Below, piece by piece: positions 1 to 61,722 of a stretch of 61,722 bases of DNA (position 1 is its first letter; each line of letters opens with the position of its first letter). Origin of the DNA: a virus; the IMG/VR virus record IMGVR_UViG_3300017714_000006, positions 1 to 61,722 of that record. The stretch is one strand, 5' to 3'. The notes under the pieces are model-generated. The model saw only the letters and a program-made list of their open reading frames with translations, was not told the origin of the DNA and ran no database searches. Made by a program: the position numbers and the translations under genes.

Positions 1-1380
1 GATATCATCAATTCTACCAGTTTGTGTAGTGATGTCGCCTTCTGCTGAAGTTACACGTGTTTCAATTGCGTCTACTTCTCCGTGAATTTCGTTGATAGCA
101 GGAACAATTTCTGTTGCTGTTGTATCTAATGATGTTGTAACATCACCAACTACATCTTCAAGTGCTTGCACTTCAGATTGTAGTGTATCAACGTTGCCTT
201 CTTCAGTTGTTAAACGTGTGTCTAACGCTGTGTCGGCCGCTTTATAGGCTGTGTCAACTGCTTTAAGTGCCGCGTCTAATTTCTTGTCTGCGTCTTTTAA
301 GTCACTTGCCGCTGTTAAGTAGTTTGTTGTTGCGTCTGCTGTATAACTACCATCTGCACCTAGACCAGCACCTGTTTGTGTGTCATCTAGTTCAGTTTGG
401 ATAGCTGTATCAGCCGCTGCAAAATCAGTTCTGATGCTTGTATCAGCATTCTGTCTTGCAGTTTCCTCAGAAGCAATATCAGCCGCGTTTGCCGCCTCAG
501 CTCCTCTGGCAGTAGTTGCCTCTGCCGCTAAATTTGTTGTTAAGGTTGATATATCTGCGTTAGTGGCTGAAATTTCAGCTGCCAAGCCATTTGTTAATGT
601 TGTAATATCACCTTCATTAGCTGTAACACGAGTGTCTAAGGCATTATCTGCCGCTACTCTTAATCCTGCTTCAGTAACTACCGCTGCTGCGTTAGTTGCC
701 TCAACACCTTGTGCTCTAGTAATCTCAGCCGCAATATCATTTGCGTTTTGAGTTTCTGCCGCTGTTGCTCTAGTAACCTCATTTGAGATTGCTGTGGCAT
801 TCGCTGCAATACCTGCCGTAAATACTGAGTCTGCACTTTGGAATGCAGTTACAATTTCACTAAGCGAGTCTAGTGCTGCTGGGTCTGTGTTACTGATAAT
901 GTTTGTAATCTGGGATTGTAATGCCGTATCTGCTGCCTTGTAAGCAGTATCTAAGGCACTCTCAGCCGCTTGAGCACGTGATTCTTCGTTTGAAATAGCA
1001 GTTGCATTTGCCTGCTCTGCTGCACGAGCCGTTGTAGCTTCGGTTGTAATTGCTGTTGTATTTGCCGCCTCTGCCGCTGTGGCACGATTCGTTTCTACTA
1101 AGACTGCTGCCGCGATATCTGAAGCAACTGCTGTCTTGGCTCTAGTATCAGTAAAGTATAAGTTTGAGCCTTCTGTTAAATCATCGGTATCATATGAACC
1201 AATAAGATCAGCTGCTGAAACTTTCTTCAAAGAAGATGAAGCCGCGACGTGTAATAGAATTGTATCTAACGAATTAACTGAACTTGCACCTGTTTGGCCA
1301 GAAACGGATGCTGCGTCTAGTTTGGATTCGGTGACCGATGCGTTAGCAAGAGCCGGCGTTTTTATTTGTCTAAAAGCCAT
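1..1380 (-). CDS. Tail-fibre-like structural protein, partial (C-terminus beyond the left edge)
   Basis: An open frame of 460 codons runs from an ATG at 1380 to the window edge without a stop. The start is preceded by a GGAG ribosome site (GGAGAAATCTAAC-ATG) and begins MAFRQIKTPALAN. The protein is low-complexity, rich in Ala, Thr, Asp and Glu, with repeated heptad-like blocks of the type AISNEVTRATAAETQNA and ALDTRVTANEGDITTL, which predict a long trimeric coiled-coil or fibre shaft. A segment NIISNTDPAALDSLSEIV is nearly identical to one in the next fibre gene (1523-3106). It is the promoter-distal gene seen of the leftward fibre cluster and has its own late-promoter box at 1467-1475. The role as a fibre shaft is inferred from composition, repeats and context; no enzymatic domain is visible in the part seen. 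Confidence 0.8.
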   Translation of the reverse strand, partial: MAFRQIKTPALANASVTESKLDAASVSGQTGASSVNSLDTILLHVAASSSLKKVSAADLIGSYDTDDLTEGSNLYFTDTRAKTAVASDIAAAVLVETNRATAAEAANTTAITTEATTARAAEQANATAISNEESRAQAAESALDTAYKAADTALQSQITNIISNTDPAALDSLSEIVTAFQSADSVFTAGIAANATAISNEVTRATAAETQNANDIAAEITRAQGVEATNAAAVVTEAGLRVAADNALDTRVTANEGDITTLTNGLAAEISATNADISTLTTNLAAEATTARGAEAANAADIASEETARQNADTSIRTDFAAADTAIQTELDDTQTGAGLGADGSYTADATTNYLTAASDLKDADKKLDAALKAVDTAYKAADTALDTRLTTEEGNVDTLQSEVQALEDVVGDVTTSLDTTATEIVPAINEIHGEVDAIETRVTSAEGDITTQTGRIDDI

Positions 1381-1440
1381 GTTAGATTTCTCCAATCAAT
1401 ATATTGATAAAAACATATAAATTCTTTTATATGCCCAATA

Positions 1441-1460
1441 CAATGAGTTCACACTCATTG
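1441..1460 (-). other. Perfect hairpin at the predicted 5' end of a late transcript
   Basis: CAATGAGT (1441-1448) and ACTCATTG (1453-1460) form an 8-bp stem with a 4-base loop. The late box at 1467-1475 would start transcription at about 1462, so the hairpin would be the first element of the mRNA for the partial fibre gene. No T-run follows on either strand, so it does not look like a terminator. Confidence 0.6.
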
Positions 1461-1466
1461 CGTAAT

Positions 1467-1475
1467 GTATTTATC
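1467..1475 (-). promoter_or_regulatory. Late promoter box GATAAATAC
   Basis: The minus strand reads GATAAATAC, 7 of 8 bases of the T4 late -10 element TATAAATA. It lies 87 bases before the ATG of the partial fibre gene and in the gap after the 527-aa fibre gene. The same nonamer recurs before other structural genes in this window, and gp55, the sigma factor that reads such boxes, is encoded at 26151-27038. Confidence 0.6.
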
Positions 1476-1522
1476 TTTAAATTGTGGGAATTATAACGTA
1501 TGAAAATGATATAATTATGACT

Positions 1523-3106
1523 TTAGTTTGGTAAGTATCTAAAGTCTACTACTGCGTCAGTGGACGGTGCAGTAGTAATGGTTAGCGTTGATCCGCTAAT
1601 GCTATAATCAGTTGGTGGTAGGATTAATCCATCTACAATAACTAATACACTATGAACACTATGTCCAGGTTGTATCAAATAATCTGTAGTAGTAGAGTCT
1701 CCTGTATACTGACTACTAGTATATATCAAATTTAAGTGATGGTTTTCTATACTGTTATTGGCTGGTGAAGACATTGTTGCATATGGATATCTATACTTAA
1801 CATAAATATTAAATCCAGAATCTGGTAACACATTAAATGTTAGTGTTGTTCCACTTACAGAGTAAATGCTAGGTCGTTGTAAGACATCGTTAACATACAC
1901 ATCAATTTCTTCTTCTCCTGCTGGAGCATCACTAAGTGTAAATGCGTAAGTTACGCCGTCTGCTGTAAATTCTTGTGATGCTGGAAGTGACGACTGTGTT
2001 AGTTGACCATCTACAAAACTAAAATTACCATTACCATCTGTTTGTAATATCTGTCCATTTGTTCCGTCACTAATACCTAAGTCAAGTATTCCACTTACAT
2101 CACTGGCAATTGTTATGCCTTTTGAACCAGGAGTTGTAACTGGTGTAATAGTAATATTATTACCAGCACGGATATCAATTTCGTCAACAGCACTTGCAAC
2201 AATATCAGTTGGTGTTAAGTCACTTACTGTATTGTATATGTGCCACGTTTTAAACGTTGACTCAAGTGTAATTGTAACTGTGCCATCACTGTTGTCTGTT
2301 AGTGCAAAACCACCGTTGACGTCAAATTTTAGTCCTGTTACATCTGCTACACTTACGTTTGATACCGGGTCGTTAATTTCTTCAACTGTAAGTGCCAAAT
2401 CGCTTCGTATAGCGGTGTTTACGTTAGCAAGCTCTGTTGTTGTTGCGAAGGCACTATCTGCCGCTTGGAAGCTGTTTACAATTTCTGTAAGTGAGTCTAG
2501 TGCTGCAGGATCTGTATTTGATATTATATTAGCTACATCTGATTGTAATTGAGTAATATCTGCTGAAATACTTGCTGATGCTACACCAAAGTTTCCGCTG
2601 TATGTAGCACCTGTAATATAAACACTTTTACCAGTAAATGATTTACCGTCTGGTAAGTTATCGCCAATAAAGTTTAATACACCTGATTGATAATCAAAGA
2701 ACCATTCGTCATTATTACCACTACCAGTAGTAAAGACTTTGTTAGCCATTGTTTCAGCACCAGCAGGATCTCCGCTAGTGTGAATATAAACGTTTACAAG
2801 ATATGTTGATCCAAATTCAGTTGGAATCCAGTCTGTTATTCCTGTTTTCCATGTTCTGTTTGTTGTTGCTGTAATATCAGCTGTGGCTTCAACTGCCGTT
2901 TGTAGCGTTACATAGCTACTAGAAGCAGAAGGTTTTACACTTGGTATTTGCCCCGACTCAGCCCAAATCGTATCACCACGTATTAATAGTGGACTTGGTA
3001 AACTTTCGTTGGCAGCCAGTTTGTTAAAGACTGTGTCAGTCTTAGTGGCACCGAATCCAACTTTCTTAAATAGATAGTCTAACTTTTGATTGTCGGATAT
3101 TGCCAT
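1523..3106 (-). CDS. Tail-fibre-like structural protein (527 aa)
   Basis: Begins MAISDNQKLDYLFKKVGFGATKTD, a start seen in tail or neck fibre proteins of marine T4-like phages. The N-terminal half is beta-rich. A middle segment (about residues 190-225) repeats the NIISNTDPAALDSLTEIV block of the neighbouring partial fibre gene. The C-terminal third holds two tandem beta modules ending in IYSVSGTTLTFNVLP and DYSISGSTLTITTAP, a module that also appears in the 3849-aa wedge protein. No catalytic motif is visible. The start overlaps the stop of the upstream PKD fibre gene as TAATG, so the two are probably translationally coupled. A structural fibre or decoration role is inferred from context. Confidence 0.75.
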   Translation of the reverse strand: MAISDNQKLDYLFKKVGFGATKTDTVFNKLAANESLPSPLLIRGDTIWAESGQIPSVKPSASSSYVTLQTAVEATADITATTNRTWKTGITDWIPTEFGSTYLVNVYIHTSGDPAGAETMANKVFTTGSGNNDEWFFDYQSGVLNFIGDNLPDGKSFTGKSVYITGATYSGNFGVASASISADITQLQSDVANIISNTDPAALDSLTEIVNSFQAADSAFATTTELANVNTAIRSDLALTVEEINDPVSNVSVADVTGLKFDVNGGFALTDNSDGTVTITLESTFKTWHIYNTVSDLTPTDIVASAVDEIDIRAGNNITITPVTTPGSKGITIASDVSGILDLGISDGTNGQILQTDGNGNFSFVDGQLTQSSLPASQEFTADGVTYAFTLSDAPAGEEEIDVYVNDVLQRPSIYSVSGTTLTFNVLPDSGFNIYVKYRYPYATMSSPANNSIENHHLNLIYTSSQYTGDSTTTDYLIQPGHSVHSVLVIVDGLILPPTDYSISGSTLTITTAPSTDAVVDFRYLPN

Positions 3107-6100
3107 TAGTTAGCTTCTCCTATTGATAGACTGTTTATTTGTTTGCCGCTTGCAATTGCTATTCTAACTAACACAACATTGTTTGTTGCATTACTCATAT
3201 TTTCTGCACCAAGTGTCATTGTATAGTTTGAATTAATGCTTGAGCCTGTTGGCACAACGTCTGCACCTGTTAACGCACAACCATCTGCACCGTTACCTCC
3301 GTTTCCGGTATCACTACCAGGAACACCTGCACCTGCATATTGACTTGTGCATTCAAGCCAACCATTTAATCCACTTGCGGTATCTATGCCAGTACCAGGA
3401 GCTGCAATCCACATACCTGCAATACCCGTAGAGTTAATGCTAATGTCGAAGTTAGCAACAACTTGTCTACGGAATGCAAATGTAAAGTATTGTGTTCCTG
3501 TATCTGAACTTCTATCAGGACCAACTGGTAGGTAGCCTGTGCTATAATCTGTAGTGTCGTGTTTTAACACACCCCATCTTACAGTAGCTTCTTGGCTTCC
3601 ACTTACACTAACTGCACCAGTAAATGGTGTAGCAGTATAATCAGTTGATCCGACAATAGTAGGAGTGTCCGTAGAATCCGCCACAAAGTCTGCAATACGA
3701 ATTGCATTGTCTGTGACTACCCCATTACCTAAACTGGATTCTACAGGTATGGACGACTCAATTATTCCAAATGGTGTCGCTGTATGCACTTGAACTTTCT
3801 CGGGAAGAGAAACAAAGTTTCCAGTGCCATTGACATTATATGCTCTAACTTTCAAAGTTTCCACAGCCGCTATACTTGAATTAGTAATATCGATTGTTTG
3901 ATCAGCAAATTGATAAGTTAAAGTGTTCGCTGTTGGAATGCCAGCGTTTAGGTAAGGGGTATTCTCTAAATCTGAATAACTCTTATATTGAGTGCTAATA
4001 GTAGCACCCGAAGTGCTTTCTAAATTAGCACCGTTGGATATTTCAAACACATTATTTGTATCTCTATATGCTTGTCCAATCCAGTTGTTTACTGTAACAC
4101 CAGCCATTGTTAATTTTGGGCTTCCTGTGTTATAGTATGGTATGCCCGAAATATATCTATAGCTACCTGCAACACCTTCTGTTAGTGTTGCACTAGCTAC
4201 GTCAATAGTTGGGCTACTTGTTAGGTCATCACACACTATTGTAACATAGTTTGTGTTGCCTGTTTCACTGTGTTCTATACGTTGGTCGTTAACACCAATT
4301 GTATATTCAGAAAATGGTTTAGAAATTTTTGAATCAAATGTTTGATAGAAACCTGTAGGATAAGTTGAAGAACTTATACTATCGTTTGCATCTCTTTGAT
4401 CACTAACAACAAGACTTCCAAAAGTGCCGTTTTCGTTTAAGGAAGTTGTAAAGTTTTGAGAACCATCGTCAACGCCATTGACAACTGATTTTAATGTTCC
4501 ACTTAATCCATTGTATGAATTTTGTGCAACACTAGTGTCAAGGTTTCCACTTGTGTATCGTCTTGCTGTAGTTGTTTCCAAACTTGCACCTGCTACTAAT
4601 GGAGCTGATGCACTGTTTTCTGTAAACCCATGTGCTAGTCTAGGACTAAGTCCTTGTGCTGAGTCTGTCAGTGAAATTGTTTTGCTACTTAATCCGCTTG
4701 GTGCCAATGGCACTGCATTTACTTGAAATGTTAAGTTAGCTGAATCTGTTTGTGCGGTTATGTCTGGTGTTCCGCTTGCTGTAAAATCTAATTGGTAGTT
4801 ACCTGGTGTAACACCTGTAAAGTCATGTTGGACACTGTTTAGTCCTGCTTCATTATCATTAGCACTGCCATCGTTCCAATCATATTCATGATTGTCACCA
4901 TTTTCACTTGTGTTGTTTACAGTAACTAATGCTCTGTTTACGCCGTCATAATCTACGCCGTCATATACGTCATATTGATTATCACCATTACGATCTGAAA
5001 CTGTATCTGCACTACCCGAAATGTTTGCTCTAACATCTGGTTCTACATGAATTGTAAAGTTTGAACTTGAGAAAGGACTGTTACTATGATTGTTTATAAC
5101 TTGTAAGTTACCTGTAAAGTCTTGAGGTGTGTTATTGCTTGAAAGTGTATACTTGTGTGATATTGTTTGTCCTGTATCACCAGATTGATTACTTCCTGCA
5201 TTTACTGTTGTAATTGTTCCGTCACCAAAATCCCATCTATAAGTTGTTCCAAACTGTGAATGATTACCAATTGTATTTTCTGTATTGTTTGTAAATATTA
5301 CAGTAAGACCGTTATTGGATTCTTCGTTAATACCTGTGGTAAGATCAGATGTTGTATCTGGTGTGTGTTCATCATAAATTTTATACGAAGCATCATCGTC
5401 AATTGGGAGTAATGATGGCGTTGCTGTGTTATGACTGTCTAATGTTAGTGTAACGGTTCTTTGCACTTCTTGTTCTGTGCTAAGAGCAAACGTGTGAGCT
5501 AAACGTCCTCCGCCGACACCGCCTGCTACACTATCGCTATTAATAACTTCATCTGATGAGCCATCGCCCCAATTCCATGTGTATTGAATTGTTGCTCCTG
5601 ATGTGTTAGTTGTTGTATTTTCAAAATAGACAGTTGCGCCATCATCCCAATATGTAATTGCGTTGCCACCTGTTGGTGCATCGTATACTACAAATGAAAC
5701 TGCTGGATCGCCTGTAAAAATGGCTATGTAATCTTCTCTTAATTTTTGTGCTGAGCTTCCTGCTCCTGTTCCTGTATTGTTAAACGCTGTTACGTTTACA
5801 TCAAATGGAGATCCGCTGTTGGAAGCATATGTATGTGTTGGAGTTGAATCTGTTGTAGCAGTAGTTGTATTTCCATCACCCCAATCAATTGTATATCTGT
5901 TTGGATTACCTACTGAGCTAATAGTTAGTGTTGCTGTTAATCCTGCACCACCTGATGTTAAGTCAGAAACAAAGTCTATAGACTTAACATAAGAATCTGT
6001 TCTTATATTTTCAATGATTTCGAGTATGTCTGTTGTATCTGCATCATTTCCGCTATCAACAGCCGTGAGTCTATTTTCTAAAAATATTTTTGTGACAGCG

Positions 6101-6240
6101 TCTTGGTCATCAACAGGATCTACTACATTAACGATTCTGTTTGTTTGGGCACTAATATTGTTATTGCCCTCTGCATCAAGTTTTAAATCCTTGCCACTTG
6201 TTGATATCTTTCCACTATTGTGGTTAATATTAATCGACAT
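3106..6240 (-). CDS. Large tail fibre / adhesin with four PKD-like repeats (1044 aa)
   Basis: The N-terminus carries a fibre-type segment with IVNVVDPVDDQDAVTKIFLE (residues 37-56). Four PKD-like immunoglobulin-fold repeats follow, marked by TIDWGDGN (about 117), TWNWGDGS (about 221), YRWDFGDG (about 334) and YDWNDGSA (about 453), each followed by an aromatic or His-containing strand. The rest is Ser/Thr/Asn-rich beta sequence with a glycine-rich C-terminus containing several cysteines (GWLECTSQ, GADGCALTG). PKD domains usually mediate protein or polysaccharide contact, so a role as receptor-binding or surface-binding fibre is likely. GGGAAGAG precedes the ATG. A distal C-terminal tip function is inferred only from position and composition. 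Confidence 0.8.
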   Translation of the reverse strand: MSININHNSGKISTSGKDLKLDAEGNNNISAQTNRIVNVVDPVDDQDAVTKIFLENRLTAVDSGNDADTTDILEIIENIRTDSYVKSIDFVSDLTSGGAGLTATLTISSVGNPNRYTIDWGDGNTTTATTDSTPTHTYASNSGSPFDVNVTAFNNTGTGAGSSAQKLREDYIAIFTGDPAVSFVVYDAPTGGNAITYWDDGATVYFENTTTNTSGATIQYTWNWGDGSSDEVINSDSVAGGVGGGRLAHTFALSTEQEVQRTVTLTLDSHNTATPSLLPIDDDASYKIYDEHTPDTTSDLTTGINEESNNGLTVIFTNNTENTIGNHSQFGTTYRWDFGDGTITTVNAGSNQSGDTGQTISHKYTLSSNNTPQDFTGNLQVINNHSNSPFSSSNFTIHVEPDVRANISGSADTVSDRNGDNQYDVYDGVDYDGVNRALVTVNNTSENGDNHEYDWNDGSANDNEAGLNSVQHDFTGVTPGNYQLDFTASGTPDITAQTDSANLTFQVNAVPLAPSGLSSKTISLTDSAQGLSPRLAHGFTENSASAPLVAGASLETTTARRYTSGNLDTSVAQNSYNGLSGTLKSVVNGVDDGSQNFTTSLNENGTFGSLVVSDQRDANDSISSSTYPTGFYQTFDSKISKPFSEYTIGVNDQRIEHSETGNTNYVTIVCDDLTSSPTIDVASATLTEGVAGSYRYISGIPYYNTGSPKLTMAGVTVNNWIGQAYRDTNNVFEISNGANLESTSGATISTQYKSYSDLENTPYLNAGIPTANTLTYQFADQTIDITNSSIAAVETLKVRAYNVNGTGNFVSLPEKVQVHTATPFGIIESSIPVESSLGNGVVTDNAIRIADFVADSTDTPTIVGSTDYTATPFTGAVSVSGSQEATVRWGVLKHDTTDYSTGYLPVGPDRSSDTGTQYFTFAFRRQVVANFDISINSTGIAGMWIAAPGTGIDTASGLNGWLECTSQYAGAGVPGSDTGNGGNGADGCALTGADVVPTGSSINSNYTMTLGAENMSNATNNVVLVRIAIASGKQINSLSIGEAN

Positions 6241-6294
6241 ACTCTTCCCTTTTTCAACTTTACCATAACGGTTATGTTACTTACGCTATGTATA

Positions 6295-6882
6295 TTATAC
6301 AGTAACGCTAGAACGGAAGTGCGAAACAATGTTCCAACTGCCATTTACAAATACTAATGTTGCACTATCGCCTTTTGCTGTAAAAGTGATTGAAGTAAAA
6401 CCTGCTCCATTTGTTGGAGTAACTGTAACAGGACCTGTTGGAGTATCTGATACAGTAATAATTTTTTGTTGACCTTCTGTGCCATTGGCTAAAGCAAGAG
6501 AAACTGCTGTCGATCCGTCAATTGCTGATAATGACGTTCCTGCTGTAATTTCTGTTGTTTCAGTTGTTGTGCTTACAATAACTGTTTGTATATTGAGTTG
6601 ATCCCACATATTGGAACTACTACCAATATCGTGTGTTTTTGTAACGCTTGGCAGTAAGTCAGTTGATATGTTGCTGTTAAATGCTACAGATCCGCTTGCG
6701 TTTCCTAGTGTTATAACATCACCAGATGAAACTATTGAACCTTCTATATATAAATGTCCACCGACCCATGCGCCGCCTTCGACATGCAGAGCAGAATCTG
6801 TGCTACTTAAAGCATTTAAATCAAGATCTTTAATACTTTTAATTACTAACTGATCGTTATCTGGTTTTATATATGATGCCAT
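6295..6882 (-). CDS. Small fibre/tail structural protein (195 aa)
   Basis: First gene of the leftward fibre operon: a late box (6917-6925) and AAGGAAG ribosome site lie directly before the ATG. The protein begins MASYIKPDNDQLVIKSIKDL, then LHVEGGAWVGGHLYIEGSI, a pattern of fibre-base proteins. HDIGSSSNMWDQLNI (about residue 85) resembles the D-G-S-x-x-x-x-W/F-x-x-L-Y element found in many tail-fibre ends. The C-terminus is a beta-rich segment with GQQKIITVSDTPTGPVTVTP. No enzyme motif is seen. It is probably a short fibre, fibre connector or collar protein; the assignment rests on composition and operon context. Confidence 0.7.
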   Translation of the reverse strand: MASYIKPDNDQLVIKSIKDLDLNALSSTDSALHVEGGAWVGGHLYIEGSIVSSGDVITLGNASGSVAFNSNISTDLLPSVTKTHDIGSSSNMWDQLNIQTVIVSTTTETTEITAGTSLSAIDGSTAVSLALANGTEGQQKIITVSDTPTGPVTVTPTNGAGFTSITFTAKGDSATLVFVNGSWNIVSHFRSSVTV

Positions 6883-6916
6883 ACGCTATTTCTTCCTTAT
6901 GTTCTCTTTACAATAT

Positions 6917-6925
6917 GTATTTATC
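6917..6925 (-). promoter_or_regulatory. Late promoter box GATAAATAC for the fibre operon
   Basis: GATAAATAC on the minus strand, 35 bases upstream of the ATG at 6882 and just downstream of the terminator that ends the porin gene. The expected start site is near 6912. Terminator then promoter in this order marks a clean operon boundary. Confidence 0.65.
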
Positions 6926-6950
6926 TAAAAAAAGGATTATGTATATTTGA

Positions 6951-6979
6951 AATAAAAAAGGGCCCACCTGGGGCCCTTG
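6951..6979 (-). terminator. Rho-independent terminator of the porin gene
   Basis: On the minus strand, AAGGGCCC, loop CAGGT, GGGCCCTT, then a T-run (TTTTTTATTT). The 8-bp stem is perfect (6958-6965 with 6971-6978). It lies 28 bases after the porin stop codon. Confidence 0.9.
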
Positions 6980-7006
6980 ATTATTGCAATAATTTTTAAA
7001 TTTTAA

Positions 7007-7816
7007 TTAAAATTTAAATGAAGCACCGATTGCCGGTGTTAAATCTTCTGAATCTGTATCATAAGATGCTTCTGCATAAAGGTCTAGTCCAGCTAGTTTA
7101 CCTTTAATACCTGCGCCAACATGTTGAAGTTTATTATCTTCATCACCGTTAGCAAAGTATGAGATAGCTCCTGTTGATGCATTTACTTCGTATGCTAACT
7201 TATTAGCTGCATATGTTATAGTATTGCCTACTGATAGGCTTGATGAAACATCAAGGTTTGAACTAAATCCATAAGATTTTTCTTCAGTATCAGTATTCCA
7301 ATCAACTGCTGCACCCATTCCAATAACTCCAACTTTAAAGTCGTATGCTACTTGAACATTGTCAAGGTCAGTTACATCATTTGATAGGCCATCAAAACCA
7401 GCCATTGCTGATAGGTTACCCATTTTTGCCATCAATGATTCATTGACAGTAGGATTAGCAAGAGTAGTTGAACCTACTTTTTCTAGTCCTGCATCTGGAA
7501 ACAAGTCGCCTTGCTTACCTAATGACACTGTTGAACTTGCTACAGTTGTTCCAATTTGCCAGTCGCCTAGTGAAATTGTTCCGTCTGTTACTTTAATATC
7601 AAAACCACCAAATGCTGGTCCTTTTCCATCAAAGTCAAGTTTAAGTGTTGTGTTGCTGACATACTTGTCAGTTGTTGTGTTTTTGGAAACATCAACTTCA
7701 ATTGACGTAGTCAGCGGTAATGCTGGTGCTGGTGCAACTGGTGTTGATGCTGTTTCGGCATGGGCTGCGAATGATGTCGCAAAAAGAATAGCCAAAACGC
7801 TTGCTGTTATTTTCAT
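7007..7816 (-). CDS. Phage-encoded outer-membrane porin-like protein
   Basis: 269 residues with a classic signal peptide: MKITASVLAILFATSFAAHA, cleavage expected after AHA at 20. The mature chain has alternating beta-strand patterns, regular short turns (GISLGDW-type and NKLAYEVNA-type segments) and ends in ...GASFKF, the C-terminal Phe signature of outer-membrane barrels recognised by BAM. The length fits a 12-16 strand barrel. It stands alone between the capsid and fibre operons, with its own perfect sigma-70 promoter (7891-7919), AGAGGAAA ribosome site and strong terminator, so it is probably made early by host RNA polymerase. Possible roles are changing host permeability, replacing a host porin to block superinfection, or nutrient uptake; none can be chosen from sequence alone. 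Confidence 0.8.
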   Translation of the reverse strand: MKITASVLAILFATSFAAHAETASTPVAPAPALPLTTSIEVDVSKNTTTDKYVSNTTLKLDFDGKGPAFGGFDIKVTDGTISLGDWQIGTTVASSTVSLGKQGDLFPDAGLEKVGSTTLANPTVNESLMAKMGNLSAMAGFDGLSNDVTDLDNVQVAYDFKVGVIGMGAAVDWNTDTEEKSYGFSSNLDVSSSLSVGNTITYAANKLAYEVNASTGAISYFANGDEDNKLQHVGAGIKGKLAGLDLYAEASYDTDSEDLTPAIGASFKF

Positions 7817-7860
7817 AGTTTTTCCTCTAAAATGCTAACTTCGTAGTCAGCTTTTCTAAA

Positions 7861-7879
7861 TTAGTCACAAAAAGACTAA
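7861..7879 (-). other. Small hairpin in the porin 5' leader
   Basis: TTAGTC and GACTAA form a 6-bp stem around ACAAAAA. A second possible RNA stem (GCTGAC/GTTAGC with one G-U pair) lies just downstream. Both are in the approximately 70-base leader between the sigma-70 promoter and the ATG. Whether they regulate translation is unknown. Confidence 0.35.
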
Positions 7880-7890
7880 CTTTAATCTGT

Positions 7891-7919
7891 ATTATACATT
7901 GTTTTGTGAAACTTGTCAA
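7891..7919 (-). promoter_or_regulatory. Perfect consensus sigma-70 promoter for the porin
   Basis: The minus strand reads TTGACA, a 17-base spacer, then TATAAT: both hexamers match the bacterial housekeeping consensus exactly, at optimal spacing (7914-7919 and 7891-7896). Transcription would begin near 7884 and reach the porin ATG at 7816. Confidence 0.9.
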
Positions 7920-7935
7920 CCTAATAGTTGACTTT

Positions 7936-7944
7936 TTATTTATC
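7936..7944 (-). promoter_or_regulatory. Possible late box GATAAATAA upstream of the porin
   Basis: GATAAATAA matches most of the late consensus and lies upstream of the sigma-70 promoter, abutting the gp23 terminator. It would allow late as well as early porin expression. The match is imperfect and it overlaps the T-rich end of the terminator, so it may be fortuitous. Confidence 0.35.
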
Positions 7945-7945
7945 A

Positions 7946-7980
7946 GAAAAACAGGCCCTTATAAAAATAAGGACCTGCTT
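7946..7980 (-). terminator. Rho-independent terminator after the major capsid gene
   Basis: On the minus strand, CAGGTCCTTAT, loop TTTT, ATAAGGGCCTG, then TTTTTCTG. The 11-bp stem has one G-U pair. It is 20 bases after the gp23 stop and ends the head operon. Confidence 0.9.
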
Positions 7981-7999
7981 TTTGTATTCTAGCTTAAGA

Positions 8000-9163
8000 T
8001 TACTTAAATGATAAGTTACCTGCATTAACGTCAATTTTCGCTAAGTAGTCAGCTGCATTACCAAGTGATGAAGCTTGGTTGTTTAGCTCTACATAACCAT
8101 AACGTGTCATAAATGACACTGTTGGCTCGAAAGTTGCCGGGTCTAATACTGTGCCTGAAGACATAAGTGGGATGTATGGGCAATAGAACGCTGCTGCGTC
8201 GATTTCGCCTTCACCTTTATATCCAACTAGGACTGGTGTAGCATCAGAGGCATATTGATCAACAAATACACGAACAGTGTTATTCAAAGTTCCAACAAAT
8301 TTAGTGTTAGTTGGTGCTTCAAATGGACCTTCAGTTGTTCTTGCGAACGCTGAAGTTGTCGCACTTTGTAGAACAGTTAACATAGTTGGTGAAACAACTA
8401 CATAGTTACCTGCGCCACGACGTGTTCTTGCTGCGATCAAGTTAGCCGCTCTGTTAATAAGAACTGCCAATGCCGCGTGTTGGTCTCCAACGAAAGTTGC
8501 TTGACCTGATACAGCTGACTGATCATATGTGTCAGTAGCCGCGCCTGCTAGTGTGCGTAGTGAAGTTAATACTTCTTGATCAATCTCAGCAGTAATTTCT
8601 TGTGCAAGTGCTTGCATAATTTCTGCTTCAACGTCTAGACCGTGCATTGAATTAGCATCTTGTGCCGCTTCAAAAGTCCAACGTGCTGATAATTTACGTG
8701 TTTTCGCTTCAACTGTTTGTTTCAACACTTGAATTGACATTTTACGTCCAGCTTCTGCTTCTAAAGATGAAGTTGAAGATGGGCCACCTGTTGACGCATC
8801 ACCTGAATAACCTTTTGCAATTGCAAATGGGCTAAGTGCTTCATCACCTGCGGCAACGCCTGCTGCTGCTTGTGAATAACGGATACGCAATGTGTGGATC
8901 TGGCCTACTGGACCAGTCATTGGCTGAACACCAACAAGTTCGTTTGCAATAACTGTCGGCATTACACGTCTAATTACTGGCAAAATTACCTTGTTTAATG
9001 TTGCGATGTTACCTGACATAGTTGAGCCGGCAGCCGCTGATTCTGAAAGATAGCTCTTGGTATTCTCAAGAACTGATTCCATTACCACCTTTTTATTGCC
9101 GTCTAAACCGTCAGTTAGGGCGTCTTTTGTTACGTCCCAATTTTCAAATAAGTTTTGTGACAT
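8000..9163 (-). CDS. 23: Major capsid protein gp23
   Basis: 387 residues with the T4 gp23 signature VIRRVMPTVIANELVGVQPM (about 63-82), followed by TGPVGQIHTLRIRY, and the expected central and C-terminal body. A likely gp21 cleavage site of the T4 type (hydrophobic-x-Glu) is LSE at 39-41, just before SAAAGS, which would remove about 41 residues, fewer than the 65 removed in T4. AAGGAG precedes the ATG. It is the last gene of the head operon and is followed by a strong terminator. It forms the hexamers of the capsid shell. A weak late-like box (AATAAATA on the minus strand at 9346-9353, inside gp22) could give extra capsid mRNA. Confidence 0.97.
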   Translation of the reverse strand: MSQNLFENWDVTKDALTDGLDGNKKVVMESVLENTKSYLSESAAAGSTMSGNIATLNKVILPVIRRVMPTVIANELVGVQPMTGPVGQIHTLRIRYSQAAAGVAAGDEALSPFAIAKGYSGDASTGGPSSTSSLEAEAGRKMSIQVLKQTVEAKTRKLSARWTFEAAQDANSMHGLDVEAEIMQALAQEITAEIDQEVLTSLRTLAGAATDTYDQSAVSGQATFVGDQHAALAVLINRAANLIAARTRRGAGNYVVVSPTMLTVLQSATTSAFARTTEGPFEAPTNTKFVGTLNNTVRVFVDQYASDATPVLVGYKGEGEIDAAAFYCPYIPLMSSGTVLDPATFEPTVSFMTRYGYVELNNQASSLGNAADYLAKIDVNAGNLSFK

Positions 9164-9173
9164 GGTATACTCC

Positions 9174-10283
9174 TTAATTTGTAATGATACCTGCTAATTT
9201 TTTGAGGTTGATAATTTCAGCTTCGCTGCTAGTTTCCTGCGTAGTTGCCGCCTTATCACCTGTGATCTCAGTCGTCTGAGTCTCATTTAGCTGTGTTTTG
9301 TTTGCTTCTGCTTTACTACTATTCTCGTTCAACACTGTTGGCAGATATTTATTAAATGCTGCTTTCAGCTTTGAAGTTTGAACTGATTCAAGTAAGTTTG
9401 TCATTAGCTTACGTTTGTCTTTCGATAAAGGTCCCATTAATTCAGCCATTGCTGTTTCACGTTCGCGACTTTCATTAATTTTAGCAACTTCTTTAGTTGC
9501 TTCTTCAATTTTAGCCTCTCTATCGTTGATCTCTTTGTGTGATTCCTCTAATTGAGTCTTCACGTCTAAAAGTTCGTTTGAAAGTTTAGATATGTGTGTG
9601 CCTTCTGCAAGGTGTGAACCCATAAATTCAGCTGCAAATGTTTCGAATATTTTGCGACCGAACATGTTTTCTTTTGCTGATTTAATATCCTCTTTAAGCA
9701 TACCTAGTTCTGTTTTAATTGTAGATTCTACAATGTCAGCTAGTTTGCCTGAAGATTTGTCAATGAAGTCAGCTTTTGCTTTAGCAATCATATCTTTGCC
9801 TTCGGAGACAAGTTTTACCTTTTGTTCAATAAGGTCTTTCTTATCTTGGTGGAATTCGTTAAGTTCTGAAGTAAGTTGTTCCATAACAAAGTCTTCCAAC
9901 TTCTCAAAGTTTCCTTCTTGAAGTTTTCTGTCTTCGCGGAGTTCTGTAACCTCTTTTTTAAGAGTTTCCATTACAAAACCATCAAGTAGTTCTGCATGTT
10001 CTGAAATCTTACGCTTATACTCTACTTGAGCCTCAACTGCTTTTTGTTTATCTGCTTTGAATTCTTCTAATTCGCCTTTTATTGTTTCAGATAACATGCT
10101 ATCAAGTGCGGACACCATCTGCTCTTTATCTGTTTCATAACGATTAGCGAATTCTTCGCGTAATTCAGTTGTGATCTCTTCACGAGTTTCAGCTAGTTTT
10201 TCATTCCATGCTTCGGAAAGTGTTGAACGCACTTCTTCTGATAGGACTTCTGAACTTAGGAGTTGTTCTATTGCATGAGCCAT
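9174..10283 (-). CDS. 22: Prohead core scaffold protein gp22
   Basis: 369 residues, nearly all helical and highly charged, with long predicted coiled coils (for example ELREEFANRYETDKEQMVSA and KLEDFVMEQLTSELNEFHQD). It lies exactly between the prohead protease and major capsid genes, as gp22 does in T4. Many Leu/Ile-x-Glu sites fit degradation by gp21 during maturation. The C-terminus is Thr/Glu-rich and ends in a short IINLKKLAGIITN segment, where T4-like scaffolds have the capsid-interacting end. The start overlaps the gp21 stop as TAATG. The assignment rests on order and protein type. Confidence 0.9.
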   Translation of the reverse strand: MAHAIEQLLSSEVLSEEVRSTLSEAWNEKLAETREEITTELREEFANRYETDKEQMVSALDSMLSETIKGELEEFKADKQKAVEAQVEYKRKISEHAELLDGFVMETLKKEVTELREDRKLQEGNFEKLEDFVMEQLTSELNEFHQDKKDLIEQKVKLVSEGKDMIAKAKADFIDKSSGKLADIVESTIKTELGMLKEDIKSAKENMFGRKIFETFAAEFMGSHLAEGTHISKLSNELLDVKTQLEESHKEINDREAKIEEATKEVAKINESRERETAMAELMGPLSKDKRKLMTNLLESVQTSKLKAAFNKYLPTVLNENSSKAEANKTQLNETQTTEITGDKAATTQETSSEAEIINLKKLAGIITN

Positions 10284-10921
10284 TACTTTCTCCTAATATC
10301 TAGTGATTCAATGAACTTTAATACCTCTTCCTGGAGGTATTTTTGTGCTGCATCATCTTTGGTTTTAGCGGCGGCAACGTCTAGTAAAATATTACCTCTT
10401 TTGCCATTCATAATTTGTTCATAAAGTGGATCTGGATACGCATCGGGAGCCGATGGGTTTGCAACTATGTCAACCGTTTGGATTTCAAAGTCGCTTACAT
10501 TTCCACTTTCTGTTACATTACCACTTCCACGTGATGATACACCAAGTTTAACACCGTTTTCCAATAAGGTGATACATATCTGCCCCATTGGAGTCGGCAA
10601 TAGTTTTAGTCTTCCATAACCATCATTACCTTGCATCCACATACGTTCAATCATATGCGACACGCGGTCCAAATTAACTTGTAAGTCATCTGGGTGGTCA
10701 GCTTCGCCTAATACTGTAAAACCCTCGTCAATTTTACCTTGAACTGAATTAACAGCCTTAGTAATTTCTTTAACAGGGTAGATTCTTTGGTTCTGATTCT
10801 GTTTATTGCCTTGAACAAAAATACCTTCCATGAACAAGTTCTTGCCACCCTTGCCGTTATCCACGGCTTCGGTAACCATTTTCGCTTGATCAAATGTTAG
10901 GTGTTCTTTTAGCGTAAACAT
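10283..10921 (-). CDS. 21: Prohead maturation protease gp21
   Basis: 212 residues of the T4 gp21/U9/S78-like serine protease family. The His of GEADHPDD (H76) and the Ser of KLGVSSRG (S129 or S130) match the catalytic motifs of the T4 enzyme. FMEGIFVQGNKQNQNQRIYP near the N-terminus is also typical. The enzyme cuts the scaffold, the core proteins and the gp23 propeptide after Leu/Ile-x-Glu. The ATG overlaps the stop of the upstream acidic core gene as TAATG. Confidence 0.95.
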   Translation of the reverse strand: MFTLKEHLTFDQAKMVTEAVDNGKGGKNLFMEGIFVQGNKQNQNQRIYPVKEITKAVNSVQGKIDEGFTVLGEADHPDDLQVNLDRVSHMIERMWMQGNDGYGRLKLLPTPMGQICITLLENGVKLGVSSRGSGNVTESGNVSDFEIQTVDIVANPSAPDAYPDPLYEQIMNGKRGNILLDVAAAKTKDDAAQKYLQEEVLKFIESLDIRRK

Positions 10922-11814
10922 TACTCAGCTTTACCTTTCTTTTCAGCGCCATGGCCTTTAGTCTCCGGTGATAGTTTAGCACCATCTCCTGGATGAGCTA
11001 CGCCCATATCTTTTGCTGATTTGTCTGATAAACCTTTGTCAGATCCTTTGCTGTCTTTAGTCATGTCAACTGCTTTGCCGCCCATGTCATTTTTACCTGC
11101 AACTGGTGATGCTTTACCATCATCGCCTGCTGGCATGTTAACTGGATGCATTGCGCCGTCTTTGCCTACTTTTTTAAGTTCTGCTGCTTCTTCGAGCTCT
11201 TCAGCATCTTCTTCAACAGTTTCTTCGGCTTTTTCAGTAACTTCTTCAGCTTCAGCTTCGGCTTCGTCAGTTGCTTCTAGAGCCACTGTTTCTTCCATTT
11301 CTGGTTCCATTTCTGGTTCCATATCCATTTCTGGATCTTCAGCTGGTGCTTCGTCGTCACCCATGATTTTGGCAAATTCTGCCTTAAGGTCAGATAGTGC
11401 GTCTTCCACACTAACTAATTTGTCTTCAATGTCACCATGCTCTTCGTCATGTGCGTCTATATCGCCGTCCATGTCAATGTCTGCTGGTGCTTCTTCATCT
11501 CCGCCTAACTCTTCTGCTGCTTCCAAGTCGTCCATTTCTGGCTCCTCGTCTTCACCAAAAGCTTCTTCGGCCTCAATTTCTTTTTCATCTGTTTCGATAT
11601 CATCTAGGAAATCATCAGCTTCTTCGTTGCCGATAGCTTCTTCGATATCTTCTTCTGCTACGCCATCTTCAACAATTTCATCTGCTTCGACGATATCATT
11701 CCAGATTTCACGTGCTTTTTCAACGAAAGCCTCGTGTAATAGATCTGAAGCGTTTGCTTCGTCTCCGTTTACTAAGCTCTCAATGATCTTTGTATAACGA
11801 TCTCGAGTATTCAT
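10921..11814 (-). CDS. Very acidic prohead-core-like protein (gp68 position)
   Basis: 297 residues starting MNTRDRYTKIIESLVNGDE. I chose the ATG at 11814 because AAGGAG lies just before it; an open frame extends upstream but has no good ribosome site. The first 50 residues are ordinary and helical; residues about 50-230 are an extreme Glu/Asp/Ala tract with repeats such as EMDMEPEMEPEME; the tail is Lys/Gly-rich. The gene sits between gp20 and gp21, where T4 has the small prohead-core proteins gp67 and gp68. Many Leu/Ile-x-Glu sites suggest it is cut by gp21 and stays as internal peptides. Homology to gp68 cannot be claimed from sequence; the function is inferred from position. Confidence 0.7.
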   Translation of the reverse strand: MNTRDRYTKIIESLVNGDEANASDLLHEAFVEKAREIWNDIVEADEIVEDGVAEEDIEEAIGNEEADDFLDDIETDEKEIEAEEAFGEDEEPEMDDLEAAEELGGDEEAPADIDMDGDIDAHDEEHGDIEDKLVSVEDALSDLKAEFAKIMGDDEAPAEDPEMDMEPEMEPEMEETVALEATDEAEAEAEEVTEKAEETVEEDAEELEEAAELKKVGKDGAMHPVNMPAGDDGKASPVAGKNDMGGKAVDMTKDSKGSDKGLSDKSAKDMGVAHPGDGAKLSPETKGHGAEKKGKAE

Positions 11815-11864
11815 TAGTTGTTCTCCTTTATTCAACAGGTTATAACATATATATTTAAGAAGTC

Positions 11865-11878
11865 TTGGTGTAGACCAA
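11865..11878. other. Small inverted repeat before the acidic core gene
   Basis: TTGGT and ACCAA pair around GTAG. It lies between the terminator at 11891-11914 and the ribosome site of the acidic core gene. A weak late-like TTAAATAT follows on the minus strand. The role is unknown. Confidence 0.3.
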
Positions 11879-11890
11879 CACATAATACAT

Positions 11891-11914
11891 AAAAAACCGC
11901 ACTTTTGATGCGGT
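11891..11914 (-). terminator. Rho-independent terminator after the 66-aa gene
   Basis: On the minus strand, ACCGCA, loop TCAAAAG, TGCGGT, then TTTTT. The 6-bp stem and T-run fit an intrinsic terminator. It lies inside the head operon, so it probably sets the relative amounts of gp20 and downstream head transcripts rather than ending all transcription. Confidence 0.8.
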
Positions 11915-11941
11915 CCGTATTATATTTACCATTTTAGGCGA

Positions 11942-12142
11942 TTATTCGCCGGCTTGACCTGCAGATCCGTAGATATCTTTATAATCTTCTACTCTCTCTG
12001 CATGTTCTGCCTTTGCAAGCTCTTTCATATTACGTAGCTTGTGTAAATGACGTAATGTTAACTTGGGACGCCTAGTATCATCTAGTTCCCATTTGTTGTA
12101 ATTGTCATCTTCTGCATTTTGGGCTAACTCATTAAATCTCAT
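11942..12142 (-). CDS. Small basic protein downstream of the portal (gp67 position)
   Basis: 66 residues with a well-formed block DDTRRPKLTLRHLHKLRNM (about 20-39), a pattern I associate with the small gene next to the portal gene in marine T4-like phages. It is helical and charged. Its start overlaps the end of gp20 by 11 bases. T4 has the prohead core gene 67 here, but gp67 is acidic and this protein is not, so the function remains inferred from position. Confidence 0.7.
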   Translation of the reverse strand: MRFNELAQNAEDDNYNKWELDDTRRPKLTLRHLHKLRNMKELAKAEHAERVEDYKDIYGSAGQAGE

Positions 12143-13799
12143 CTAGATCTCCTTCTGCACCTGCATCATTTCCTAGTGGAGATGTATCGTCGCCTGCATC
12201 AAAGTCTCCTTCGCCTGCTTCATTTTCAACGTCTACATCTGTTGGTTCAAATGTGTCTAGGTCTGTATTTCTAATACCCATACCTCCTAAATCTGTTTGT
12301 GAATCATTAGTAAACGAGTTTTGAGAATTTTCTTCTTTCCACATACGCTCGTTATTAATAAGTTCATCTTCAGTTAATCCAAGATACTTACTTAATATAA
12401 ATCTCTTAGACATGTATGGTGTTGCTTCTATTTGTGAGAATAGACTTGCACGTGCTGTGTCAAGCTCTAGTTCTCTATACTGACTAAAGCTCTGTGGTTC
12501 AATAAAGTTTAATTCAAATAAACTACTTGAAACCTCAATGCCTCTGTTCTTTAAGAACATTTTAAATTCTTTATCTAATGGTGGAAGTAGTGTGTCTTGT
12601 AATCTTTCACAGTATTTGCTGAACCTAAACTCTTGTATCATTGCTGTGCCAACTCGTCCGTCTGTGTATGATGCTGATCCGTCCTCAGCTCCTGTTGGTA
12701 AGTAACTACTTGGTATACGTAGTCCACGCATTAGTTTGTTATTGAAATATTTTAGATCATCAATTTCGCCTAGGTTTTCACCACCTGGTAAAACTTCAAC
12801 TTTAGATCCACGTCCTTCTGCCGTTTGGGCAAAAAAGTAATCTTCCATGATTGACAGCGGGTTATACGCTGCATCCATAACTTTTGTTCCACCACCACTC
12901 ATATTTGGAATACGTGTTTGGTGAACTTCGTTTTTTGTTCGCTCAACAAAACTCATAGCTTTATGCGGTGGTAAGTTACCAACGTCTACATAAAATACTC
13001 TACGCTCTGGAGCTCTTTGAACACGATAGATAATAATACTATCTTCTAATAATTCTTTTTGTTTGTATACTTTAAATACACTATCAAGGATACTGTTACC
13101 AAATGGCCATGCTGCTGTTAAGCCATCGCTTAATGCAATATGTAATACATTTGAGGCATCAACGGCATATTCTGTCATTCCTGATCCGGGTGCGCCTGTT
13201 TGTATAACACCTGCATTACTTTTGTTAGATGTCATTACAGTTGAACTTTGTGATACGTCTGATGTTTGTTTTGTATCTACTACAACCATGTCGTGTAAAT
13301 TTAGACTGATGTTTTTAATTAGATACTGCTCAATATCTTTACCTTTACTTTCGTTAATAATAACTTTAGAAACATCTTGCACATTAACCCAAAACAATTT
13401 GTATGTTTCTGGATCTCTGATAAAAAATTGATCTCCATATTTAATACATGCTCTAAACAAGCCGTGGACTCGTCTATCAAAATCATTAATATTAATCCAC
13501 TGTTTAAGTGCTGTTTCTAATGCATTGATTTCTGATTCAGTTGCACTTTCTTTATAATGAATTTTAAATGGTTGTTTTGTATCTGGATCTGATTGTGTAG
13601 AAAATTCTGCAATAGTATCTAATGCTGAGTTAATCTCACTGTCTTGGTCCATAATATCATATTGAGTATAACGTTCAATACGATTTGGTTGGCCTGAATA
13701 TACTTCAGGTAGCCAACTTGCCCATCTATTTGTTTTAGAAGATCCAAATGCATTTCCGCCCGATGGATCGTATTTTGTAAAGTGTTTTTTCCAACTCAT
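12132..13799 (-). CDS. 20: Portal vertex protein gp20
   Basis: 555 residues. The N-terminal segments WASWLPEVYSGQPNRIERY and YDIMDQDSEINSALDTIAEF are hallmarks of T4-like portals, as is YLPTGAEDGSASYTDG (about residues 370-386). The C-terminus is acidic. It forms the dodecameric DNA channel and starts prohead assembly. AAAGGTAA precedes the ATG, and a late promoter box at 13825-13833 sits 25 bases upstream, giving the head genes their own start separate from the tape-measure genes. Confidence 0.97.
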   Translation of the reverse strand: MSWKKHFTKYDPSGGNAFGSSKTNRWASWLPEVYSGQPNRIERYTQYDIMDQDSEINSALDTIAEFSTQSDPDTKQPFKIHYKESATESEINALETALKQWININDFDRRVHGLFRACIKYGDQFFIRDPETYKLFWVNVQDVSKVIINESKGKDIEQYLIKNISLNLHDMVVVDTKQTSDVSQSSTVMTSNKSNAGVIQTGAPGSGMTEYAVDASNVLHIALSDGLTAAWPFGNSILDSVFKVYKQKELLEDSIIIYRVQRAPERRVFYVDVGNLPPHKAMSFVERTKNEVHQTRIPNMSGGGTKVMDAAYNPLSIMEDYFFAQTAEGRGSKVEVLPGGENLGEIDDLKYFNNKLMRGLRIPSSYLPTGAEDGSASYTDGRVGTAMIQEFRFSKYCERLQDTLLPPLDKEFKMFLKNRGIEVSSSLFELNFIEPQSFSQYRELELDTARASLFSQIEATPYMSKRFILSKYLGLTEDELINNERMWKEENSQNSFTNDSQTDLGGMGIRNTDLDTFEPTDVDVENEAGEGDFDAGDDTSPLGNDAGAEGDLDEI

Positions 13800-13824
13800 G
13801 TTTTAGGTTACCTTTATTATAAGT

Positions 13825-13833
13825 GTATTTATC
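13825..13833 (-). promoter_or_regulatory. Late promoter box GATAAATAC before gp20
   Basis: GATAAATAC on the minus strand; its TAA is also the stop codon of the upstream tape-measure-like gene. The predicted start site near 13820 leaves a 20-base leader with a ribosome site before the gp20 ATG. Confidence 0.65.
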
Positions 13834-16800
13834 TAGAGTTCATCATATCGATGTCAATATTTAAATTGTTCTTCTGACTGATGCGTCTAATTATACCTCT
13901 GAGTGCTATTAATGACTCAAGAGTTGCTTCTTTATTCGCAAGTATACTAGATATTTCCTTACTATTGTTTATTTTACGTGACATTCCGGGATCTGTCAAC
14001 CGTTTATTCATAGCTTCTGTATTTAGGCCGGTCATTTTTAACATGTCTCGGTCTGCTGGTGATGACATGTGTTTAAAGGCAGGGTGTTCTTTGATGTTTT
14101 CAAAAATTCTTGCCTCTTGTGGTATGTAGCCTAATGCTGTAACTACATCATAACCTGTTATACTTTTTAAGTATCCTGCATCATCCATAGCTTCTAGATC
14201 AGATACAAAATCTATCTGCATCTCCTGACTTTCTACATTTGCATTCTTTAACTCTTGCAATCGGCTCATTACTTGGTCAAATGTAACACTTAAACTAGAG
14301 TCTGATTCTGAATTTATATTCTGTATCGCTTGTAATCTCTGTTGCATGATCTGTTGCATTTGCGTAACTGTAAGACTTGCACTCCTACCTACGTATGCGT
14401 CAGTTTCTTTAAATCGCTGTTGCAATTGCTCAATTATAGAAGTTAGATTGTCTGACTTTGCATTCTCTTTAAGATCTTTATTACTAACTATTTGTCCTGA
14501 TTGATTAGGAACAAATAACTCTGCTGTGTTCATTCCTAATTCGTCTCCAACAATGTAAGGGTTTCCTGCCTCAACTGGTCCACCAAATTTCATCTTTTTA
14601 GGTTTGACTTCTAGCATTCCAGATTCAGCAACACTGCCGTCCTCGCCACTGTTTTTATATTCTGTATGTGATATTGTAGTATCACCGTTGATTCCTTTGG
14701 CCTCACCTGCTGTTATTACACCGGTGCCTTCTCCTGTTTTGTTTGTTAGGTTATTATTTGTTAATATGTCTGTCAGGTCTTTATTGTATGCATCACTTGA
14801 CCCATCTGTAATAATTGCATCACCTTCCAGCAACAATATATTTGCACTCATGCCTTGTGTTGCCCATGTATCTGCATCTGTGTTGGATTTCTTCTTTTGT
14901 ATACCTGTTGATACTGTAATCTTTTTATCGGTGTCTTTAAATTTCTCTTCAAAGTCTTTCATTGCAGAAAGCATACGCTGACGCATAACTGGTGTAAGTG
15001 AATTCAATTGTTCTACTGTGTTAGCAACATTATGAATTGTTGTAAACCCTTCAAGGTCAGCCTCTGTTAACATTGCATTATTATTTTGGCTATGCTCTTT
15101 TGCTGTTTTAACTTCTTCTGAGTCTTCAGTTAAAACAACTGGTGCGGTATACTGGTCAGTTTCTCTTACGTTACCTGTTACTGCAATTGTATTGTCTTGT
15201 AGGTTACCACCTATGCCACCAAAGTTATTTTTTTCTTGTTCTGCTAGTGCTGCCAGTGAAGTTAGTTTCTCGGAGCTCTTTCCAAACATATCATACACCG
15301 CGTTAAACATTGTTGCTGTGTGTGCCATGTCCAAAGTGAGTGTTTCTTGCACTTCTAAGAAACGTCTAGTCATATGGTTCATTTCCATAGTTACTTTACC
15401 AGCTGCTTTTAAGTTTTCTTTTTGTTTGGCTTTTTCTTCTGCTAGTGCTCCAGGTTTTGCTAGATTACCAAAGTCACGTTCTAATCCAACGTTTGCTGCT
15501 TGTATCTTAGCTACCATAGACGCTATTGACCCAGCTTGTGCATTAAAGTTAGCAAATCTTTCCATATCAGCACCTTGGATTGCACCAAATATATATTCGG
15601 TGATATCGTTGGCTTCCATATCTCCAGATCTCATCATGTTTTCAAGGCTATCAATAAAGCCAGGATATACTTGATTTAATGCTGTTTCAGAACCTGCCAT
15701 CATTTCTTGCAATCTTCCACTTATATCAAAGTTAGACGGATCATCTGCTTTTTCAAATGCTTCTTGTTGGAACGCATCTAATATTAATTGCATGTATTCA
15801 CTGTCTGGTGCCATCTTACCTAGATTTTGAATAATGCTTCTAGTTGTTTCAGCTTGCCCAGTTAATCCTGCTTGTTCCATAGACATTACTGCTGCTGAAC
15901 CAAATTCATCAAATGATGCTGTAGCTCTACGCATTGCTTCTGCTCTAGTTAAGGCTGTCATGTTTGCTACTGCGCCTGCTTCAATTTGTAAATCAATAAA
16001 TGATGAATTAACTTTAGAAGCACTTTGGTTTAGGTCTTTGTTTACCATTCCTGTTCGACGTGCATATGTTAAGTATTCTGCATACTGTGACATCATGTCT
16101 TTGCTTGCCAATCCTAGATCGCCAAAGTTCTCTACTGATTCATCTAGTGCTGAATAGAACTTTGTAAACTGTTGAACACCTTCTGACATTGTTCCACCAA
16201 GTCCTAGCATACCATCACCAAACTGTTGAATATTATCAATCAATGATGTATATGATACACCTGCTGACAGCGTTCGTTTACGCAAGTCATCAAATGCTTC
16301 TGCTCCACCTGAGTATGTAACACCGGAGTCAATTATTTTTGCTTGAGCTCCTGCAAACTGTTCTATCTTGGCTGCATTCCAACCTGCATATGCTAACATG
16401 GCATCAATGGCTATGTTCGTTCCTGTTCCTAATGCATTTGCCATTGTTTCAGATATATTGAATTTAGAAAATAATTTTTTAGTAACTTTTTCAGAACCTT
16501 TTGCCAAGGATTTACCTGCATCAACTACTGCTGTCAATGGCTTTTCTGTTTGTCCAAAAAACCTTGCAGTCTTCATTAATCCTGATGTAGCATTAACTAC
16601 TTGTTTGTTCCATTCTACTCTAGTTTGTGCTTCTTCATCTTCTTTTCTATTATCTTGAGTTTGTGCTATTAGTAGGTCTGATAATTCTCGTTGTAGGTCA
16701 TTAACATTCCCACCTACTTTAGACATCATCTTATTTAGATCTCGATCAGTCTTATTCTGTGCGGACATGTAGGCAACAATTCTATTTGCTGTTTCTTCTG

Positions 16801-16864
16801 ATGCCCATGCTGGAACTTGAACTACTGATCCACCAATATCTATATTATTCATTTTATCAGCCAT
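13829..16864 (-). CDS. Tape-measure-like tail protein B (1011 aa)
   Basis: I use the ATG at 16864, which has GGGAG nine bases upstream and forms a TAATG overlap with the gene before it. Long helical regions rich in Ala, Met and Gln fill most of the protein. Around residues 761-790 it has GGPVEAGNPYIVGDELGMN then AELFVPNQSG, the C-terminal motif common in phage tail tape-measure proteins. Its N-terminal motif PAWASEETANRI is shared with the 17511-20549 protein. T4 has one tape measure (gp29, 590 aa); here two proteins of about 1010 aa lie near each other. It probably lies in the tail lumen and sets length. Which of the two is the true ruler cannot be decided. Confidence 0.7.
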   Translation of the reverse strand: MADKMNNIDIGGSVVQVPAWASEETANRIVAYMSAQNKTDRDLNKMMSKVGGNVNDLQRELSDLLIAQTQDNRKEDEEAQTRVEWNKQVVNATSGLMKTARFFGQTEKPLTAVVDAGKSLAKGSEKVTKKLFSKFNISETMANALGTGTNIAIDAMLAYAGWNAAKIEQFAGAQAKIIDSGVTYSGGAEAFDDLRKRTLSAGVSYTSLIDNIQQFGDGMLGLGGTMSEGVQQFTKFYSALDESVENFGDLGLASKDMMSQYAEYLTYARRTGMVNKDLNQSASKVNSSFIDLQIEAGAVANMTALTRAEAMRRATASFDEFGSAAVMSMEQAGLTGQAETTRSIIQNLGKMAPDSEYMQLILDAFQQEAFEKADDPSNFDISGRLQEMMAGSETALNQVYPGFIDSLENMMRSGDMEANDITEYIFGAIQGADMERFANFNAQAGSIASMVAKIQAANVGLERDFGNLAKPGALAEEKAKQKENLKAAGKVTMEMNHMTRRFLEVQETLTLDMAHTATMFNAVYDMFGKSSEKLTSLAALAEQEKNNFGGIGGNLQDNTIAVTGNVRETDQYTAPVVLTEDSEEVKTAKEHSQNNNAMLTEADLEGFTTIHNVANTVEQLNSLTPVMRQRMLSAMKDFEEKFKDTDKKITVSTGIQKKKSNTDADTWATQGMSANILLLEGDAIITDGSSDAYNKDLTDILTNNNLTNKTGEGTGVITAGEAKGINGDTTISHTEYKNSGEDGSVAESGMLEVKPKKMKFGGPVEAGNPYIVGDELGMNTAELFVPNQSGQIVSNKDLKENAKSDNLTSIIEQLQQRFKETDAYVGRSASLTVTQMQQIMQQRLQAIQNINSESDSSLSVTFDQVMSRLQELKNANVESQEMQIDFVSDLEAMDDAGYLKSITGYDVVTALGYIPQEARIFENIKEHPAFKHMSSPADRDMLKMTGLNTEAMNKRLTDPGMSRKINNSKEISSILANKEATLESLIALRGIIRRISQKNNLNIDIDMMNSR

Positions 16865-17511
16865 TATTTGTTCTCCCAAATATCTTTTAAGTAATTAATA
16901 TTGTAATCAGTAAGGAAATTATGCCTCTTTAAATTAAATGCAAATCTGTTGAATTGTTTATGCCAATCAACAGGCCTGCCTGCTCCGTATTTAATTGTTT
17001 CATCGTGATCAATATTAGTCCACTTTAAATCTATATCTATCATAATATTTCCTGGATGATAATCACTGAATCCATAAGGATATAATGCTTCACATCTATT
17101 CTTTATATTATCTCTAACATAGCCTATATAATGTTCTATGTCTTCAAACTGTTTTAATAATTCTTCGCTATGAAGGTGGTAGTAAGAATCAACTTTCTTT
17201 TGTTCTAGGCGTAAGTAATAATTAGGTTTCCATTCATAGTTAATAATAATATCATCCACAGAATTTAATAATTTAATTACATCTTGTATTCCTTCATCAA
17301 TTGATTCATAATTTTTTTCATAGTATTCTAGATTCTTTTTACTAATTATTTCTGGTTTGAACCATATTTTAATAAACTTGTTATCCTGTTCAACTATTGT
17401 TTGCGAACAATTAAAATTTCGATTATGCTGTGGCATACCCAAACTTTCTGGAGATGGCAACGATTTAAACAGATCGTCAGCTTCTTGAGTATATAAGTTC
17501 TTATAGTCCAT
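16864..17511 (-). CDS. Small kinase-fold-like protein between the two tape-measure-like genes
   Basis: 215 residues, coupled by TAATG overlaps to both neighbours. FSDYHPGNIMIDIDLKWTNI (residues 148-167) resembles the catalytic loop of APH/choline-kinase-type phosphotransferases (D-x-H-x-G-N, here D150 and N155), and IDHDE (167-171) is where the Mg-binding DFG-equivalent Asp would be. The N-terminal lobe is short: KFIKIWFKPE could be the ATP-Lys strand but the match is weak. The family normally phosphorylates small molecules or sugars. Function, and whether it is active, are unknown. It has many Tyr, Asn and Ile and looks unlike its structural neighbours, which suggests an inserted accessory gene. 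Confidence 0.55.
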   Translation of the reverse strand: MDYKNLYTQEADDLFKSLPSPESLGMPQHNRNFNCSQTIVEQDNKFIKIWFKPEIISKKNLEYYEKNYESIDEGIQDVIKLLNSVDDIIINYEWKPNYYLRLEQKKVDSYYHLHSEELLKQFEDIEHYIGYVRDNIKNRCEALYPYGFSDYHPGNIMIDIDLKWTNIDHDETIKYGAGRPVDWHKQFNRFAFNLKRHNFLTDYNINYLKDIWENK

Positions 17512-20500
17512 TATGGATTGCCCTCATTTTCTGTTTCCCTTACTTGAAGTTCAAGTCGTTTCATTTCCTTTGCAATTTTTTCATCTAATACTTGTAATTG
17601 CGATTCCCAATCTACCGTCATGTCGGTATCATACTCGCCGTCGACCATCATTGGCCCATCATTATAAATTTCGTCTCTATAATCTTGTAATTCTTCTAAA
17701 GTCCACACTTCAGGAGCATTATTTTCAACTGTGGGTCCTGGACCATTATTTTCAATTGTAGTTTCATCTTGACTTGTTGTTTGTGTAGATGGTATTGCTG
17801 CTGTTAGCTCACCTGTGGTCATTGCAGTCATAAATTGATCTGCATAATTTGTTCTCTGTTTTAAATCAGCTATGCGTCCAGAACTTGTTGCTGTTTTTCC
17901 ATACACAACTTTATATACAGTATCCATATTGTCAAGATCATTTTTATACTTTTCCCACCACGGTAAACTAAAGTAAGCGGCACTTGCCGCTGCGGCAATA
18001 GTTGGATCCAACATTAGATCTGGATTACCAAAAAGATCTACTCCTATCATTTCTCCAACAAGTTTATAATTCTCCTCACCAGTTAATTGTATAAAGCCTC
18101 GTCCTCTGTAATCGTATCCACCTAGATCAGGATATACAGTATCAAAAAATTTCTTGGGATCTTTTTTTAACTTATCCAGTTCGTCATCTTTAATGTTTTC
18201 AGGTAAACGACTACCCATTACTTCTCTAATTCTTTCATTGGATGTGTTTGCATATGATTGTTCTGCAACCATTTTAAATGCTGACTCGCCTTGTATCATT
18301 CCTAGTATATTAGCTTGGGCTCTAACATCTACAATTCCTTGTGCTTTTAACTGTGCTAAAACTATACCTTGTAGTGTTGCTCCTTCACCATACGCATCAA
18401 GTTCATTACGCTTTTTTACCGTTGCTATCTTACTAAGTGAATTTCGTAACTCATCTAGATAGATAGTTTTTTGATCCATTTGTTCCGTTATGGCCGCAAG
18501 TTCATCTTCGAGTGGTTTTGTTTTCTTTAATGCATTGGCTAAATTTGCTTCAGCAATTGCTAGTTTAAGTTGTTCATCCTCAAAGTTGTCGCCTTTTGCT
18601 TTGGCTTTTTCTACTGCCGCCATTGCATCTTCTACAATATCCATTAAATTATCTGAAAAGAATTTGTTGTCTAAATTTAAAGACTTTTTTAACTTCTTAA
18701 GTTTAGATGCAACGTTATATGCGTTATTTTGATCTTCTTTTATCGAATCCCGTATGTCAAACGATTCTTTTATTGTTGATACTCTTAACTCCTCAACAGC
18801 ATTCTTTTGTGTTTTGTCATTGTATCCAATTTGAGTTGTTGTATCAATGTCGCCGGTGCCTCCAACACTTATTGTGCTATCACTGTATATTATTTTACTT
18901 GCGTCAGCATTGTCTTTGCCAAACACTTCAGAAGCTGACTGCGTAGAATGATCAAGTCCGAACATATCTCTCCAAAAGTCTGCAAACGTTCCTATTGAAC
19001 CTTCTAACACTCCCATTACTGATCCCATTGTTTCAAACCCTGGAGTAAATTCGTGTTGGGCTCTTAGAAATGCTTTACTCATTCCACCAACAATTTCAAT
19101 TGCATCATCGGCTCCATCTATACCATCTTGTGCTGCTAATAGTTTGGCTTTTATTTCTGCTTCTGTTCCCATAAAATAAGATTCTGGTATAAGTTGAACT
19201 GATGCTATTAATTTGTTAACTGCTACACTATCAGGATCAAGTCCTGCTAGTGTTGGTGAATCTTTTATTAATTTTATTAAACCTTGAAATCTACTGGCAG
19301 TTTCTGCTGGTGATTTTAAGTCACCTTTTGCACCATCTTCAAAAAAGGTCATAAAACCTTTAAACACTTCTGGATCTAATAGTTGTAATGTTTTTCTAAG
19401 TTGTTCGTCTTGTATATTATTAATTGCTGATTCATCAAACTGAATATCACTGGCTGTTCCAATAAACACATCCATTAACGCTGATGTCATTTCTTCGCCT
19501 AGTGTGGCACTACCTAGCATACTGATCCAATCAGCGGCTTCTCTTACATTTGAAGCTGCACCTTTCCCATATTTTTCTTCTAAGAATGCTGTGTTCTGAT
19601 TCATAGCTAATTGAAAATCATCATTTTCTCTTGCCATGTTTCTTGCTTGTAACATTGCACCTCGTTGCACACCTAATGTATCAGCAAGATACATACCCAT
19701 TTGATTTGCTGTTTGAAAACTTTCAATTACTTTATTTTGTTCAACTGAGTTTAGGTTATTGACTTCGTTGAGTTTGTATAACTGTTCTGTTTCTTCAGCT
19801 AACAATCCTGATAATTCTTTTGGTGAATATCCAAAATTCTTAACTTCTTTAATTCTACGAGGGTCTGTTAAAAAACCATGCATCATACCTTGCCCAGATA
19901 CCATGTCGCCACCAATACCTACCATCAGTGTTGCGGCATTTTGTGTCATTGCTGCATATTCACCTAATTTCATACCAGTGTCAACAGCATTTCTACGCAT
20001 GTGTGTATAGTTAGCAGTATCGCCTAGTGCCATTCCCATATCAATCATGCTTCTCATTTCTTTTTCTTGAGAAGCTATTACTTTGGCTACTACAGCACCT
20101 ACACCTGTTAATGCAACTGCGCCTCCTGTAAAGTATGAGGCTATCCAACCAGTTTTTGCGGTCTTTTTGCTCATGTTAGCTAGTCCTTTAGCAGAGGCGT
20201 GCATTGCTTCTGCACCTGCGCCTGCTAATTCAACCATTGATTCTAAACCTGTTTGTCCACCGCCGGTTATTGCTCTTCCAACTGTTCTTGTATTACTATT
20301 AATGCTATCTATACGTGCATTTATTTTTGCCTGGCGCCTGTCTAACTCTATTTTGACTTTTCTAATATTGCTTGTTAAGTCTTTTGCGGCTGTGACGCCA
20401 TTTAGTTGAGCAATAGCTGTAGCTAATGCTGTTGTTTTTATAGTGCTGGATCTAGATAATTCGGCCATTCTTTCCACAGTTTCTTCACTTGCCCATGGGT

Positions 20501-20549
20501 AAGATGAGTAAACTTGGTTCAAAATTCCTTGTATTTCTTCCGGGTCCAT
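17511..20549 (-). CDS. Tape-measure-like tail protein A with GH19-type muralytic domain (1012 aa)
   Basis: N-terminus with YPWASEETVERM (shared with the other tape-measure-like protein), then long helices and a hydrophobic stretch (about residues 135-165, GWIASYFTGGAVALTGVGAV). Residues about 744-906 form a GH19 chitinase/lysozyme-like domain: MIQGESAF with candidate catalytic Glu 755, YRGRGFIQLTGEENY at about 814, NPDLMLDPTIAAAASAAYF at about 842. The second GH19 Glu is not obvious to me. An acidic helical tail follows. Tail proteins with such domains cut peptidoglycan during DNA entry. A late box (20607-20615) and AGGAAA precede the gene, the first of the leftward tape-measure operon. Confidence 0.75.
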   Translation of the reverse strand: MDPEEIQGILNQVYSSYPWASEETVERMAELSRSSTIKTTALATAIAQLNGVTAAKDLTSNIRKVKIELDRRQAKINARIDSINSNTRTVGRAITGGGQTGLESMVELAGAGAEAMHASAKGLANMSKKTAKTGWIASYFTGGAVALTGVGAVVAKVIASQEKEMRSMIDMGMALGDTANYTHMRRNAVDTGMKLGEYAAMTQNAATLMVGIGGDMVSGQGMMHGFLTDPRRIKEVKNFGYSPKELSGLLAEETEQLYKLNEVNNLNSVEQNKVIESFQTANQMGMYLADTLGVQRGAMLQARNMARENDDFQLAMNQNTAFLEEKYGKGAASNVREAADWISMLGSATLGEEMTSALMDVFIGTASDIQFDESAINNIQDEQLRKTLQLLDPEVFKGFMTFFEDGAKGDLKSPAETASRFQGLIKLIKDSPTLAGLDPDSVAVNKLIASVQLIPESYFMGTEAEIKAKLLAAQDGIDGADDAIEIVGGMSKAFLRAQHEFTPGFETMGSVMGVLEGSIGTFADFWRDMFGLDHSTQSASEVFGKDNADASKIIYSDSTISVGGTGDIDTTTQIGYNDKTQKNAVEELRVSTIKESFDIRDSIKEDQNNAYNVASKLKKLKKSLNLDNKFFSDNLMDIVEDAMAAVEKAKAKGDNFEDEQLKLAIAEANLANALKKTKPLEDELAAITEQMDQKTIYLDELRNSLSKIATVKKRNELDAYGEGATLQGIVLAQLKAQGIVDVRAQANILGMIQGESAFKMVAEQSYANTSNERIREVMGSRLPENIKDDELDKLKKDPKKFFDTVYPDLGGYDYRGRGFIQLTGEENYKLVGEMIGVDLFGNPDLMLDPTIAAAASAAYFSLPWWEKYKNDLDNMDTVYKVVYGKTATSSGRIADLKQRTNYADQFMTAMTTGELTAAIPSTQTTSQDETTIENNGPGPTVENNAPEVWTLEELQDYRDEIYNDGPMMVDGEYDTDMTVDWESQLQVLDEKIAKEMKRLELQVRETENEGNP

Positions 20550-20582
20550 ACTATTTCCTATAATTAACTGGTATTTTAATTA

Positions 20583-20591
20583 GATAAATAC
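20583..20591 (+). promoter_or_regulatory. Late promoter box GATAAATAC before gp26
   Basis: GATAAATAC with predicted start near 20596 and a 30-base leader containing GGAG before the ATG at 20626. Confidence 0.65.
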
Positions 20592-20606
20592 ATTTATACT
20601 ATAACA

Positions 20607-20615
20607 GTATTTATG
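20607..20615 (-). promoter_or_regulatory. Late promoter box CATAAATAC for the tape-measure operon
   Basis: CATAAATAC on the minus strand, predicted start near 20602, serving the gene that begins at 20549. It faces the plus-strand box at 20583-20591, so the two transcripts overlap at their 5' ends. Confidence 0.55.
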
Positions 20616-20625
20616 GAGATTAAAT

Positions 20626-21456
20626 ATGACAAATCCACTTATCCAGGCATATAGAAAGCCTGGAATGTATATTGCACTTCCAAGTGGTGGGAAGTATTAT
20701 AATACAAAGCCCAAACTTAGTGTAGACGGTGAATTAGCCATTTATAGCATGACTGCTAGAGATGAACTAGTTTCAAAAACACCTGATGCATTATTTAATG
20801 GCGAAGCCACGTTCAGCTTAATTCAAAGCTGTGCACCGGATATTGGCGATCCACAAGAAATGCCTGTTAACGATCTTATTGTTGTGCTAATTGCAATACG
20901 CATGGCAACATATGGTGATAGCATTGATGTTGACGTAAAATGTCCAGAATGTGATCATACAAACCAATTGAGTGTTAGCACTAACGCATTGTTATCTACA
21001 ATTAAAGAAAATAGTGCAAGTGATAAAGTAACACTTGATAATAAATTTGTAATTAAATGTAAGCCTTATAATTTAGCAGACAGAACAAAATTGCAAATAC
21101 AACGTATCAAACAACAAAAGTTAATTCAAAACTTGGGCGATGCAGCACTAACCGATGAAGAACGTCAAATTAGATTTGGCGAAACGTTTATTGAGATTGC
21201 AGACTTAACTGTAAGTCTTATTGCAAATGCAATATTACAGGTTCAGCCACCTGAAGGTGAAACTGTTGAGGATAAACTTTTAATACTTGAATGGTTAAAA
21301 AGTATCACAAAAACAGACTACGATCAAATTAGACTATGTGTTGAAGGACTTAGTGATAATGGAGTTGATACGAAGTTTGCGGCAGAGTGCATCGAATGTA
21401 AACATACTTGGAATACTAATATAGATTTAGATATTGCAAATTTTTTCGCGGGTTGA
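20626..21456 (+). CDS. 26: Baseplate hub protein gp26-like
   Basis: 276 residues beginning MTNPLIQAYRKPGMYIALPS, with GGKYYNTKPKLSVDGELAIY and TARDELVSKTPDALFNGEA, the conserved N-terminus of the T4 gp26 baseplate family. Two Cys pairs, CPEC (106-109) and CIEC (255-258), could form a zinc ribbon joining the two ends of the chain. It starts a short rightward operon with the 81-aa gene, whose TTG start overlaps its stop. In T4 gp26 is part of the hub assembly pathway. The family call is from remembered motif similarity, not a search. Confidence 0.75.
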   Translation: MTNPLIQAYRKPGMYIALPSGGKYYNTKPKLSVDGELAIYSMTARDELVSKTPDALFNGEATFSLIQSCAPDIGDPQEMPVNDLIVVLIAIRMATYGDSIDVDVKCPECDHTNQLSVSTNALLSTIKENSASDKVTLDNKFVIKCKPYNLADRTKLQIQRIKQQKLIQNLGDAALTDEERQIRFGETFIEIADLTVSLIANAILQVQPPEGETVEDKLLILEWLKSITKTDYDQIRLCVEGLSDNGVDTKFAAECIECKHTWNTNIDLDIANFFAG

Positions 21457-21698
21457 TAGCATCTCGACAACCCAAAGATATTGCTGAACTTGTAGACAAC
21501 TACAACAAACAGCTAGACGCAACTGAAGCCAGCTATTTAGATATAATAATCAAATCGGGAGGCTTGTTAACATACAAAGATGTTATGACAATGCCTGTTG
21601 GCTCGTTGACAAAGTTTGTTGAAAGATATAATGTATACACTGAAGATCAGAATAACCAAATGAAAGCCGCACAGGCTCAGGCTAAAGGTAGAAGATAA
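21453..21698 (+). CDS. Small hub-assembly protein, gp51-like by position
   Basis: 81 residues, starting at a TTG that overlaps the gp26 stop (TTGA), with no clear ribosome site, so it probably depends on coupled translation. Helical and charged; ELVDNYNKQLDATEASYLDI and GGLLTYKDVMTMPVGSLTKF are the ordered parts, the end is Gln/Ala-rich. In marine T4-like phages a gene of this size after gp26 is often called gp51, a catalyst of hub assembly. I can support this by position and size only. It ends against the convergent gene at 21699 with no visible terminator. Confidence 0.6.
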   Translation: MIASRQPKDIAELVDNYNKQLDATEASYLDIIIKSGGLLTYKDVMTMPVGSLTKFVERYNVYTEDQNNQMKAAQAQAKGRR

Positions 21699-22142
21699 TT
21701 ATTGATCTAGCATTATAGATTTATAATACTCTGCAGGCCAACTATCATAATAAGATGTTCTATGCAATGATGCTCTGCGTCTAAGTAACTCAGCTCTTAT
21801 TTGAATTAAAATCACATTAGATACATTTTGAACAAAATGACCAGAAGTCTTAGTGCTATGCAAATACATTAAGTCTGGATTAAGTTCTTTCATAGTAGTC
21901 AAGTCAACTTTAGTTACATCTACTTTATCACCAAAGTAACATACACCTACCATTTTTACTCTAGGATCAAACTCAAGCATAGCATCAGGGTTAGGACCAC
22001 TGCAATCTATAAATTGTATTTTTTCTTGAACTCTGGCAGTTTTTGCATAAGGACAAGTAGGATACCCGTCATCCTTGTTTACTTCTAACTTGGTAATCAT
22101 CCATTCTGTGAAGTCTTTTTTGAATTGTTCAAATTTGCTCAT
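21699..22142 (-). CDS. Hypothetical protein, 147 aa
   Basis: Begins MSKFEQFKKDFTEWMITKLE. It contains CPYAKTARVQ (about residues 30-39) with isolated Cys residues at about 48 and 68, and a run of Arg near the C-terminus (LRRRASLHRTSYYDSWPAEY). No family recognised. It is the last gene of the leftward recombination cluster, separated from the rest by the 528-base gene-free stretch. A weak late-like box GATAAATG lies only a few bases upstream of the ATG. The complete start, length and codon use support a real gene. Confidence 0.7.
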   Translation of the reverse strand: MSKFEQFKKDFTEWMITKLEVNKDDGYPTCPYAKTARVQEKIQFIDCSGPNPDAMLEFDPRVKMVGVCYFGDKVDVTKVDLTTMKELNPDLMYLHSTKTSGHFVQNVSNVILIQIRAELLRRRASLHRTSYYDSWPAEYYKSIMLDQ

Positions 22143-22670
22143 AGCTATTCATTTATCCATTTGATGTTGTTTTATATTTCGATGTCTTACGACATCATGA
22201 TTATCGTATTGCTATCGCAATACTCAATCAGTTTTTTAATTGTTTATAATATCTATAAACAGTAAAAACTTATTAACTACTATGTTATTTATTATGATCT
22301 ATTTCCCTGATTTTTTATTCACACTTAGCTTGTTACAGCCAAGTGCAAAATAAACTTTAACTATTTCCCGTCAAGAATACCCACTCGTTATAGTAAAACC
22401 TTTTTAGCACAAGGTAGTGGCGGTTATGCGATACCACTTTACATACTGCTTATTAACGCAGAAACACTCTAAGCCATAACGACGACTTTTGAGCTATCCG
22501 TAAGTTCCAATTGTCAGGAGAGCTTACTCATTTTGGTTTGTCAAACCATGCATTGACTAAGGCACACCAGTTCCAGTCACGTGATTACGTAACTTCAAGG
22601 TGAGTCGACCTACGCCGACCAAACGAAGCCATGTGAGCCTGTGTTAGTTTTGTGTTAGTTTTGTGTTAGC
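22143..22670. other. 528-base gene-free region with many hairpins: candidate structured RNA or replication/regulatory locus
   Basis: The only stretch over 300 bases without a gene. Perfect or near-perfect stem-loops lie at 22181-22196 (GATGTC/GACATC; loop GTAA on the minus strand, a GNRA tetraloop), 22206-22223 (GTATTGC/GCAATAC), 22241-22261 (TGTTTATA/TATAAACA), 22322-22345 (9 bp, one mismatch), 22416-22438, 22446-22461, and 22534-22548 (TGGTTT/AAACCA). Adjacent 8-base palindromes TCACGTGA and TTACGTAA occupy 22577-22592. The part 22381-22640 looks clearly richer in G+C than its surroundings, as structured RNAs in AT-rich genomes often are. The strand is uncertain; G-U pairs at 22416-22438 favour minus. 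No tRNA, tmRNA or group I intron core could be identified. Confidence 0.6.
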
Positions 22671-22671
22671 C
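22640..22671. repeat. Tandem 11-base repeat TGTGTTAGTTT
   Basis: Two complete copies of TGTGTTAGTTT followed by a partial third (TGTGTTAG), ending exactly at the stop codon of the nuclease gene. It could be iterons, a protein-binding array or part of the adjacent structured region. Confidence 0.85.
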
Positions 22672-23216
22672 TAAAAGGGATTATGCCCTGTGCCTTTAAT
22701 AGCAAACTTTTCAAGTGTTTCTAAGTTTTCTTTATTTTTCATAAAATCGTCCCAGAAAGTAATTCTCCAGGAACCATATTTTGGTGAGCCATAAGTTACT
22801 CCACGAGCTGTAAATAAAAATCTTTGCAACTCTGAAGGGAATGCCAAATAAATGCCTTTGCGATTAAACTTCATAAACAATATGTCTAAGTCGTTTTCAT
22901 CATGTGCGTCTAGTGTTTGTTCGAGCCATTGTTCTAATAGTGGTATTGGTTTTTCTTGTAGTAAATGATGAAAAGGGAAATCTGCATAGTTCTTACACTC
23001 GCAGTTGAAATAGTTCCAATGATCAGGTGGAATGATGTCCCCTTTAAATGCCTTGATTTGATTTTCCGTAAGTGTGCTCTTACGCACAGCGTTTTGGCCT
23101 CCGACAAATGCTCCGCTGTGAGGAACACGTTCAAAGTTGTCGTTGTATAATTCGGAAAGGATATTACAAACTTCTCGTTCGAATCCCTTACCTTTTGTCT
23201 TGCTCTTGCTTGCCAA
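22671..23216 (-). CDS. PD-(D/E)XK-type nuclease
   Basis: 181 residues from a TTG start at 23216. The N-terminal GKGFEREVCNILSELY (E13), followed by FKGDIIPP (D60) and the strand YFNCECKNY (E73-x-K75), reproduces the spaced E...D...ExK active site of PD-(D/E)XK nucleases such as Holliday-junction resolvases and phage-borne endonucleases. The C-terminal half has aromatic residues (YGSWRITFWDDFM). Downstream of gp46/gp47, it could process recombination intermediates; a homing or defence role is also possible. It overlaps a 48-codon gene at its start. A later in-frame start cannot be excluded, because the TTG has only a weak AGAAA ribosome site. Confidence 0.75.
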   Translation of the reverse strand: MASKSKTKGKGFEREVCNILSELYNDNFERVPHSGAFVGGQNAVRKSTLTENQIKAFKGDIIPPDHWNYFNCECKNYADFPFHHLLQEKPIPLLEQWLEQTLDAHDENDLDILFMKFNRKGIYLAFPSELQRFLFTARGVTYGSPKYGSWRITFWDDFMKNKENLETLEKFAIKGTGHNPF

Positions 23217-23334
23217 TTTCTGTTTCTTTTTTTAGTTTTTGCAAAATGTCGTGTCCAACTAATTGTTCATTTATTTTATTAGTTGGCCAAAAATCACCCT
23301 GCCATTCTTCACTTATATCTGCGTGATCACGCAT
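23188..23334 (-). CDS. Nested small protein, 48 aa, overlapping gp46 and the nuclease
   Basis: ATG at 23334 lies 8 bases inside the end of gp46 and the stop lies 29 bases inside the nuclease gene. The product begins MRDHADISEEWQGDFWPTNK and ends in a Lys/Glu/Gln-rich helix. Without it, about 110 bases between gp46 and the nuclease would be empty, unusual in this tightly packed operon. The composition is protein-like, with two Trp and a Pro. No family recognised. Coupled translation from the gp46 stop is likely. Confidence 0.6.
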   Translation of the reverse strand: MRDHADISEEWQGDFWPTNKINEQLVGHDILQKLKKETEIGKQEQDKR

Positions 23335-25102
23335 CAATAACTTCTAACTCTACGTTAAAAGTAGTGAAGCCGTTTTCTTTAGTAACTTGTAAAACATTGT
23401 CAACTCTACCTACTAGTTCATCTCTGTGACTAATAAGCAAAATGTTTTTATGTCTTTCTCGTTCCATCTTCTTTAATACACCTAATGCACTTTCAACACC
23501 AATTGTATCCATTCCGCTATCAACTAATTCATCAATACAAATCAAGTTAATAGGATGATTCATACTTTCAAATACATCACGGAAGCTCCAACTGAGTCCA
23601 AGTATAAGTCGATTACGTTCACCTCTACTTAAATTATCAAAATCTAAGTCTTGTCCTAACTGTGTAATAGTTACAGTTAAGTCACTTTGAAATTGAACCT
23701 CATGCGGTAAACCTAATCTAGTGATATAATACTCTAATCGAGTATTTAAGAACTGCAAGTTCTGTTCAATAATTTTCTTACGAACGAAGCTATCTTTGTT
23801 AGTAAGTAGCTTCAATAGAAAGTCTTGATGCTCCTTGAGTTCGTTAAGTCTATTTACCTCCGACCAGTCAACTTCCTGCAAACCAGTGTCTTTTAATGCG
23901 GTTATTTGATCATCATACGGATTTATCTCTTCTTTTATACGAATTAGTTCAGAATCTGCTGAACTAAGTTTGTTCTGATGATCATATGCTTCTTTAACAC
24001 TATTGTAATGCATTGTTGGTGCTTTGTCAAGTGGTCCTATATCATTTAATGCATTATTATACTCATCAATCTTAAGATTATAATCATCTATATGCTCTTG
24101 ACTTTCTGCTACTGCTTCTGTTTTTTGTTTAACAATTTCTTCATGTTTCTCATCATGTAGTTCTTGTCCACACGCATAACATTTATGATCTAACGTATCG
24201 TTTAGGTCTTTTTGTGCTTTATCTAAGCGTTTTTGTTCTCTATCTTTAGTGCTGGTTAGTCTTGCTATCTCAACATTTAAAGTATCTATTTGTGATTTTT
24301 TTGTATTAAATTCTTCAAACTCTGAATGTGCTTTTAGCTCTATATCAATATCAATGTGTCGCAGGTTTAATAGTTCAGTTTCAAGCGATTGGATGTCTGT
24401 ATCACGTTTACCTTCCCACACACTTTTTCTGCGTTCTAAGTCTGCAATACTTTTGCCTATACGCTCGTTTGCTTCTTCTGTTCCTTTGATACGATATGTT
24501 TCTTCTGTTATTTTGTCTTTACTTAACTTTGTAAGTTCTTTTAGTATCTCAGCTTTTTCACTTAGCTTAGTAATACCAAGTAGCTGTTCAATCATGTCAC
24601 GTTGATCAGTTGCCCGCATACTAAGGAAAGGTTCTGTGTAAGTGTTTAGTGCAACAATGTGTTTAAACATTGTATGACTCATTCCAATCACACGTTCAAT
24701 TACACGTTGACTCTCACGTCCTTCGCCCTGCATTTCATCAGTGATTTCTCCATCACTGCCAGCACCATTAACAAGAAATTTAAAAATGTTTGGCTTACGT
24801 CCACGCTCTACACGATACTCAGTTCCATTCATTTCAAAGTCAACAGTAACTAACATACCTTTGTTGTTTGTTTTGTTAACTAAATTATCTTTCTTAATAT
24901 TATATAATGCGTTGCCAAACAATGCATAACTTAATGCATTAATAATTGTTGTCTTACCTGTTCCATTACGTGAGCCATCTCCGCCCAAGTCCATATTGTT
25001 ACCTAACACAAGTGTTAGACCTGCATTGTCAAAGTGAACAGCCTGTGTGACATTGCCAACACTCATAAAGTTTCTTACGGTGATATTCTTAATTCTCAGC
25101 AT
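23327..25102 (-). CDS. 46: Recombination endonuclease subunit gp46 (Rad50/SbcC-like)
   Basis: 591 residues. Walker A GSRNGTGKTT at about 43-52, a long coiled coil interrupted by the zinc-hook CYAC (308-311), the ABC signature LSRGERNRLI (about 495) and Walker B LICIDELVD (about 525), followed by a switch His (ISHRDE). With gp47 it forms the Mre11/Rad50-type complex that resects ends for recombination-dependent replication. It is slightly longer than T4 gp46. It starts 7 bases after the gp47 stop. Confidence 0.97.
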   Translation of the reverse strand: MLRIKNITVRNFMSVGNVTQAVHFDNAGLTLVLGNNMDLGGDGSRNGTGKTTIINALSYALFGNALYNIKKDNLVNKTNNKGMLVTVDFEMNGTEYRVERGRKPNIFKFLVNGAGSDGEITDEMQGEGRESQRVIERVIGMSHTMFKHIVALNTYTEPFLSMRATDQRDMIEQLLGITKLSEKAEILKELTKLSKDKITEETYRIKGTEEANERIGKSIADLERRKSVWEGKRDTDIQSLETELLNLRHIDIDIELKAHSEFEEFNTKKSQIDTLNVEIARLTSTKDREQKRLDKAQKDLNDTLDHKCYACGQELHDEKHEEIVKQKTEAVAESQEHIDDYNLKIDEYNNALNDIGPLDKAPTMHYNSVKEAYDHQNKLSSADSELIRIKEEINPYDDQITALKDTGLQEVDWSEVNRLNELKEHQDFLLKLLTNKDSFVRKKIIEQNLQFLNTRLEYYITRLGLPHEVQFQSDLTVTITQLGQDLDFDNLSRGERNRLILGLSWSFRDVFESMNHPINLICIDELVDSGMDTIGVESALGVLKKMERERHKNILLISHRDELVGRVDNVLQVTKENGFTTFNVELEVIDA

Positions 25103-25109
25103 GTTATTC

Positions 25110-26132
25110 CTAATTGCTCAATCCCTGATAAATGTCAATTAACATTTGTTTCTTAATAGTTTCACTTTGCACAGATTCTAATTGTGATAATACAATTGTA
25201 TCTACATTTTCTACTTCTATGTCTACGCCCTGTTGCCAATCATTTGTGTGTTCTTCTTTTTTACTTGGTATCAAACTAATTTCACGTAAGTCGTATTGTT
25301 TAGCAAATGTTTCTTTAATAAAGTTTGCTTCTTCATATGTAATGCCTACGTCAAGTGCCACACGAGCATATGTTTTGTCTGCCAGATACTTTTCTGGTTC
25401 ATCAATAAGTTTACTTAAAGATAGTGTTCTATACTTTGGTGCATCAGGCCATGCTTGATAATCAATAGTGCCATCCCAATCAAGGAACATACAACCTCTG
25501 TCATCATCCCACGCATCAGCAAAGTTATGAGGGAAGCAGTTACCTGGATAAATTACATTACCTTTCTTCTGTCGCTTATGAAAGTGTCCACTAAAAACCA
25601 TTTCTGGTTTTGCTAAATCTTCTGCTTTTAGTCCACCATGGTCTGGCATTTGAACTAGTGCATTCATATAAAACTGTGGAAGCTCAAAATGTCCGAACAT
25701 AAATTTACATTTTACATCTCTAACTTTTTTCCATTCGTCATCTACTAACCAAGGAATAAAAGCAACATCATCTTCAATTAACATAGTATCATTTACAATA
25801 CGTATGTTAGGATATTCCTTGCCCATTGGAATACTATGTATTTCTCGTTTCTCTCTGTAATATAAATCATGGTTGCCCATAATCATAATAACTTCTTCAA
25901 AGTTATCGTTGAGTCTACGTAAATTACTTACTGTATAGTTTAGTGTGCTTACATTAATTGTCGCCCTATGATGATGCCAATCACCTAAGAAGAAACATTT
26001 TTTAATTCCTCTTTTGTGTGCTTCATCTATCATCCATATGATAAAATCTTCGCAATCTTGATTATGTAAACGTGAATTGTTTTTATTACCTAAATGTATG
26101 TCAGTGAATATTACTGCCTTGTCAAATAGCAT
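25110..26132 (-). CDS. 47: Recombination endonuclease subunit gp47 (Mre11/SbcD-like)
   Basis: 340 residues with the metallophosphoesterase motifs in order: DIHLGNKN (11-18), GDWHHH (50-55), GNHD (86-89) and GHFHKRQ (182-188). It is the nuclease partner of gp46. It follows gp55 in the same operon, so late-transcription factor and recombination genes are made together from the sigma-70 promoter at 27061-27088. Confidence 0.97.
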   Translation of the reverse strand: MLFDKAVIFTDIHLGNKNNSRLHNQDCEDFIIWMIDEAHKRGIKKCFFLGDWHHHRATINVSTLNYTVSNLRRLNDNFEEVIMIMGNHDLYYREKREIHSIPMGKEYPNIRIVNDTMLIEDDVAFIPWLVDDEWKKVRDVKCKFMFGHFELPQFYMNALVQMPDHGGLKAEDLAKPEMVFSGHFHKRQKKGNVIYPGNCFPHNFADAWDDDRGCMFLDWDGTIDYQAWPDAPKYRTLSLSKLIDEPEKYLADKTYARVALDVGITYEEANFIKETFAKQYDLREISLIPSKKEEHTNDWQQGVDIEVENVDTIVLSQLESVQSETIKKQMLIDIYQGLSN

Positions 26133-26150
26133 ACTTAGTCTTACCTCTGT

Positions 26151-27038
26151 TTATTTGTTAGCTTCAGTGTTGTTCTTTTCGTTCATCTGCCTAATCTTTT
26201 CAATCTCAACTTTTTCTTTACTTTCCCATTCAGCATTAAATGTTCTAGTGTGACTAGGATTTAATCCTGCTTCTTCAAGTAAGTCATCTCTGATATTTTG
26301 ACTACGCTTTTCTAAATTTAAAACTCTTGTAAAACTATTGTTAATTGCCGCAGTATAATATGCAAATGGATTCTGCGACTTAAATTCGTTAAACTGTAGT
26401 CCTATTTGACTAAGCTGAACTAGTGCTTGTCCACGCATTTCATCTACATATGTGTAACCACGCCAATTGCCACGCATACTATAACGTTCGCATAGTTTAA
26501 TATACATTCCGCCTAGTGTGTTTGTTGTATTGCCGTGTGTGGTATTAAAGTATCCATTGTCTAGTCCACCTTCCCAATGACTTCTAGCAACTTCTTTAAG
26601 TTCTCCGTCTTGATAAGCATAATGCTTAAATGGAGGGAAATTACATTTACTGTGTAAGTCTGCTTCTGTTTTAGGTTTGTTTTTTCTGTTCTCTAATGGG
26701 ACGTGATCAAATGTCATTACTCGGATAACAATATCTGTGTCTAATATTGTATCTACTTCAACTAAAAAATCTGCTACTCTTGGTTTAGTTTTCTTACCTG
26801 TTAGTCCTTGTTCCCAACGTTTAACTTCGGCTTCATGTGCTTTCTTTTGTAAACGTGTTGCACGTGATTGTTTTGCTTCTGCTACAGCTTCGGGTGTAAT
26901 ATCTTCAAATGATTCAACGATTAAGTCATAATCTGCATACTGATCGTCATTCACATAACAATAGGACATCTTAGATTTATGAATCTCTTTCAATAACTCT
27001 TTGTTTGTTAAATAGAATTGTCTTGGTGCTCTTGCCAT
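26151..27038 (-). CDS. 55: Late-transcription sigma factor gp55-like
   Basis: I place the start at the ATG at 27038 (MARAPRQFYLTNKELL), with GAGGAA upstream; an open frame extends further but lacks a ribosome site. The C-terminal half has the sigma region 2-like segment FNEFKSQNPFAYYTAAINNS then LNLEKRSQNIRDDLLEE, the part of T4 gp55 that binds RNA polymerase and melts TATAAATA boxes. At about 295 aa it is longer than T4 gp55 (185 aa); the extra N-terminal part is charged and of unknown role. Many late boxes in this window fit its presence. Confidence 0.88.
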   Translation of the reverse strand: MARAPRQFYLTNKELLKEIHKSKMSYCYVNDDQYADYDLIVESFEDITPEAVAEAKQSRATRLQKKAHEAEVKRWEQGLTGKKTKPRVADFLVEVDTILDTDIVIRVMTFDHVPLENRKNKPKTEADLHSKCNFPPFKHYAYQDGELKEVARSHWEGGLDNGYFNTTHGNTTNTLGGMYIKLCERYSMRGNWRGYTYVDEMRGQALVQLSQIGLQFNEFKSQNPFAYYTAAINNSFTRVLNLEKRSQNIRDDLLEEAGLNPSHTRTFNAEWESKEKVEIEKIRQMNEKNNTEANK

Positions 27039-27060
27039 AATTGTTCCTCTGTTCTTAACT

Positions 27061-27088
27061 ATTATAACTGATTTGCTAATAAAGTCAA
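27061..27088 (-). promoter_or_regulatory. Near-consensus sigma-70 promoter for gp55-gp47-gp46
   Basis: The minus strand reads TTGACT, a 16-base spacer, then TATAAT (-35 at 27083-27088, -10 at 27061-27066). Only the last -35 base deviates from consensus. It would start transcription just before the ribosome site of gp55. Confidence 0.8.
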
Positions 27089-27103
27089 CCGGTTTTTGCA
27101 AGT

Positions 27104-27112
27104 CATAAATAC
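27104..27112 (+). promoter_or_regulatory. Late promoter box CATAAATAC for the baseplate operon
   Basis: CATAAATAC, predicted start near 27117, leaving an 11-base leader that begins with GGAG before the ATG at 27128. It is divergent from the gp55 promoter. Confidence 0.6.
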
Positions 27113-27127
27113 TAATGGAGAATAGAC

Positions 27128-27736
27128 ATGATTATTAATGAAATTATACAAATTAGAGAAGACGTAGATAGCATTACAGTATTTTACGGTGGTCGTTTTC
27201 AACCTATGCACCAAGGACACAGAGATGTATATCAACATCTAGTGGGTAAGTTTGGTGCGGATAATGTATTTATCGCTACAACTTTTAGTCAAAAAGCTAC
27301 TAAGGCACACACTGCAGGTAACTACAGTGACGATCCTTTTACATTTGACGAAAAGAAAAGCATCATGTCTACAATGTTTGGCATACCAGCAGACAAGATT
27401 GTAAACAGCAATCCATATAGAAGTGAACCAGCTACAGTGGGCAGAGACAACAATACAACAGGTATTGTGCTAGTTTTTGGTGCCAAAGATGCAGGACGTT
27501 TGGGTGGATCAGCTAATGTTCAACAATTACCAGATAATATAAAAGATGTAAAGCCACAAAGTGAAATGATATATTTTTATGAAGCACCATTAATGCAAGG
27601 CGGAATGAGTGCAAGTGACTTCCGTAAAACAATGGCAAGTGATGCCACACCGGAAGAAAAACAAAAAGAATTTACAAAGTTTTTTGGCAAATTTGACCAA
27701 AAGATTTTTAGCTTTATAGAGGATAGATTAACATGA
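27128..27736 (+). CDS. Cytidylyltransferase/NMN-adenylyltransferase-like nucleotidyltransferase
   Basis: 202 residues. GGRFQPMHQGH (21-31) is the G-x-F-x-P-x-H-x-G-H motif of the nucleotidylyltransferase superfamily, and GMSASDFRKTMAS (about 158-170) corresponds to the ISxTxxR-type second motif. Such enzymes join NTP to a phosphate-bearing substrate (NMN, pantetheine phosphate, sugar or alcohol phosphates). The substrate cannot be read from sequence. It is the first gene of the late baseplate operon, an odd place for metabolism, and overlaps the next gene by ATGA. A structural or virion-assembly role is possible. Confidence 0.8.
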   Translation: MIINEIIQIREDVDSITVFYGGRFQPMHQGHRDVYQHLVGKFGADNVFIATTFSQKATKAHTAGNYSDDPFTFDEKKSIMSTMFGIPADKIVNSNPYRSEPATVGRDNNTTGIVLVFGAKDAGRLGGSANVQQLPDNIKDVKPQSEMIYFYEAPLMQGGMSASDFRKTMASDATPEEKQKEFTKFFGKFDQKIFSFIEDRLT

Positions 27737-28416
27737 GTAAATCAGGAATACCAAATTCATCTTTAGGGTTTATAAATAGTCCTGGAGCAGTTGTATCATT
27801 AAAACCAAGACCGGGTAACCCGTTTCCACTTGAAGGTGCCGACGGATCTAGTGTTCGAGTTGGCTCAATGATCCAATCTGACTATAACATATTGGGTCCA
27901 CTAGTTAACGATGGCGGGTTAGTATTTCCTTATACACCAACACTGCAAGTAGGACACCAAGCCAACTACGGAACATATGATATTACACATACAATATACC
28001 AACCACAGTATTACATATCAACAGCAAATCCTAGTATCAGTATTACAGCAAACTTTACATCAAATGATCTAGAAGAAGCAAGACATACAGCAGCCGCAAT
28101 ACAATTTTTAAAAACATGCACCAAGTCAGACTTTGGTGAACAAAACCCAACTACAGCAGGCACACCGCCTCCAATTTTAAATCTCAGAGTATATGCCAAA
28201 AATGCTCTACATGCCCAAGCAACACCAGTGGTTGTAAGAAGCATGAACTATACAATGCCAGAAGATGTTAATTATGTTGAATGTGAAGCAGGCGTTGTTC
28301 CAACTATGTTATTATTAGCAGTTGAACTTTCTGTTCAACTATCACCAGCAACAGTCAGAAAGAAATTTAATATCGCTGATTTCTCACAAGGAAACCTACT
28401 TGGAGGTTTTAATTAA
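27733..28416 (+). CDS. Tail tube / baseplate junction protein (gp48 or gp54-like candidate)
   Basis: 227 residues. LVFPYTPTLQVGHQANYGTY (about 59-78), then a beta strand SISITANFTS (about 99-108) and a helix with TAAAIQFLKTCTKSDFGE, resemble the tube-like fold of proteins that cap the baseplate and start the tail tube. It lies just before gp53 and gp5. T4 has two such proteins, gp48 and gp54; which one this corresponds to is unclear. Starts at an ATGA overlap and ends 1 base into gp53. Confidence 0.6.
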   Translation: MSKSGIPNSSLGFINSPGAVVSLKPRPGNPFPLEGADGSSVRVGSMIQSDYNILGPLVNDGGLVFPYTPTLQVGHQANYGTYDITHTIYQPQYYISTANPSISITANFTSNDLEEARHTAAAIQFLKTCTKSDFGEQNPTTAGTPPPILNLRVYAKNALHAQATPVVVRSMNYTMPEDVNYVECEAGVVPTMLLLAVELSVQLSPATVRKKFNIADFSQGNLLGGFN

Positions 28417-28703
28417 TGGCTATAGAATTTAGAAGAGATAGTTTATACAGATCAACTCCAATAGAGGAAAAGAAGTATCTTGGTATATGGGAACCCACTG
28501 TTGCGGAAATATCGGGTCTCATAACAGAACCATACACAATAGAAAATAAATATCATCAGCGTCCAGACACACTGGCAAATAAGTTATATGGCAATGCTAA
28601 ACTTTGGTGGGTATTTGCAATGGTAAACCAAGATAAATTAAATGACCCTATTTTTGATTTTGAAGCAGGATTAACTATTCAAGTTCCTACAAGGTTTACG
28701 TAA
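28416..28703 (+). CDS. 53: Baseplate wedge protein gp53-like
   Basis: 95 residues. RPDTLANKLYGNAKLWWVF followed by MVNQDKLNDPIFDFEAGL and QVPTRFT is the LysM-like core of the gp53 family (a residue pattern P-D-x-L-x-x-K-L-Y-G-x-x-x-x-W-W). T4 gp53 is 196 aa, so this is a short version containing only the core. It overlaps both neighbours by one base (TAATG type), inside the baseplate operon. Confidence 0.85.
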   Translation: MAIEFRRDSLYRSTPIEEKKYLGIWEPTVAEISGLITEPYTIENKYHQRPDTLANKLYGNAKLWWVFAMVNQDKLNDPIFDFEAGLTIQVPTRFT

Positions 28704-30592
28704 TGTTAAAAGATAACTGGCTCAATACAGTATCCTCGGGCACTTATAAGTTTACATTTATGATTGTAGACACTGATACTCACAATGCAGCGACTGAAGG
28801 AAGTTTTAATAAAGAACAGGCACTTGCACAAGGCAAGGCAGTTATTGTTGCCGAAGATGGTGTTGAAAGTGCGTATGCAGTTCAAAATGTAAATATTATT
28901 TCCAATACAGCATCAATTAAAAATGGACATGCTACGGCTACAAGAGTTACGTTTGATTTAATAGAACCACTTGGATTTGGATTTTTAGATAGATCATTAA
29001 CAGTTGGTGGCTACTTTGGAATGAACGCAAACATACAACAACTAAAATGGGTATTGCAATTAGATTTCCTAGGCAGAGATCCAGTTACTGGTGCAAGTGT
29101 AACTAAACCTGATCCATTCTTTTATGCTCTTGCATTGCAAGGAATGACAGGAACACTGGGAGAAGCAGGCGCAAAATATTATATGGAATTCACTAACATG
29201 GATAGTGAAGCAATGAAAGAGACTGTAACAAAAACAGACATAACAGTTAAGAACGTAACAACAGTAAAAACGTTTGCAGAAGAATTAGAAATAACATTAA
29301 ACAATGCAGCAAAGAAACACCAACCACAAGGAAACCCAGTAGATATAGAGCAAGGATTTGCTGATACTCCACCTTTGATTAATTATAAAGTTAAGTTAGC
29401 TGCATCAACAACTACACAAGCTCAAGATTATTTTGGCATCCCATCATTTAACTTAGCAGACGCTCCATGGGCAGGAACGGCAAATAGTGCTAATTCTGGT
29501 GGACAAAGTGAATCTCTTGAAGAGTTAGGCACAAGAGAAATAGTTATAAACAACGAAACACAGCTATCTGCAAAAGTAAGAGATTTGATAGCAGCTAATG
29601 TTCCAACATATACCGAACACAACAACCTAGCACAAAAAAATGGAATAACATACGATCTACAGTGTAAGCCTACAGCAAAACTTATAAACGAAGTTGACGG
29701 CAGGTTAAATGTTCAGCGTAAAGAAATAACGCTAACAATATCATTAATAACTACAGGTGAAACAGTTCCACCAAATGGTCCCACAATTGAAAATTTAAGA
29801 AATTCAGCAGCAGCTCAAAATGAAAGATTTAATAGACTTGTTCTTCCTAAGCTAGTTAAAAAGTATACATATCAATACACAGGCGAGAACACAGAAGTAA
29901 TGGATATTGATTTACAACTAAACTCAACTTTCTACACAGCGTTATCACCTGCAGCGGCAATATATTATGCAGACAATAATAATATGTTCGAAGCCAATAT
30001 AATTACGCCACCACCAAAGCCAACTGACCAAGTAGATATAGAGCAAGGATTTATAGATGAAGCTGACATTATAACTGAAGTGCCAGCAAACACAGAAAAA
30101 GATTTAGGAATATCATCAGTAAAATTTTTAAGTGACGTGCCACTACAAAAATATAATATTAATCAAAGTCCGGTATTTGGTGTGCAACCATTAGGAGCAC
30201 AAGGACAACAAGTAAATGAAACAACAGACATAGACACAACTGCAAACTTGGCGTTGATTAATTATGCAGCACGAATAAAAGATACACAAGACTTAAGAAT
30301 AGAAGCAAGAGGTGATCCAATATTTCTAGGACAGAATGGGACAAGCATATTTGATATTAACGAGTCTTCGGTATATATGGCATTTATAAACTTTCAGCCA
30401 AATCCAGAAGACTTATTAATAAATCAGCAAAAAGGCCCAATTGATATGCTAACAACTGGAATATATAAAATTAATGAAGTTATAAGTAAATTTCAACAAG
30501 GATCATTTACACAAACAATCTCTACATATAGAGATCAAAACAGTAGCACATTTTTGCTACTTAATACATTATTAAATCTGAGGGTGGATTAA
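28703..30592 (+). CDS. Baseplate hub-associated structural protein, 629 aa
   Basis: Lies between gp53 and the gp5 spike, where a hub ring protein (T4 gp27 role) would be expected. Predicted mixed alpha/beta. The N-terminal 170 residues (FLDRSLTVGGYFGMNANIQQ and LQLDFLGRDPVTGASVTKPD) look like a hub domain. Two segments starting VDIEQGF (about residues 213 and 444) come from a 22-base direct DNA repeat. The C-terminus (FQQGSFTQTISTYRDQNSST) is of a kind seen at the end of phage hub proteins. I do not recognise a definite T4 counterpart; a gp27-like role is inferred from position. Confidence 0.65.
   Translation: MLKDNWLNTVSSGTYKFTFMIVDTDTHNAATEGSFNKEQALAQGKAVIVAEDGVESAYAVQNVNIISNTASIKNGHATATRVTFDLIEPLGFGFLDRSLTVGGYFGMNANIQQLKWVLQLDFLGRDPVTGASVTKPDPFFYALALQGMTGTLGEAGAKYYMEFTNMDSEAMKETVTKTDITVKNVTTVKTFAEELEITLNNAAKKHQPQGNPVDIEQGFADTPPLINYKVKLAASTTTQAQDYFGIPSFNLADAPWAGTANSANSGGQSESLEELGTREIVINNETQLSAKVRDLIAANVPTYTEHNNLAQKNGITYDLQCKPTAKLINEVDGRLNVQRKEITLTISLITTGETVPPNGPTIENLRNSAAAQNERFNRLVLPKLVKKYTYQYTGENTEVMDIDLQLNSTFYTALSPAAAIYYADNNNMFEANIITPPPKPTDQVDIEQGFIDEADIITEVPANTEKDLGISSVKFLSDVPLQKYNINQSPVFGVQPLGAQGQQVNETTDIDTTANLALINYAARIKDTQDLRIEARGDPIFLGQNGTSIFDINESSVYMAFINFQPNPEDLLINQQKGPIDMLTTGIYKINEVISKFQQGSFTQTISTYRDQNSSTFLLLNTLLNLRVD
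29338..29359 (+). repeat. 22-base direct repeat, copy 1
   Basis: AGTAGATATAGAGCAAGGATTT, identical to 30031-30052, in the same reading frame of the hub-associated gene. Confidence 0.9.
30031..30052 (+). repeat. 22-base direct repeat, copy 2
   Basis: Exact copy of 29338-29359, 693 bases downstream (a multiple of three), encoding VDIEQGF in both places. Confidence 0.9.
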
Positions 30593-31803
30593 TGAAAACA
30601 ACAAAATCAGCAGGTGCAGGTTATCATACATATGGTGTAGAAGTTGCCAAACGTGCTAAGGCATCGCAAGGATACAATATTAATACCATCAATGGAATAT
30701 ACATTGGTGAAGTAATAAATGATAAGGATGCACAACACAATGGAAGAATAACTGTTAAGATTCCAGAATTTGGTGCAGACTCAGAGCGTATTATATTATT
30801 AACAACGCCATTTGGTGGTAACACTGAAATTAAAAAAGATGCTGGTAACTTTATTTTAGAACCTGGATCATCAACTACATACGGTATGTGGCCACAGCCA
30901 CCCGCAATTGGATCAAATGTTATAGTTGGTTTTACCGGATCAATGGAACAAGGCTTTTACTTAGGTTACTTGCCACCCAAGGATAGAAATGCAACCATGG
31001 GCGGTAACGCAAGTAATGAAGCATATGACCGCGACGGCAATGTTATATTATCACAGACCACTGAAAAGAATTCAAAAGATATAAATGATTCAGTAACAAA
31101 AGCGGCTAAACAAAAACAACTCTTTCAATTACTTGAATCTGGTCTTGCAGTAGACTATGTTAGAGGACACAGTCAAAGTAGTGCAAGAAGAGAAAGCCCT
31201 AGCAAGGTAGTTGGGTGGACATCTAAAATGGGTCATACTATCAGTATGGACGACCACGAAGAAAATGATAATATTAGAATTAGAACTAGTGGTGGTAATC
31301 AGATTTTAATGGACGATACCAGTGGATTTATATTCATTAGTAATAATAAAGGTAATGCATGGATAGAAATGGATGCAGACGGTCGTGTTGACGTTTATAG
31401 TAAAGGCGGTGTTAGCATAGCAACGGATGGAGATTACAATGTTCATGCAAAGGGATCTATTAATATGCAAGCAGAACAAGGAGTTAATATTAAGAGTAGT
31501 GGAGCAGAAGGGCTCAAACTGGAAAGCAGTGTTGGTTCAATTGACATCTATAGTGCTATCAATATTAATAGTAATGCTGATCGCGAAATTAACTTAACAG
31601 CAACTAACAATTATTATTTACAAGCAGGTCGTGTTGATATAAATGGTCCTGCGCCTACATCAGCAGAAAAGGCAGCAGTGCAGGCACAAACAACTAACAC
31701 AAGTGTAACATCAAGTATCAACAGCAGAGTTCCTGAGCATCACCCATGGAAAGGTGTTGCAGTGCGAGAAAAAATAGTAACAGGTAAAGGAAATTCAGGA
31801 TAA
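30592..31803 (+). CDS. 5: Baseplate central spike gp5-like, without lysozyme insert
   Basis: 403 residues. An OB-fold (about 30-133) is marked by NGIYIGEVINDKDAQHNGRI, VKIPEFG and GMWPQPPAIGSNVIVGFTGS. From about residue 200 to 370 there are short repeated beta strands (DVYSKGGVSIATDGDYNVHA, SIDIYSAININSNADREI), the intertwined beta-helix of the trimeric spike. T4 gp5 has a lysozyme domain between these; here only about 65 residues of linker are found. The next gene encodes a lysozyme-like fold. It punctures the outer membrane as tail needle. TAATG overlap with the downstream gene. Confidence 0.88.
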   Translation: MKTTKSAGAGYHTYGVEVAKRAKASQGYNINTINGIYIGEVINDKDAQHNGRITVKIPEFGADSERIILLTTPFGGNTEIKKDAGNFILEPGSSTTYGMWPQPPAIGSNVIVGFTGSMEQGFYLGYLPPKDRNATMGGNASNEAYDRDGNVILSQTTEKNSKDINDSVTKAAKQKQLFQLLESGLAVDYVRGHSQSSARRESPSKVVGWTSKMGHTISMDDHEENDNIRIRTSGGNQILMDDTSGFIFISNNKGNAWIEMDADGRVDVYSKGGVSIATDGDYNVHAKGSINMQAEQGVNIKSSGAEGLKLESSVGSIDIYSAININSNADREINLTATNNYYLQAGRVDINGPAPTSAEKAAVQAQTTNTSVTSSINSRVPEHHPWKGVAVREKIVTGKGNSG

Positions 31804-32525
31804 TGGCAACATATACTTTACCTAATACAATAACAAAGGAAGATTTATTACCTTTTGATTTATTTCCAATTGCTGATAACACATTAGCAAGGACACTTGT
31901 GCCTATTAGAAACTTAGAAACTAGTCCAGCAATGATTAACTTAATATTAAGAAATATTGGGTGGAAGGGCTATGCATACAAAGATGTTGACAATGTTATA
32001 AAAATTGGTTATAATCTGGTTGACGGGGTAGACGGAGACGGACTTACTGAAGAAGATGCGTTTAATAAATGGATTAAAGTTTTCAAAGATGCAGAGCGTA
32101 GATTCAAAGAAGTATTTATATTAGAGTCATTAAGTCAAAGTCAATATGATGGATTAGTAAGTTTATATTACTTAACAGGTGATTGGACTAGAGTAGGATC
32201 AGAACAACGAACATTTCAATTATATGATTATGTAAAAGATAGAGAATGGCAATATGTAGCAACTGCTATGACCAACAGTGGTATTAATCGTGTCCAACGA
32301 CAATTAGAAGCAAAAGTTATTATGCTTGCTGATTATGGAGTGGCAAAAGATAGATCTCTAATTAAACGACAAGGTATACAAGAAATAGCAAACAAATATC
32401 CAACAAGATTGTTGGATGACAGAAGTAGAACTCAAGCAGAATATGTTTATTATGCTGAAACCAAAAGGTTCCTACCTAACATGGCCGAATCAAGGCAACG
32501 AATTTTATCTTCCAAACTGAATTAA
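31803..32525 (+). CDS. Degenerate T4-lysozyme-like (GH24) protein next to the spike
   Basis: 240 residues. Residues about 49-128 align by eye with T4 lysozyme: RNIGWKGYAYKD then IKIGYNL against RIDEGLRLKIYKD and TIGIGHL, followed by LTEEDAFNKW and LSQSQYDGLVSLYYLTGDW. In this alignment catalytic Glu11 is Ile52, Asp20 is kept (Asp61), Thr26 is Lys67 and His31 is Leu72. It therefore looks catalytically dead and probably structural. It directly follows gp5 with a TAATG overlap, so the lysozyme domain that T4 has inside gp5 seems to be a separate protein here. The C-terminal 100 residues are unassigned. Confidence 0.7.
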   Translation: MATYTLPNTITKEDLLPFDLFPIADNTLARTLVPIRNLETSPAMINLILRNIGWKGYAYKDVDNVIKIGYNLVDGVDGDGLTEEDAFNKWIKVFKDAERRFKEVFILESLSQSQYDGLVSLYYLTGDWTRVGSEQRTFQLYDYVKDREWQYVATAMTNSGINRVQRQLEAKVIMLADYGVAKDRSLIKRQGIQEIANKYPTRLLDDRSRTQAEYVYYAETKRFLPNMAESRQRILSSKLN

Positions 32526-32544
32526 CTTAGTAGATAACGAATTC

Positions 32545-32553
32545 GATAAATAC
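32545..32553 (+). promoter_or_regulatory. Late box GATAAATAC abutting the gp25 start
   Basis: GATAAATAC ends five bases before the gp25 ATG. With T4 late spacing (box at -13 to -6), the transcript would begin at the A of ATG at 32558, giving a leaderless mRNA. No ribosome site lies before this ATG. Confidence 0.5.
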
Positions 32554-32557
32554 TAGT

Positions 32558-32941
32558 ATGAGTAATATAGTAGGTTATACCACAGTAGATCAACAAAATG
32601 GAAGTTTAAGATTACAAGGTCTAGAACTTGCAAAACAAGATCTGATGAATCATTTTAAAATCCGTAAAGGTGAAAAGTGGACTAATCCAAACTTTGGTAG
32701 TAATCTACTTAATTATATTTTTCAACCACTGGATGATAATACGACAGAAGCAATTAATGACGAAGTTTATGAAATTGTATCGTATGATCCACGCTTTAAG
32801 CTAGCCAGCAATGATATTATTGTTGACCAAGACGCTCATTCAGTTACAGTAACAGTTAAATTAATGTATCTACCAACTACAACTGCAACAGACTTGCAGA
32901 TTAAATTTGACAGCGAATCCACAGAACAGGCAGAGTTTTAA
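32558..32941 (+). CDS. 25: Baseplate wedge protein gp25
   Basis: 127 residues. The gp25/W-type core is clear: LKQDLMNHFKIRKGEKWTN-type segment and NPNFGSNLLNYIFQPLDD (the conserved G-E...P-x-F-G-S/C motif of gp25, shared with type VI secretion TssE). It binds gp6 and the sheath start. The start has no ribosome site but a late box 5 bases upstream. Two bases separate it from the gp6 gene. Confidence 0.95.
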   Translation: MSNIVGYTTVDQQNGSLRLQGLELAKQDLMNHFKIRKGEKWTNPNFGSNLLNYIFQPLDDNTTEAINDEVYEIVSYDPRFKLASNDIIVDQDAHSVTVTVKLMYLPTTTATDLQIKFDSESTEQAEF

Positions 32942-32943
32942 TT

Positions 32944-35900
32944 ATGGCACAAAATATTAGACAATCAAAACTTTTTGCAGCTGAAGATTATGTAGCAGTA
33001 TATGAATCTTTTATCAATGCTAACTTACAAGCATTTGATTACGATACAATACGAACTGCAATGGTCGACTATGTAAGAAGCACATATCCAGAAAATTATA
33101 ATGACTGGATTGAAAGTTCAGAGTTCATAGCACTACTTGACGTAGTTGCACAAATGGGACATAACTTAGCGTTTAGAGTTGACTTAAACTCACGTAATAA
33201 CTTCTTAAGCACAGCAGAAAGACAAGAAAGTGTTTATAAACTAGCAGAATTTTTAGGCTATACTCCAAGACGTAATGTGTCAGCGTTTGGTGAAATGAAA
33301 GTAGTCAGTGTAAAAACAAACGAACCTGTAATTGGTAGTGCAGGAACAAGTTTGGGTGGACAAGATATTAAATTTGAATCTACTAGCAACATAAACAACT
33401 TAGATGATTTTATTGCAGTAATGAATGGAGTTTTACAGTTTGGTAATCAATATGGTAGTCCAAAGAAACAAACTTCGGTAGGAAATATAACACAACAGTT
33501 TTATGATTTAAACAATACAGCAAATCAAATTAAGTTTGATGTGCCTGGTATTGCTAACGGTCAATCATCTACATATAATATTGTAAGCATAGATTATACA
33601 GATAATATTGTTCATGAGAAATCACCAAATCCAACAGGTGCATTTGGAATATATTATAAAAATAGTGGACTGGGTTTATCAAATAAAGATACTGGATTCT
33701 TCTTAGGAGTAAAAGAAGGAAACTTACAATTCCAAGATACAAAAATAGACACACCAATTGATAATCAAACCATTGATATTAATGTAGACAATATTAACTT
33801 TAGTGACGTATGGGTGCAAACCATTAATACAAATGGAGCAGTAGTTAAAGAGTGGAAAAATGTAAAGCATATTTCAACATCCGAAGATGCAACATACAAC
33901 AGCGTTAATTCAGCAGACAGAGATGTATTTTCAGTCAAGACAAGAAAGAATAATCAAATATCAGTTCAGTTTGCAGATAAGACATTTGGAAATTTACCAC
34001 AAGGTATTATACGTGTATGGTATCGTGTAAGTAAAAATGAATCATATGTAGTTAGACCAGATGACTTATCAAATAAAAAAGTTACAATTGCATATCAAGG
34101 AATTGATGGAAATAACTATTCAGCAATATTCACATTACAATTAAAAACCAGCATAACATCTGCAAGTGCTAACGAAAGTTTAGATAGCATTAAACAAAAT
34201 GCTCCACTGGCATATGCAAGTCAAAATAGATTAGTTACAGCAAACGACTACAATACATTATTTGGTTACCAAACATCAAGTGTAGTAAAAGTAAAAAGTA
34301 TTAATAGAACATTTAGTGGACACAGTAGATATGTTGACTTTACAGATCCAACAGGTGAATACAGTAACTTATTAATAAATGGAACAGACGGACGTTTATA
34401 TGAAACTGATAATGTTAAAAGTAAAACCACAATTGTTGGACAAAACAAAGATTACATATTTGAAAAATATGTAAAGCCACAACTATCAGATTTTGATTTA
34501 ATTAATCTTTACTATACAAAATACACAACCGCATTTAATGATTTAAAATCTTCATTTCCAGCAGGAACATATGAATGGAATGCGCCAGGCACAAATTTAT
34601 ATAATGCAAACACAGGCTATATTCTAAGTAGCTCAGCTATTCAACGAGTAGGCAAAACTGCATCAAATTATTTAAATCAATTTAGAACAGGTGCATTAAT
34701 TAAGTTTACTAAAACTGATGGCACATATGTTTGGGCAAAGGTATTGAATATATTTGCTTATGGCCTTGGTATAGATAGAACTGGTGTTCAGCTTGGTCAA
34801 CCAAGCGGAAAAAGATCAAATGGATTAGGAGCAATTACACTAGATACATATGTTGAAAGTGGAAGCACAATTGATGTTATTGTTCCAGCATTCCCACGTT
34901 TATTTAAAACAAAAGAATCAAATATTATTACAACATATCTAGAAGCAAAAAGAACATTTGCTCTTGCATATGATTATCAAAATCAAAGTTGGGAACTAGA
35001 CAGCGATCCAGGATCTTATACTACACCTGCTAGTTCATATAATAAGGATACATGGTTAATCTACTTTAGTTTTGATAGTGGAAGATATAACATATACACT
35101 AGAACAACACAATATGTTTTTGAAAGCAGTAGTGTTGCATTTACAAATGTTAGTTTAAACAGTGGACTAGATTCACTTACAAAGAAAAAAGCAAAAGATA
35201 CTATAGACATGTCATTTGATACTGTTGTTAGAGGCGGAACTGAAGATGATGACACAGTTGTAAAAACTGGCGGTAAAATGCATGTTAGTGGAATCGAACA
35301 AGACTCAAATGGAGTTATTGATGCATCTCATGTATTTTTATCATTAGTAGATGACAATGCTGATGGAAGACCAGATAATCCATTAGTGTTTAGCGAACTA
35401 GTCACTAAACCAGGCGGCGGACTAGAATCAGTTATTATAGATGACGTAGCAAAAACTGGTCGAGCTAATTTAGATTTTGAATGGCGCCATGTTGCAGCTG
35501 ATAAAGAAATAGTTGATCCTAGTTACACAAACATTATAGATGTTTATGTGTTGGATAAAGCATATGATACAAAATATAGAAATTGGTTGTTAACAAATAC
35601 AGGTGAAGAACCACTTCCACCAACAAGTAATGCGTTAGCTAATAATTTTGCAAATGTTGAGAAACAAAAAGTTACAAGTGATACCATATTGTATAAACCA
35701 GCAAAATATAAAACAATATTTGGACCAACTGCACATTCATCATTACGTGCAACATTTAATGTTGTTAAAGTAAAAGGTAGTAATGTAGTTGACAGTGAAA
35801 TTAGAGTTAACGTAGTTAAAGCAATCAATGAATTTTTTGCTGTAACAAATTGGGACTTTGGTGAAACTTTTTACTTTACAGAACTTGCAGCATATGTGCA

Positions 35901-36069
35901 TAAAGAATTATCAATGTCAATAAGTAGTTTTACTATTATACCACATGGTGCTTCAAGTGTGTTTGGCGAATTATTTGAAATTACTCCAAACATTGATGAA
36001 ATGTTTATACCAGATGTAAGTGTTGACGATATAGATATTGTTAGTAATGTTGTTACTAAAACAAATTAG
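32944..36069 (+). CDS. 6: Baseplate wedge protein gp6
   Basis: 1041 residues. The N-terminus (IRTAMVDYVRSTYPENYNDW, FIALLDVVAQMGHNLAFRVD, LAEFLGYTPRRNVSAF) is the conserved gp6/J-type wedge core present in T4-like phages and in many contractile tails. The middle is large and beta-rich; LAYASQNRLVTANDYNTLFG (about 422-441) is another family hallmark. It is longer than T4 gp6 (660 aa). It forms the wedge ring with gp25 and gp53. The downstream giant gene starts 11 bases after the stop. Confidence 0.95.
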   Translation: MAQNIRQSKLFAAEDYVAVYESFINANLQAFDYDTIRTAMVDYVRSTYPENYNDWIESSEFIALLDVVAQMGHNLAFRVDLNSRNNFLSTAERQESVYKLAEFLGYTPRRNVSAFGEMKVVSVKTNEPVIGSAGTSLGGQDIKFESTSNINNLDDFIAVMNGVLQFGNQYGSPKKQTSVGNITQQFYDLNNTANQIKFDVPGIANGQSSTYNIVSIDYTDNIVHEKSPNPTGAFGIYYKNSGLGLSNKDTGFFLGVKEGNLQFQDTKIDTPIDNQTIDINVDNINFSDVWVQTINTNGAVVKEWKNVKHISTSEDATYNSVNSADRDVFSVKTRKNNQISVQFADKTFGNLPQGIIRVWYRVSKNESYVVRPDDLSNKKVTIAYQGIDGNNYSAIFTLQLKTSITSASANESLDSIKQNAPLAYASQNRLVTANDYNTLFGYQTSSVVKVKSINRTFSGHSRYVDFTDPTGEYSNLLINGTDGRLYETDNVKSKTTIVGQNKDYIFEKYVKPQLSDFDLINLYYTKYTTAFNDLKSSFPAGTYEWNAPGTNLYNANTGYILSSSAIQRVGKTASNYLNQFRTGALIKFTKTDGTYVWAKVLNIFAYGLGIDRTGVQLGQPSGKRSNGLGAITLDTYVESGSTIDVIVPAFPRLFKTKESNIITTYLEAKRTFALAYDYQNQSWELDSDPGSYTTPASSYNKDTWLIYFSFDSGRYNIYTRTTQYVFESSSVAFTNVSLNSGLDSLTKKKAKDTIDMSFDTVVRGGTEDDDTVVKTGGKMHVSGIEQDSNGVIDASHVFLSLVDDNADGRPDNPLVFSELVTKPGGGLESVIIDDVAKTGRANLDFEWRHVAADKEIVDPSYTNIIDVYVLDKAYDTKYRNWLLTNTGEEPLPPTSNALANNFANVEKQKVTSDTILYKPAKYKTIFGPTAHSSLRATFNVVKVKGSNVVDSEIRVNVVKAINEFFAVTNWDFGETFYFTELAAYVHKELSMSISSFTIIPHGASSVFGELFEITPNIDEMFIPDVSVDDIDIVSNVVTKTN

Positions 36070-36080
36070 GATAAGGTTTA

Positions 36081-39000
36081 ATGGCTAAGAAAAAAGCAGG
36101 AAGTTACAAAACTCCAAATACAAAAGCATCTAATTTATTGCCATCAGTTTTTAATACTGATGTAAATAAAAAATGGCTAGACAGCACATTAGATCAAATG
36201 ATCTCAAAAGGTAACCTGAAGAATGTAGAAGGTTTCATAGGCGATAAGTCAGGCAAGAACAGATTCAAAGAAGATATTTATTTAGACAATACAGATATAA
36301 GTCCAGCAATTGTAGTTACAGACAAAGATAAAAAAGTAACTAATTCAATTACAATGAGTGACATTGCAAATGCAATTAACATAAACTTTTCTGAATATAA
36401 TTATAATACAGCATATGCAACAAAATCATATAGTTATAGACCTCCAATTAACGTAGACAAGTTTGTAAATTATACAAACTATGCATGGGTGGATCAGATG
36501 CCCATATACGAAAGTATTAGAACTCTTGACGCAGCAACAGTAGGATCAGTAACATCAGGCTCAAGCTATCCAGCAAGTCCTTCACATGGTGATTATTTTG
36601 CACTCAATGATGGAGTAAACACAAAAACTTATCAATGGGATAATGTTGTTAAGACATGGCAACCAAGCGGAGACACAGGTTCAATTTACAGTAACAATGG
36701 AAACAACGCAGGCTTTACAACTGTAGTTAATCCAGTTGACTTGTCAGCTGGTCAATTAGCATATGCAATTGTGGATAACAATAATACATTTGTTATGGAA
36801 GACCAAATGCTTATTAAGTTTGTTGGTGATGGTTGGCATTCAGATGCACACAAGAGAACATATCTTGTATCCGGCACTGGTAGAAATATTAAATTAATAG
36901 AAGTATACAGTTGGGTTGACAATAGCACACGCTACCCAGACACAACAAAAACTACAGTAACAGTTGGTGGTATTTGGGACAAGAGTAAAGTATTTACAGT
37001 TCAGCCCAACAAAGAAAGTAAGATATATTCAGTTGATGGGCAAATTGGTGTAGCTAGTATGCTTGCTCGCTATAACGCTACAGACGACACTAGGTTACCT
37101 GTATTTGATGGTTTTATATTTCCATCTGAAGAATCAAACAAATCAGCTTGGATGACTGACGAACTAATTATGTTTGCTGACGAATGGACTCAGCAAGATA
37201 GCACACCAATGGATGCTACAGATTACCACAAAATATTTTATACACAGCGTGATAGTGTTACCGGTGATATTACTATAACAAAATTAGTTGATGCAAGAAT
37301 TCTTGGATCAAATCAAAAGATAGAACAGTTTATTGTTCCTGGCACAAGTGAATCAGTATTAGCAAAATACAAAGATAGATTATCTGGATTTGATATTTTA
37401 AATTGGGACAAATCAACTGTGGTGTTTGCTGAAAAAGATTATCAAGTTATGGAAACTGATAGTCCGTATAGAACTGCATGGAGCAGAAATAATAAATGGA
37501 CAGCAGTAGAAACACTAATAAAAATTAACGAGTTAATATATGGCGGCATTAATTTAAAACAATTAACTGATACAAAATATATTGCTAAAAGACCAATCAT
37601 GGAATTTGATGGCAAACTTAATCTCTACAACTGGGCAGACATTGATACAAATTTAGGTGATAGTCAATGGGCTGGCGTAATAAACACAATGGTTAAGCCA
37701 ACTGGAAGTTACATACCAACATCATTGCCGGGTGGAAAATATGGCTTTAATTTAACAGACATTGAACTTAAAGAAGAACAGCGTATTGCATTCTCTGAAG
37801 GCACATTTGCAAGTAAAACCTGGCAGGTTAGTTCAAATATAATTACTTATAATGGCATTGAGTATAATGAGCTAACTGCTGATATTACATTACAACCAAA
37901 TTATTGTGCATACGTTAGAGAATCATTACCAGACAGTGAAGATAAAAAATGGAACAACAGTGATGTTTGGTTTAATGGCACAGTATGGAGCACAGGGCAA
38001 CAACGTGTTAAGGTTAACCAAATGCCGTTGTTTAAATTATATACAACCAGTGGACAAAGATTAGAAAGTTTAGAAGGTGCAAAGTTTACAGGTAGTAGAA
38101 TATTTAACTACAAAATAGGCACAAGCACAGTTGATCCTGAATTAGGTATTGGACTGTCATATAAAGATATTAATGGAATTGGCGAGTATCAGTTTGAAAA
38201 TTATTTATTTACTGAGCCGCATTTCCAAAGTATTACGTCACAGTTTAATAAAGATACAAACTATCATAGACAGATACTAGGACAAAAATTATTTAAAGTA
38301 AACAATAAATTAACTAATCTATACAAGCAAAGCGAAGAAATTGGCGGGGCAGAAACATTAGTAACACATGATGTAGTAACTAGTAATGCAGACTTTACAA
38401 TTAACGTAGGGCATAGTTCATGGAGAACAGATAGACGTGTTGTATTACATCAACAAGATAAAAGATGCGTAGTAACAGAATTACAAAATGGTGTTTACTT
38501 AGACAAAACAAATGTAGATCATACAAACATATACGTAGGTAAAAATATACCTGTTGTGTTTAACAACTTATTAGAAACTGGTGATGTTAAATTTAAAACT
38601 GTGGCTGGTGTTGATATTGAAACAACTCCACAAGCAGGTGTAACTGTAACAAGAAGTGGAAATGATATTACCTTAGCACTTACTACATACAGTAGCAAAA
38701 TTATTATTGACCCAGTAGATGCAACATTAACAAATGACTATACAATCATACCACTTGACAACTATGATAGCATTCAGCATACAGTGGAAGTTAATGGTAA
38801 GCAATTAAGTCCTAACAATTATACAATCAATGCAGACACAATTGTTATTCCTGCATCCGTCGGATTACAAAAAGATGATATTGTTGATTTAAAATACTTC
38901 AGCAATAACAATACAAATATAACTACTAACTCATCTTTGCCAAATACATTAAAGCATAATGCAAATAACGAAGTAATAGAAACATTTACAATGAGCGAAA

Positions 39001-42000
39001 CAATGGCTCATTGGCAAAGTATAATATCTTCTACTCCTGGGTTTGAAGGCGACATCCTTGGAACAAATAACTATGAGGCACTAAACAAACAACATTACTT
39101 TGGTGGTGAAATATTTATTCACAACGATTTGAGTATTGTTCACGATGCTTTATATTCCAATGATACAGTAAACGTTACAGATGCATTAAGAACATCAGGT
39201 GAAGATTGGGATAACTTTAGAAATAGATTTAGAGCTCAAGTAGCCAGATTAAATGAAAGAAAAAATTATCTAACTGTTAGAGAATTAGTTGATGATGCAA
39301 TTGAATCAATTACTATTACTAGATCAGGTGGAGACTTATTTAGAACATCTAACATGGTATATAAAACTCCTGTTCGAGTGGAAGAATTTATTCATGCAGA
39401 TGGAGATACAGTATTACCTAGAATATTTTTAAAAGATAGTATTCACAGTGATGACAATATTCAAGACCACGTTTATGTTTACATCTCAGATAATGTAAGT
39501 GGAACACTAACAACAAGACTAGCAATAAAAGATATAGACTATATACAATCAGGAAACTTAATTGAATTTATATATCAACCAATAGCTATGCCAAACAAAG
39601 GTTATCCAAAAATTACAGTGTATAAAAGACACATGGATGATATATGTTATGTTCCTCCTAGTTTAACAAAACTTAAACTTGCACCAGGGTGGTCACCAGA
39701 AGTAGACACTACAAACAATATACTAACTGGGCATGACGGAACACAGTGGGAATTAAAATCAACAGCAGAATTATTTAACATGACAGATGCAAACTTTGAT
39801 GTTGTTAACGCATGTCAGTTTGAATTAGAAAAAAGAATTTACACAGGATTAGTTATAAGTGATACAATTAATACAGATGACGAGTCTGTTGAAAGTTTAC
39901 AATATGGTATGGTTTCAAAGTTCACTCCAAGTGCAACACGTGAAACATGGTATACACTAGAAACAATTAATGATTTACTCAGTAAATCATTTGCACAATG
40001 GAAAGCAAAGAACAAACGAGAAGATACAGAAGTTGTATACTCGCTTGCAGATGTAGATACATGGAACTTTAGTTCAATGGGTTCGGCATTAGGTGCAGAT
40101 ATTCCAGGACAATGGAAAGGTGCATACAAAATATTATTTGGAACAAGCACTCCAGACAAAACGCCATGGCACATGCTTGGTTATGCATTTAAACCTACAT
40201 GGTGGGACAGCACATACAGTTGGACAAATGCTACAAAACGTGCGGCACTTATTAAAGCACTAAAACGTGGACTAGTAGCACCTGGTAGACAAGATATAGA
40301 ATGGGCAAACCATTTGTGGGATTGGGATAATAAATGCCCAGTTACATCAGCAGGTGTATTAGAAACAATTACGACTGTGTTAGGAACTCCACAAGACATT
40401 GATAAAGCAAAACGTTTTGAATTTGGTGATCATGCTGGACTAGAAGCTGAGTGGAGAGCAAGTGGATCAGGACAAGCATCTACAATAGATGCTATTGTTA
40501 AATTAAATCCAACAAAAGCATCTAGCATATTTTATTCACCATCTGTAAAAGTTAATACCAAAGAAATAGATTACTTAGGCAAAGACGATTTAGAAATTTA
40601 TACAACTTCATCTATACCAACACCAGGCAAAGTTTATGGAAGATCAATTGTTGATGTTGAAGTTACAGCTATTGCGTTATTTGATACAAACACATTTGTT
40701 AAACTAGTTGGACCAGATGGATCAACAGAAGCAGACATAACATTATCTTTTGATACTAGACCAGGAGTATACACACCCAATGAAACTAGACGACATGTTA
40801 TTGGTGCAAGTGTATCACACAGAGGAAGAAACTTAACAACACTTCCAGCAATATATACTGGGTTTGACAACTCACAGGTTGCAACATCAACATTTAAATT
40901 TAAAACAAAAGAAGTAGAATATGTAGCAAGCGGTATAGCACAATCTTTATACAATCATACATTGCGTAACAATTTAGATTACAACATAGACAACTTACAT
41001 ACTAAAGTTGATACAAGACTAGGAACACAATTACGTGGATTTAGTAGTAAACATCTTTTAGAATTTAAGACACAAACATACGATGAAACAAAACATACAC
41101 TAGGCGAAAGTGACTTTGAACTATCAATGTATAAAAGCACACCAATTAATATTGCAATTGCTAGTGAAATTACTGTTGAGTATTTGGCTCCAGGTTGGAA
41201 GATTAGTGGCAATGGATATGGTAAACAAGAATTTAATTTCTTTGCACCAGATAACACTAACTCAACTTCGTATACAAATGTGGAAGTTGAATCAGTAGAA
41301 ATTAAGAAATATAAAAAGTTTGCACCAACACATAGCATATTAGAGTATAATGCAATACTTAATAAGATACAAGACACTTATTCATTTATAAGAGGATACT
41401 ACGCTTATTTAGAATCAATTGGATTTGAATTCCCATACAGCGGAGACAGTGTAGCTGTAGAGTTTGTTAAATGGGCATTAACTAATCCATCAACTACTAA
41501 AACATTTGACCTAGGATCTAATTTTAAATTTAAGCCAATACATGGTAGCGTAGTAGAATTAAACACAGGTGTGTTTAAAGAAAATACTATCACTGATACA
41601 AAAGGTATTACAGTTGAATCAGATAATTTATTAGTAAGCAGAACAGAAGATGTATTATCATTAGAAACAAAAGATAAAACAATAATTGGTTCAGCAGGAT
41701 TTGTTGTTGTGGAATACGAACACATTGCATTACTAAATGATAAAACAACGTTTGGTGTTGTTGTGCATGATGATATTAAAAATATAAATCAATACAAAAT
41801 AGCATTCAGAGGATTAATAACTGATAAGTGGGACGGTAATAAACGTGCACCAGGTTACTTAGTTTTTGATGATAAGGTTGTTGAAAACTTTGATAGCAGT
41901 GTGCAATCAGTTGACGACTACTATAAAACAGATGGCATTGACTTTAATCCTACAATTAGAAAACTAGAAGATATAACTATTGGTAATTCAAACAACGAAC

Positions 42001-45000
42001 TTACTATTAGTGAGAATGAGTTTGATTCAATTACTAAACGTAATTATTTTCAAGGGTTGATCAAACAAAGAGGAACATCAAGTGCATTTGATAAAATTGA
42101 ACGTAAATTTATAACTGATAAGCTAGACATTAAAGTTCATGAACAATATATGTTGTCTAGAAGTTACTTTGGTAACACAGACAGATTAGACGCAATAGAA
42201 TTTACATTAGACAATAACACATTTGAAACATCACCACAAGCTATTAAGTTTAATAACTTTACAGGAAGTGAAACTGTATACAATGATGTATTAGTTTATC
42301 CGCAAGGTGATAGTAGATTTGTTAATCCAGTAAAAACAGTTAACGCAGTATCGCTTGCTGTTGGCAAAACTTATCAAATAAAATCATTGGGAACAACATC
42401 TCAAAACGATTGGAATTTTCTTGCAGGAACTTCAGGAGTTACATATGTATCTGGTGATACATTTACTGCGGTTAAGACTAATGAAAACATTACAGGAACA
42501 GGCACAGCTACAACAGGCACTTCGTTTTCTACTCAACCTATAACAGAAGTTGACATAAGTAACTTAACAGCAGGTGCTTTATTAGACACTGAAGCAAAAT
42601 ATAAAACAAACTTATTAAGTGAAATTGGAAATGTATATAACAAATTAGAAGATTATGCAATCATAGAAACTTGGGCAAATAATAAAAGTTATAAAAAAAG
42701 TAATATAGTAAGATACCAAGGTGGATTATATCAGTGTATACCAGATAGCACAACAGTATCTACTGTAAGTGAGAATATAAGCATAACTGGTAATAATACA
42801 AATCCAACATGGCCATCAGGAACAATAGTAAGTATTGATGGTGCAGTGTTTCCTATATCTAAGGAAGTCCAGGAGAAACAACCAATACCAGTTACAGGAA
42901 CAGTTTTGAATCCTGTTATTACTGGTGCAACATCATCAACTAATACACTAATAATTGATGGACAATCAGTAACACTTAGCAAACTAGCAGGTGTCAATGT
43001 TCTAACTGGTGTTCCAGCATCAAAGACAGGAATTGTTCCAGGACCAGCATTTAATTCAAATAATGGATTTGTTACAGATAAGCAATTAGTTATTAATGGA
43101 ATAACTGTTGACTTTGACACAACACCACCAGACGTAATAGAAAACTTTATAGGTGATAACTTAGGAATTACGCCAAGTGATGCAACAGAAAATATCACAG
43201 GTGTAGCAGCACAGCAAACATATACTATTCCTAATACAACACTAAGTGGATCAACATATAGTGTTAGTGGTATAACAGTTGATGGAACTGCTTATGCAGA
43301 AACAACAGACTGGACAATAAGTGGACAAGACATTACATTTACTAATCCAACATTTGCAGGTAGCGAAGCTATTGTAGTTACAATGACACACGTTACAGTT
43401 GTAGATCTCAAAGATACATTTACAATTGCACAAGGAATTGTTGGCACTGCATATACAGTTCAATCAGTTACAGTTGGTGGAACTACACAAACTGATCCAA
43501 CACATTATTCAATCAGTGGACAAACATTAACATTCACTTCTGGAAATGAACCGGCAGACGGAGCATCAATTGTTGTAACTATTGAACATACTCCGTTAAG
43601 TATGACAACTGCAGAAATTGTAACAAAGATCAATGACACAATGGTAGCAAATGGAATCAGCATAACTGAACCAACTGGCACACCATATGTTGCCAATGAT
43701 GCTATACAGGCCGATTTGATTGGAAGTAGATTACGTATACGATACTGGGCTACAAGCACAGATCAGAGTAGCAATGATAGTAAATTAATACTTGGAAGTA
43801 GTATCAATGGCACTAATGAAATATTAGGCTTTGTTACAAATCCAACAGCAAGTTTAGTAGGATTAATCGAAGAACAACAAGAACAAGATTTAACTTTAGA
43901 TGACATAGTTACATTAATTACTAATACATCAAACCTTGGACACATCACTGCAACAAACGACAGTGGGTATCTTAAATTAGTAAGTGGTGCAAACTTAACA
44001 CCGGCTCAGAGAAGAACAACACTAACAGTAGAAGGAACACAGCGAGCAACAGTAGGATTGCCACTTAGCACTGCGGTTACAACATCACCTGTTACTGAAC
44101 CTGTTGACTTAACTACTGCGGTATCTTTAATTACAACTGGACTAGCAGATCCTGTAGCAGCAGGAGGATCGGGTAACGCTGTAACTGGAGTATCAGTATT
44201 AGGCACAGGTAATGCTTTAACTATAGCATCAACTAATCCAATACTTACATTAGCAAATCCTGGCGATGTATTCTTAAATAACGCAGGTATTAGTAGTTAT
44301 GGAGTAATAAGTTTAGTATCAGACAGTTCACAATTAAATACATTTGTTCCATCTGAATGGACAAACATAAGTCATACAGATCCAGCATTGTTTAATGTAT
44401 GGGTAGCAAACGATTCAGATTATGAAATTGATGGTATTGTAGGTAATAATAGTATTGCTGTAGACACAAAACATTATGGATGGAATGTATTCCAAGTTCA
44501 GAGCAGAGGATTATATACAGCAGATTTACAAAATAACCCAACTGATCCACTTACAAAAGATGAACCATGTGGAATATGTGCAGGATCGATGACTGCCGAT
44601 GGAAATGATGCACAAGTAACTGTAAACGCAAATCATGGATTAGCTGTAGGTGATTATGTAATGTTGTTAAACACAACTACTACACCTAACATTGATGGTA
44701 TTCATAAAGTAACAAAAATTGGATCGTCAACAGAATTTTATATTGATCAATATATTGACAAATGTGGATCATCTAGTTCAGTAATGACATTACGATCAAC
44801 AAGATTTTCTACAATAGAACATAGAGATGCAGCATTAAAAAGTATACATTGGAACATTCCACCAAACACATTAGTCTTTACAGACGAGGATACTAATCAA
44901 AAAACATCAATAAATGTATTTGAATCGGTATATCCAGTAGCAGGTGGATCAACTCTTACTGGTGCAGGATATCTAAATGGATATCTATATAATGAAGCAG

Positions 45001-47630
45001 TTAGTAATGCTTCAGTAGTAACAGATTCTATGGCAGTAGTTAGACACCAAAGTTCTAGAATTGTAAATAAAGACTTAGACAACATAACAGTTTATGATTA
45101 TGATAGCAATACACCTATACTTGATTTAGAATTGTATGACCCGCTACGTGGAATTATTCCTGGTGTAGCTGATGCAGAAATTGATATTAAGAGTGTTCAT
45201 GATGTAGCAATATATAATACATCTACAGAAGAAACATATGAAGCAGACGAAGATAACGCATGGGCAGAATCAGAAGTAGGTAAGAGATGGTGGGATACTA
45301 GTAAAGTTCGTTACTATGATTACGACCAAGGAGATATAAAAGATAAAGCAAGTAACTGGGCAAAGCAATTTGTAGGCAGTGAAGTTGTAATTTGGGAATG
45401 GACAAAAAGTTCTGTCGCACCAGATGATTATAACAAAGCTGTTGAAAGCAACAAAGTAATGTATGGAAACGTAGCATCAGGAACAGCATACGCTGAGTTT
45501 GATGCAGTTAAAAATCAAAACGAATACTACTACACACTACGTAGCGAATGGAATCCAAGCACTACCAAATATGATAGTGTTTATTATTTCTGGGTGCGTA
45601 ACAAAGAAACAATTGGTCACTCAAGCAAAAATATTATTACAAGCGAAGTAGAAAATATTATTACAGATCCAAGTGCAAATGGAATCTATTGGTTCTCAGT
45701 AGCTGACAATGATGCAATTATTGTTTCAGACATATGGGACTTTGTAAATAAAAAAGTTGTGTTACAATTAAACAAACAAGTTGATCACAATCACGCACAA
45801 TGGATATTAGTAGGTAAAGACACAGATGTAATACCTGACTATTGGTATACTGGATTAAAAAATAACTTATCACAAATTGATGAGAATACTTTACGTCTCC
45901 CAGATTATACAAATCACCCGTATGCAAGATACGGTGATGATAGAGCCAACAGACAAGCATGGTATGATGATATAGTTGCAGCAAGATTAAATGCACTTGA
46001 TATTATTAATAGACAACTTGTATCAGTAAACGTATACAATGACTTTAAAACTAAATTCTTAACAGCAGTTGCAAATTCAACTATTCCAGATGATAGTTGG
46101 GATTGGACAGACTTTGTTTCTCCATTGCATAACTATGCTAACACATTTGCAACAGTTGTAGAGAATATAGACGAATTAAACACATTAGATACAAATGAAT
46201 ACCAAACAGCAAGGATTCAAATAATCAACGATGATGATATTGACAGAACTGAATTTTATCTATATAGATATAAAGAATGGATCCTAACTAAAAAGAATAA
46301 CGCAACAATAAAATGGAACAAAGAAAGATTAGCTAAAACTTACACATGGGATATGGAACCATGGGATAGTTTAAATTGGGATAATACAGCTATAGCAGAT
46401 TGGTGGAAAGCTCTTGTAACAATGTTAAGAGATACACTGTTCTTAAATGAACATACTGTTAAGTTTAATAAATTCTTCTTTGGAATGATTGATTATGCAT
46501 TGTCTAGAACAAAACAAGTTGAGTGGGCAATGAAAACTTCTTATATACGATTAGAAGTTAAAAGTGATTTAGTAGAGAAAAAGAAATACAAAAAAGATAT
46601 TATGTCCTCAATTGAAGGATATGTAAATGAGGTTAAACCTTTCCATGTTAAGGTAAGTGACTCTGCTAGAACATTCAACAAACAAGAAGAAGTGTATTTT
46701 GAACTAGACGAAGATAATTTTAAAAGTATTACAATTAAGCATGAAGAAAAAGGCACAAACTTTAATGAGCTTGTGCTTAATGCTAACAACGAATTAGAAA
46801 AAACTATTACGTTGGCTAACAACGGAACTACAGTTTATACAATAGATAAAGCAGATGCAAACATGTTAGATTGGGATCATGTTGAAGTTAAAGATGGATC
46901 AACAGTATTAACTTCAGCAGTTGATTACTTCTTGATAGATCAAGTTATTAACTTTGTAACAGCACCAACTGGTATAGTAACTGTAGATGTTGCAGTCGAA
47001 GATGAAGCTCAAGTAATAGTATCAGGTGGCGTTGGTAATACTGCATATGATGATGACGATGGTGTTGATGGCTATGCAATTGTATCAGGTGGTAATGGAA
47101 GACAACCTGAACTGTATTCAAACACAACATACAGATCAACTGAAGCAGATATTAGGCCGCAAGAAACAGCAATAATTAAAGTGCAAACAAATAGATCAGG
47201 TTCAACTGATACAAATGAAACAAGAACATTTGCATATATGCTTGATATAAACAAATACCAGCATGTATATGGAATGGAAGATGCAAAAACATCTACACTG
47301 TCTGCACCGTTAACTGTAGGAGATACAACACTAACAGTAGCAGATGCAAGTAAATTTACAACAGCAGAATTAGTATTAGTTAACAATGAAATAATACAAG
47401 TTCAAAACGTTGGCGGTGTAATTTATATTAAAAAACGAGGACTAAACTTAACATTTGCAAATGCACATGCATCAGGAACAACTATTACTGATGTTACTAA
47501 TAATGCATTGCATTATGTAAATTCTTCAGCAGATAAGAAATTTAATGAAGATAACACTACAATATTAGACAGTTCAACTTCAGCAGAAGCTATTATGTTG
47601 AACAATATAGGAAAAGGAACTATACTATAG
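36081..47630 (+). CDS. Giant baseplate wedge-type protein (3849 aa), gp7-like position
   Basis: A single uninterrupted frame of 11.5 kb directly after gp6, where T4 has gp7 (1032 aa). It starts MAKKKAGSYKTPNTKASNLL and has a few conserved-looking blocks such as FVNYTNYAWVDQMPIYESI (about 129), WDWDNKCPVTSAGV (about 1415) and NEVKPFHVKVSDSARTFN (about 3515). Much of the middle is repeated beta modules, including TDWTISGQDITFTNP and THYSISGQTLTFTSG (about 2410-2500), similar to modules in the 527-aa fibre protein. The C-terminus resembles an attachment domain (TLTVADASKFTTAELVLVNN). It probably forms the outer wedge and may fuse wedge and fibre-support functions. Close homology to gp7 was not established. 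Confidence 0.75.
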   Translation: MAKKKAGSYKTPNTKASNLLPSVFNTDVNKKWLDSTLDQMISKGNLKNVEGFIGDKSGKNRFKEDIYLDNTDISPAIVVTDKDKKVTNSITMSDIANAININFSEYNYNTAYATKSYSYRPPINVDKFVNYTNYAWVDQMPIYESIRTLDAATVGSVTSGSSYPASPSHGDYFALNDGVNTKTYQWDNVVKTWQPSGDTGSIYSNNGNNAGFTTVVNPVDLSAGQLAYAIVDNNNTFVMEDQMLIKFVGDGWHSDAHKRTYLVSGTGRNIKLIEVYSWVDNSTRYPDTTKTTVTVGGIWDKSKVFTVQPNKESKIYSVDGQIGVASMLARYNATDDTRLPVFDGFIFPSEESNKSAWMTDELIMFADEWTQQDSTPMDATDYHKIFYTQRDSVTGDITITKLVDARILGSNQKIEQFIVPGTSESVLAKYKDRLSGFDILNWDKSTVVFAEKDYQVMETDSPYRTAWSRNNKWTAVETLIKINELIYGGINLKQLTDTKYIAKRPIMEFDGKLNLYNWADIDTNLGDSQWAGVINTMVKPTGSYIPTSLPGGKYGFNLTDIELKEEQRIAFSEGTFASKTWQVSSNIITYNGIEYNELTADITLQPNYCAYVRESLPDSEDKKWNNSDVWFNGTVWSTGQQRVKVNQMPLFKLYTTSGQRLESLEGAKFTGSRIFNYKIGTSTVDPELGIGLSYKDINGIGEYQFENYLFTEPHFQSITSQFNKDTNYHRQILGQKLFKVNNKLTNLYKQSEEIGGAETLVTHDVVTSNADFTINVGHSSWRTDRRVVLHQQDKRCVVTELQNGVYLDKTNVDHTNIYVGKNIPVVFNNLLETGDVKFKTVAGVDIETTPQAGVTVTRSGNDITLALTTYSSKIIIDPVDATLTNDYTIIPLDNYDSIQHTVEVNGKQLSPNNYTINADTIVIPASVGLQKDDIVDLKYFSNNNTNITTNSSLPNTLKHNANNEVIETFTMSETMAHWQSIISSTPGFEGDILGTNNYEALNKQHYFGGEIFIHNDLSIVHDALYSNDTVNVTDALRTSGEDWDNFRNRFRAQVARLNERKNYLTVRELVDDAIESITITRSGGDLFRTSNMVYKTPVRVEEFIHADGDTVLPRIFLKDSIHSDDNIQDHVYVYISDNVSGTLTTRLAIKDIDYIQSGNLIEFIYQPIAMPNKGYPKITVYKRHMDDICYVPPSLTKLKLAPGWSPEVDTTNNILTGHDGTQWELKSTAELFNMTDANFDVVNACQFELEKRIYTGLVISDTINTDDESVESLQYGMVSKFTPSATRETWYTLETINDLLSKSFAQWKAKNKREDTEVVYSLADVDTWNFSSMGSALGADIPGQWKGAYKILFGTSTPDKTPWHMLGYAFKPTWWDSTYSWTNATKRAALIKALKRGLVAPGRQDIEWANHLWDWDNKCPVTSAGVLETITTVLGTPQDIDKAKRFEFGDHAGLEAEWRASGSGQASTIDAIVKLNPTKASSIFYSPSVKVNTKEIDYLGKDDLEIYTTSSIPTPGKVYGRSIVDVEVTAIALFDTNTFVKLVGPDGSTEADITLSFDTRPGVYTPNETRRHVIGASVSHRGRNLTTLPAIYTGFDNSQVATSTFKFKTKEVEYVASGIAQSLYNHTLRNNLDYNIDNLHTKVDTRLGTQLRGFSSKHLLEFKTQTYDETKHTLGESDFELSMYKSTPINIAIASEITVEYLAPGWKISGNGYGKQEFNFFAPDNTNSTSYTNVEVESVEIKKYKKFAPTHSILEYNAILNKIQDTYSFIRGYYAYLESIGFEFPYSGDSVAVEFVKWALTNPSTTKTFDLGSNFKFKPIHGSVVELNTGVFKENTITDTKGITVESDNLLVSRTEDVLSLETKDKTIIGSAGFVVVEYEHIALLNDKTTFGVVVHDDIKNINQYKIAFRGLITDKWDGNKRAPGYLVFDDKVVENFDSSVQSVDDYYKTDGIDFNPTIRKLEDITIGNSNNELTISENEFDSITKRNYFQGLIKQRGTSSAFDKIERKFITDKLDIKVHEQYMLSRSYFGNTDRLDAIEFTLDNNTFETSPQAIKFNNFTGSETVYNDVLVYPQGDSRFVNPVKTVNAVSLAVGKTYQIKSLGTTSQNDWNFLAGTSGVTYVSGDTFTAVKTNENITGTGTATTGTSFSTQPITEVDISNLTAGALLDTEAKYKTNLLSEIGNVYNKLEDYAIIETWANNKSYKKSNIVRYQGGLYQCIPDSTTVSTVSENISITGNNTNPTWPSGTIVSIDGAVFPISKEVQEKQPIPVTGTVLNPVITGATSSTNTLIIDGQSVTLSKLAGVNVLTGVPASKTGIVPGPAFNSNNGFVTDKQLVINGITVDFDTTPPDVIENFIGDNLGITPSDATENITGVAAQQTYTIPNTTLSGSTYSVSGITVDGTAYAETTDWTISGQDITFTNPTFAGSEAIVVTMTHVTVVDLKDTFTIAQGIVGTAYTVQSVTVGGTTQTDPTHYSISGQTLTFTSGNEPADGASIVVTIEHTPLSMTTAEIVTKINDTMVANGISITEPTGTPYVANDAIQADLIGSRLRIRYWATSTDQSSNDSKLILGSSINGTNEILGFVTNPTASLVGLIEEQQEQDLTLDDIVTLITNTSNLGHITATNDSGYLKLVSGANLTPAQRRTTLTVEGTQRATVGLPLSTAVTTSPVTEPVDLTTAVSLITTGLADPVAAGGSGNAVTGVSVLGTGNALTIASTNPILTLANPGDVFLNNAGISSYGVISLVSDSSQLNTFVPSEWTNISHTDPALFNVWVANDSDYEIDGIVGNNSIAVDTKHYGWNVFQVQSRGLYTADLQNNPTDPLTKDEPCGICAGSMTADGNDAQVTVNANHGLAVGDYVMLLNTTTTPNIDGIHKVTKIGSSTEFYIDQYIDKCGSSSSVMTLRSTRFSTIEHRDAALKSIHWNIPPNTLVFTDEDTNQKTSINVFESVYPVAGGSTLTGAGYLNGYLYNEAVSNASVVTDSMAVVRHQSSRIVNKDLDNITVYDYDSNTPILDLELYDPLRGIIPGVADAEIDIKSVHDVAIYNTSTEETYEADEDNAWAESEVGKRWWDTSKVRYYDYDQGDIKDKASNWAKQFVGSEVVIWEWTKSSVAPDDYNKAVESNKVMYGNVASGTAYAEFDAVKNQNEYYYTLRSEWNPSTTKYDSVYYFWVRNKETIGHSSKNIITSEVENIITDPSANGIYWFSVADNDAIIVSDIWDFVNKKVVLQLNKQVDHNHAQWILVGKDTDVIPDYWYTGLKNNLSQIDENTLRLPDYTNHPYARYGDDRANRQAWYDDIVAARLNALDIINRQLVSVNVYNDFKTKFLTAVANSTIPDDSWDWTDFVSPLHNYANTFATVVENIDELNTLDTNEYQTARIQIINDDDIDRTEFYLYRYKEWILTKKNNATIKWNKERLAKTYTWDMEPWDSLNWDNTAIADWWKALVTMLRDTLFLNEHTVKFNKFFFGMIDYALSRTKQVEWAMKTSYIRLEVKSDLVEKKKYKKDIMSSIEGYVNEVKPFHVKVSDSARTFNKQEEVYFELDEDNFKSITIKHEEKGTNFNELVLNANNELEKTITLANNGTTVYTIDKADANMLDWDHVEVKDGSTVLTSAVDYFLIDQVINFVTAPTGIVTVDVAVEDEAQVIVSGGVGNTAYDDDDGVDGYAIVSGGNGRQPELYSNTTYRSTEADIRPQETAIIKVQTNRSGSTDTNETRTFAYMLDINKYQHVYGMEDAKTSTLSAPLTVGDTTLTVADASKFTTAELVLVNNEIIQVQNVGGVIYIKKRGLNLTFANAHASGTTITDVTNNALHYVNSSADKKFNEDNTTILDSSTSAEAIMLNNIGKGTIL

Positions 47631-47649
47631 AACCAAGAATTCTAATTGG

Positions 47650-47657
47650 CATAAATA
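47650..47657 (+). promoter_or_regulatory. Late promoter box CATAAATA
   Basis: CATAAATA with predicted start near 47663 and a 20-base leader that contains AAGGAG (47664-47669) before the ATG at 47683. Confidence 0.6.
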
Positions 47658-47682
47658 GTATATAAGGAGTAGGCGAACAGCA

Positions 47683-48279
47683 ATGAAAAATAATTATAAC
47701 GAACAAACAGATATTTCAGTAGACGGTCATTGTTTAATCAAAGACTTTGATACAGGTGAAGTATTACTAGACAAACATAATGCTATCAACTTTCAAAACT
47801 TTGCTTTTGCAGTTGCAAATCTATTAGCAAACAAATCTGTAAGCGGTAATCAGTTTTTTATTAATAGAATTGCGTTTGGTTACGGAGGCACAACAGTTGA
47901 TGCCAACGGTAACATTACTTACAGAAGTCCAAAAGTAGATGGAGTAAATGGTGGATTATATAATCCATTGTTAGACAATGCAACACCACCTGCTGCATAT
48001 CTAAAAGCAGTAGAGAGTATAGAGTTAGTAGATGCTGAAAGCAATCCATATTCAGACATAACTGTAAAGGTTATACTTGATTACGATGAACCTACAACAG
48101 CACCTACACTAGACAATGCACAAAATTTTGAAACACCAAGCGAATGGGTTATTGATGAATTAGCATTAGTAACTGAAACTGGTGACTTTCTAACACATTT
48201 GGTTTTCCATCCTATACAAAAATCAAAGAATCGTAAAATAGAAATTCTGTATTCACTTAGAATCAGAGCAGGAGTATAA
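47683..48279 (+). CDS. Tail/baseplate structural protein, 198 aa
   Basis: Starts MKNNYNEQTDISVDGHCLIK; ALVTETGDFLTHLVFHPIQK then SKNRKIEILYSLRIRAG at the C-terminus resembles phage tail proteins with a terminal beta-sandwich. The N-terminal LIKDFDTGEVLLDKHNAINF resembles the start of collar or fibre-attachment proteins. First gene after the giant wedge gene, with its own late box. No definite T4 counterpart is recognised (positions of gp8-gp10 are expected here). Confidence 0.6.
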   Translation: MKNNYNEQTDISVDGHCLIKDFDTGEVLLDKHNAINFQNFAFAVANLLANKSVSGNQFFINRIAFGYGGTTVDANGNITYRSPKVDGVNGGLYNPLLDNATPPAAYLKAVESIELVDAESNPYSDITVKVILDYDEPTTAPTLDNAQNFETPSEWVIDELALVTETGDFLTHLVFHPIQKSKNRKIEILYSLRIRAGV

Positions 48280-48282
48280 AAA

Positions 48283-49185
48283 ATGTCATATACAATTAAT
48301 AAATTAGGCGCTTCGGATATAACAGTAGAATACGGTACCCTTAATACAGAAACCAGCCTACAACTTGTTGGTAAAGATTATTTTGGATACGGTGAAGCAA
48401 TTGCTCAAAACTTTGTTGATCTACTAGAAAATTTTGCAAGCGACAACACAAGTACCGGCCCATCAAATCCAATAGCAGGTCAGCTATGGTATCATAAAGA
48501 TGTAGATACACTTAAAGTTTATGATGGAGTTAAATGGAGCGGAACAACATTCAATCAAGAAACAATATTAGATAACGGATCAACAGAACATGATTGTTTT
48601 GTAGTTAAAGCAAACAGTGTGCCAGTTGCTATATTCTCAAGTGATGCTGAATTTATAATTCATTCATCAGAAACACAATACCATGGAGACATAGCAGGCG
48701 GACTAAACAAATTTCCAGATAATAAAATCCATAAAGGATTAACACTGGGTAAAGATATGAAAATGCACGGAACGGCAACTGAAGCAGAATACGCCGACCT
48801 TGCAGAACTTTACACAAGTGATGCAGAGTATGAAGCAGGCACCGTTGTTAAAATTGGCGGCGAAGCTGAAGTAACACAGACAACAATTGAGTATTGTCCA
48901 GAAGTATTTGGTGTAGTATCTACTAACCCAGCATACTTAATGAATAGTGCTGCAGAAGGACTAACAGTGCCAGTTGCACTAGAAGGAAGAGTTCCTTGTA
49001 AAGTTATGGGCGAAGTTCATAAAGGACAACGTCTTATTTCAAGTGATGAACCAGGTGTAGCTAGAGCAGTATCAGACTATGAAAAAGAAGTAGGCATGGA
49101 TTGGTTCCGTGTTGTTGGTCGTGCATTAGAAAATAAAGATACGCTAGGTATTGGATTAGTTGAAATTGTAGTTGGAGTAAAGTAA
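48283..49185 (+). CDS. Tail fibre-like structural protein, 300 aa
   Basis: Residues about 60-85 contain GPSNPIAGQLWYHKDVDTLK then VYDGVKWSG, the repeat unit common in structural proteins of marine T4-like phages. The C-terminal half (EAEYADLAELYTSDAEYEAG, VVKIGGEAEV, FGVVSTNPAYLMNS, GRVPCKVMGEVHKGQRLISS) resembles a peptidase-G2/intramolecular-chaperone-like domain that ends many fibres. It begins three bases after the preceding stop in a late operon. Fibre or wedge-pin function is inferred. Confidence 0.65.
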   Translation: MSYTINKLGASDITVEYGTLNTETSLQLVGKDYFGYGEAIAQNFVDLLENFASDNTSTGPSNPIAGQLWYHKDVDTLKVYDGVKWSGTTFNQETILDNGSTEHDCFVVKANSVPVAIFSSDAEFIIHSSETQYHGDIAGGLNKFPDNKIHKGLTLGKDMKMHGTATEAEYADLAELYTSDAEYEAGTVVKIGGEAEVTQTTIEYCPEVFGVVSTNPAYLMNSAAEGLTVPVALEGRVPCKVMGEVHKGQRLISSDEPGVARAVSDYEKEVGMDWFRVVGRALENKDTLGIGLVEIVVGVK

Positions 49186-49186
49186 T

Positions 49187-50317
49187 ATGCCGACTATCCC
49201 TATCGAAACGGGTAATACGATTACTGCCGAACAGTTCAATGAACTTGTTACGCTATACAATGTATATTGGCATGATTCAGTTAATGGAGGATACTCGTTT
49301 GATGCAAATCATAATACCACAAATGATGATAGACGCAAAGGATGGGGACAAGCACCAGTAAATATTTCAAATAGTTTACAAGTCAACCAAGACGAACTTA
49401 TTACAGCAGAACATACTAACTATTTAATTTCACAAATAAACGCAGGCTTGTGGCATATGTCAGAGACTGTAAGTGATCTAGTCATACATAAAGCTCCATC
49501 AATGGCTATAGCGGCACAAGTATATAAAGACCTTGTAACTTTATACAATACTAAATTTAGTCCTAATCATCTAGTATGTGTTCCTACATCAAAAAGTATT
49601 ACAACAAATGTGCTTAGTGTTACTAATCCTAGTTCATCTACATGGACAGATGATTTATATTGCGAGAACGTATTTCAATTTGATAATTATAATGAAGCAA
49701 GACATTTCTTTAACAGTGGCGGAGAGCTACTAGTTGATATGTCAAGTTCAAGTGGCGGAACAAGTGATCCATCTCTAGTGTGGAGTTCATTCTTTGATGA
49801 TATGGGTATTATTCGAATAGGCGCCATATCAGCAACAAACGATGGAGATGGAGAAGGTGATGCTCCATTTAATAGTTTAGGTGGTAACACCAAAGGATTT
49901 TACAGTATAAACTTTACTTCTGGAAACTATGAACCAGTGTATGATGTAGCTGCTGATGACAGAACAACAAGTGGCGGCAGTCCTAACCCAGCTTTCTCTG
50001 ATTATAATCAGCGTAGGTTTAGAATATTACTAAAGGGCGAAGACTTATCACCAATCTTTAAAGTGCATTTAAAAATACAACTTATTGAAGACAGAGATGA
50101 TGATAGCACTCAAGCTCCAATTGATACTAACATTGTTGCAGAATTTGGATATGCACAACCATTAGATACACCAACTGCCCAAGAAGCAATTGACAATGAT
50201 AGTTTCTCTCCTAAAACAGGAATAAATTTTAAATTTGTGGAACGTGAAGTTCCTGGTATCGTAGCCACAGTCGGTTGGACTGCTACAGACACTGGACTAC
50301 CAGACGGCGACGGCTAA
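49187..50317 (+). CDS. Virion structural protein, 376 aa
   Basis: Begins MPTIPIETGNTITAEQFNEL; the N-terminal third repeats the ITAEQFN / ITAEHTN pattern (residues 12-18 and about 72-78), suggesting a duplicated small domain. The middle is Ser/Asn/Thr-rich beta (LVWSSFFDDMGIIRIGAISA). No family recognised. Its place at the end of the late structural operon, before a new promoter region, suggests a virion component. Confidence 0.55.
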   Translation: MPTIPIETGNTITAEQFNELVTLYNVYWHDSVNGGYSFDANHNTTNDDRRKGWGQAPVNISNSLQVNQDELITAEHTNYLISQINAGLWHMSETVSDLVIHKAPSMAIAAQVYKDLVTLYNTKFSPNHLVCVPTSKSITTNVLSVTNPSSSTWTDDLYCENVFQFDNYNEARHFFNSGGELLVDMSSSSGGTSDPSLVWSSFFDDMGIIRIGAISATNDGDGEGDAPFNSLGGNTKGFYSINFTSGNYEPVYDVAADDRTTSGGSPNPAFSDYNQRRFRILLKGEDLSPIFKVHLKIQLIEDRDDDSTQAPIDTNIVAEFGYAQPLDTPTAQEAIDNDSFSPKTGINFKFVEREVPGIVATVGWTATDTGLPDGDG

Positions 50318-50319
50318 AA

Positions 50320-50337
50320 CAAGTATATAAATACTTG
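50320..50337. promoter_or_regulatory. Perfect 7+7 palindrome overlapping the late box and the -35 of the accessory-module promoter
   Basis: CAAGTAT, ATAA, ATACTTG. It contains the exact late box TATAAATA (50326-50333), and its last three bases are the TTG of the TTGACA -35. Its symmetry suits a dimeric repressor or a structured DNA element. It may alternatively act as a small hairpin. Confidence 0.55.
50326..50333 (+). promoter_or_regulatory. Exact T4 late promoter box TATAAATA
   Basis: Complete match to the T4 late consensus, predicted start near 50339, 50 bases before the ATG of the first accessory-module gene. Confidence 0.75.
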
Positions 50338-50363
50338 ACAAAAACCCCAATCTAAAGTATTAT
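50335..50363 (+). promoter_or_regulatory. Near-consensus sigma-70 promoter of the accessory module
   Basis: TTGACA (50335-50340), a 17-base spacer, TATTAT (50358-50363): 11 of 12 consensus bases at ideal spacing. The start would be near 50370, just before AGGAG and the ATG at 50389. The tandem late box upstream allows expression both early and late. Confidence 0.8.
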
Positions 50364-50388
50364 AGTATATAAACTAGGAGAATTTTCT

Positions 50389-50739
50389 ATGGACGAACGT
50401 CTAGAGAAGGCGTTAGAGTTTAGCAATTACACTCTAACCCTTAATAATCAGAAGCAAAATATTAAAAATAGAGTAGCACAACTACAACTAGTGCATTACA
50501 ACGGAGGCGTATTTGTAGCAAATCAAGAAACTATTTCGTTTGTAAAAACAATGATTGATCTTGATAAAACTGTTGATGGTGTTATAATTGATTCAAAAGA
50601 TAATCCAATAAGAGTAAAAGACTACAAAGATCTACTTGAGAAACTTGTTGATGCATATGTTAGTGCCTCACAAGAATATGCAGTAGAATATGATAAGCTA
50701 CGAAAGTCTAGAAGCATTAAATCAATAATGGATTGGTAA
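50389..50739 (+). CDS. Small helical protein, 116 aa, first gene of the accessory module
   Basis: Begins MDERLEKALEFSNYTLTLNN; Gln/Asn/Lys-rich helices with KNRVAQLQLVHYNGGVFVAN. Small helical proteins of this kind occur near structural genes in marine T4-like phages, but I recognise no function. AGGAG lies before the ATG. It abuts the next gene with no gap. Confidence 0.6.
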   Translation: MDERLEKALEFSNYTLTLNNQKQNIKNRVAQLQLVHYNGGVFVANQETISFVKTMIDLDKTVDGVIIDSKDNPIRVKDYKDLLEKLVDAYVSASQEYAVEYDKLRKSRSIKSIMDW

Positions 50740-51636
50740 ATGCCTGAACACAAAGACAAACAAGGTGTATGTTTCTTTGTCTACAACAATGAAGAATTAG
50801 ATTATGTAGACTTAGCCATGCTGGCAGCTAGATATGTTAAAGAGTATCTAAAACTTCCTGTATGTATAATTACAGATGAAGGCACACATGGTTGGCTTAA
50901 ACAATCACAATCACAAGAAGATATTGATAAGTTTGTTGACTATATAAAAATAACCACCGACGAACTTAAACCAAATATACGTAGACACTACGACAGTCCG
51001 TATACAGAATTTAAAGCACAATTTAGTAACAGTAACAAGCATAAGATATGGGAATACAGCCCATTTGAACAAACGTTATTACTAGACACAGATTACATTG
51101 TCAAAAATAGTTTCCTATTAAAGAGTTTTGAATATGATGGTGTAGCAATGTTTAATAATGCATTAAGTATTAGAAACGATAAACCTCATCAAAACGAAAT
51201 ACTGTTATACGATCAAGGAATTAAAATGTGGTGGAGCACCGTTGTGTATTTTGATCGCAGTGACTTCAGTAAAATGTTTTTTGACTTATGGGCTCATATA
51301 GCAGACAACTATCAGTTTTATCAATTCCTATATAACTTTCCGGGTAATTTATTTCGCACAGACTATTGTGTAAGCATAGCAGTGCATATTCTCAGTGGCA
51401 TGGAGCAATCAAATATTATACATAACTATGATGACGAACCTATGTATTTTGTTTCGCAACGAGATAATGTTATTGATGCAAACAATATACAAGACTGGAT
51501 ATGTTTAGGTAACAGTTCAACTGAAAGCTGGAAGGACATTCTTATAAAACACAGCAACTTAGATTTACATGTAATGAACAAACGTGCTTTGTTAAGAGTA
51601 AAACCAAAACTTGTGGAGCATTTTAATGCCAGATAA
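50740..51636 (+). CDS. Glycosyltransferase-like protein 1 (GT-A, GT8/GT32-like)
   Basis: 298 residues. VCFFVYNNEELDYVDLAML at the N-terminus is a nucleotide-sugar-binding type start, and QTLLLDTDYI has the DxD motif (D116-T-D118) that binds the metal and UDP/GDP-sugar. WWSTVVYFDRSD and the following aromatic segment look like the acceptor side. The product would add a sugar to a lipid, protein or carrier-bound acceptor; donor and acceptor are unknown. Overlaps the next gene by 11 bases. Catalytic activity is not certain, as GT-A-like proteins in phages are often diverged. Confidence 0.6.
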   Translation: MPEHKDKQGVCFFVYNNEELDYVDLAMLAARYVKEYLKLPVCIITDEGTHGWLKQSQSQEDIDKFVDYIKITTDELKPNIRRHYDSPYTEFKAQFSNSNKHKIWEYSPFEQTLLLDTDYIVKNSFLLKSFEYDGVAMFNNALSIRNDKPHQNEILLYDQGIKMWWSTVVYFDRSDFSKMFFDLWAHIADNYQFYQFLYNFPGNLFRTDYCVSIAVHILSGMEQSNIIHNYDDEPMYFVSQRDNVIDANNIQDWICLGNSSTESWKDILIKHSNLDLHVMNKRALLRVKPKLVEHFNAR

Positions 51637-52471
51637 TATTGCACAAAATGGTTATGTAATAATTGCAGTCAACCCAACTGAATATAGACAAGCACAATGT
51701 TGTGCTTTCTCAATCAAAAGTAAAATGCCTGATGCAAGTGTTACATTAGTAGTAGGCAAACAAAGTAAAGTTCAACAAAAGTTTCTTGAAGGGTTTGATG
51801 CAATTACTGAATTACCATTTACTGTTGCTACAAATTGTAGACAGAATGACTGGCAGTTGTATTGGGCAAGCCCATATGAGAACACAATTGCTATAGATTG
51901 TAGCACATTGGTTAAAACTGATCTAACTAGTGCATGGGATTATTTAATTGATCATTGCAGTATTGCATTTCCTAATTCAATTACTAACATGCGTAAAGAT
52001 CAAATATATCCATTATATAAAAAACATTTAGAAAAAGATTATAACTTAGATGTAATTTACAGCGGTATATTCTTTTTTAAGAAAGATGAAATTGCTCTTA
52101 GACATTTCAAAATGGCAGATATTTATTTTCAATATTGGACTGATGTATGTAGCAAATATTTAAAACCAGAACACATACCAGATTTCTTTGACGCAGACAT
52201 AATGCACACACTAGTAGCTGATCATACTAATGGAGATGTAGTAACTATACCTAAGATATTAAGTTACATTGATATGAGAAACAGTGCAGGCAACACACTA
52301 AACAAAGTTAATAAGTGGACTGATAAACTTACTGTATGGCCAAGTAATGCAGGAAAGATAAAAATACAAAACTATGCAATCAATGATGTTCTATACTATC
52401 ATGAAGAAGAGTTTTTAACACAAGAAATATTCAATGAGCAACAGCATCACTACAACAACATCACAAAGTAA
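51626..52471 (+). CDS. Glycosyltransferase-like protein 2
   Basis: 281 residues from the ATG at 51626 (GGAG 8 bases upstream; a TTG five codons earlier is less likely). YVIIAVNPTEYRQAQCCAFS (10-29) and ENTIAIDCSTLVKTDL (85-100) follow the plan of the preceding protein, but DxD is replaced by D91-C-S. It is probably a diverged relative. It overlaps the next gene by 38 bases, which is unusually long. Confidence 0.55.
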   Translation: MPDNIAQNGYVIIAVNPTEYRQAQCCAFSIKSKMPDASVTLVVGKQSKVQQKFLEGFDAITELPFTVATNCRQNDWQLYWASPYENTIAIDCSTLVKTDLTSAWDYLIDHCSIAFPNSITNMRKDQIYPLYKKHLEKDYNLDVIYSGIFFFKKDEIALRHFKMADIYFQYWTDVCSKYLKPEHIPDFFDADIMHTLVADHTNGDVVTIPKILSYIDMRNSAGNTLNKVNKWTDKLTVWPSNAGKIKIQNYAINDVLYYHEEEFLTQEIFNEQQHHYNNITK

Positions 52472-53414
52472 TCAACAATGGAACATAAGATTTAACCCGG
52501 AGTCTGGCCGTATACTTGGGATTAGTCCACAACCATTTAAGCAAGTAAACGATAACGAACAGGTAGTATCTGTAACAAACAATGTATGCAGAGAGTTAGT
52601 ATCTGGAGAAAAGAATATGAGAAAGTATTCTATGCATTGGGATTCAATTGATAACCAATGGGATATTGATGTTAAAAGTGATACACTTGTATTAGAAATA
52701 AAAGGTAACAAACTAAATCAGTTTACTCAAGGCACACATCCTGAAAAGAATGATGTGTTTGTTCAAGTTATACGTAACGAAAATATTTTGAGAATTAAAA
52801 TTAACTTGTTGACTATTAGACGTTCTCTTAATCTTGGACAGATTAATAATATTAAAAATGAAAACCCTGACATATTAGATTTATATGTATGCAGAAAAAA
52901 CAATCCAGATTATTTAATTGGAGTAATACCAGTTGATGCAATTGAATTATTTAACAAGTATGTAATCTATATTGATGTTCCAAAAAATATTATTGAACAT
53001 ATTAATTCATGGGACGATATAAGTATTTTTACAAAACCTGTTTTTAAAACTTATGGTATAGAATTTACTGACATGTCAGCAGATAGTATACAAGATCATA
53101 ATAAGAAGCACCAAGTATCAAACTCGTCACTGGATGCTCATATAAATATGTATAAATTAAATGATAATTTAATTATTGATAGTAAGCTAGATAAAGATAT
53201 GATGCATTATTTTAATAATAAAAGATATATGCAATTCCATGTTTCTGATAGTCACATTGATAATTATGTAACCACGCTAAACGTAAGTGTAGCTAAGTTA
53301 CTTTATTATAATAAAGTTAAATTAGACTTACCTGCTAACTGGCCTGCAAACCCATTAATTGCTTTTGCAGAAACTCGACTTGCAGTAAATTATATTACGG
53401 AGAAAGAACAATGA
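52434..53414 (+). CDS. Hypothetical protein of the accessory module, 326 aa
   Basis: Starts MSNSITTTTSQSNQQWNIRF; NPESGRILGISPQPF (about 20-34) and many alternating hydrophobic/charged beta strands follow. No motif is recognised. The gene overlaps both neighbours, so it belongs to the operon. Alternative later starts are not obvious. Possible structural or accessory role. Confidence 0.5.
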   Translation: MSNSITTTTSQSNQQWNIRFNPESGRILGISPQPFKQVNDNEQVVSVTNNVCRELVSGEKNMRKYSMHWDSIDNQWDIDVKSDTLVLEIKGNKLNQFTQGTHPEKNDVFVQVIRNENILRIKINLLTIRRSLNLGQINNIKNENPDILDLYVCRKNNPDYLIGVIPVDAIELFNKYVIYIDVPKNIIEHINSWDDISIFTKPVFKTYGIEFTDMSADSIQDHNKKHQVSNSSLDAHINMYKLNDNLIIDSKLDKDMMHYFNNKRYMQFHVSDSHIDNYVTTLNVSVAKLLYYNKVKLDLPANWPANPLIAFAETRLAVNYITEKEQ

Positions 53415-54397
53415 GTAAAATGCAAAGCATTAACGAATTTGATATTGTATATATCAGCTATGATGAACCTAATGCTGATGAGAACTACGCAGACTTATTA
53501 GATAAATGTCCATGGGCTAAACGTAGTCATGGAGTAGAAGGAAGTGATGCAGCACACAAGGCCGCAGCCAACATGGCAGAGACTGATAGGTTTATTACTA
53601 TTGATGCAGACAATATTGTAGATCCAGCTTTCTTCAGCGTGGAAGTAGACATGGATAAAATTACTAATGTTGATGTTATTAGTTGGGCTGGCAAGAACAT
53701 TACTAATGGACTTGTATACGGCAATGGTGGCATCAAGTGTTGGCCGAAAGATGTTGTTATGAATATGCGAACACATGAAAATGCAGATCCTAATAACAAA
53801 GCTGCACAAGTAGACTTTTGTTGGAACATTAACTATGTGCAAATGAATAATATCTATTGCACAGTAATGAATAACGGTAGTCCACTACAAGCCTGGCGTG
53901 CAGGTTTCCGTGAAGGAGATAAGATGGGATTAGTAGACGGTGACGTAATAGATCCAGCTGACATGAAAAAGACAGTGCATGATAAAAACTACAAACGTTT
54001 ATTAACATGGATGAGTGTTGGCGATGATAGTGAGAATGGCATATGGGCAGTGTATGGCGCACGTCTAGGATGTCATATGACAAACATTACTAGAACAGAT
54101 TGGGATTGGAAAAACGTTAGAGACTTTAAATGGTTAACTAATTATTTTAATGAAAACGTATTACCAAAGTTTCAAAACAGTCCAGATCAATTATGCAAAC
54201 GCACAGGCACACAATGGAATTACAAAGCAGTAGAAGATGAAAGCATTAGACTTGGTATTGATTTACGTAAGAGATTAGATTTAGAAATTGCTGACTTAGG
54301 CAAAGAAGGCTCTCGATTCTTTAAAGAAGTATACATCAACCCAAGTCGTATGGGTGCTCAAATTAGAGAAGACCAGGTTGAAGATACATTAGAATAA
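53411..54397 (+). CDS. Glycosyltransferase-like protein 3
   Basis: 328 residues. DIVYISYDEPNADENYADLL at the N-terminus and DRFITIDADNIVDPAFF (59-75; D65-A-D67) match the GT-A family 2-like layout with a DxD-type motif. YGNGGIKCWPKDVVMNMRTH (about 103) resembles the segment where GTs read the donor base/acceptor. It starts with an ATGA overlap and is followed one base later by the AcpS gene. A sugar-transfer function is inferred. Confidence 0.55.
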   Translation: MSKMQSINEFDIVYISYDEPNADENYADLLDKCPWAKRSHGVEGSDAAHKAAANMAETDRFITIDADNIVDPAFFSVEVDMDKITNVDVISWAGKNITNGLVYGNGGIKCWPKDVVMNMRTHENADPNNKAAQVDFCWNINYVQMNNIYCTVMNNGSPLQAWRAGFREGDKMGLVDGDVIDPADMKKTVHDKNYKRLLTWMSVGDDSENGIWAVYGARLGCHMTNITRTDWDWKNVRDFKWLTNYFNENVLPKFQNSPDQLCKRTGTQWNYKAVEDESIRLGIDLRKRLDLEIADLGKEGSRFFKEVYINPSRMGAQIREDQVEDTLE

Positions 54398-54398
54398 A

Positions 54399-54713
54399 AT
54401 GAATATAGGTGTTGATATAGTTTCAGTTAATAGGATTAAAAAAATCTATAACAAGTATGGAACACGATTCACTGATCAATTTTTAACAGATGTAGAAAAA
54501 CAAAAAGAACTTACTCCAGAATATATATCAAAGTGTTGGGCAGTAAAGGAAGCATCAATTAAAGCAAGCGGCATAACAGATGCTAAACAATTCTCATATG
54601 GCAAGAACGGTAAGCAACCTATTGTAGTTACTAAAGTAAAAGGCAATTGGAATCTAAGTGTATCAGATGAAAAAGATTATGCAGTAGCAATGGTAATAAA
54701 ATCAGATGAGTAA
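54399..54713 (+). CDS. acpS: Holo-(acyl-carrier-protein) synthase-like 4'-phosphopantetheinyl transferase
   Basis: 104 residues, all the AcpS landmarks in place: IGVDIVSVNRI (3-13, metal-binding D6), KCWAVKEASIKA (45-56, E51), a Gly/Lys-rich loop with FSYGKNGKQP, and the end WNLSVSDEKDYAVAMVIKS. E. coli AcpS is 126 aa, so this is a compact form with a shortened middle. It moves 4'-phosphopantetheine from CoA to a Ser on a carrier protein. The carrier of this module (61479-61721) is its obvious substrate, though it could also act on the host ACP. It overlaps the radical SAM gene by 8 bases. Confidence 0.85.
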   Translation: MNIGVDIVSVNRIKKIYNKYGTRFTDQFLTDVEKQKELTPEYISKCWAVKEASIKASGITDAKQFSYGKNGKQPIVVTKVKGNWNLSVSDEKDYAVAMVIKSDE

Positions 54714-56280
54714 ACTAACCAAAGACTTTGATTGGGAAATTAATTCTCGAACAAAGGGATTTGATCCTGTTGGCAGAAACCAACAACACATGAAGGACAT
54801 GCTAAACAGTACCGGTCCTGGATTCTGCTTGGCTAAATGGACACAAGTTACTATGCACTTAGGAAATGGCACAACACATAGTTGTCACCATCCATCACCA
54901 CACAAGATACCATTGGATGAAATAAAGAACAATCCTGGTGCGTTACACAATACCAATTATAAAAAACAACAACGCAAAGCAATGCTTAACGGCAAACGTC
55001 CTAAAGAGTGTGATTTCTGTTGGCGAGTGGAAGACAACGGAGAGACAAGCGATCGTGTTTATAAAAGTTTAGATCAATTTAGTTTTAAGCATCATGATAA
55101 GATTGCAGAACTAGTGGGCGACGAAGATATATTTCCAACATATGTTGAAGTGAGCTTTGGCAATACATGTAATTTTAAATGTGCTTACTGTGGTCCTGCA
55201 TATAGTAGTCAGTGGCAACAAGAAAATAAAAACGGCGGTGCATATCAATTAACTGATATGACGTTTAATAATATAAGAAAAGATGAAACACACATACCGC
55301 AACGTGAACACAATCCATACATTGAAGCATTTTGGGAATGGTTTCCAGAAGCATACAAACACATGCATACATTTCGTATTACAGGCGGCGAGCCTTTATT
55401 AATTAAAGATACAATGAAAGTTATTGACTTTTTATTAGAGAACCCAAATCCAAATTTAAACTTTGCTATAAACAGTAATGGGTGTCCACCTGGCAAGTTA
55501 TGGAATGAGTTTACCGATAAGGTGAGACAATTAGAAGAAAGAAAGTGTGTTAAAGATTTTGTATTGTTTACTAGTGCTGAAGCAGGTGGAGATAGAAATG
55601 ATTATATTCGACATGGTATGGACTATGAACTATGGAAAAAGAATATAGAATACTTTTTAGAAAATACATTATACGCAGGTGTTACTTGTATGAGTGCGTT
55701 TAACTTACTAAGTCTTAGTTCTTTTAAAGAGTTGTTACAATGGATATTAAAACTTAAACAAAATTATAATTGGGCAGGATGGGACCATTGGTTACACAGC
55801 AAAGGGCTTCAACGACCTTTACTTAACAACAATGCTGTTAGAGAGGATGGTAGACCTATAAAGCCAGCTCGTGTGCTAATAGATATTCCTTATCTAAGGC
55901 ATCCTTCTTTCTTAGATGCAAACATTGCCTCAATTCCACTAATTCAAGATCATTTATTACCTGCAATTGACTTTATGTATGATAACTTATCGCATGCTGA
56001 TTGGGGTGGCAACATAGCATTTGATGATTGGGAAGCAAACAAATTACGTAGAACTGTAGTTGGTATTATTGATAAAGCACAAGAACATATAGCAGAACAG
56101 ATAACAACCAATCCAGTTACAAGACAAAACAGAAGTAGGTTTTATGATTTTATAAATCAATATGACAGTCGTAGAGATACTAATTTCTTAGATACATTTC
56201 CAGAGTATGCAGACTTCTTAGAGCTATGCAAACAAGAACATGATATACTGCACGAATTGAAAGCACAGGGCAAAGCATGA
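54706..56280 (+). CDS. Radical SAM enzyme 1 (CX3CX2C) with extra N-terminal cysteines
   Basis: 524 residues. GNTCNFKCAYCGPAYSSQW holds the CX3CX2C cluster (C155, C159, C162) that binds the 4Fe-4S and SAM. FRITGGEPLLI (about 226) is the GGE motif that contacts SAM. The N-terminal region has HSCHHP (C60) and ECDFCWRV (C102, C105), suggesting an auxiliary iron-sulphur site, as in twitch/SPASM-type enzymes but at the other end. Radical SAM enzymes of this class modify peptides or carrier-bound groups. Located right after AcpS in the same operon. Confidence 0.85.
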   Translation: MSKLTKDFDWEINSRTKGFDPVGRNQQHMKDMLNSTGPGFCLAKWTQVTMHLGNGTTHSCHHPSPHKIPLDEIKNNPGALHNTNYKKQQRKAMLNGKRPKECDFCWRVEDNGETSDRVYKSLDQFSFKHHDKIAELVGDEDIFPTYVEVSFGNTCNFKCAYCGPAYSSQWQQENKNGGAYQLTDMTFNNIRKDETHIPQREHNPYIEAFWEWFPEAYKHMHTFRITGGEPLLIKDTMKVIDFLLENPNPNLNFAINSNGCPPGKLWNEFTDKVRQLEERKCVKDFVLFTSAEAGGDRNDYIRHGMDYELWKKNIEYFLENTLYAGVTCMSAFNLLSLSSFKELLQWILKLKQNYNWAGWDHWLHSKGLQRPLLNNNAVREDGRPIKPARVLIDIPYLRHPSFLDANIASIPLIQDHLLPAIDFMYDNLSHADWGGNIAFDDWEANKLRRTVVGIIDKAQEHIAEQITTNPVTRQNRSRFYDFINQYDSRRDTNFLDTFPEYADFLELCKQEHDILHELKAQGKA

Positions 56281-56957
56281 AACATCCTTCTATAAAAACA
56301 ATACACTCTAAAGTAGGTTTATTAAATATATTATTCACACCAGGAGCAAGTGGAACTTTCTTAGCCAGCATGTTAGCCCAAGCAATAAGAGATCCTTGGT
56401 GGGAAGATTATAAGCCTTCAACTGATAATGAATTGTTTAGAGTGACAAATGAATTTCTTAATCCATTTAATCATATTGCAATGACATGGCATCCAATTAA
56501 TATTCCTGAAACACATGAAGTGTTAAGTCTAAAAGATATTAATTGGATTAACTTAACTATTACTCCTGAAGAAGCTAAGTTTACAAAAGTATTATGGGCA
56601 ATAAAAAGACAAGACTTTACAGGTGTTACAAAAGAAGATATACTGCATAGACTATCAAGTGACACTGATGAAGAATACAAAGGCATGCATGCTAGACAAA
56701 AGCGTATAGCATCACAACTGTCAGTTAATAATAATGTGTTAGATGTAAAGTTTAGTGATGTGTTTGCTGATGGTAACACAGATGTAATACTATCCATATT
56801 GAACACAGTATACAAAGGACACTATGTTGCAAACGGTATAGTAGACAATATAGCAAAACAATGTGTTGCCAAATACAAAGTAGATGTTAAGCTACATGAT
56901 GATTTACTTGTGCCGGACGGTGACGGACTTATTGATTATATACTAGCTCAAGTATAA
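56277..56957 (+). CDS. Possible sulfotransferase-fold (P-loop-like) protein, 226 aa
   Basis: ILFTPGASGTFLASMLAQAI (about 18-37) is a PxxxGxS/T-type loop like the 5'-phosphosulfate-binding loop of sulfotransferases. LWAIKRQDF (about 102-110) and LDVKFSDVFAD (about 154-164) are where such enzymes have the 3'-phosphate Arg/Ser strand and a second binding strand. The fit is suggestive only. It is ATGA-coupled to the radical SAM gene and converges on the next minus-strand gene with a 15-base overlap and no terminator. Confidence 0.45.
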   Translation: MKHPSIKTIHSKVGLLNILFTPGASGTFLASMLAQAIRDPWWEDYKPSTDNELFRVTNEFLNPFNHIAMTWHPINIPETHEVLSLKDINWINLTITPEEAKFTKVLWAIKRQDFTGVTKEDILHRLSSDTDEEYKGMHARQKRIASQLSVNNNVLDVKFSDVFADGNTDVILSILNTVYKGHYVANGIVDNIAKQCVAKYKVDVKLHDDLLVPDGDGLIDYILAQV

Positions 56958-57947
56958 ATCAAAGAACCCATTCTTTCTTAGTTCTAAATTTATAAAATGA
57001 TCTCCATACGTGTATGGAGTTCTATCAACACCTGAACTACTAAGGTTAGGCAAACTTGAATCTAATAGATCTTTATATAATTTAAAACCCATGTCATTGT
57101 TATGATACATATATGTAAACTCTGTATCTGGCATAGTATTTGCTATACTATTAATTGATTGTAGCTCTTCTGGTATATCTTTACAAAATACCAGGTTACG
57201 CAATGCTACTTCAAATGGAACTGTAAAGAAATTAGACATTTTATACTTTCCACCTACTGGTGCGTAATACCCATTGGTTAATACAACATTAGGATCGCAT
57301 GTTGTAGTGCCGCTTGTTATTAATACTCTAGTAGCATTTAAATAGTAAGCAAGCATACAACTACTGTGTCCATTCTTGCAATCAGCAATAACAGTATACT
57401 CTGTGTTTGGAATTAACTTCTTGATATAGTCAGCTATCTTTTCTGGACTGTTAAGTTCATCATTGATACCATCATACAAACAACTATCATACAATACTGG
57501 ATTGCGATAACTTCTTTTAACATCATCTACTATGCTTATAACATTATAGTCGGTGTAATGATCTAACATCCAACTGCCTTGATGTTCAACTGAATTTCTA
57601 GCAAGTTGTAGTAACCAACTGCCGCCACTTACTGTTACTATAGTTTTATCTTTGCCTCTATCAACATATGATACTGCATCATTATGATCTTGTATTGAAT
57701 TATAATGATTATTTTCATACATTAATGTATCTATGTTTTTTAAATTATCAAAATTATCTACAGCATATTGTCTCTGTTCAGCGGTAACTTGATCAGAATT
57801 ATTATTCAAGTGCTTTATCCAAAATTGATTCATTGCACTATAAAAGTTTATACTTTGATTTGAATCCTCAAAGTCCCAATCATTGTCAGCTATGTATTGT
57901 ATAATAGGGCACTGCCATTTTCTTCTGCCCGAATAATAAAATTTCAT
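56943..57947 (-). CDS. Possible alpha/beta-hydrolase-like protein, 334 aa
   Basis: KTIVTVSGGSWLLQLARNS (about 103-121) and YTVIADCKNGHSSCMLAYYL (about 185-204) suit the order of a beta strand and a nucleophile-elbow-like G-x-S-x motif (G-H-S-S) of alpha/beta-hydrolases; a following VLITSGTTT strand is consistent. The family call is tentative. If right, it might act as a thioesterase or acyl-transfer enzyme for the carrier pathway. Last gene of the minus-strand island, overlapping its plus-strand neighbour by 15 bases. Confidence 0.45.
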   Translation of the reverse strand: MKFYYSGRRKWQCPIIQYIADNDWDFEDSNQSINFYSAMNQFWIKHLNNNSDQVTAEQRQYAVDNFDNLKNIDTLMYENNHYNSIQDHNDAVSYVDRGKDKTIVTVSGGSWLLQLARNSVEHQGSWMLDHYTDYNVISIVDDVKRSYRNPVLYDSCLYDGINDELNSPEKIADYIKKLIPNTEYTVIADCKNGHSSCMLAYYLNATRVLITSGTTTCDPNVVLTNGYYAPVGGKYKMSNFFTVPFEVALRNLVFCKDIPEELQSINSIANTMPDTEFTYMYHNNDMGFKLYKDLLDSSLPNLSSSGVDRTPYTYGDHFINLELRKNGFFDLYLS

Positions 57948-58988
57948 TTATATTCCACCACTCCACCCTGGAAAGATATTAGCATCATATTCTTTTTCAA
58001 GTTCCTCATTGGTTAGTTTTTCTAACTGTGGTATAACACCATCTGGCCAATACTCCGCTCTTACTGGAAATGGTGCTATTGGAACCAGTGGTGCTTTTGG
58101 TGGATGTGTTTGCAATGGATAAGTGTATACGTTTGGTGTATACCTTGCTATATATGGAAACATACTCTTAGGTATGTTCATCTTAGATGAAATTCCAGCA
58201 ATCATTTCATGTGTGTCTATTTGAGGATAGCCACGATAAATTTTATGCATTGAATGATTACTGCTATGCTTACTAGGTATATGTTCTAGTGCATCGTATA
58301 CCCATACGTCTAATGCATTGCCAACTCCCATTACCCATAAGTCTTGACCGTTAGGAAACATCATTGTTCCGTTGTATCTTCTAATAATTTCTATAGGCTG
58401 ATATAATATTAAATTTTTATCAGCAGTGCAAAACGTTTGACGCTTGTTTACTGGATTATCCATTAAACTGTGAACCATTGTTTCAAATGCATGCATTGGC
58501 CATACCAGAACATCATAACGTTGCATAACAACTAAGTCATAGGTTATATCTGCTTCAGCTTCATATTTTTGCTTTAGCATAATAACTTCGGTCCACCCTG
58601 CTAATACCTTAGACTGTAGTATAGATTTTTTAATATCTCTGAGTTCATTTTCATATTCAGTTGTATATAATTTAAATTTTTTTGGTTTGTAATGTTCAAG
58701 TATTTGTTTTGTTTGATACTTAACTGCATCTTCTGGTAGATGTTGTTGATCTTTAGCATACTCATAATCAAATTTTTCTTTGTTATACTTGTGTCTTGTA
58801 TATGTAGTTTCATATTCTTTTAAACTACAAAAGAAATCTACATTTATACCATCCATTTTGTAAAATTGTTTTATAGATTCTATACATGCATCACCTGTTC
58901 GATATTGCCCATACATGCACACAGCTACGTTTTTAATTTTTATTCTACTATCTTGAAGCTGTTCGTCTCTCCATTTTTTATTCGGCAT
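57948..58988 (-). CDS. Polysaccharide-type glycosyltransferase-like protein, 346 aa
   Basis: I set the start at the ATG at 58988, which has a strong GGAGG; an open frame upstream is less likely. IKNVAVCMYGQYRTGDACIE (about 17-36) is the hydrophobic-F/Y-G-Q-x-R-T opening of a family found in surface-polysaccharide clusters, and DLVVMQRYDVLVWP (about 150-163) has the R-x-D element typical of the same group. FPNGQDLWVMG (about 220) resembles the acceptor loop. Ends directly before the next gene. The donor and target are unknown. Confidence 0.55.
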   Translation of the reverse strand: MPNKKWRDEQLQDSRIKIKNVAVCMYGQYRTGDACIESIKQFYKMDGINVDFFCSLKEYETTYTRHKYNKEKFDYEYAKDQQHLPEDAVKYQTKQILEHYKPKKFKLYTTEYENELRDIKKSILQSKVLAGWTEVIMLKQKYEAEADITYDLVVMQRYDVLVWPMHAFETMVHSLMDNPVNKRQTFCTADKNLILYQPIEIIRRYNGTMMFPNGQDLWVMGVGNALDVWVYDALEHIPSKHSSNHSMHKIYRGYPQIDTHEMIAGISSKMNIPKSMFPYIARYTPNVYTYPLQTHPPKAPLVPIAPFPVRAEYWPDGVIPQLEKLTNEELEKEYDANIFPGWSGGI

Positions 58989-59499
58989 AAAAATCCTCCA
59001 ACGAAGTCCATTGTATATTCCTTTGCCACAATGTTCTTTGTAACAATTGTCTACTAGTATCACCTGCTAACATCTGCGGTTCGTTTTTATAACTATCAAT
59101 CCATTTCCATACACTTACTAATTTCATAAAACAACTATAGCTGGTTACAAATGTATTGGGTGTAGGAGTTGGCTCAGGATAGTGTCCAACATCATCTATG
59201 ACTCTAAACATATGATCAAATATAATTGTGTTCTTGGGAAGTTTATTGAACCTATCTAGTAGATAATCAAAGACGTATGGATCTGTTGTTGCACAAACTG
59301 TAGAGCAATTGTTGGCAAGCTCATGCTGTCCATACTTGTCATACATGTTTACACCATTTGTCCAGTGTGCTTTAAAATTAGTATACAAAGAGTGTTCGTA
59401 TTGCAACCAAGGGTTCACAGTATCATTACGTTTTGTTTTGAATATTTCGTATGTTGAATGGTTGAAGCTAGTTGCACCAGTTACGCTTAGTAGTATCAA
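58978..59499 (-). CDS. Hypothetical protein, 173 aa, first gene of the minus-strand island
   Basis: Starts at TTG (59499) with GGGAG six bases upstream. MILLSVTGATSFNHSTYEIF is the start; Trp, Tyr and His are frequent (LQYEHSLYTNFKAHWTNGV, IIFDHMFRVIDDVGHYPEP). No family recognised. A late box at 59524-59532 lies 20-30 bases upstream. It overlaps the next island gene by 11 bases. Confidence 0.6.
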   Translation of the reverse strand: MILLSVTGATSFNHSTYEIFKTKRNDTVNPWLQYEHSLYTNFKAHWTNGVNMYDKYGQHELANNCSTVCATTDPYVFDYLLDRFNKLPKNTIIFDHMFRVIDDVGHYPEPTPTPNTFVTSYSCFMKLVSVWKWIDSYKNEPQMLAGDTSRQLLQRTLWQRNIQWTSLEDFYAE

Positions 59500-59523
59500 A
59501 GTTGACTCCCTATAATTATGTAT

Positions 59524-59532
59524 GTATTTATC
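59524..59532 (-). promoter_or_regulatory. Late promoter box GATAAATAC for the minus-strand island
   Basis: GATAAATAC on the minus strand with predicted start near 59519 and a 20-base leader containing GGGAG before the TTG start at 59499. Confidence 0.6.
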
Positions 59533-59533
59533 G

Positions 59534-59542
59534 ACTAAATAC
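59534..59542 (+). promoter_or_regulatory. Late-like box ACTAAATAC abutting the aminotransferase start
   Basis: ACTAAATAC ends five bases before the ATG at 59547; the sequence AAATACTAGTATG is identical to that before gp25. As there, the predicted start site falls on the A of the ATG. A perfect TATAAT also lies at 59511-59516, but no good -35 goes with it. Confidence 0.4.
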
Positions 59543-59546
59543 TAGT

Positions 59547-60326
59547 ATGGCGTTCACTAAATTGATAGACACCTTTATACTTCCGGAGGTGCAAGCTGAA
59601 CTGGATAAAGTAAAACCGCAGCTCAACGGAAGGCACCAATACGAAACTAATATCAAGACTTGGCTTAAACCTTTAATAGATTTAAAAGACTTTTATGTAT
59701 ATCCAATGAATGGTATAACTGAATGTATTAACTGGTGGCAACAGCACGAAAAACGAAACGTTAGAAAAGCCAAAGGTGACTACGAATGGGTAGACTATAA
59801 CAAAGTAATGACAGTTGGTAATACAATTGCTTATGTTAGTTGTCCTAGCAGTATTGATGGAAACTACACAGAGATACCAGATGAGGTTCCTGTTGTGCTT
59901 GATATAGCATATGCTGGGTGTGTTCCTGTTAAACCAATTAAGTTAAAAGACAATGTAGAGAAAGTATTCTATAGTTTAAGTAAGCCATTTGGTATAGGAA
60001 ACATAAGAACAGGTTGGTATTTTACTAGACGCCCGGACGCAAAACTACATGCACTAAGCATAGAAGCAGCATATTATAACCATTGTGCTAATCAGTATGC
60101 AGAACATGTAATAAATACATACAGTATAGATTATATACATACAGAATTAAAGGATATACAACACAGCGTTTGTGCTGAACATGACCTAACACCAAGTGAT
60201 TGTATTTGGTTAGCTACTAGCACAGATGAACAATACAAAGACTTTAGACGTCATGAACACACTGACGTTGCGAGACTCTGTATCACAGAATTGATTAAGG
60301 AATATTATGGAAAACAGTCCAGGTAA
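59547..60326 (+). CDS. Compact PLP-dependent aminotransferase-like protein (fold type I)
   Basis: 259 residues from the ATG at 59547. FYSLSKPFGIGNIRTGW (141-157) is the PLP-lysine motif (S-x-S-K-x-F-G...R-x-G-W, with K146 and R154), and VVLDIAYAG (117-125) is the preceding D-x-x-Y strand (D119, Y122) that binds the pyridine nitrogen and O3'. NGITECINWW (55-64) corresponds to the phosphate-binding helix start. Typical class I enzymes are about 400 aa, so this is a reduced form lacking much of the small domain. It could convert a carrier-bound or free keto group to an amine. It overlaps the next gene by 20 bases. No ribosome site. Confidence 0.7.
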   Translation: MAFTKLIDTFILPEVQAELDKVKPQLNGRHQYETNIKTWLKPLIDLKDFYVYPMNGITECINWWQQHEKRNVRKAKGDYEWVDYNKVMTVGNTIAYVSCPSSIDGNYTEIPDEVPVVLDIAYAGCVPVKPIKLKDNVEKVFYSLSKPFGIGNIRTGWYFTRRPDAKLHALSIEAAYYNHCANQYAEHVINTYSIDYIHTELKDIQHSVCAEHDLTPSDCIWLATSTDEQYKDFRRHEHTDVARLCITELIKEYYGKQSR

Positions 60327-61467
60327 AAATATATCAGCAGCAGAACGCATAGAGTTCAAGCCAACTGAGGAAATGAACGCTCCTATGACTGGTGACCCGA
60401 CCAAGGATAATATTACTATTCTTGATGACAAGCCACCTATCTTTCATAGCTTACCAGAGTATGATATAGAAAAGAATCCATTTAGTTTTTTATATGTTGA
60501 CATGACATATGATTGTAACATGGAATGCGAGTTCTGTTATAACCCAGTTAGAACATACAGCACACTGGACATCGAATGGTTTGAAGATGTATGTGCTAGA
60601 CTGCCACACCCTGTTAACTTTAGATTGTTAGGCGGTGAACCAACACTGTATCCGCATTTAGATAGAGCATTAGATGCCGCTACCAAACACGGACACCAAG
60701 CAGCAATTGTTACCAATGGATTGCGTTTGGCTAGCATGAGTTATGCTAAGAAACTTAAAAAGGTTTTAGATCGTAACCCTACAGTAAACGTTAGCTTGAG
60801 TATGAACGGTGGTATGCATCACGATGATTGGTATATAGATATTGATGGGGAGAGCAGACGCAAGAAGAAAGTCAAAGCACTAGAGAACATGTTGGAACTT
60901 GGCTATCGTAGACTTTGTATTAACGCTATTATTGTTAAAGGTTTAAACGAAGGACTAGTAAAAGAATTTTATGACAAAGCATTACAGCACCCAGGACAAA
61001 TAACAAACATACGTTTCCGCACAGCAGCCAAACAAGGTCGTTGGAATGATGAGATTGGTGCGTTTGATAATGATGAACACGATCAAACCAGTTACACAGG
61101 ATTGCAACTGGATGAATACATTAAAACTGTAATACCAGAAGCACGTAGTCCTATTAAAGTAATACGTGACGGTTATCACCCTAGCACAGGTTCAGGAGTT
61201 AGACTCAATGTTCCAGGCTTAAAGTGTAACCAGTGTTGCTTTATGTATTATATAAGACCACAGCTATGGGTTGCTACAGTTGAATTTGGATCACATAACA
61301 GTGCGTTATGCTGGAGACGAGGACAATTAGTGCAAGGCAATGGCGTTATACAACCATTCCACCATTACATGGATGAACTAAGTAGATACATTCAAACTTA
61401 TAAGCCAGGTGGAATGAGGGATACAGCTTCACAAAAAGCAATAAAAAGCATACCTATTCAGGAATAA
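60307..61467 (+). CDS. Radical SAM enzyme 2 with C-terminal cysteine cluster
   Basis: 386 residues. VDMTYDCNMECEFCYNP holds CX3CX2C (C70, C74, C77); FRLLGGEPTLYPH (about 101-113) is the GGEP motif; IVTNGLRL follows. C-terminal C307, C310, C311 and C335 suggest one auxiliary iron-sulphur cluster as in SPASM/twitch enzymes that modify peptides. AAGGA lies before the ATG. It is flanked by the aminotransferase-like gene and the carrier-protein gene, so the carrier or its cargo is a likely substrate. It differs from radical SAM enzyme 1 in length and cysteine layout. Confidence 0.88.
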   Translation: MENSPGKNISAAERIEFKPTEEMNAPMTGDPTKDNITILDDKPPIFHSLPEYDIEKNPFSFLYVDMTYDCNMECEFCYNPVRTYSTLDIEWFEDVCARLPHPVNFRLLGGEPTLYPHLDRALDAATKHGHQAAIVTNGLRLASMSYAKKLKKVLDRNPTVNVSLSMNGGMHHDDWYIDIDGESRRKKKVKALENMLELGYRRLCINAIIVKGLNEGLVKEFYDKALQHPGQITNIRFRTAAKQGRWNDEIGAFDNDEHDQTSYTGLQLDEYIKTVIPEARSPIKVIRDGYHPSTGSGVRLNVPGLKCNQCCFMYYIRPQLWVATVEFGSHNSALCWRRGQLVQGNGVIQPFHHYMDELSRYIQTYKPGGMRDTASQKAIKSIPIQE

Positions 61468-61478
61468 AGGATAAAACT

Positions 61479-61721
61479 ATGAACAAAGATGAAACAAAAC
61501 AAGCAATACAAGATGTATTGACTGACGGCTTATTCCTCAAAGAGGATACAGTATTTGATTGGACTACAACATTTGAAGCTCTAGGACTAGATAGCTTAGA
61601 TAAGATTGAATGTAAAATGACAATCGAAGATGGATTAAGCGTAACATTACCAGAAGATAGCTTTGCAGGTGACGTGCTAACTGTAGAAGATGCTGTTAAC
61701 TTGGTAATGGAGCATGCATAA
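61479..61721 (+). CDS. Acyl/peptidyl carrier protein
   Basis: 80 residues, complete, with stop at 61719-61721. LGLDSLDKIECKMTIED holds the phosphopantetheine attachment motif G-x-D-S-L (S39 in G36-L-D-S-L40). The size, acidity and four-helix pattern fit a stand-alone ACP/PCP. It follows radical SAM enzyme 2 by 11 bases (AAAGGATAAAACT before the ATG). The AcpS at 54399-54713 is its probable activator. Whether acyl or aminoacyl groups are carried is unknown; no adenylation or ketosynthase gene is in the window, so these may lie to the right or be supplied by the host. Confidence 0.92.
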   Translation: MNKDETKQAIQDVLTDGLFLKEDTVFDWTTTFEALGLDSLDKIECKMTIEDGLSVTLPEDSFAGDVLTVEDAVNLVMEHA

Positions 61722-61722
61722 C

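Follow-up and report, generated by a model that had tools for sequence, protein, structure and literature searches.

A PLP enzyme and a radical SAM enzyme (rSAM2) encoded by overlapping genes in a phage genome fragment are best explained, with a probability of about one half, as a tailoring module that would work together with a thioester carrier, either an acyl carrier protein (ACP) or CoA. The fragment, hereafter the window, is an entire IMG/VR record of 61.7 kb. The five genes of the initial annotation, encoding an AcpS-type protein (AcpS), a twitch-domain radical SAM protein (rSAM1), the PLP enzyme, rSAM2 and ACP, are real: the open reading frame map and the family searches agree with the positions stated for them. 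The block and its upstream context comprise the following features.

36081..54397, + strand: upstream context, a giant 3849-aa open reading frame and conserved genes of unassigned role (open reading frame map; conservation in clade A, see below)
54399..54713, + strand: AcpS-type 4'-phosphopantetheinyl transferase, 104 aa (PF01648, TIGR00556, motifs IGVD and WAVKEASIKASG)
54706..56280, + strand: twitch-domain radical SAM protein rSAM1, 524 aa (NF033640)
56277..56957, + strand: conserved protein C17, 226 aa (no Pfam match above cut-off; kept in clade-A contigs)
56943..57947, - strand: conserved protein C18 with an invariant N-G-H-S-S-C (alignment)
57948..58985, - strand: conserved protein C19, phrog_13607 (family search, alignment)
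58978..59499, - strand: conserved protein C20, 173 aa (kept in clade A)
59547..60326, + strand: compact fold-type-I PLP enzyme, TAA1/alliinase-like, 259 aa (S-x-S-K lysine, AlphaFold model, Foldseek)
60307..61467, + strand: radical SAM enzyme rSAM2, 386 aa (PF04055, CX3CX2C, C-terminal cysteine set)
61479..61721, + strand: acyl carrier protein, 80 aa, Ser39 in LGLDSL (PF00550, phrog_5934, placement after rSAM2)

Both halves of the carrier system belong to the families first proposed for them, and their active sites are intact. AcpS scores 38.7 bits against PF01648 (cut-off 25) and 47.3 bits against TIGR00556 (cut-off 45.35), carries the motifs IGVD and WAVKEASIK, and keeps D6, K50 and E51 invariant in an alignment of 7 homologues; the PF01648 score, the catalytic Asp and the K-E motif together place it in the phosphopantetheinyl transferase superfamily. 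Since its score against the AcpS equivalog TIGR00516 (49.2 bits) lies under the cut-off of 59.8, we call it AcpS-type rather than an AcpS orthologue. The ACP gene is complete, ending at 61721, and its product matches PF00550 at 28.6 bits (cut-off 20.8) and the acyl carrier protein family phrog_5934 at 2e-10. The carrier serine, predicted as S39 in a DSL motif, is indeed Ser39 and is invariant in the alignment. The two genes lie 6.8 kb apart with three opposite-strand genes between them, and both evolve under constraint (dN/dS 0.06–0.17 for AcpS, 0.06–0.23 for AcpS and ACP together).

The PLP enzyme was initially described as a short protein with an S-x-S-K motif. The motif holds, with K146 as its lysine, in a protein of fold type I, but the start had to be moved: homologues begin at the equivalent of ATG 59547, not TTG 59472, so the 284-aa reading frame is too long. 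HMM placement, suggested as a check on each of the five proteins, succeeded for AcpS, ACP and both radical SAM proteins; it formally failed here, as the PLP protein reaches 17.8 bits against PF00155 (aminotransferase class I/II; cut-off 19.7), and its relatives are likewise sub-threshold or without a match. Placement in fold type I comes instead from the motifs (VYPxNGITE, PSSIDGN, LDIAY and SLSKPFG-x-x-NIRTGW) and from an AlphaFold model with a pLDDT of 90.5, the Schiff-base lysine K146, pyridine-binding D119 and phosphate-binding R154 agreeing with the predicted fold. Y122 and R243 complete the active-site set, and K146, D119, G56, R154 and R243 are invariant across 18 homologues. Among known structures, the model places the protein nearest to the tryptophan aminotransferase TAA1 (best Foldseek match, 4.9e-10) and alliinase, which is also among the best matches, although all Foldseek matches are remote (11–17% identity, TM about 0.55–0.67); relative to TAA1 and alliinase the phage enzyme is only about 12–15% identical and is 100–170 residues shorter. 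The motifs SK...R-x-GW, D-x-A-Y and DG are presumably common to all three. A profile search of the PDB returned nothing useful for this protein.

Both radical SAM proteins match PF04055 (37.6 and 53 bits; cut-off 29.5) and contain CX3CX2C. In rSAM2 (PF04055, 6e-14) the cluster motif reads CNMECEFC, and four additional C-terminal cysteines (307, 310, 311 and 335) are invariant in the alignment. Its gene shares 20 bases with the PLP gene and is the most constrained of those tested, with a dN/dS of about 0.05. At the sensitivity of our genome-collection scan rSAM2 had no relative in GTDB species genomes, and no homologue was found in the phage records searched. Identification as a prokaryotic viperin (pVip) was rejected (46 bits, cut-off 180), the PADLOC match being confined to the radical SAM core. 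rSAM1 is firmly a twitch radical SAM protein (NF033640, 299 bits; cut-off 170).

A survey that combined viral contig scans with a gene-cluster map distinguished three arrangements. rSAM2 occurs in 12 viral contigs besides the window, and in every one of them a PLP gene lies on the same strand, no more than a few genes away. The first arrangement (group A, or clade A) consists of the window and 5 contigs in the order AcpS, twitch radical SAM protein, C17, three minus-strand genes, PLP enzyme, rSAM2 and ACP. ACP stands directly 3' of rSAM2 in 6/6 records including the window, about 10 bases away, and the 5 contigs as well as the window all have AcpS, bearing out the expectation that the genes co-occur in related phages. 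Clade A comprises about four lineages that, at 65–100% identity, are effectively one lineage sampled in fragments, so this co-occurrence of ACP and AcpS is not strongly independent. Conservation ends at ACP, since the genes after it vary: one contig continues with a DUF6071 protein and a sulfotransferase, another with HAD, nucleotidyltransferase and radical SAM genes.

The second arrangement (group B), met in seven contigs from about five lineages, runs in the order rSAM2, a small protein of DUF6356 or SET type, a thiolase-like enzyme, sometimes a methyltransferase, the PLP enzyme, a glycosyltransferase-like or sulfotransferase gene, and an aryl-CoA ligase. ACP and AcpS are missing from 7/7 of these contigs, those of 113–137 kb included, whereas the ligase and the thiolase-like enzyme are present in 7/7. 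The ligase scores 403–408 bits against TIGR02262 (cut-off 375) and matches benzoate-CoA ligase at 1e-108; the thiolase-like enzyme matches BktB at 1e-32 and keeps the nucleophilic Cys and the GHP His. Because the second thiolase Cys is seemingly missing on inspection of the sequence, this enzyme possibly catalyses condensation or transfer instead of cleavage. The third arrangement (group C; eight contigs and the isolate Mosig) joins the PLP gene to a desaturase-like gene and a 2OG oxygenase of the Asp/Arg hydroxylase type, without rSAM2, ACP or CoA ligase. The capsid proteins of one group B and one group C contig are 74–75% identical to that of the window, so the arrangements co-exist inside one broad jumbo-phage group.

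Comparison of the first two arrangements is informative. Their gene orders are unlike (PLP-rSAM2-ACP versus rSAM2-x-thiolase-PLP-x-ligase), which means that the linkage of PLP enzyme and rSAM2 has outlived rearrangement, and wherever this pair occurs it is accompanied by a thioester system, ACP/AcpS in one group and CoA ligase/thiolase-like enzyme in the other. This constant company supports thioester chemistry. The twitch radical SAM protein does not share in it: it is missing beside the group B core and its family is scattered over other phage contigs, so that rSAM1 is probably an independent neighbour outside the core module, contrary to the earlier view of two radical SAM enzymes in one pathway. 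Of the adenylation, ketosynthase and condensation genes that had been suggested as search targets, adenylation genes do appear in relatives beside PLP and rSAM2, together with thiolase-type ones, but none was found in clade A, where no loading, condensing or releasing/offloading enzyme was seen in the available contigs, which are fragments. We rejected an NRPS/PKS-type assembly line, as the clade-A fragments contain no adenylation domain and adenylation occurs only in relatives that do not have ACP.

We envision a module core formed by the compact TAA1/alliinase-like PLP enzyme and its dedicated rSAM2, lodged in a variable region beside tail-fibre genes. In the window's lineage the carrier would be the phage ACP, with its phosphopantetheine added by the AcpS of the same phage; in relatives the core would use CoA by way of the benzoate-CoA-ligase-family and thiolase-like enzymes. 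Most likely, the PLP step would act on an amino acid and the radical step on the carbon skeleton, giving an unusual acyl group that could then be transferred off the thioester onto a virion or host-surface glycan or protein. Several findings count against this proposal: clade A is in effect a single lineage, AcpS and ACP lie well apart, AcpS stands without a detectable ACP in one contig, clade A has yielded no loading, condensing or releasing enzyme, the PLP family also occurs in group C without rSAM2, ACP or CoA ligase, and the Foldseek matches are remote. The initial annotation, which overall is partly supported, had proposed chemistry on a tethered substrate; group B lends independent support to the thioester part of this idea. 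Arming of this ACP by this AcpS, tethering of the substrate, direct use of ACP by the PLP enzyme or rSAM2, the order of steps and the nature and destination of the product are inferences. More tentative is the fuller proposition that the PLP and radical SAM core is an interchangeable module, served by either phage ACP/AcpS or phage CoA enzymes, that makes some small molecule or acyl group, as yet undescribed, for the virion or host surface. Phage genes adjacent to tail fibres are usually taken as sugar-modifying. If our proposal is true, an ACP/CoA acyl pathway with a radical enzyme so far seen only in viruses would represent phages' own multi-step small-molecule chemistry, and the 259-aa PLP enzyme and the 104-aa phosphopantetheinyl transferase would offer compact enzymes for in vitro work.

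Alternatively, ACP and AcpS may serve host lipid metabolism during infection as a supplementary fatty-acid carrier with its activating enzyme, the PLP enzyme and rSAM2 being unrelated to them and acting on free metabolites. ACP does resemble a fatty-acid-type carrier (TIGR00517, 40.8 bits), lone ACPs exist in other phages (ICP1 and Erythrobacter phage R6L), and one 91-kb contig (L015) has AcpS without a detectable ACP. We nevertheless regard this explanation as unlikely, given the short spacing of rSAM2 and ACP throughout the clade-A contigs, the CoA-thioester enzymes that attend the PLP/rSAM2 pair in group B, and the absence of fatty-acid-synthesis genes from the block. Independently gathered genes that became neighbours by accident in a hypervariable region are less probable still. 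Marine T4-type phages have a very variable host recognition region that gathers radical SAM and sugar genes (PMC7029224), and the AcpS gene of contig L005 was seemingly exchanged recently; but in the 12 contigs and the window rSAM2 is never found without the PLP gene, the group B cassette is strict, and the genes overlap and are under strong purifying selection (dN/dS < 0.34 for every gene tested). For the PLP/rSAM2 pair, a chance neighbourhood is already disfavoured. A DNA-base hypermodification pathway is very improbable: PLP and radical SAM enzymes do occur in the thymidine hypermodification of other phages, and remaining genes may lie elsewhere in a jumbo genome, but the block adjoins tail-fibre genes and the company it keeps consists of carrier proteins, CoA ligase, thiolase, sulfotransferase and methyltransferase. 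None of the genes typical of hypermodification turned up in searches made for other purposes.

A module of PLP enzyme and rSAM2 with exchangeable thioester systems has partial precedents. Benzoate/anthranilate-CoA ligases with a thiolase-fold partner are known from alkylquinolone-type pathways, and group B is analogous in setting a TIGR02262 ligase beside a thiolase-like enzyme; in contrast, the window's lineage yielded neither enzyme. Pelagibacter phage Mosig EXVC030M encodes a PLP homologue of 45% identity among tailoring genes beside tail fibres, but there the partner is a fatty-acid-desaturase-like gene and no ACP is annotated in the region. ACP-like proteins are likewise phage-encoded in ICP1, in phrog_5934 and in Erythrobacter phage R6L (ORF32; PMC5463345), where they have no known role; unlike these lone ACPs, that of the window is accompanied by an AcpS encoded in the same phage and by the conserved pair of PLP enzyme and rSAM2. 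In the open literature we found lone ACPs only when looking for a phage ACP with AcpS or a radical SAM pathway, and found no carrier-system swap around a PLP and radical SAM core. Lone phage ACPs and tailoring genes in tail-fibre regions are known already, and the ACP/CoA-swapped module appears undescribed.

The genomic setting also bears on these comparisons. The window has T4-type genes for head, portal, late sigma and baseplate, and had been described simply as T4-like. The closest matches of its capsid protein are from jumbo phages of 280–470 kb (67–70% identity) and its nearest DNA, among the matches listed, is in the portal genes of 350–380-kb phages, so it is most likely a piece of a jumbo T4-related phage; its nearest relatives are not T4-like myoviruses of standard size. 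The module sits downstream of the 3849-aa open reading frame, which is probably a tail fibre, and its neighbours, some of which may have sugar-transfer roles; a Pfam search gave no match for three of these upstream genes. This position resembles the host recognition cluster of pelagimyophages and cyanomyophages, which likewise adjoins tail fibres, is variable and contains both glycosyltransferase and radical SAM genes, and for which a change of host surface or recognition has been proposed (PMC7029224). The consulted passages of that account mention no ACP, AcpS, CoA ligase or PLP partner, and the window derives from a jumbo phage. Elsewhere in the window, 8003–9163 and 12135–13799 set the phage apart from standard T4-likes and assign it to a jumbo T4-related group near Sinorhizobium phage Phosso, Vibrio phage 2.275.O, PA5oct and CBB-type phages.

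These genes do not form a single operon: three conserved minus-strand genes occupy 56943 to 59499. Shared late and early promoters, once cited for joint action of the genes, are not borne out: T4 late-promoter octamers number 4 against 9.6 expected, none of them inside 54399–61721, and sigma-70-like sites, at 52 against 62.6 expected, show no enrichment either. The invariant N-G-H-S-S-C of C18 looks like a nucleophile elbow, a weak lead towards an alpha/beta-hydrolase-type, possibly acyl-transferring, enzyme; it stays a lead because the structure prediction failed (pLDDT 41.6, not usable). Profile searches of the PDB gave no convincing relative for C18 or C19, and a Pfam search no family match for C20.

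Several observations concern exchange and the wider distribution of single genes. Compared with the window copy, the AcpS gene of contig L005 (4092–4397) has a dS of 0.37 while other genes tested range from 1.25 to 3.15, a low value that points to recent exchange of that gene alone. The AcpS of L015 (4133–4441; 79% identical) has a thymidylate synthase gene and a number of radical SAM genes in its vicinity, and a remote PLP homologue occurs at 24 kb. Group A forms one clade in the PLP tree, whereas the PLP enzyme of L033, a group B contig, clusters with a group C sequence (97/92), a placement suggesting that PLP enzymes can be exchanged among gene contexts. A gap of 154 bases lies ahead of the L033 gene (12698–13447), giving it the look of a swapped-in gene. 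Between rSAM2 and the thiolase-like gene, group B encodes a small membrane-like DUF6356 protein or else a SET-domain protein (L031 11193–11426; L007 1830–2117). A further contig with a 36% ligase match (L060) proved to be an unrelated locus, and L059 breaks off at the ligase. The cassette of desaturase-like gene, PLP gene and oxygenase is seen in Mosig (L037, 13633–19886), L023–L030 and L038, and in Mosig, L038 and L025–L027 it is followed by a TauD-like enzyme (Mosig annotation), a methyltransferase and an N-acetyltransferase. The genome-collection scan for the PLP enzyme returned solely a contig, probably of phage origin, within a Paceibacter MAG and a distant copy in a Bacteriovoracaceae MAG (L039, 4801–18660; 31% identity); the latter locus, which also contains radical SAM genes, two desaturase-like genes and a number of oxygenase-like ones, is a possible cellular counterpart of the PLP/desaturase-like cassette.
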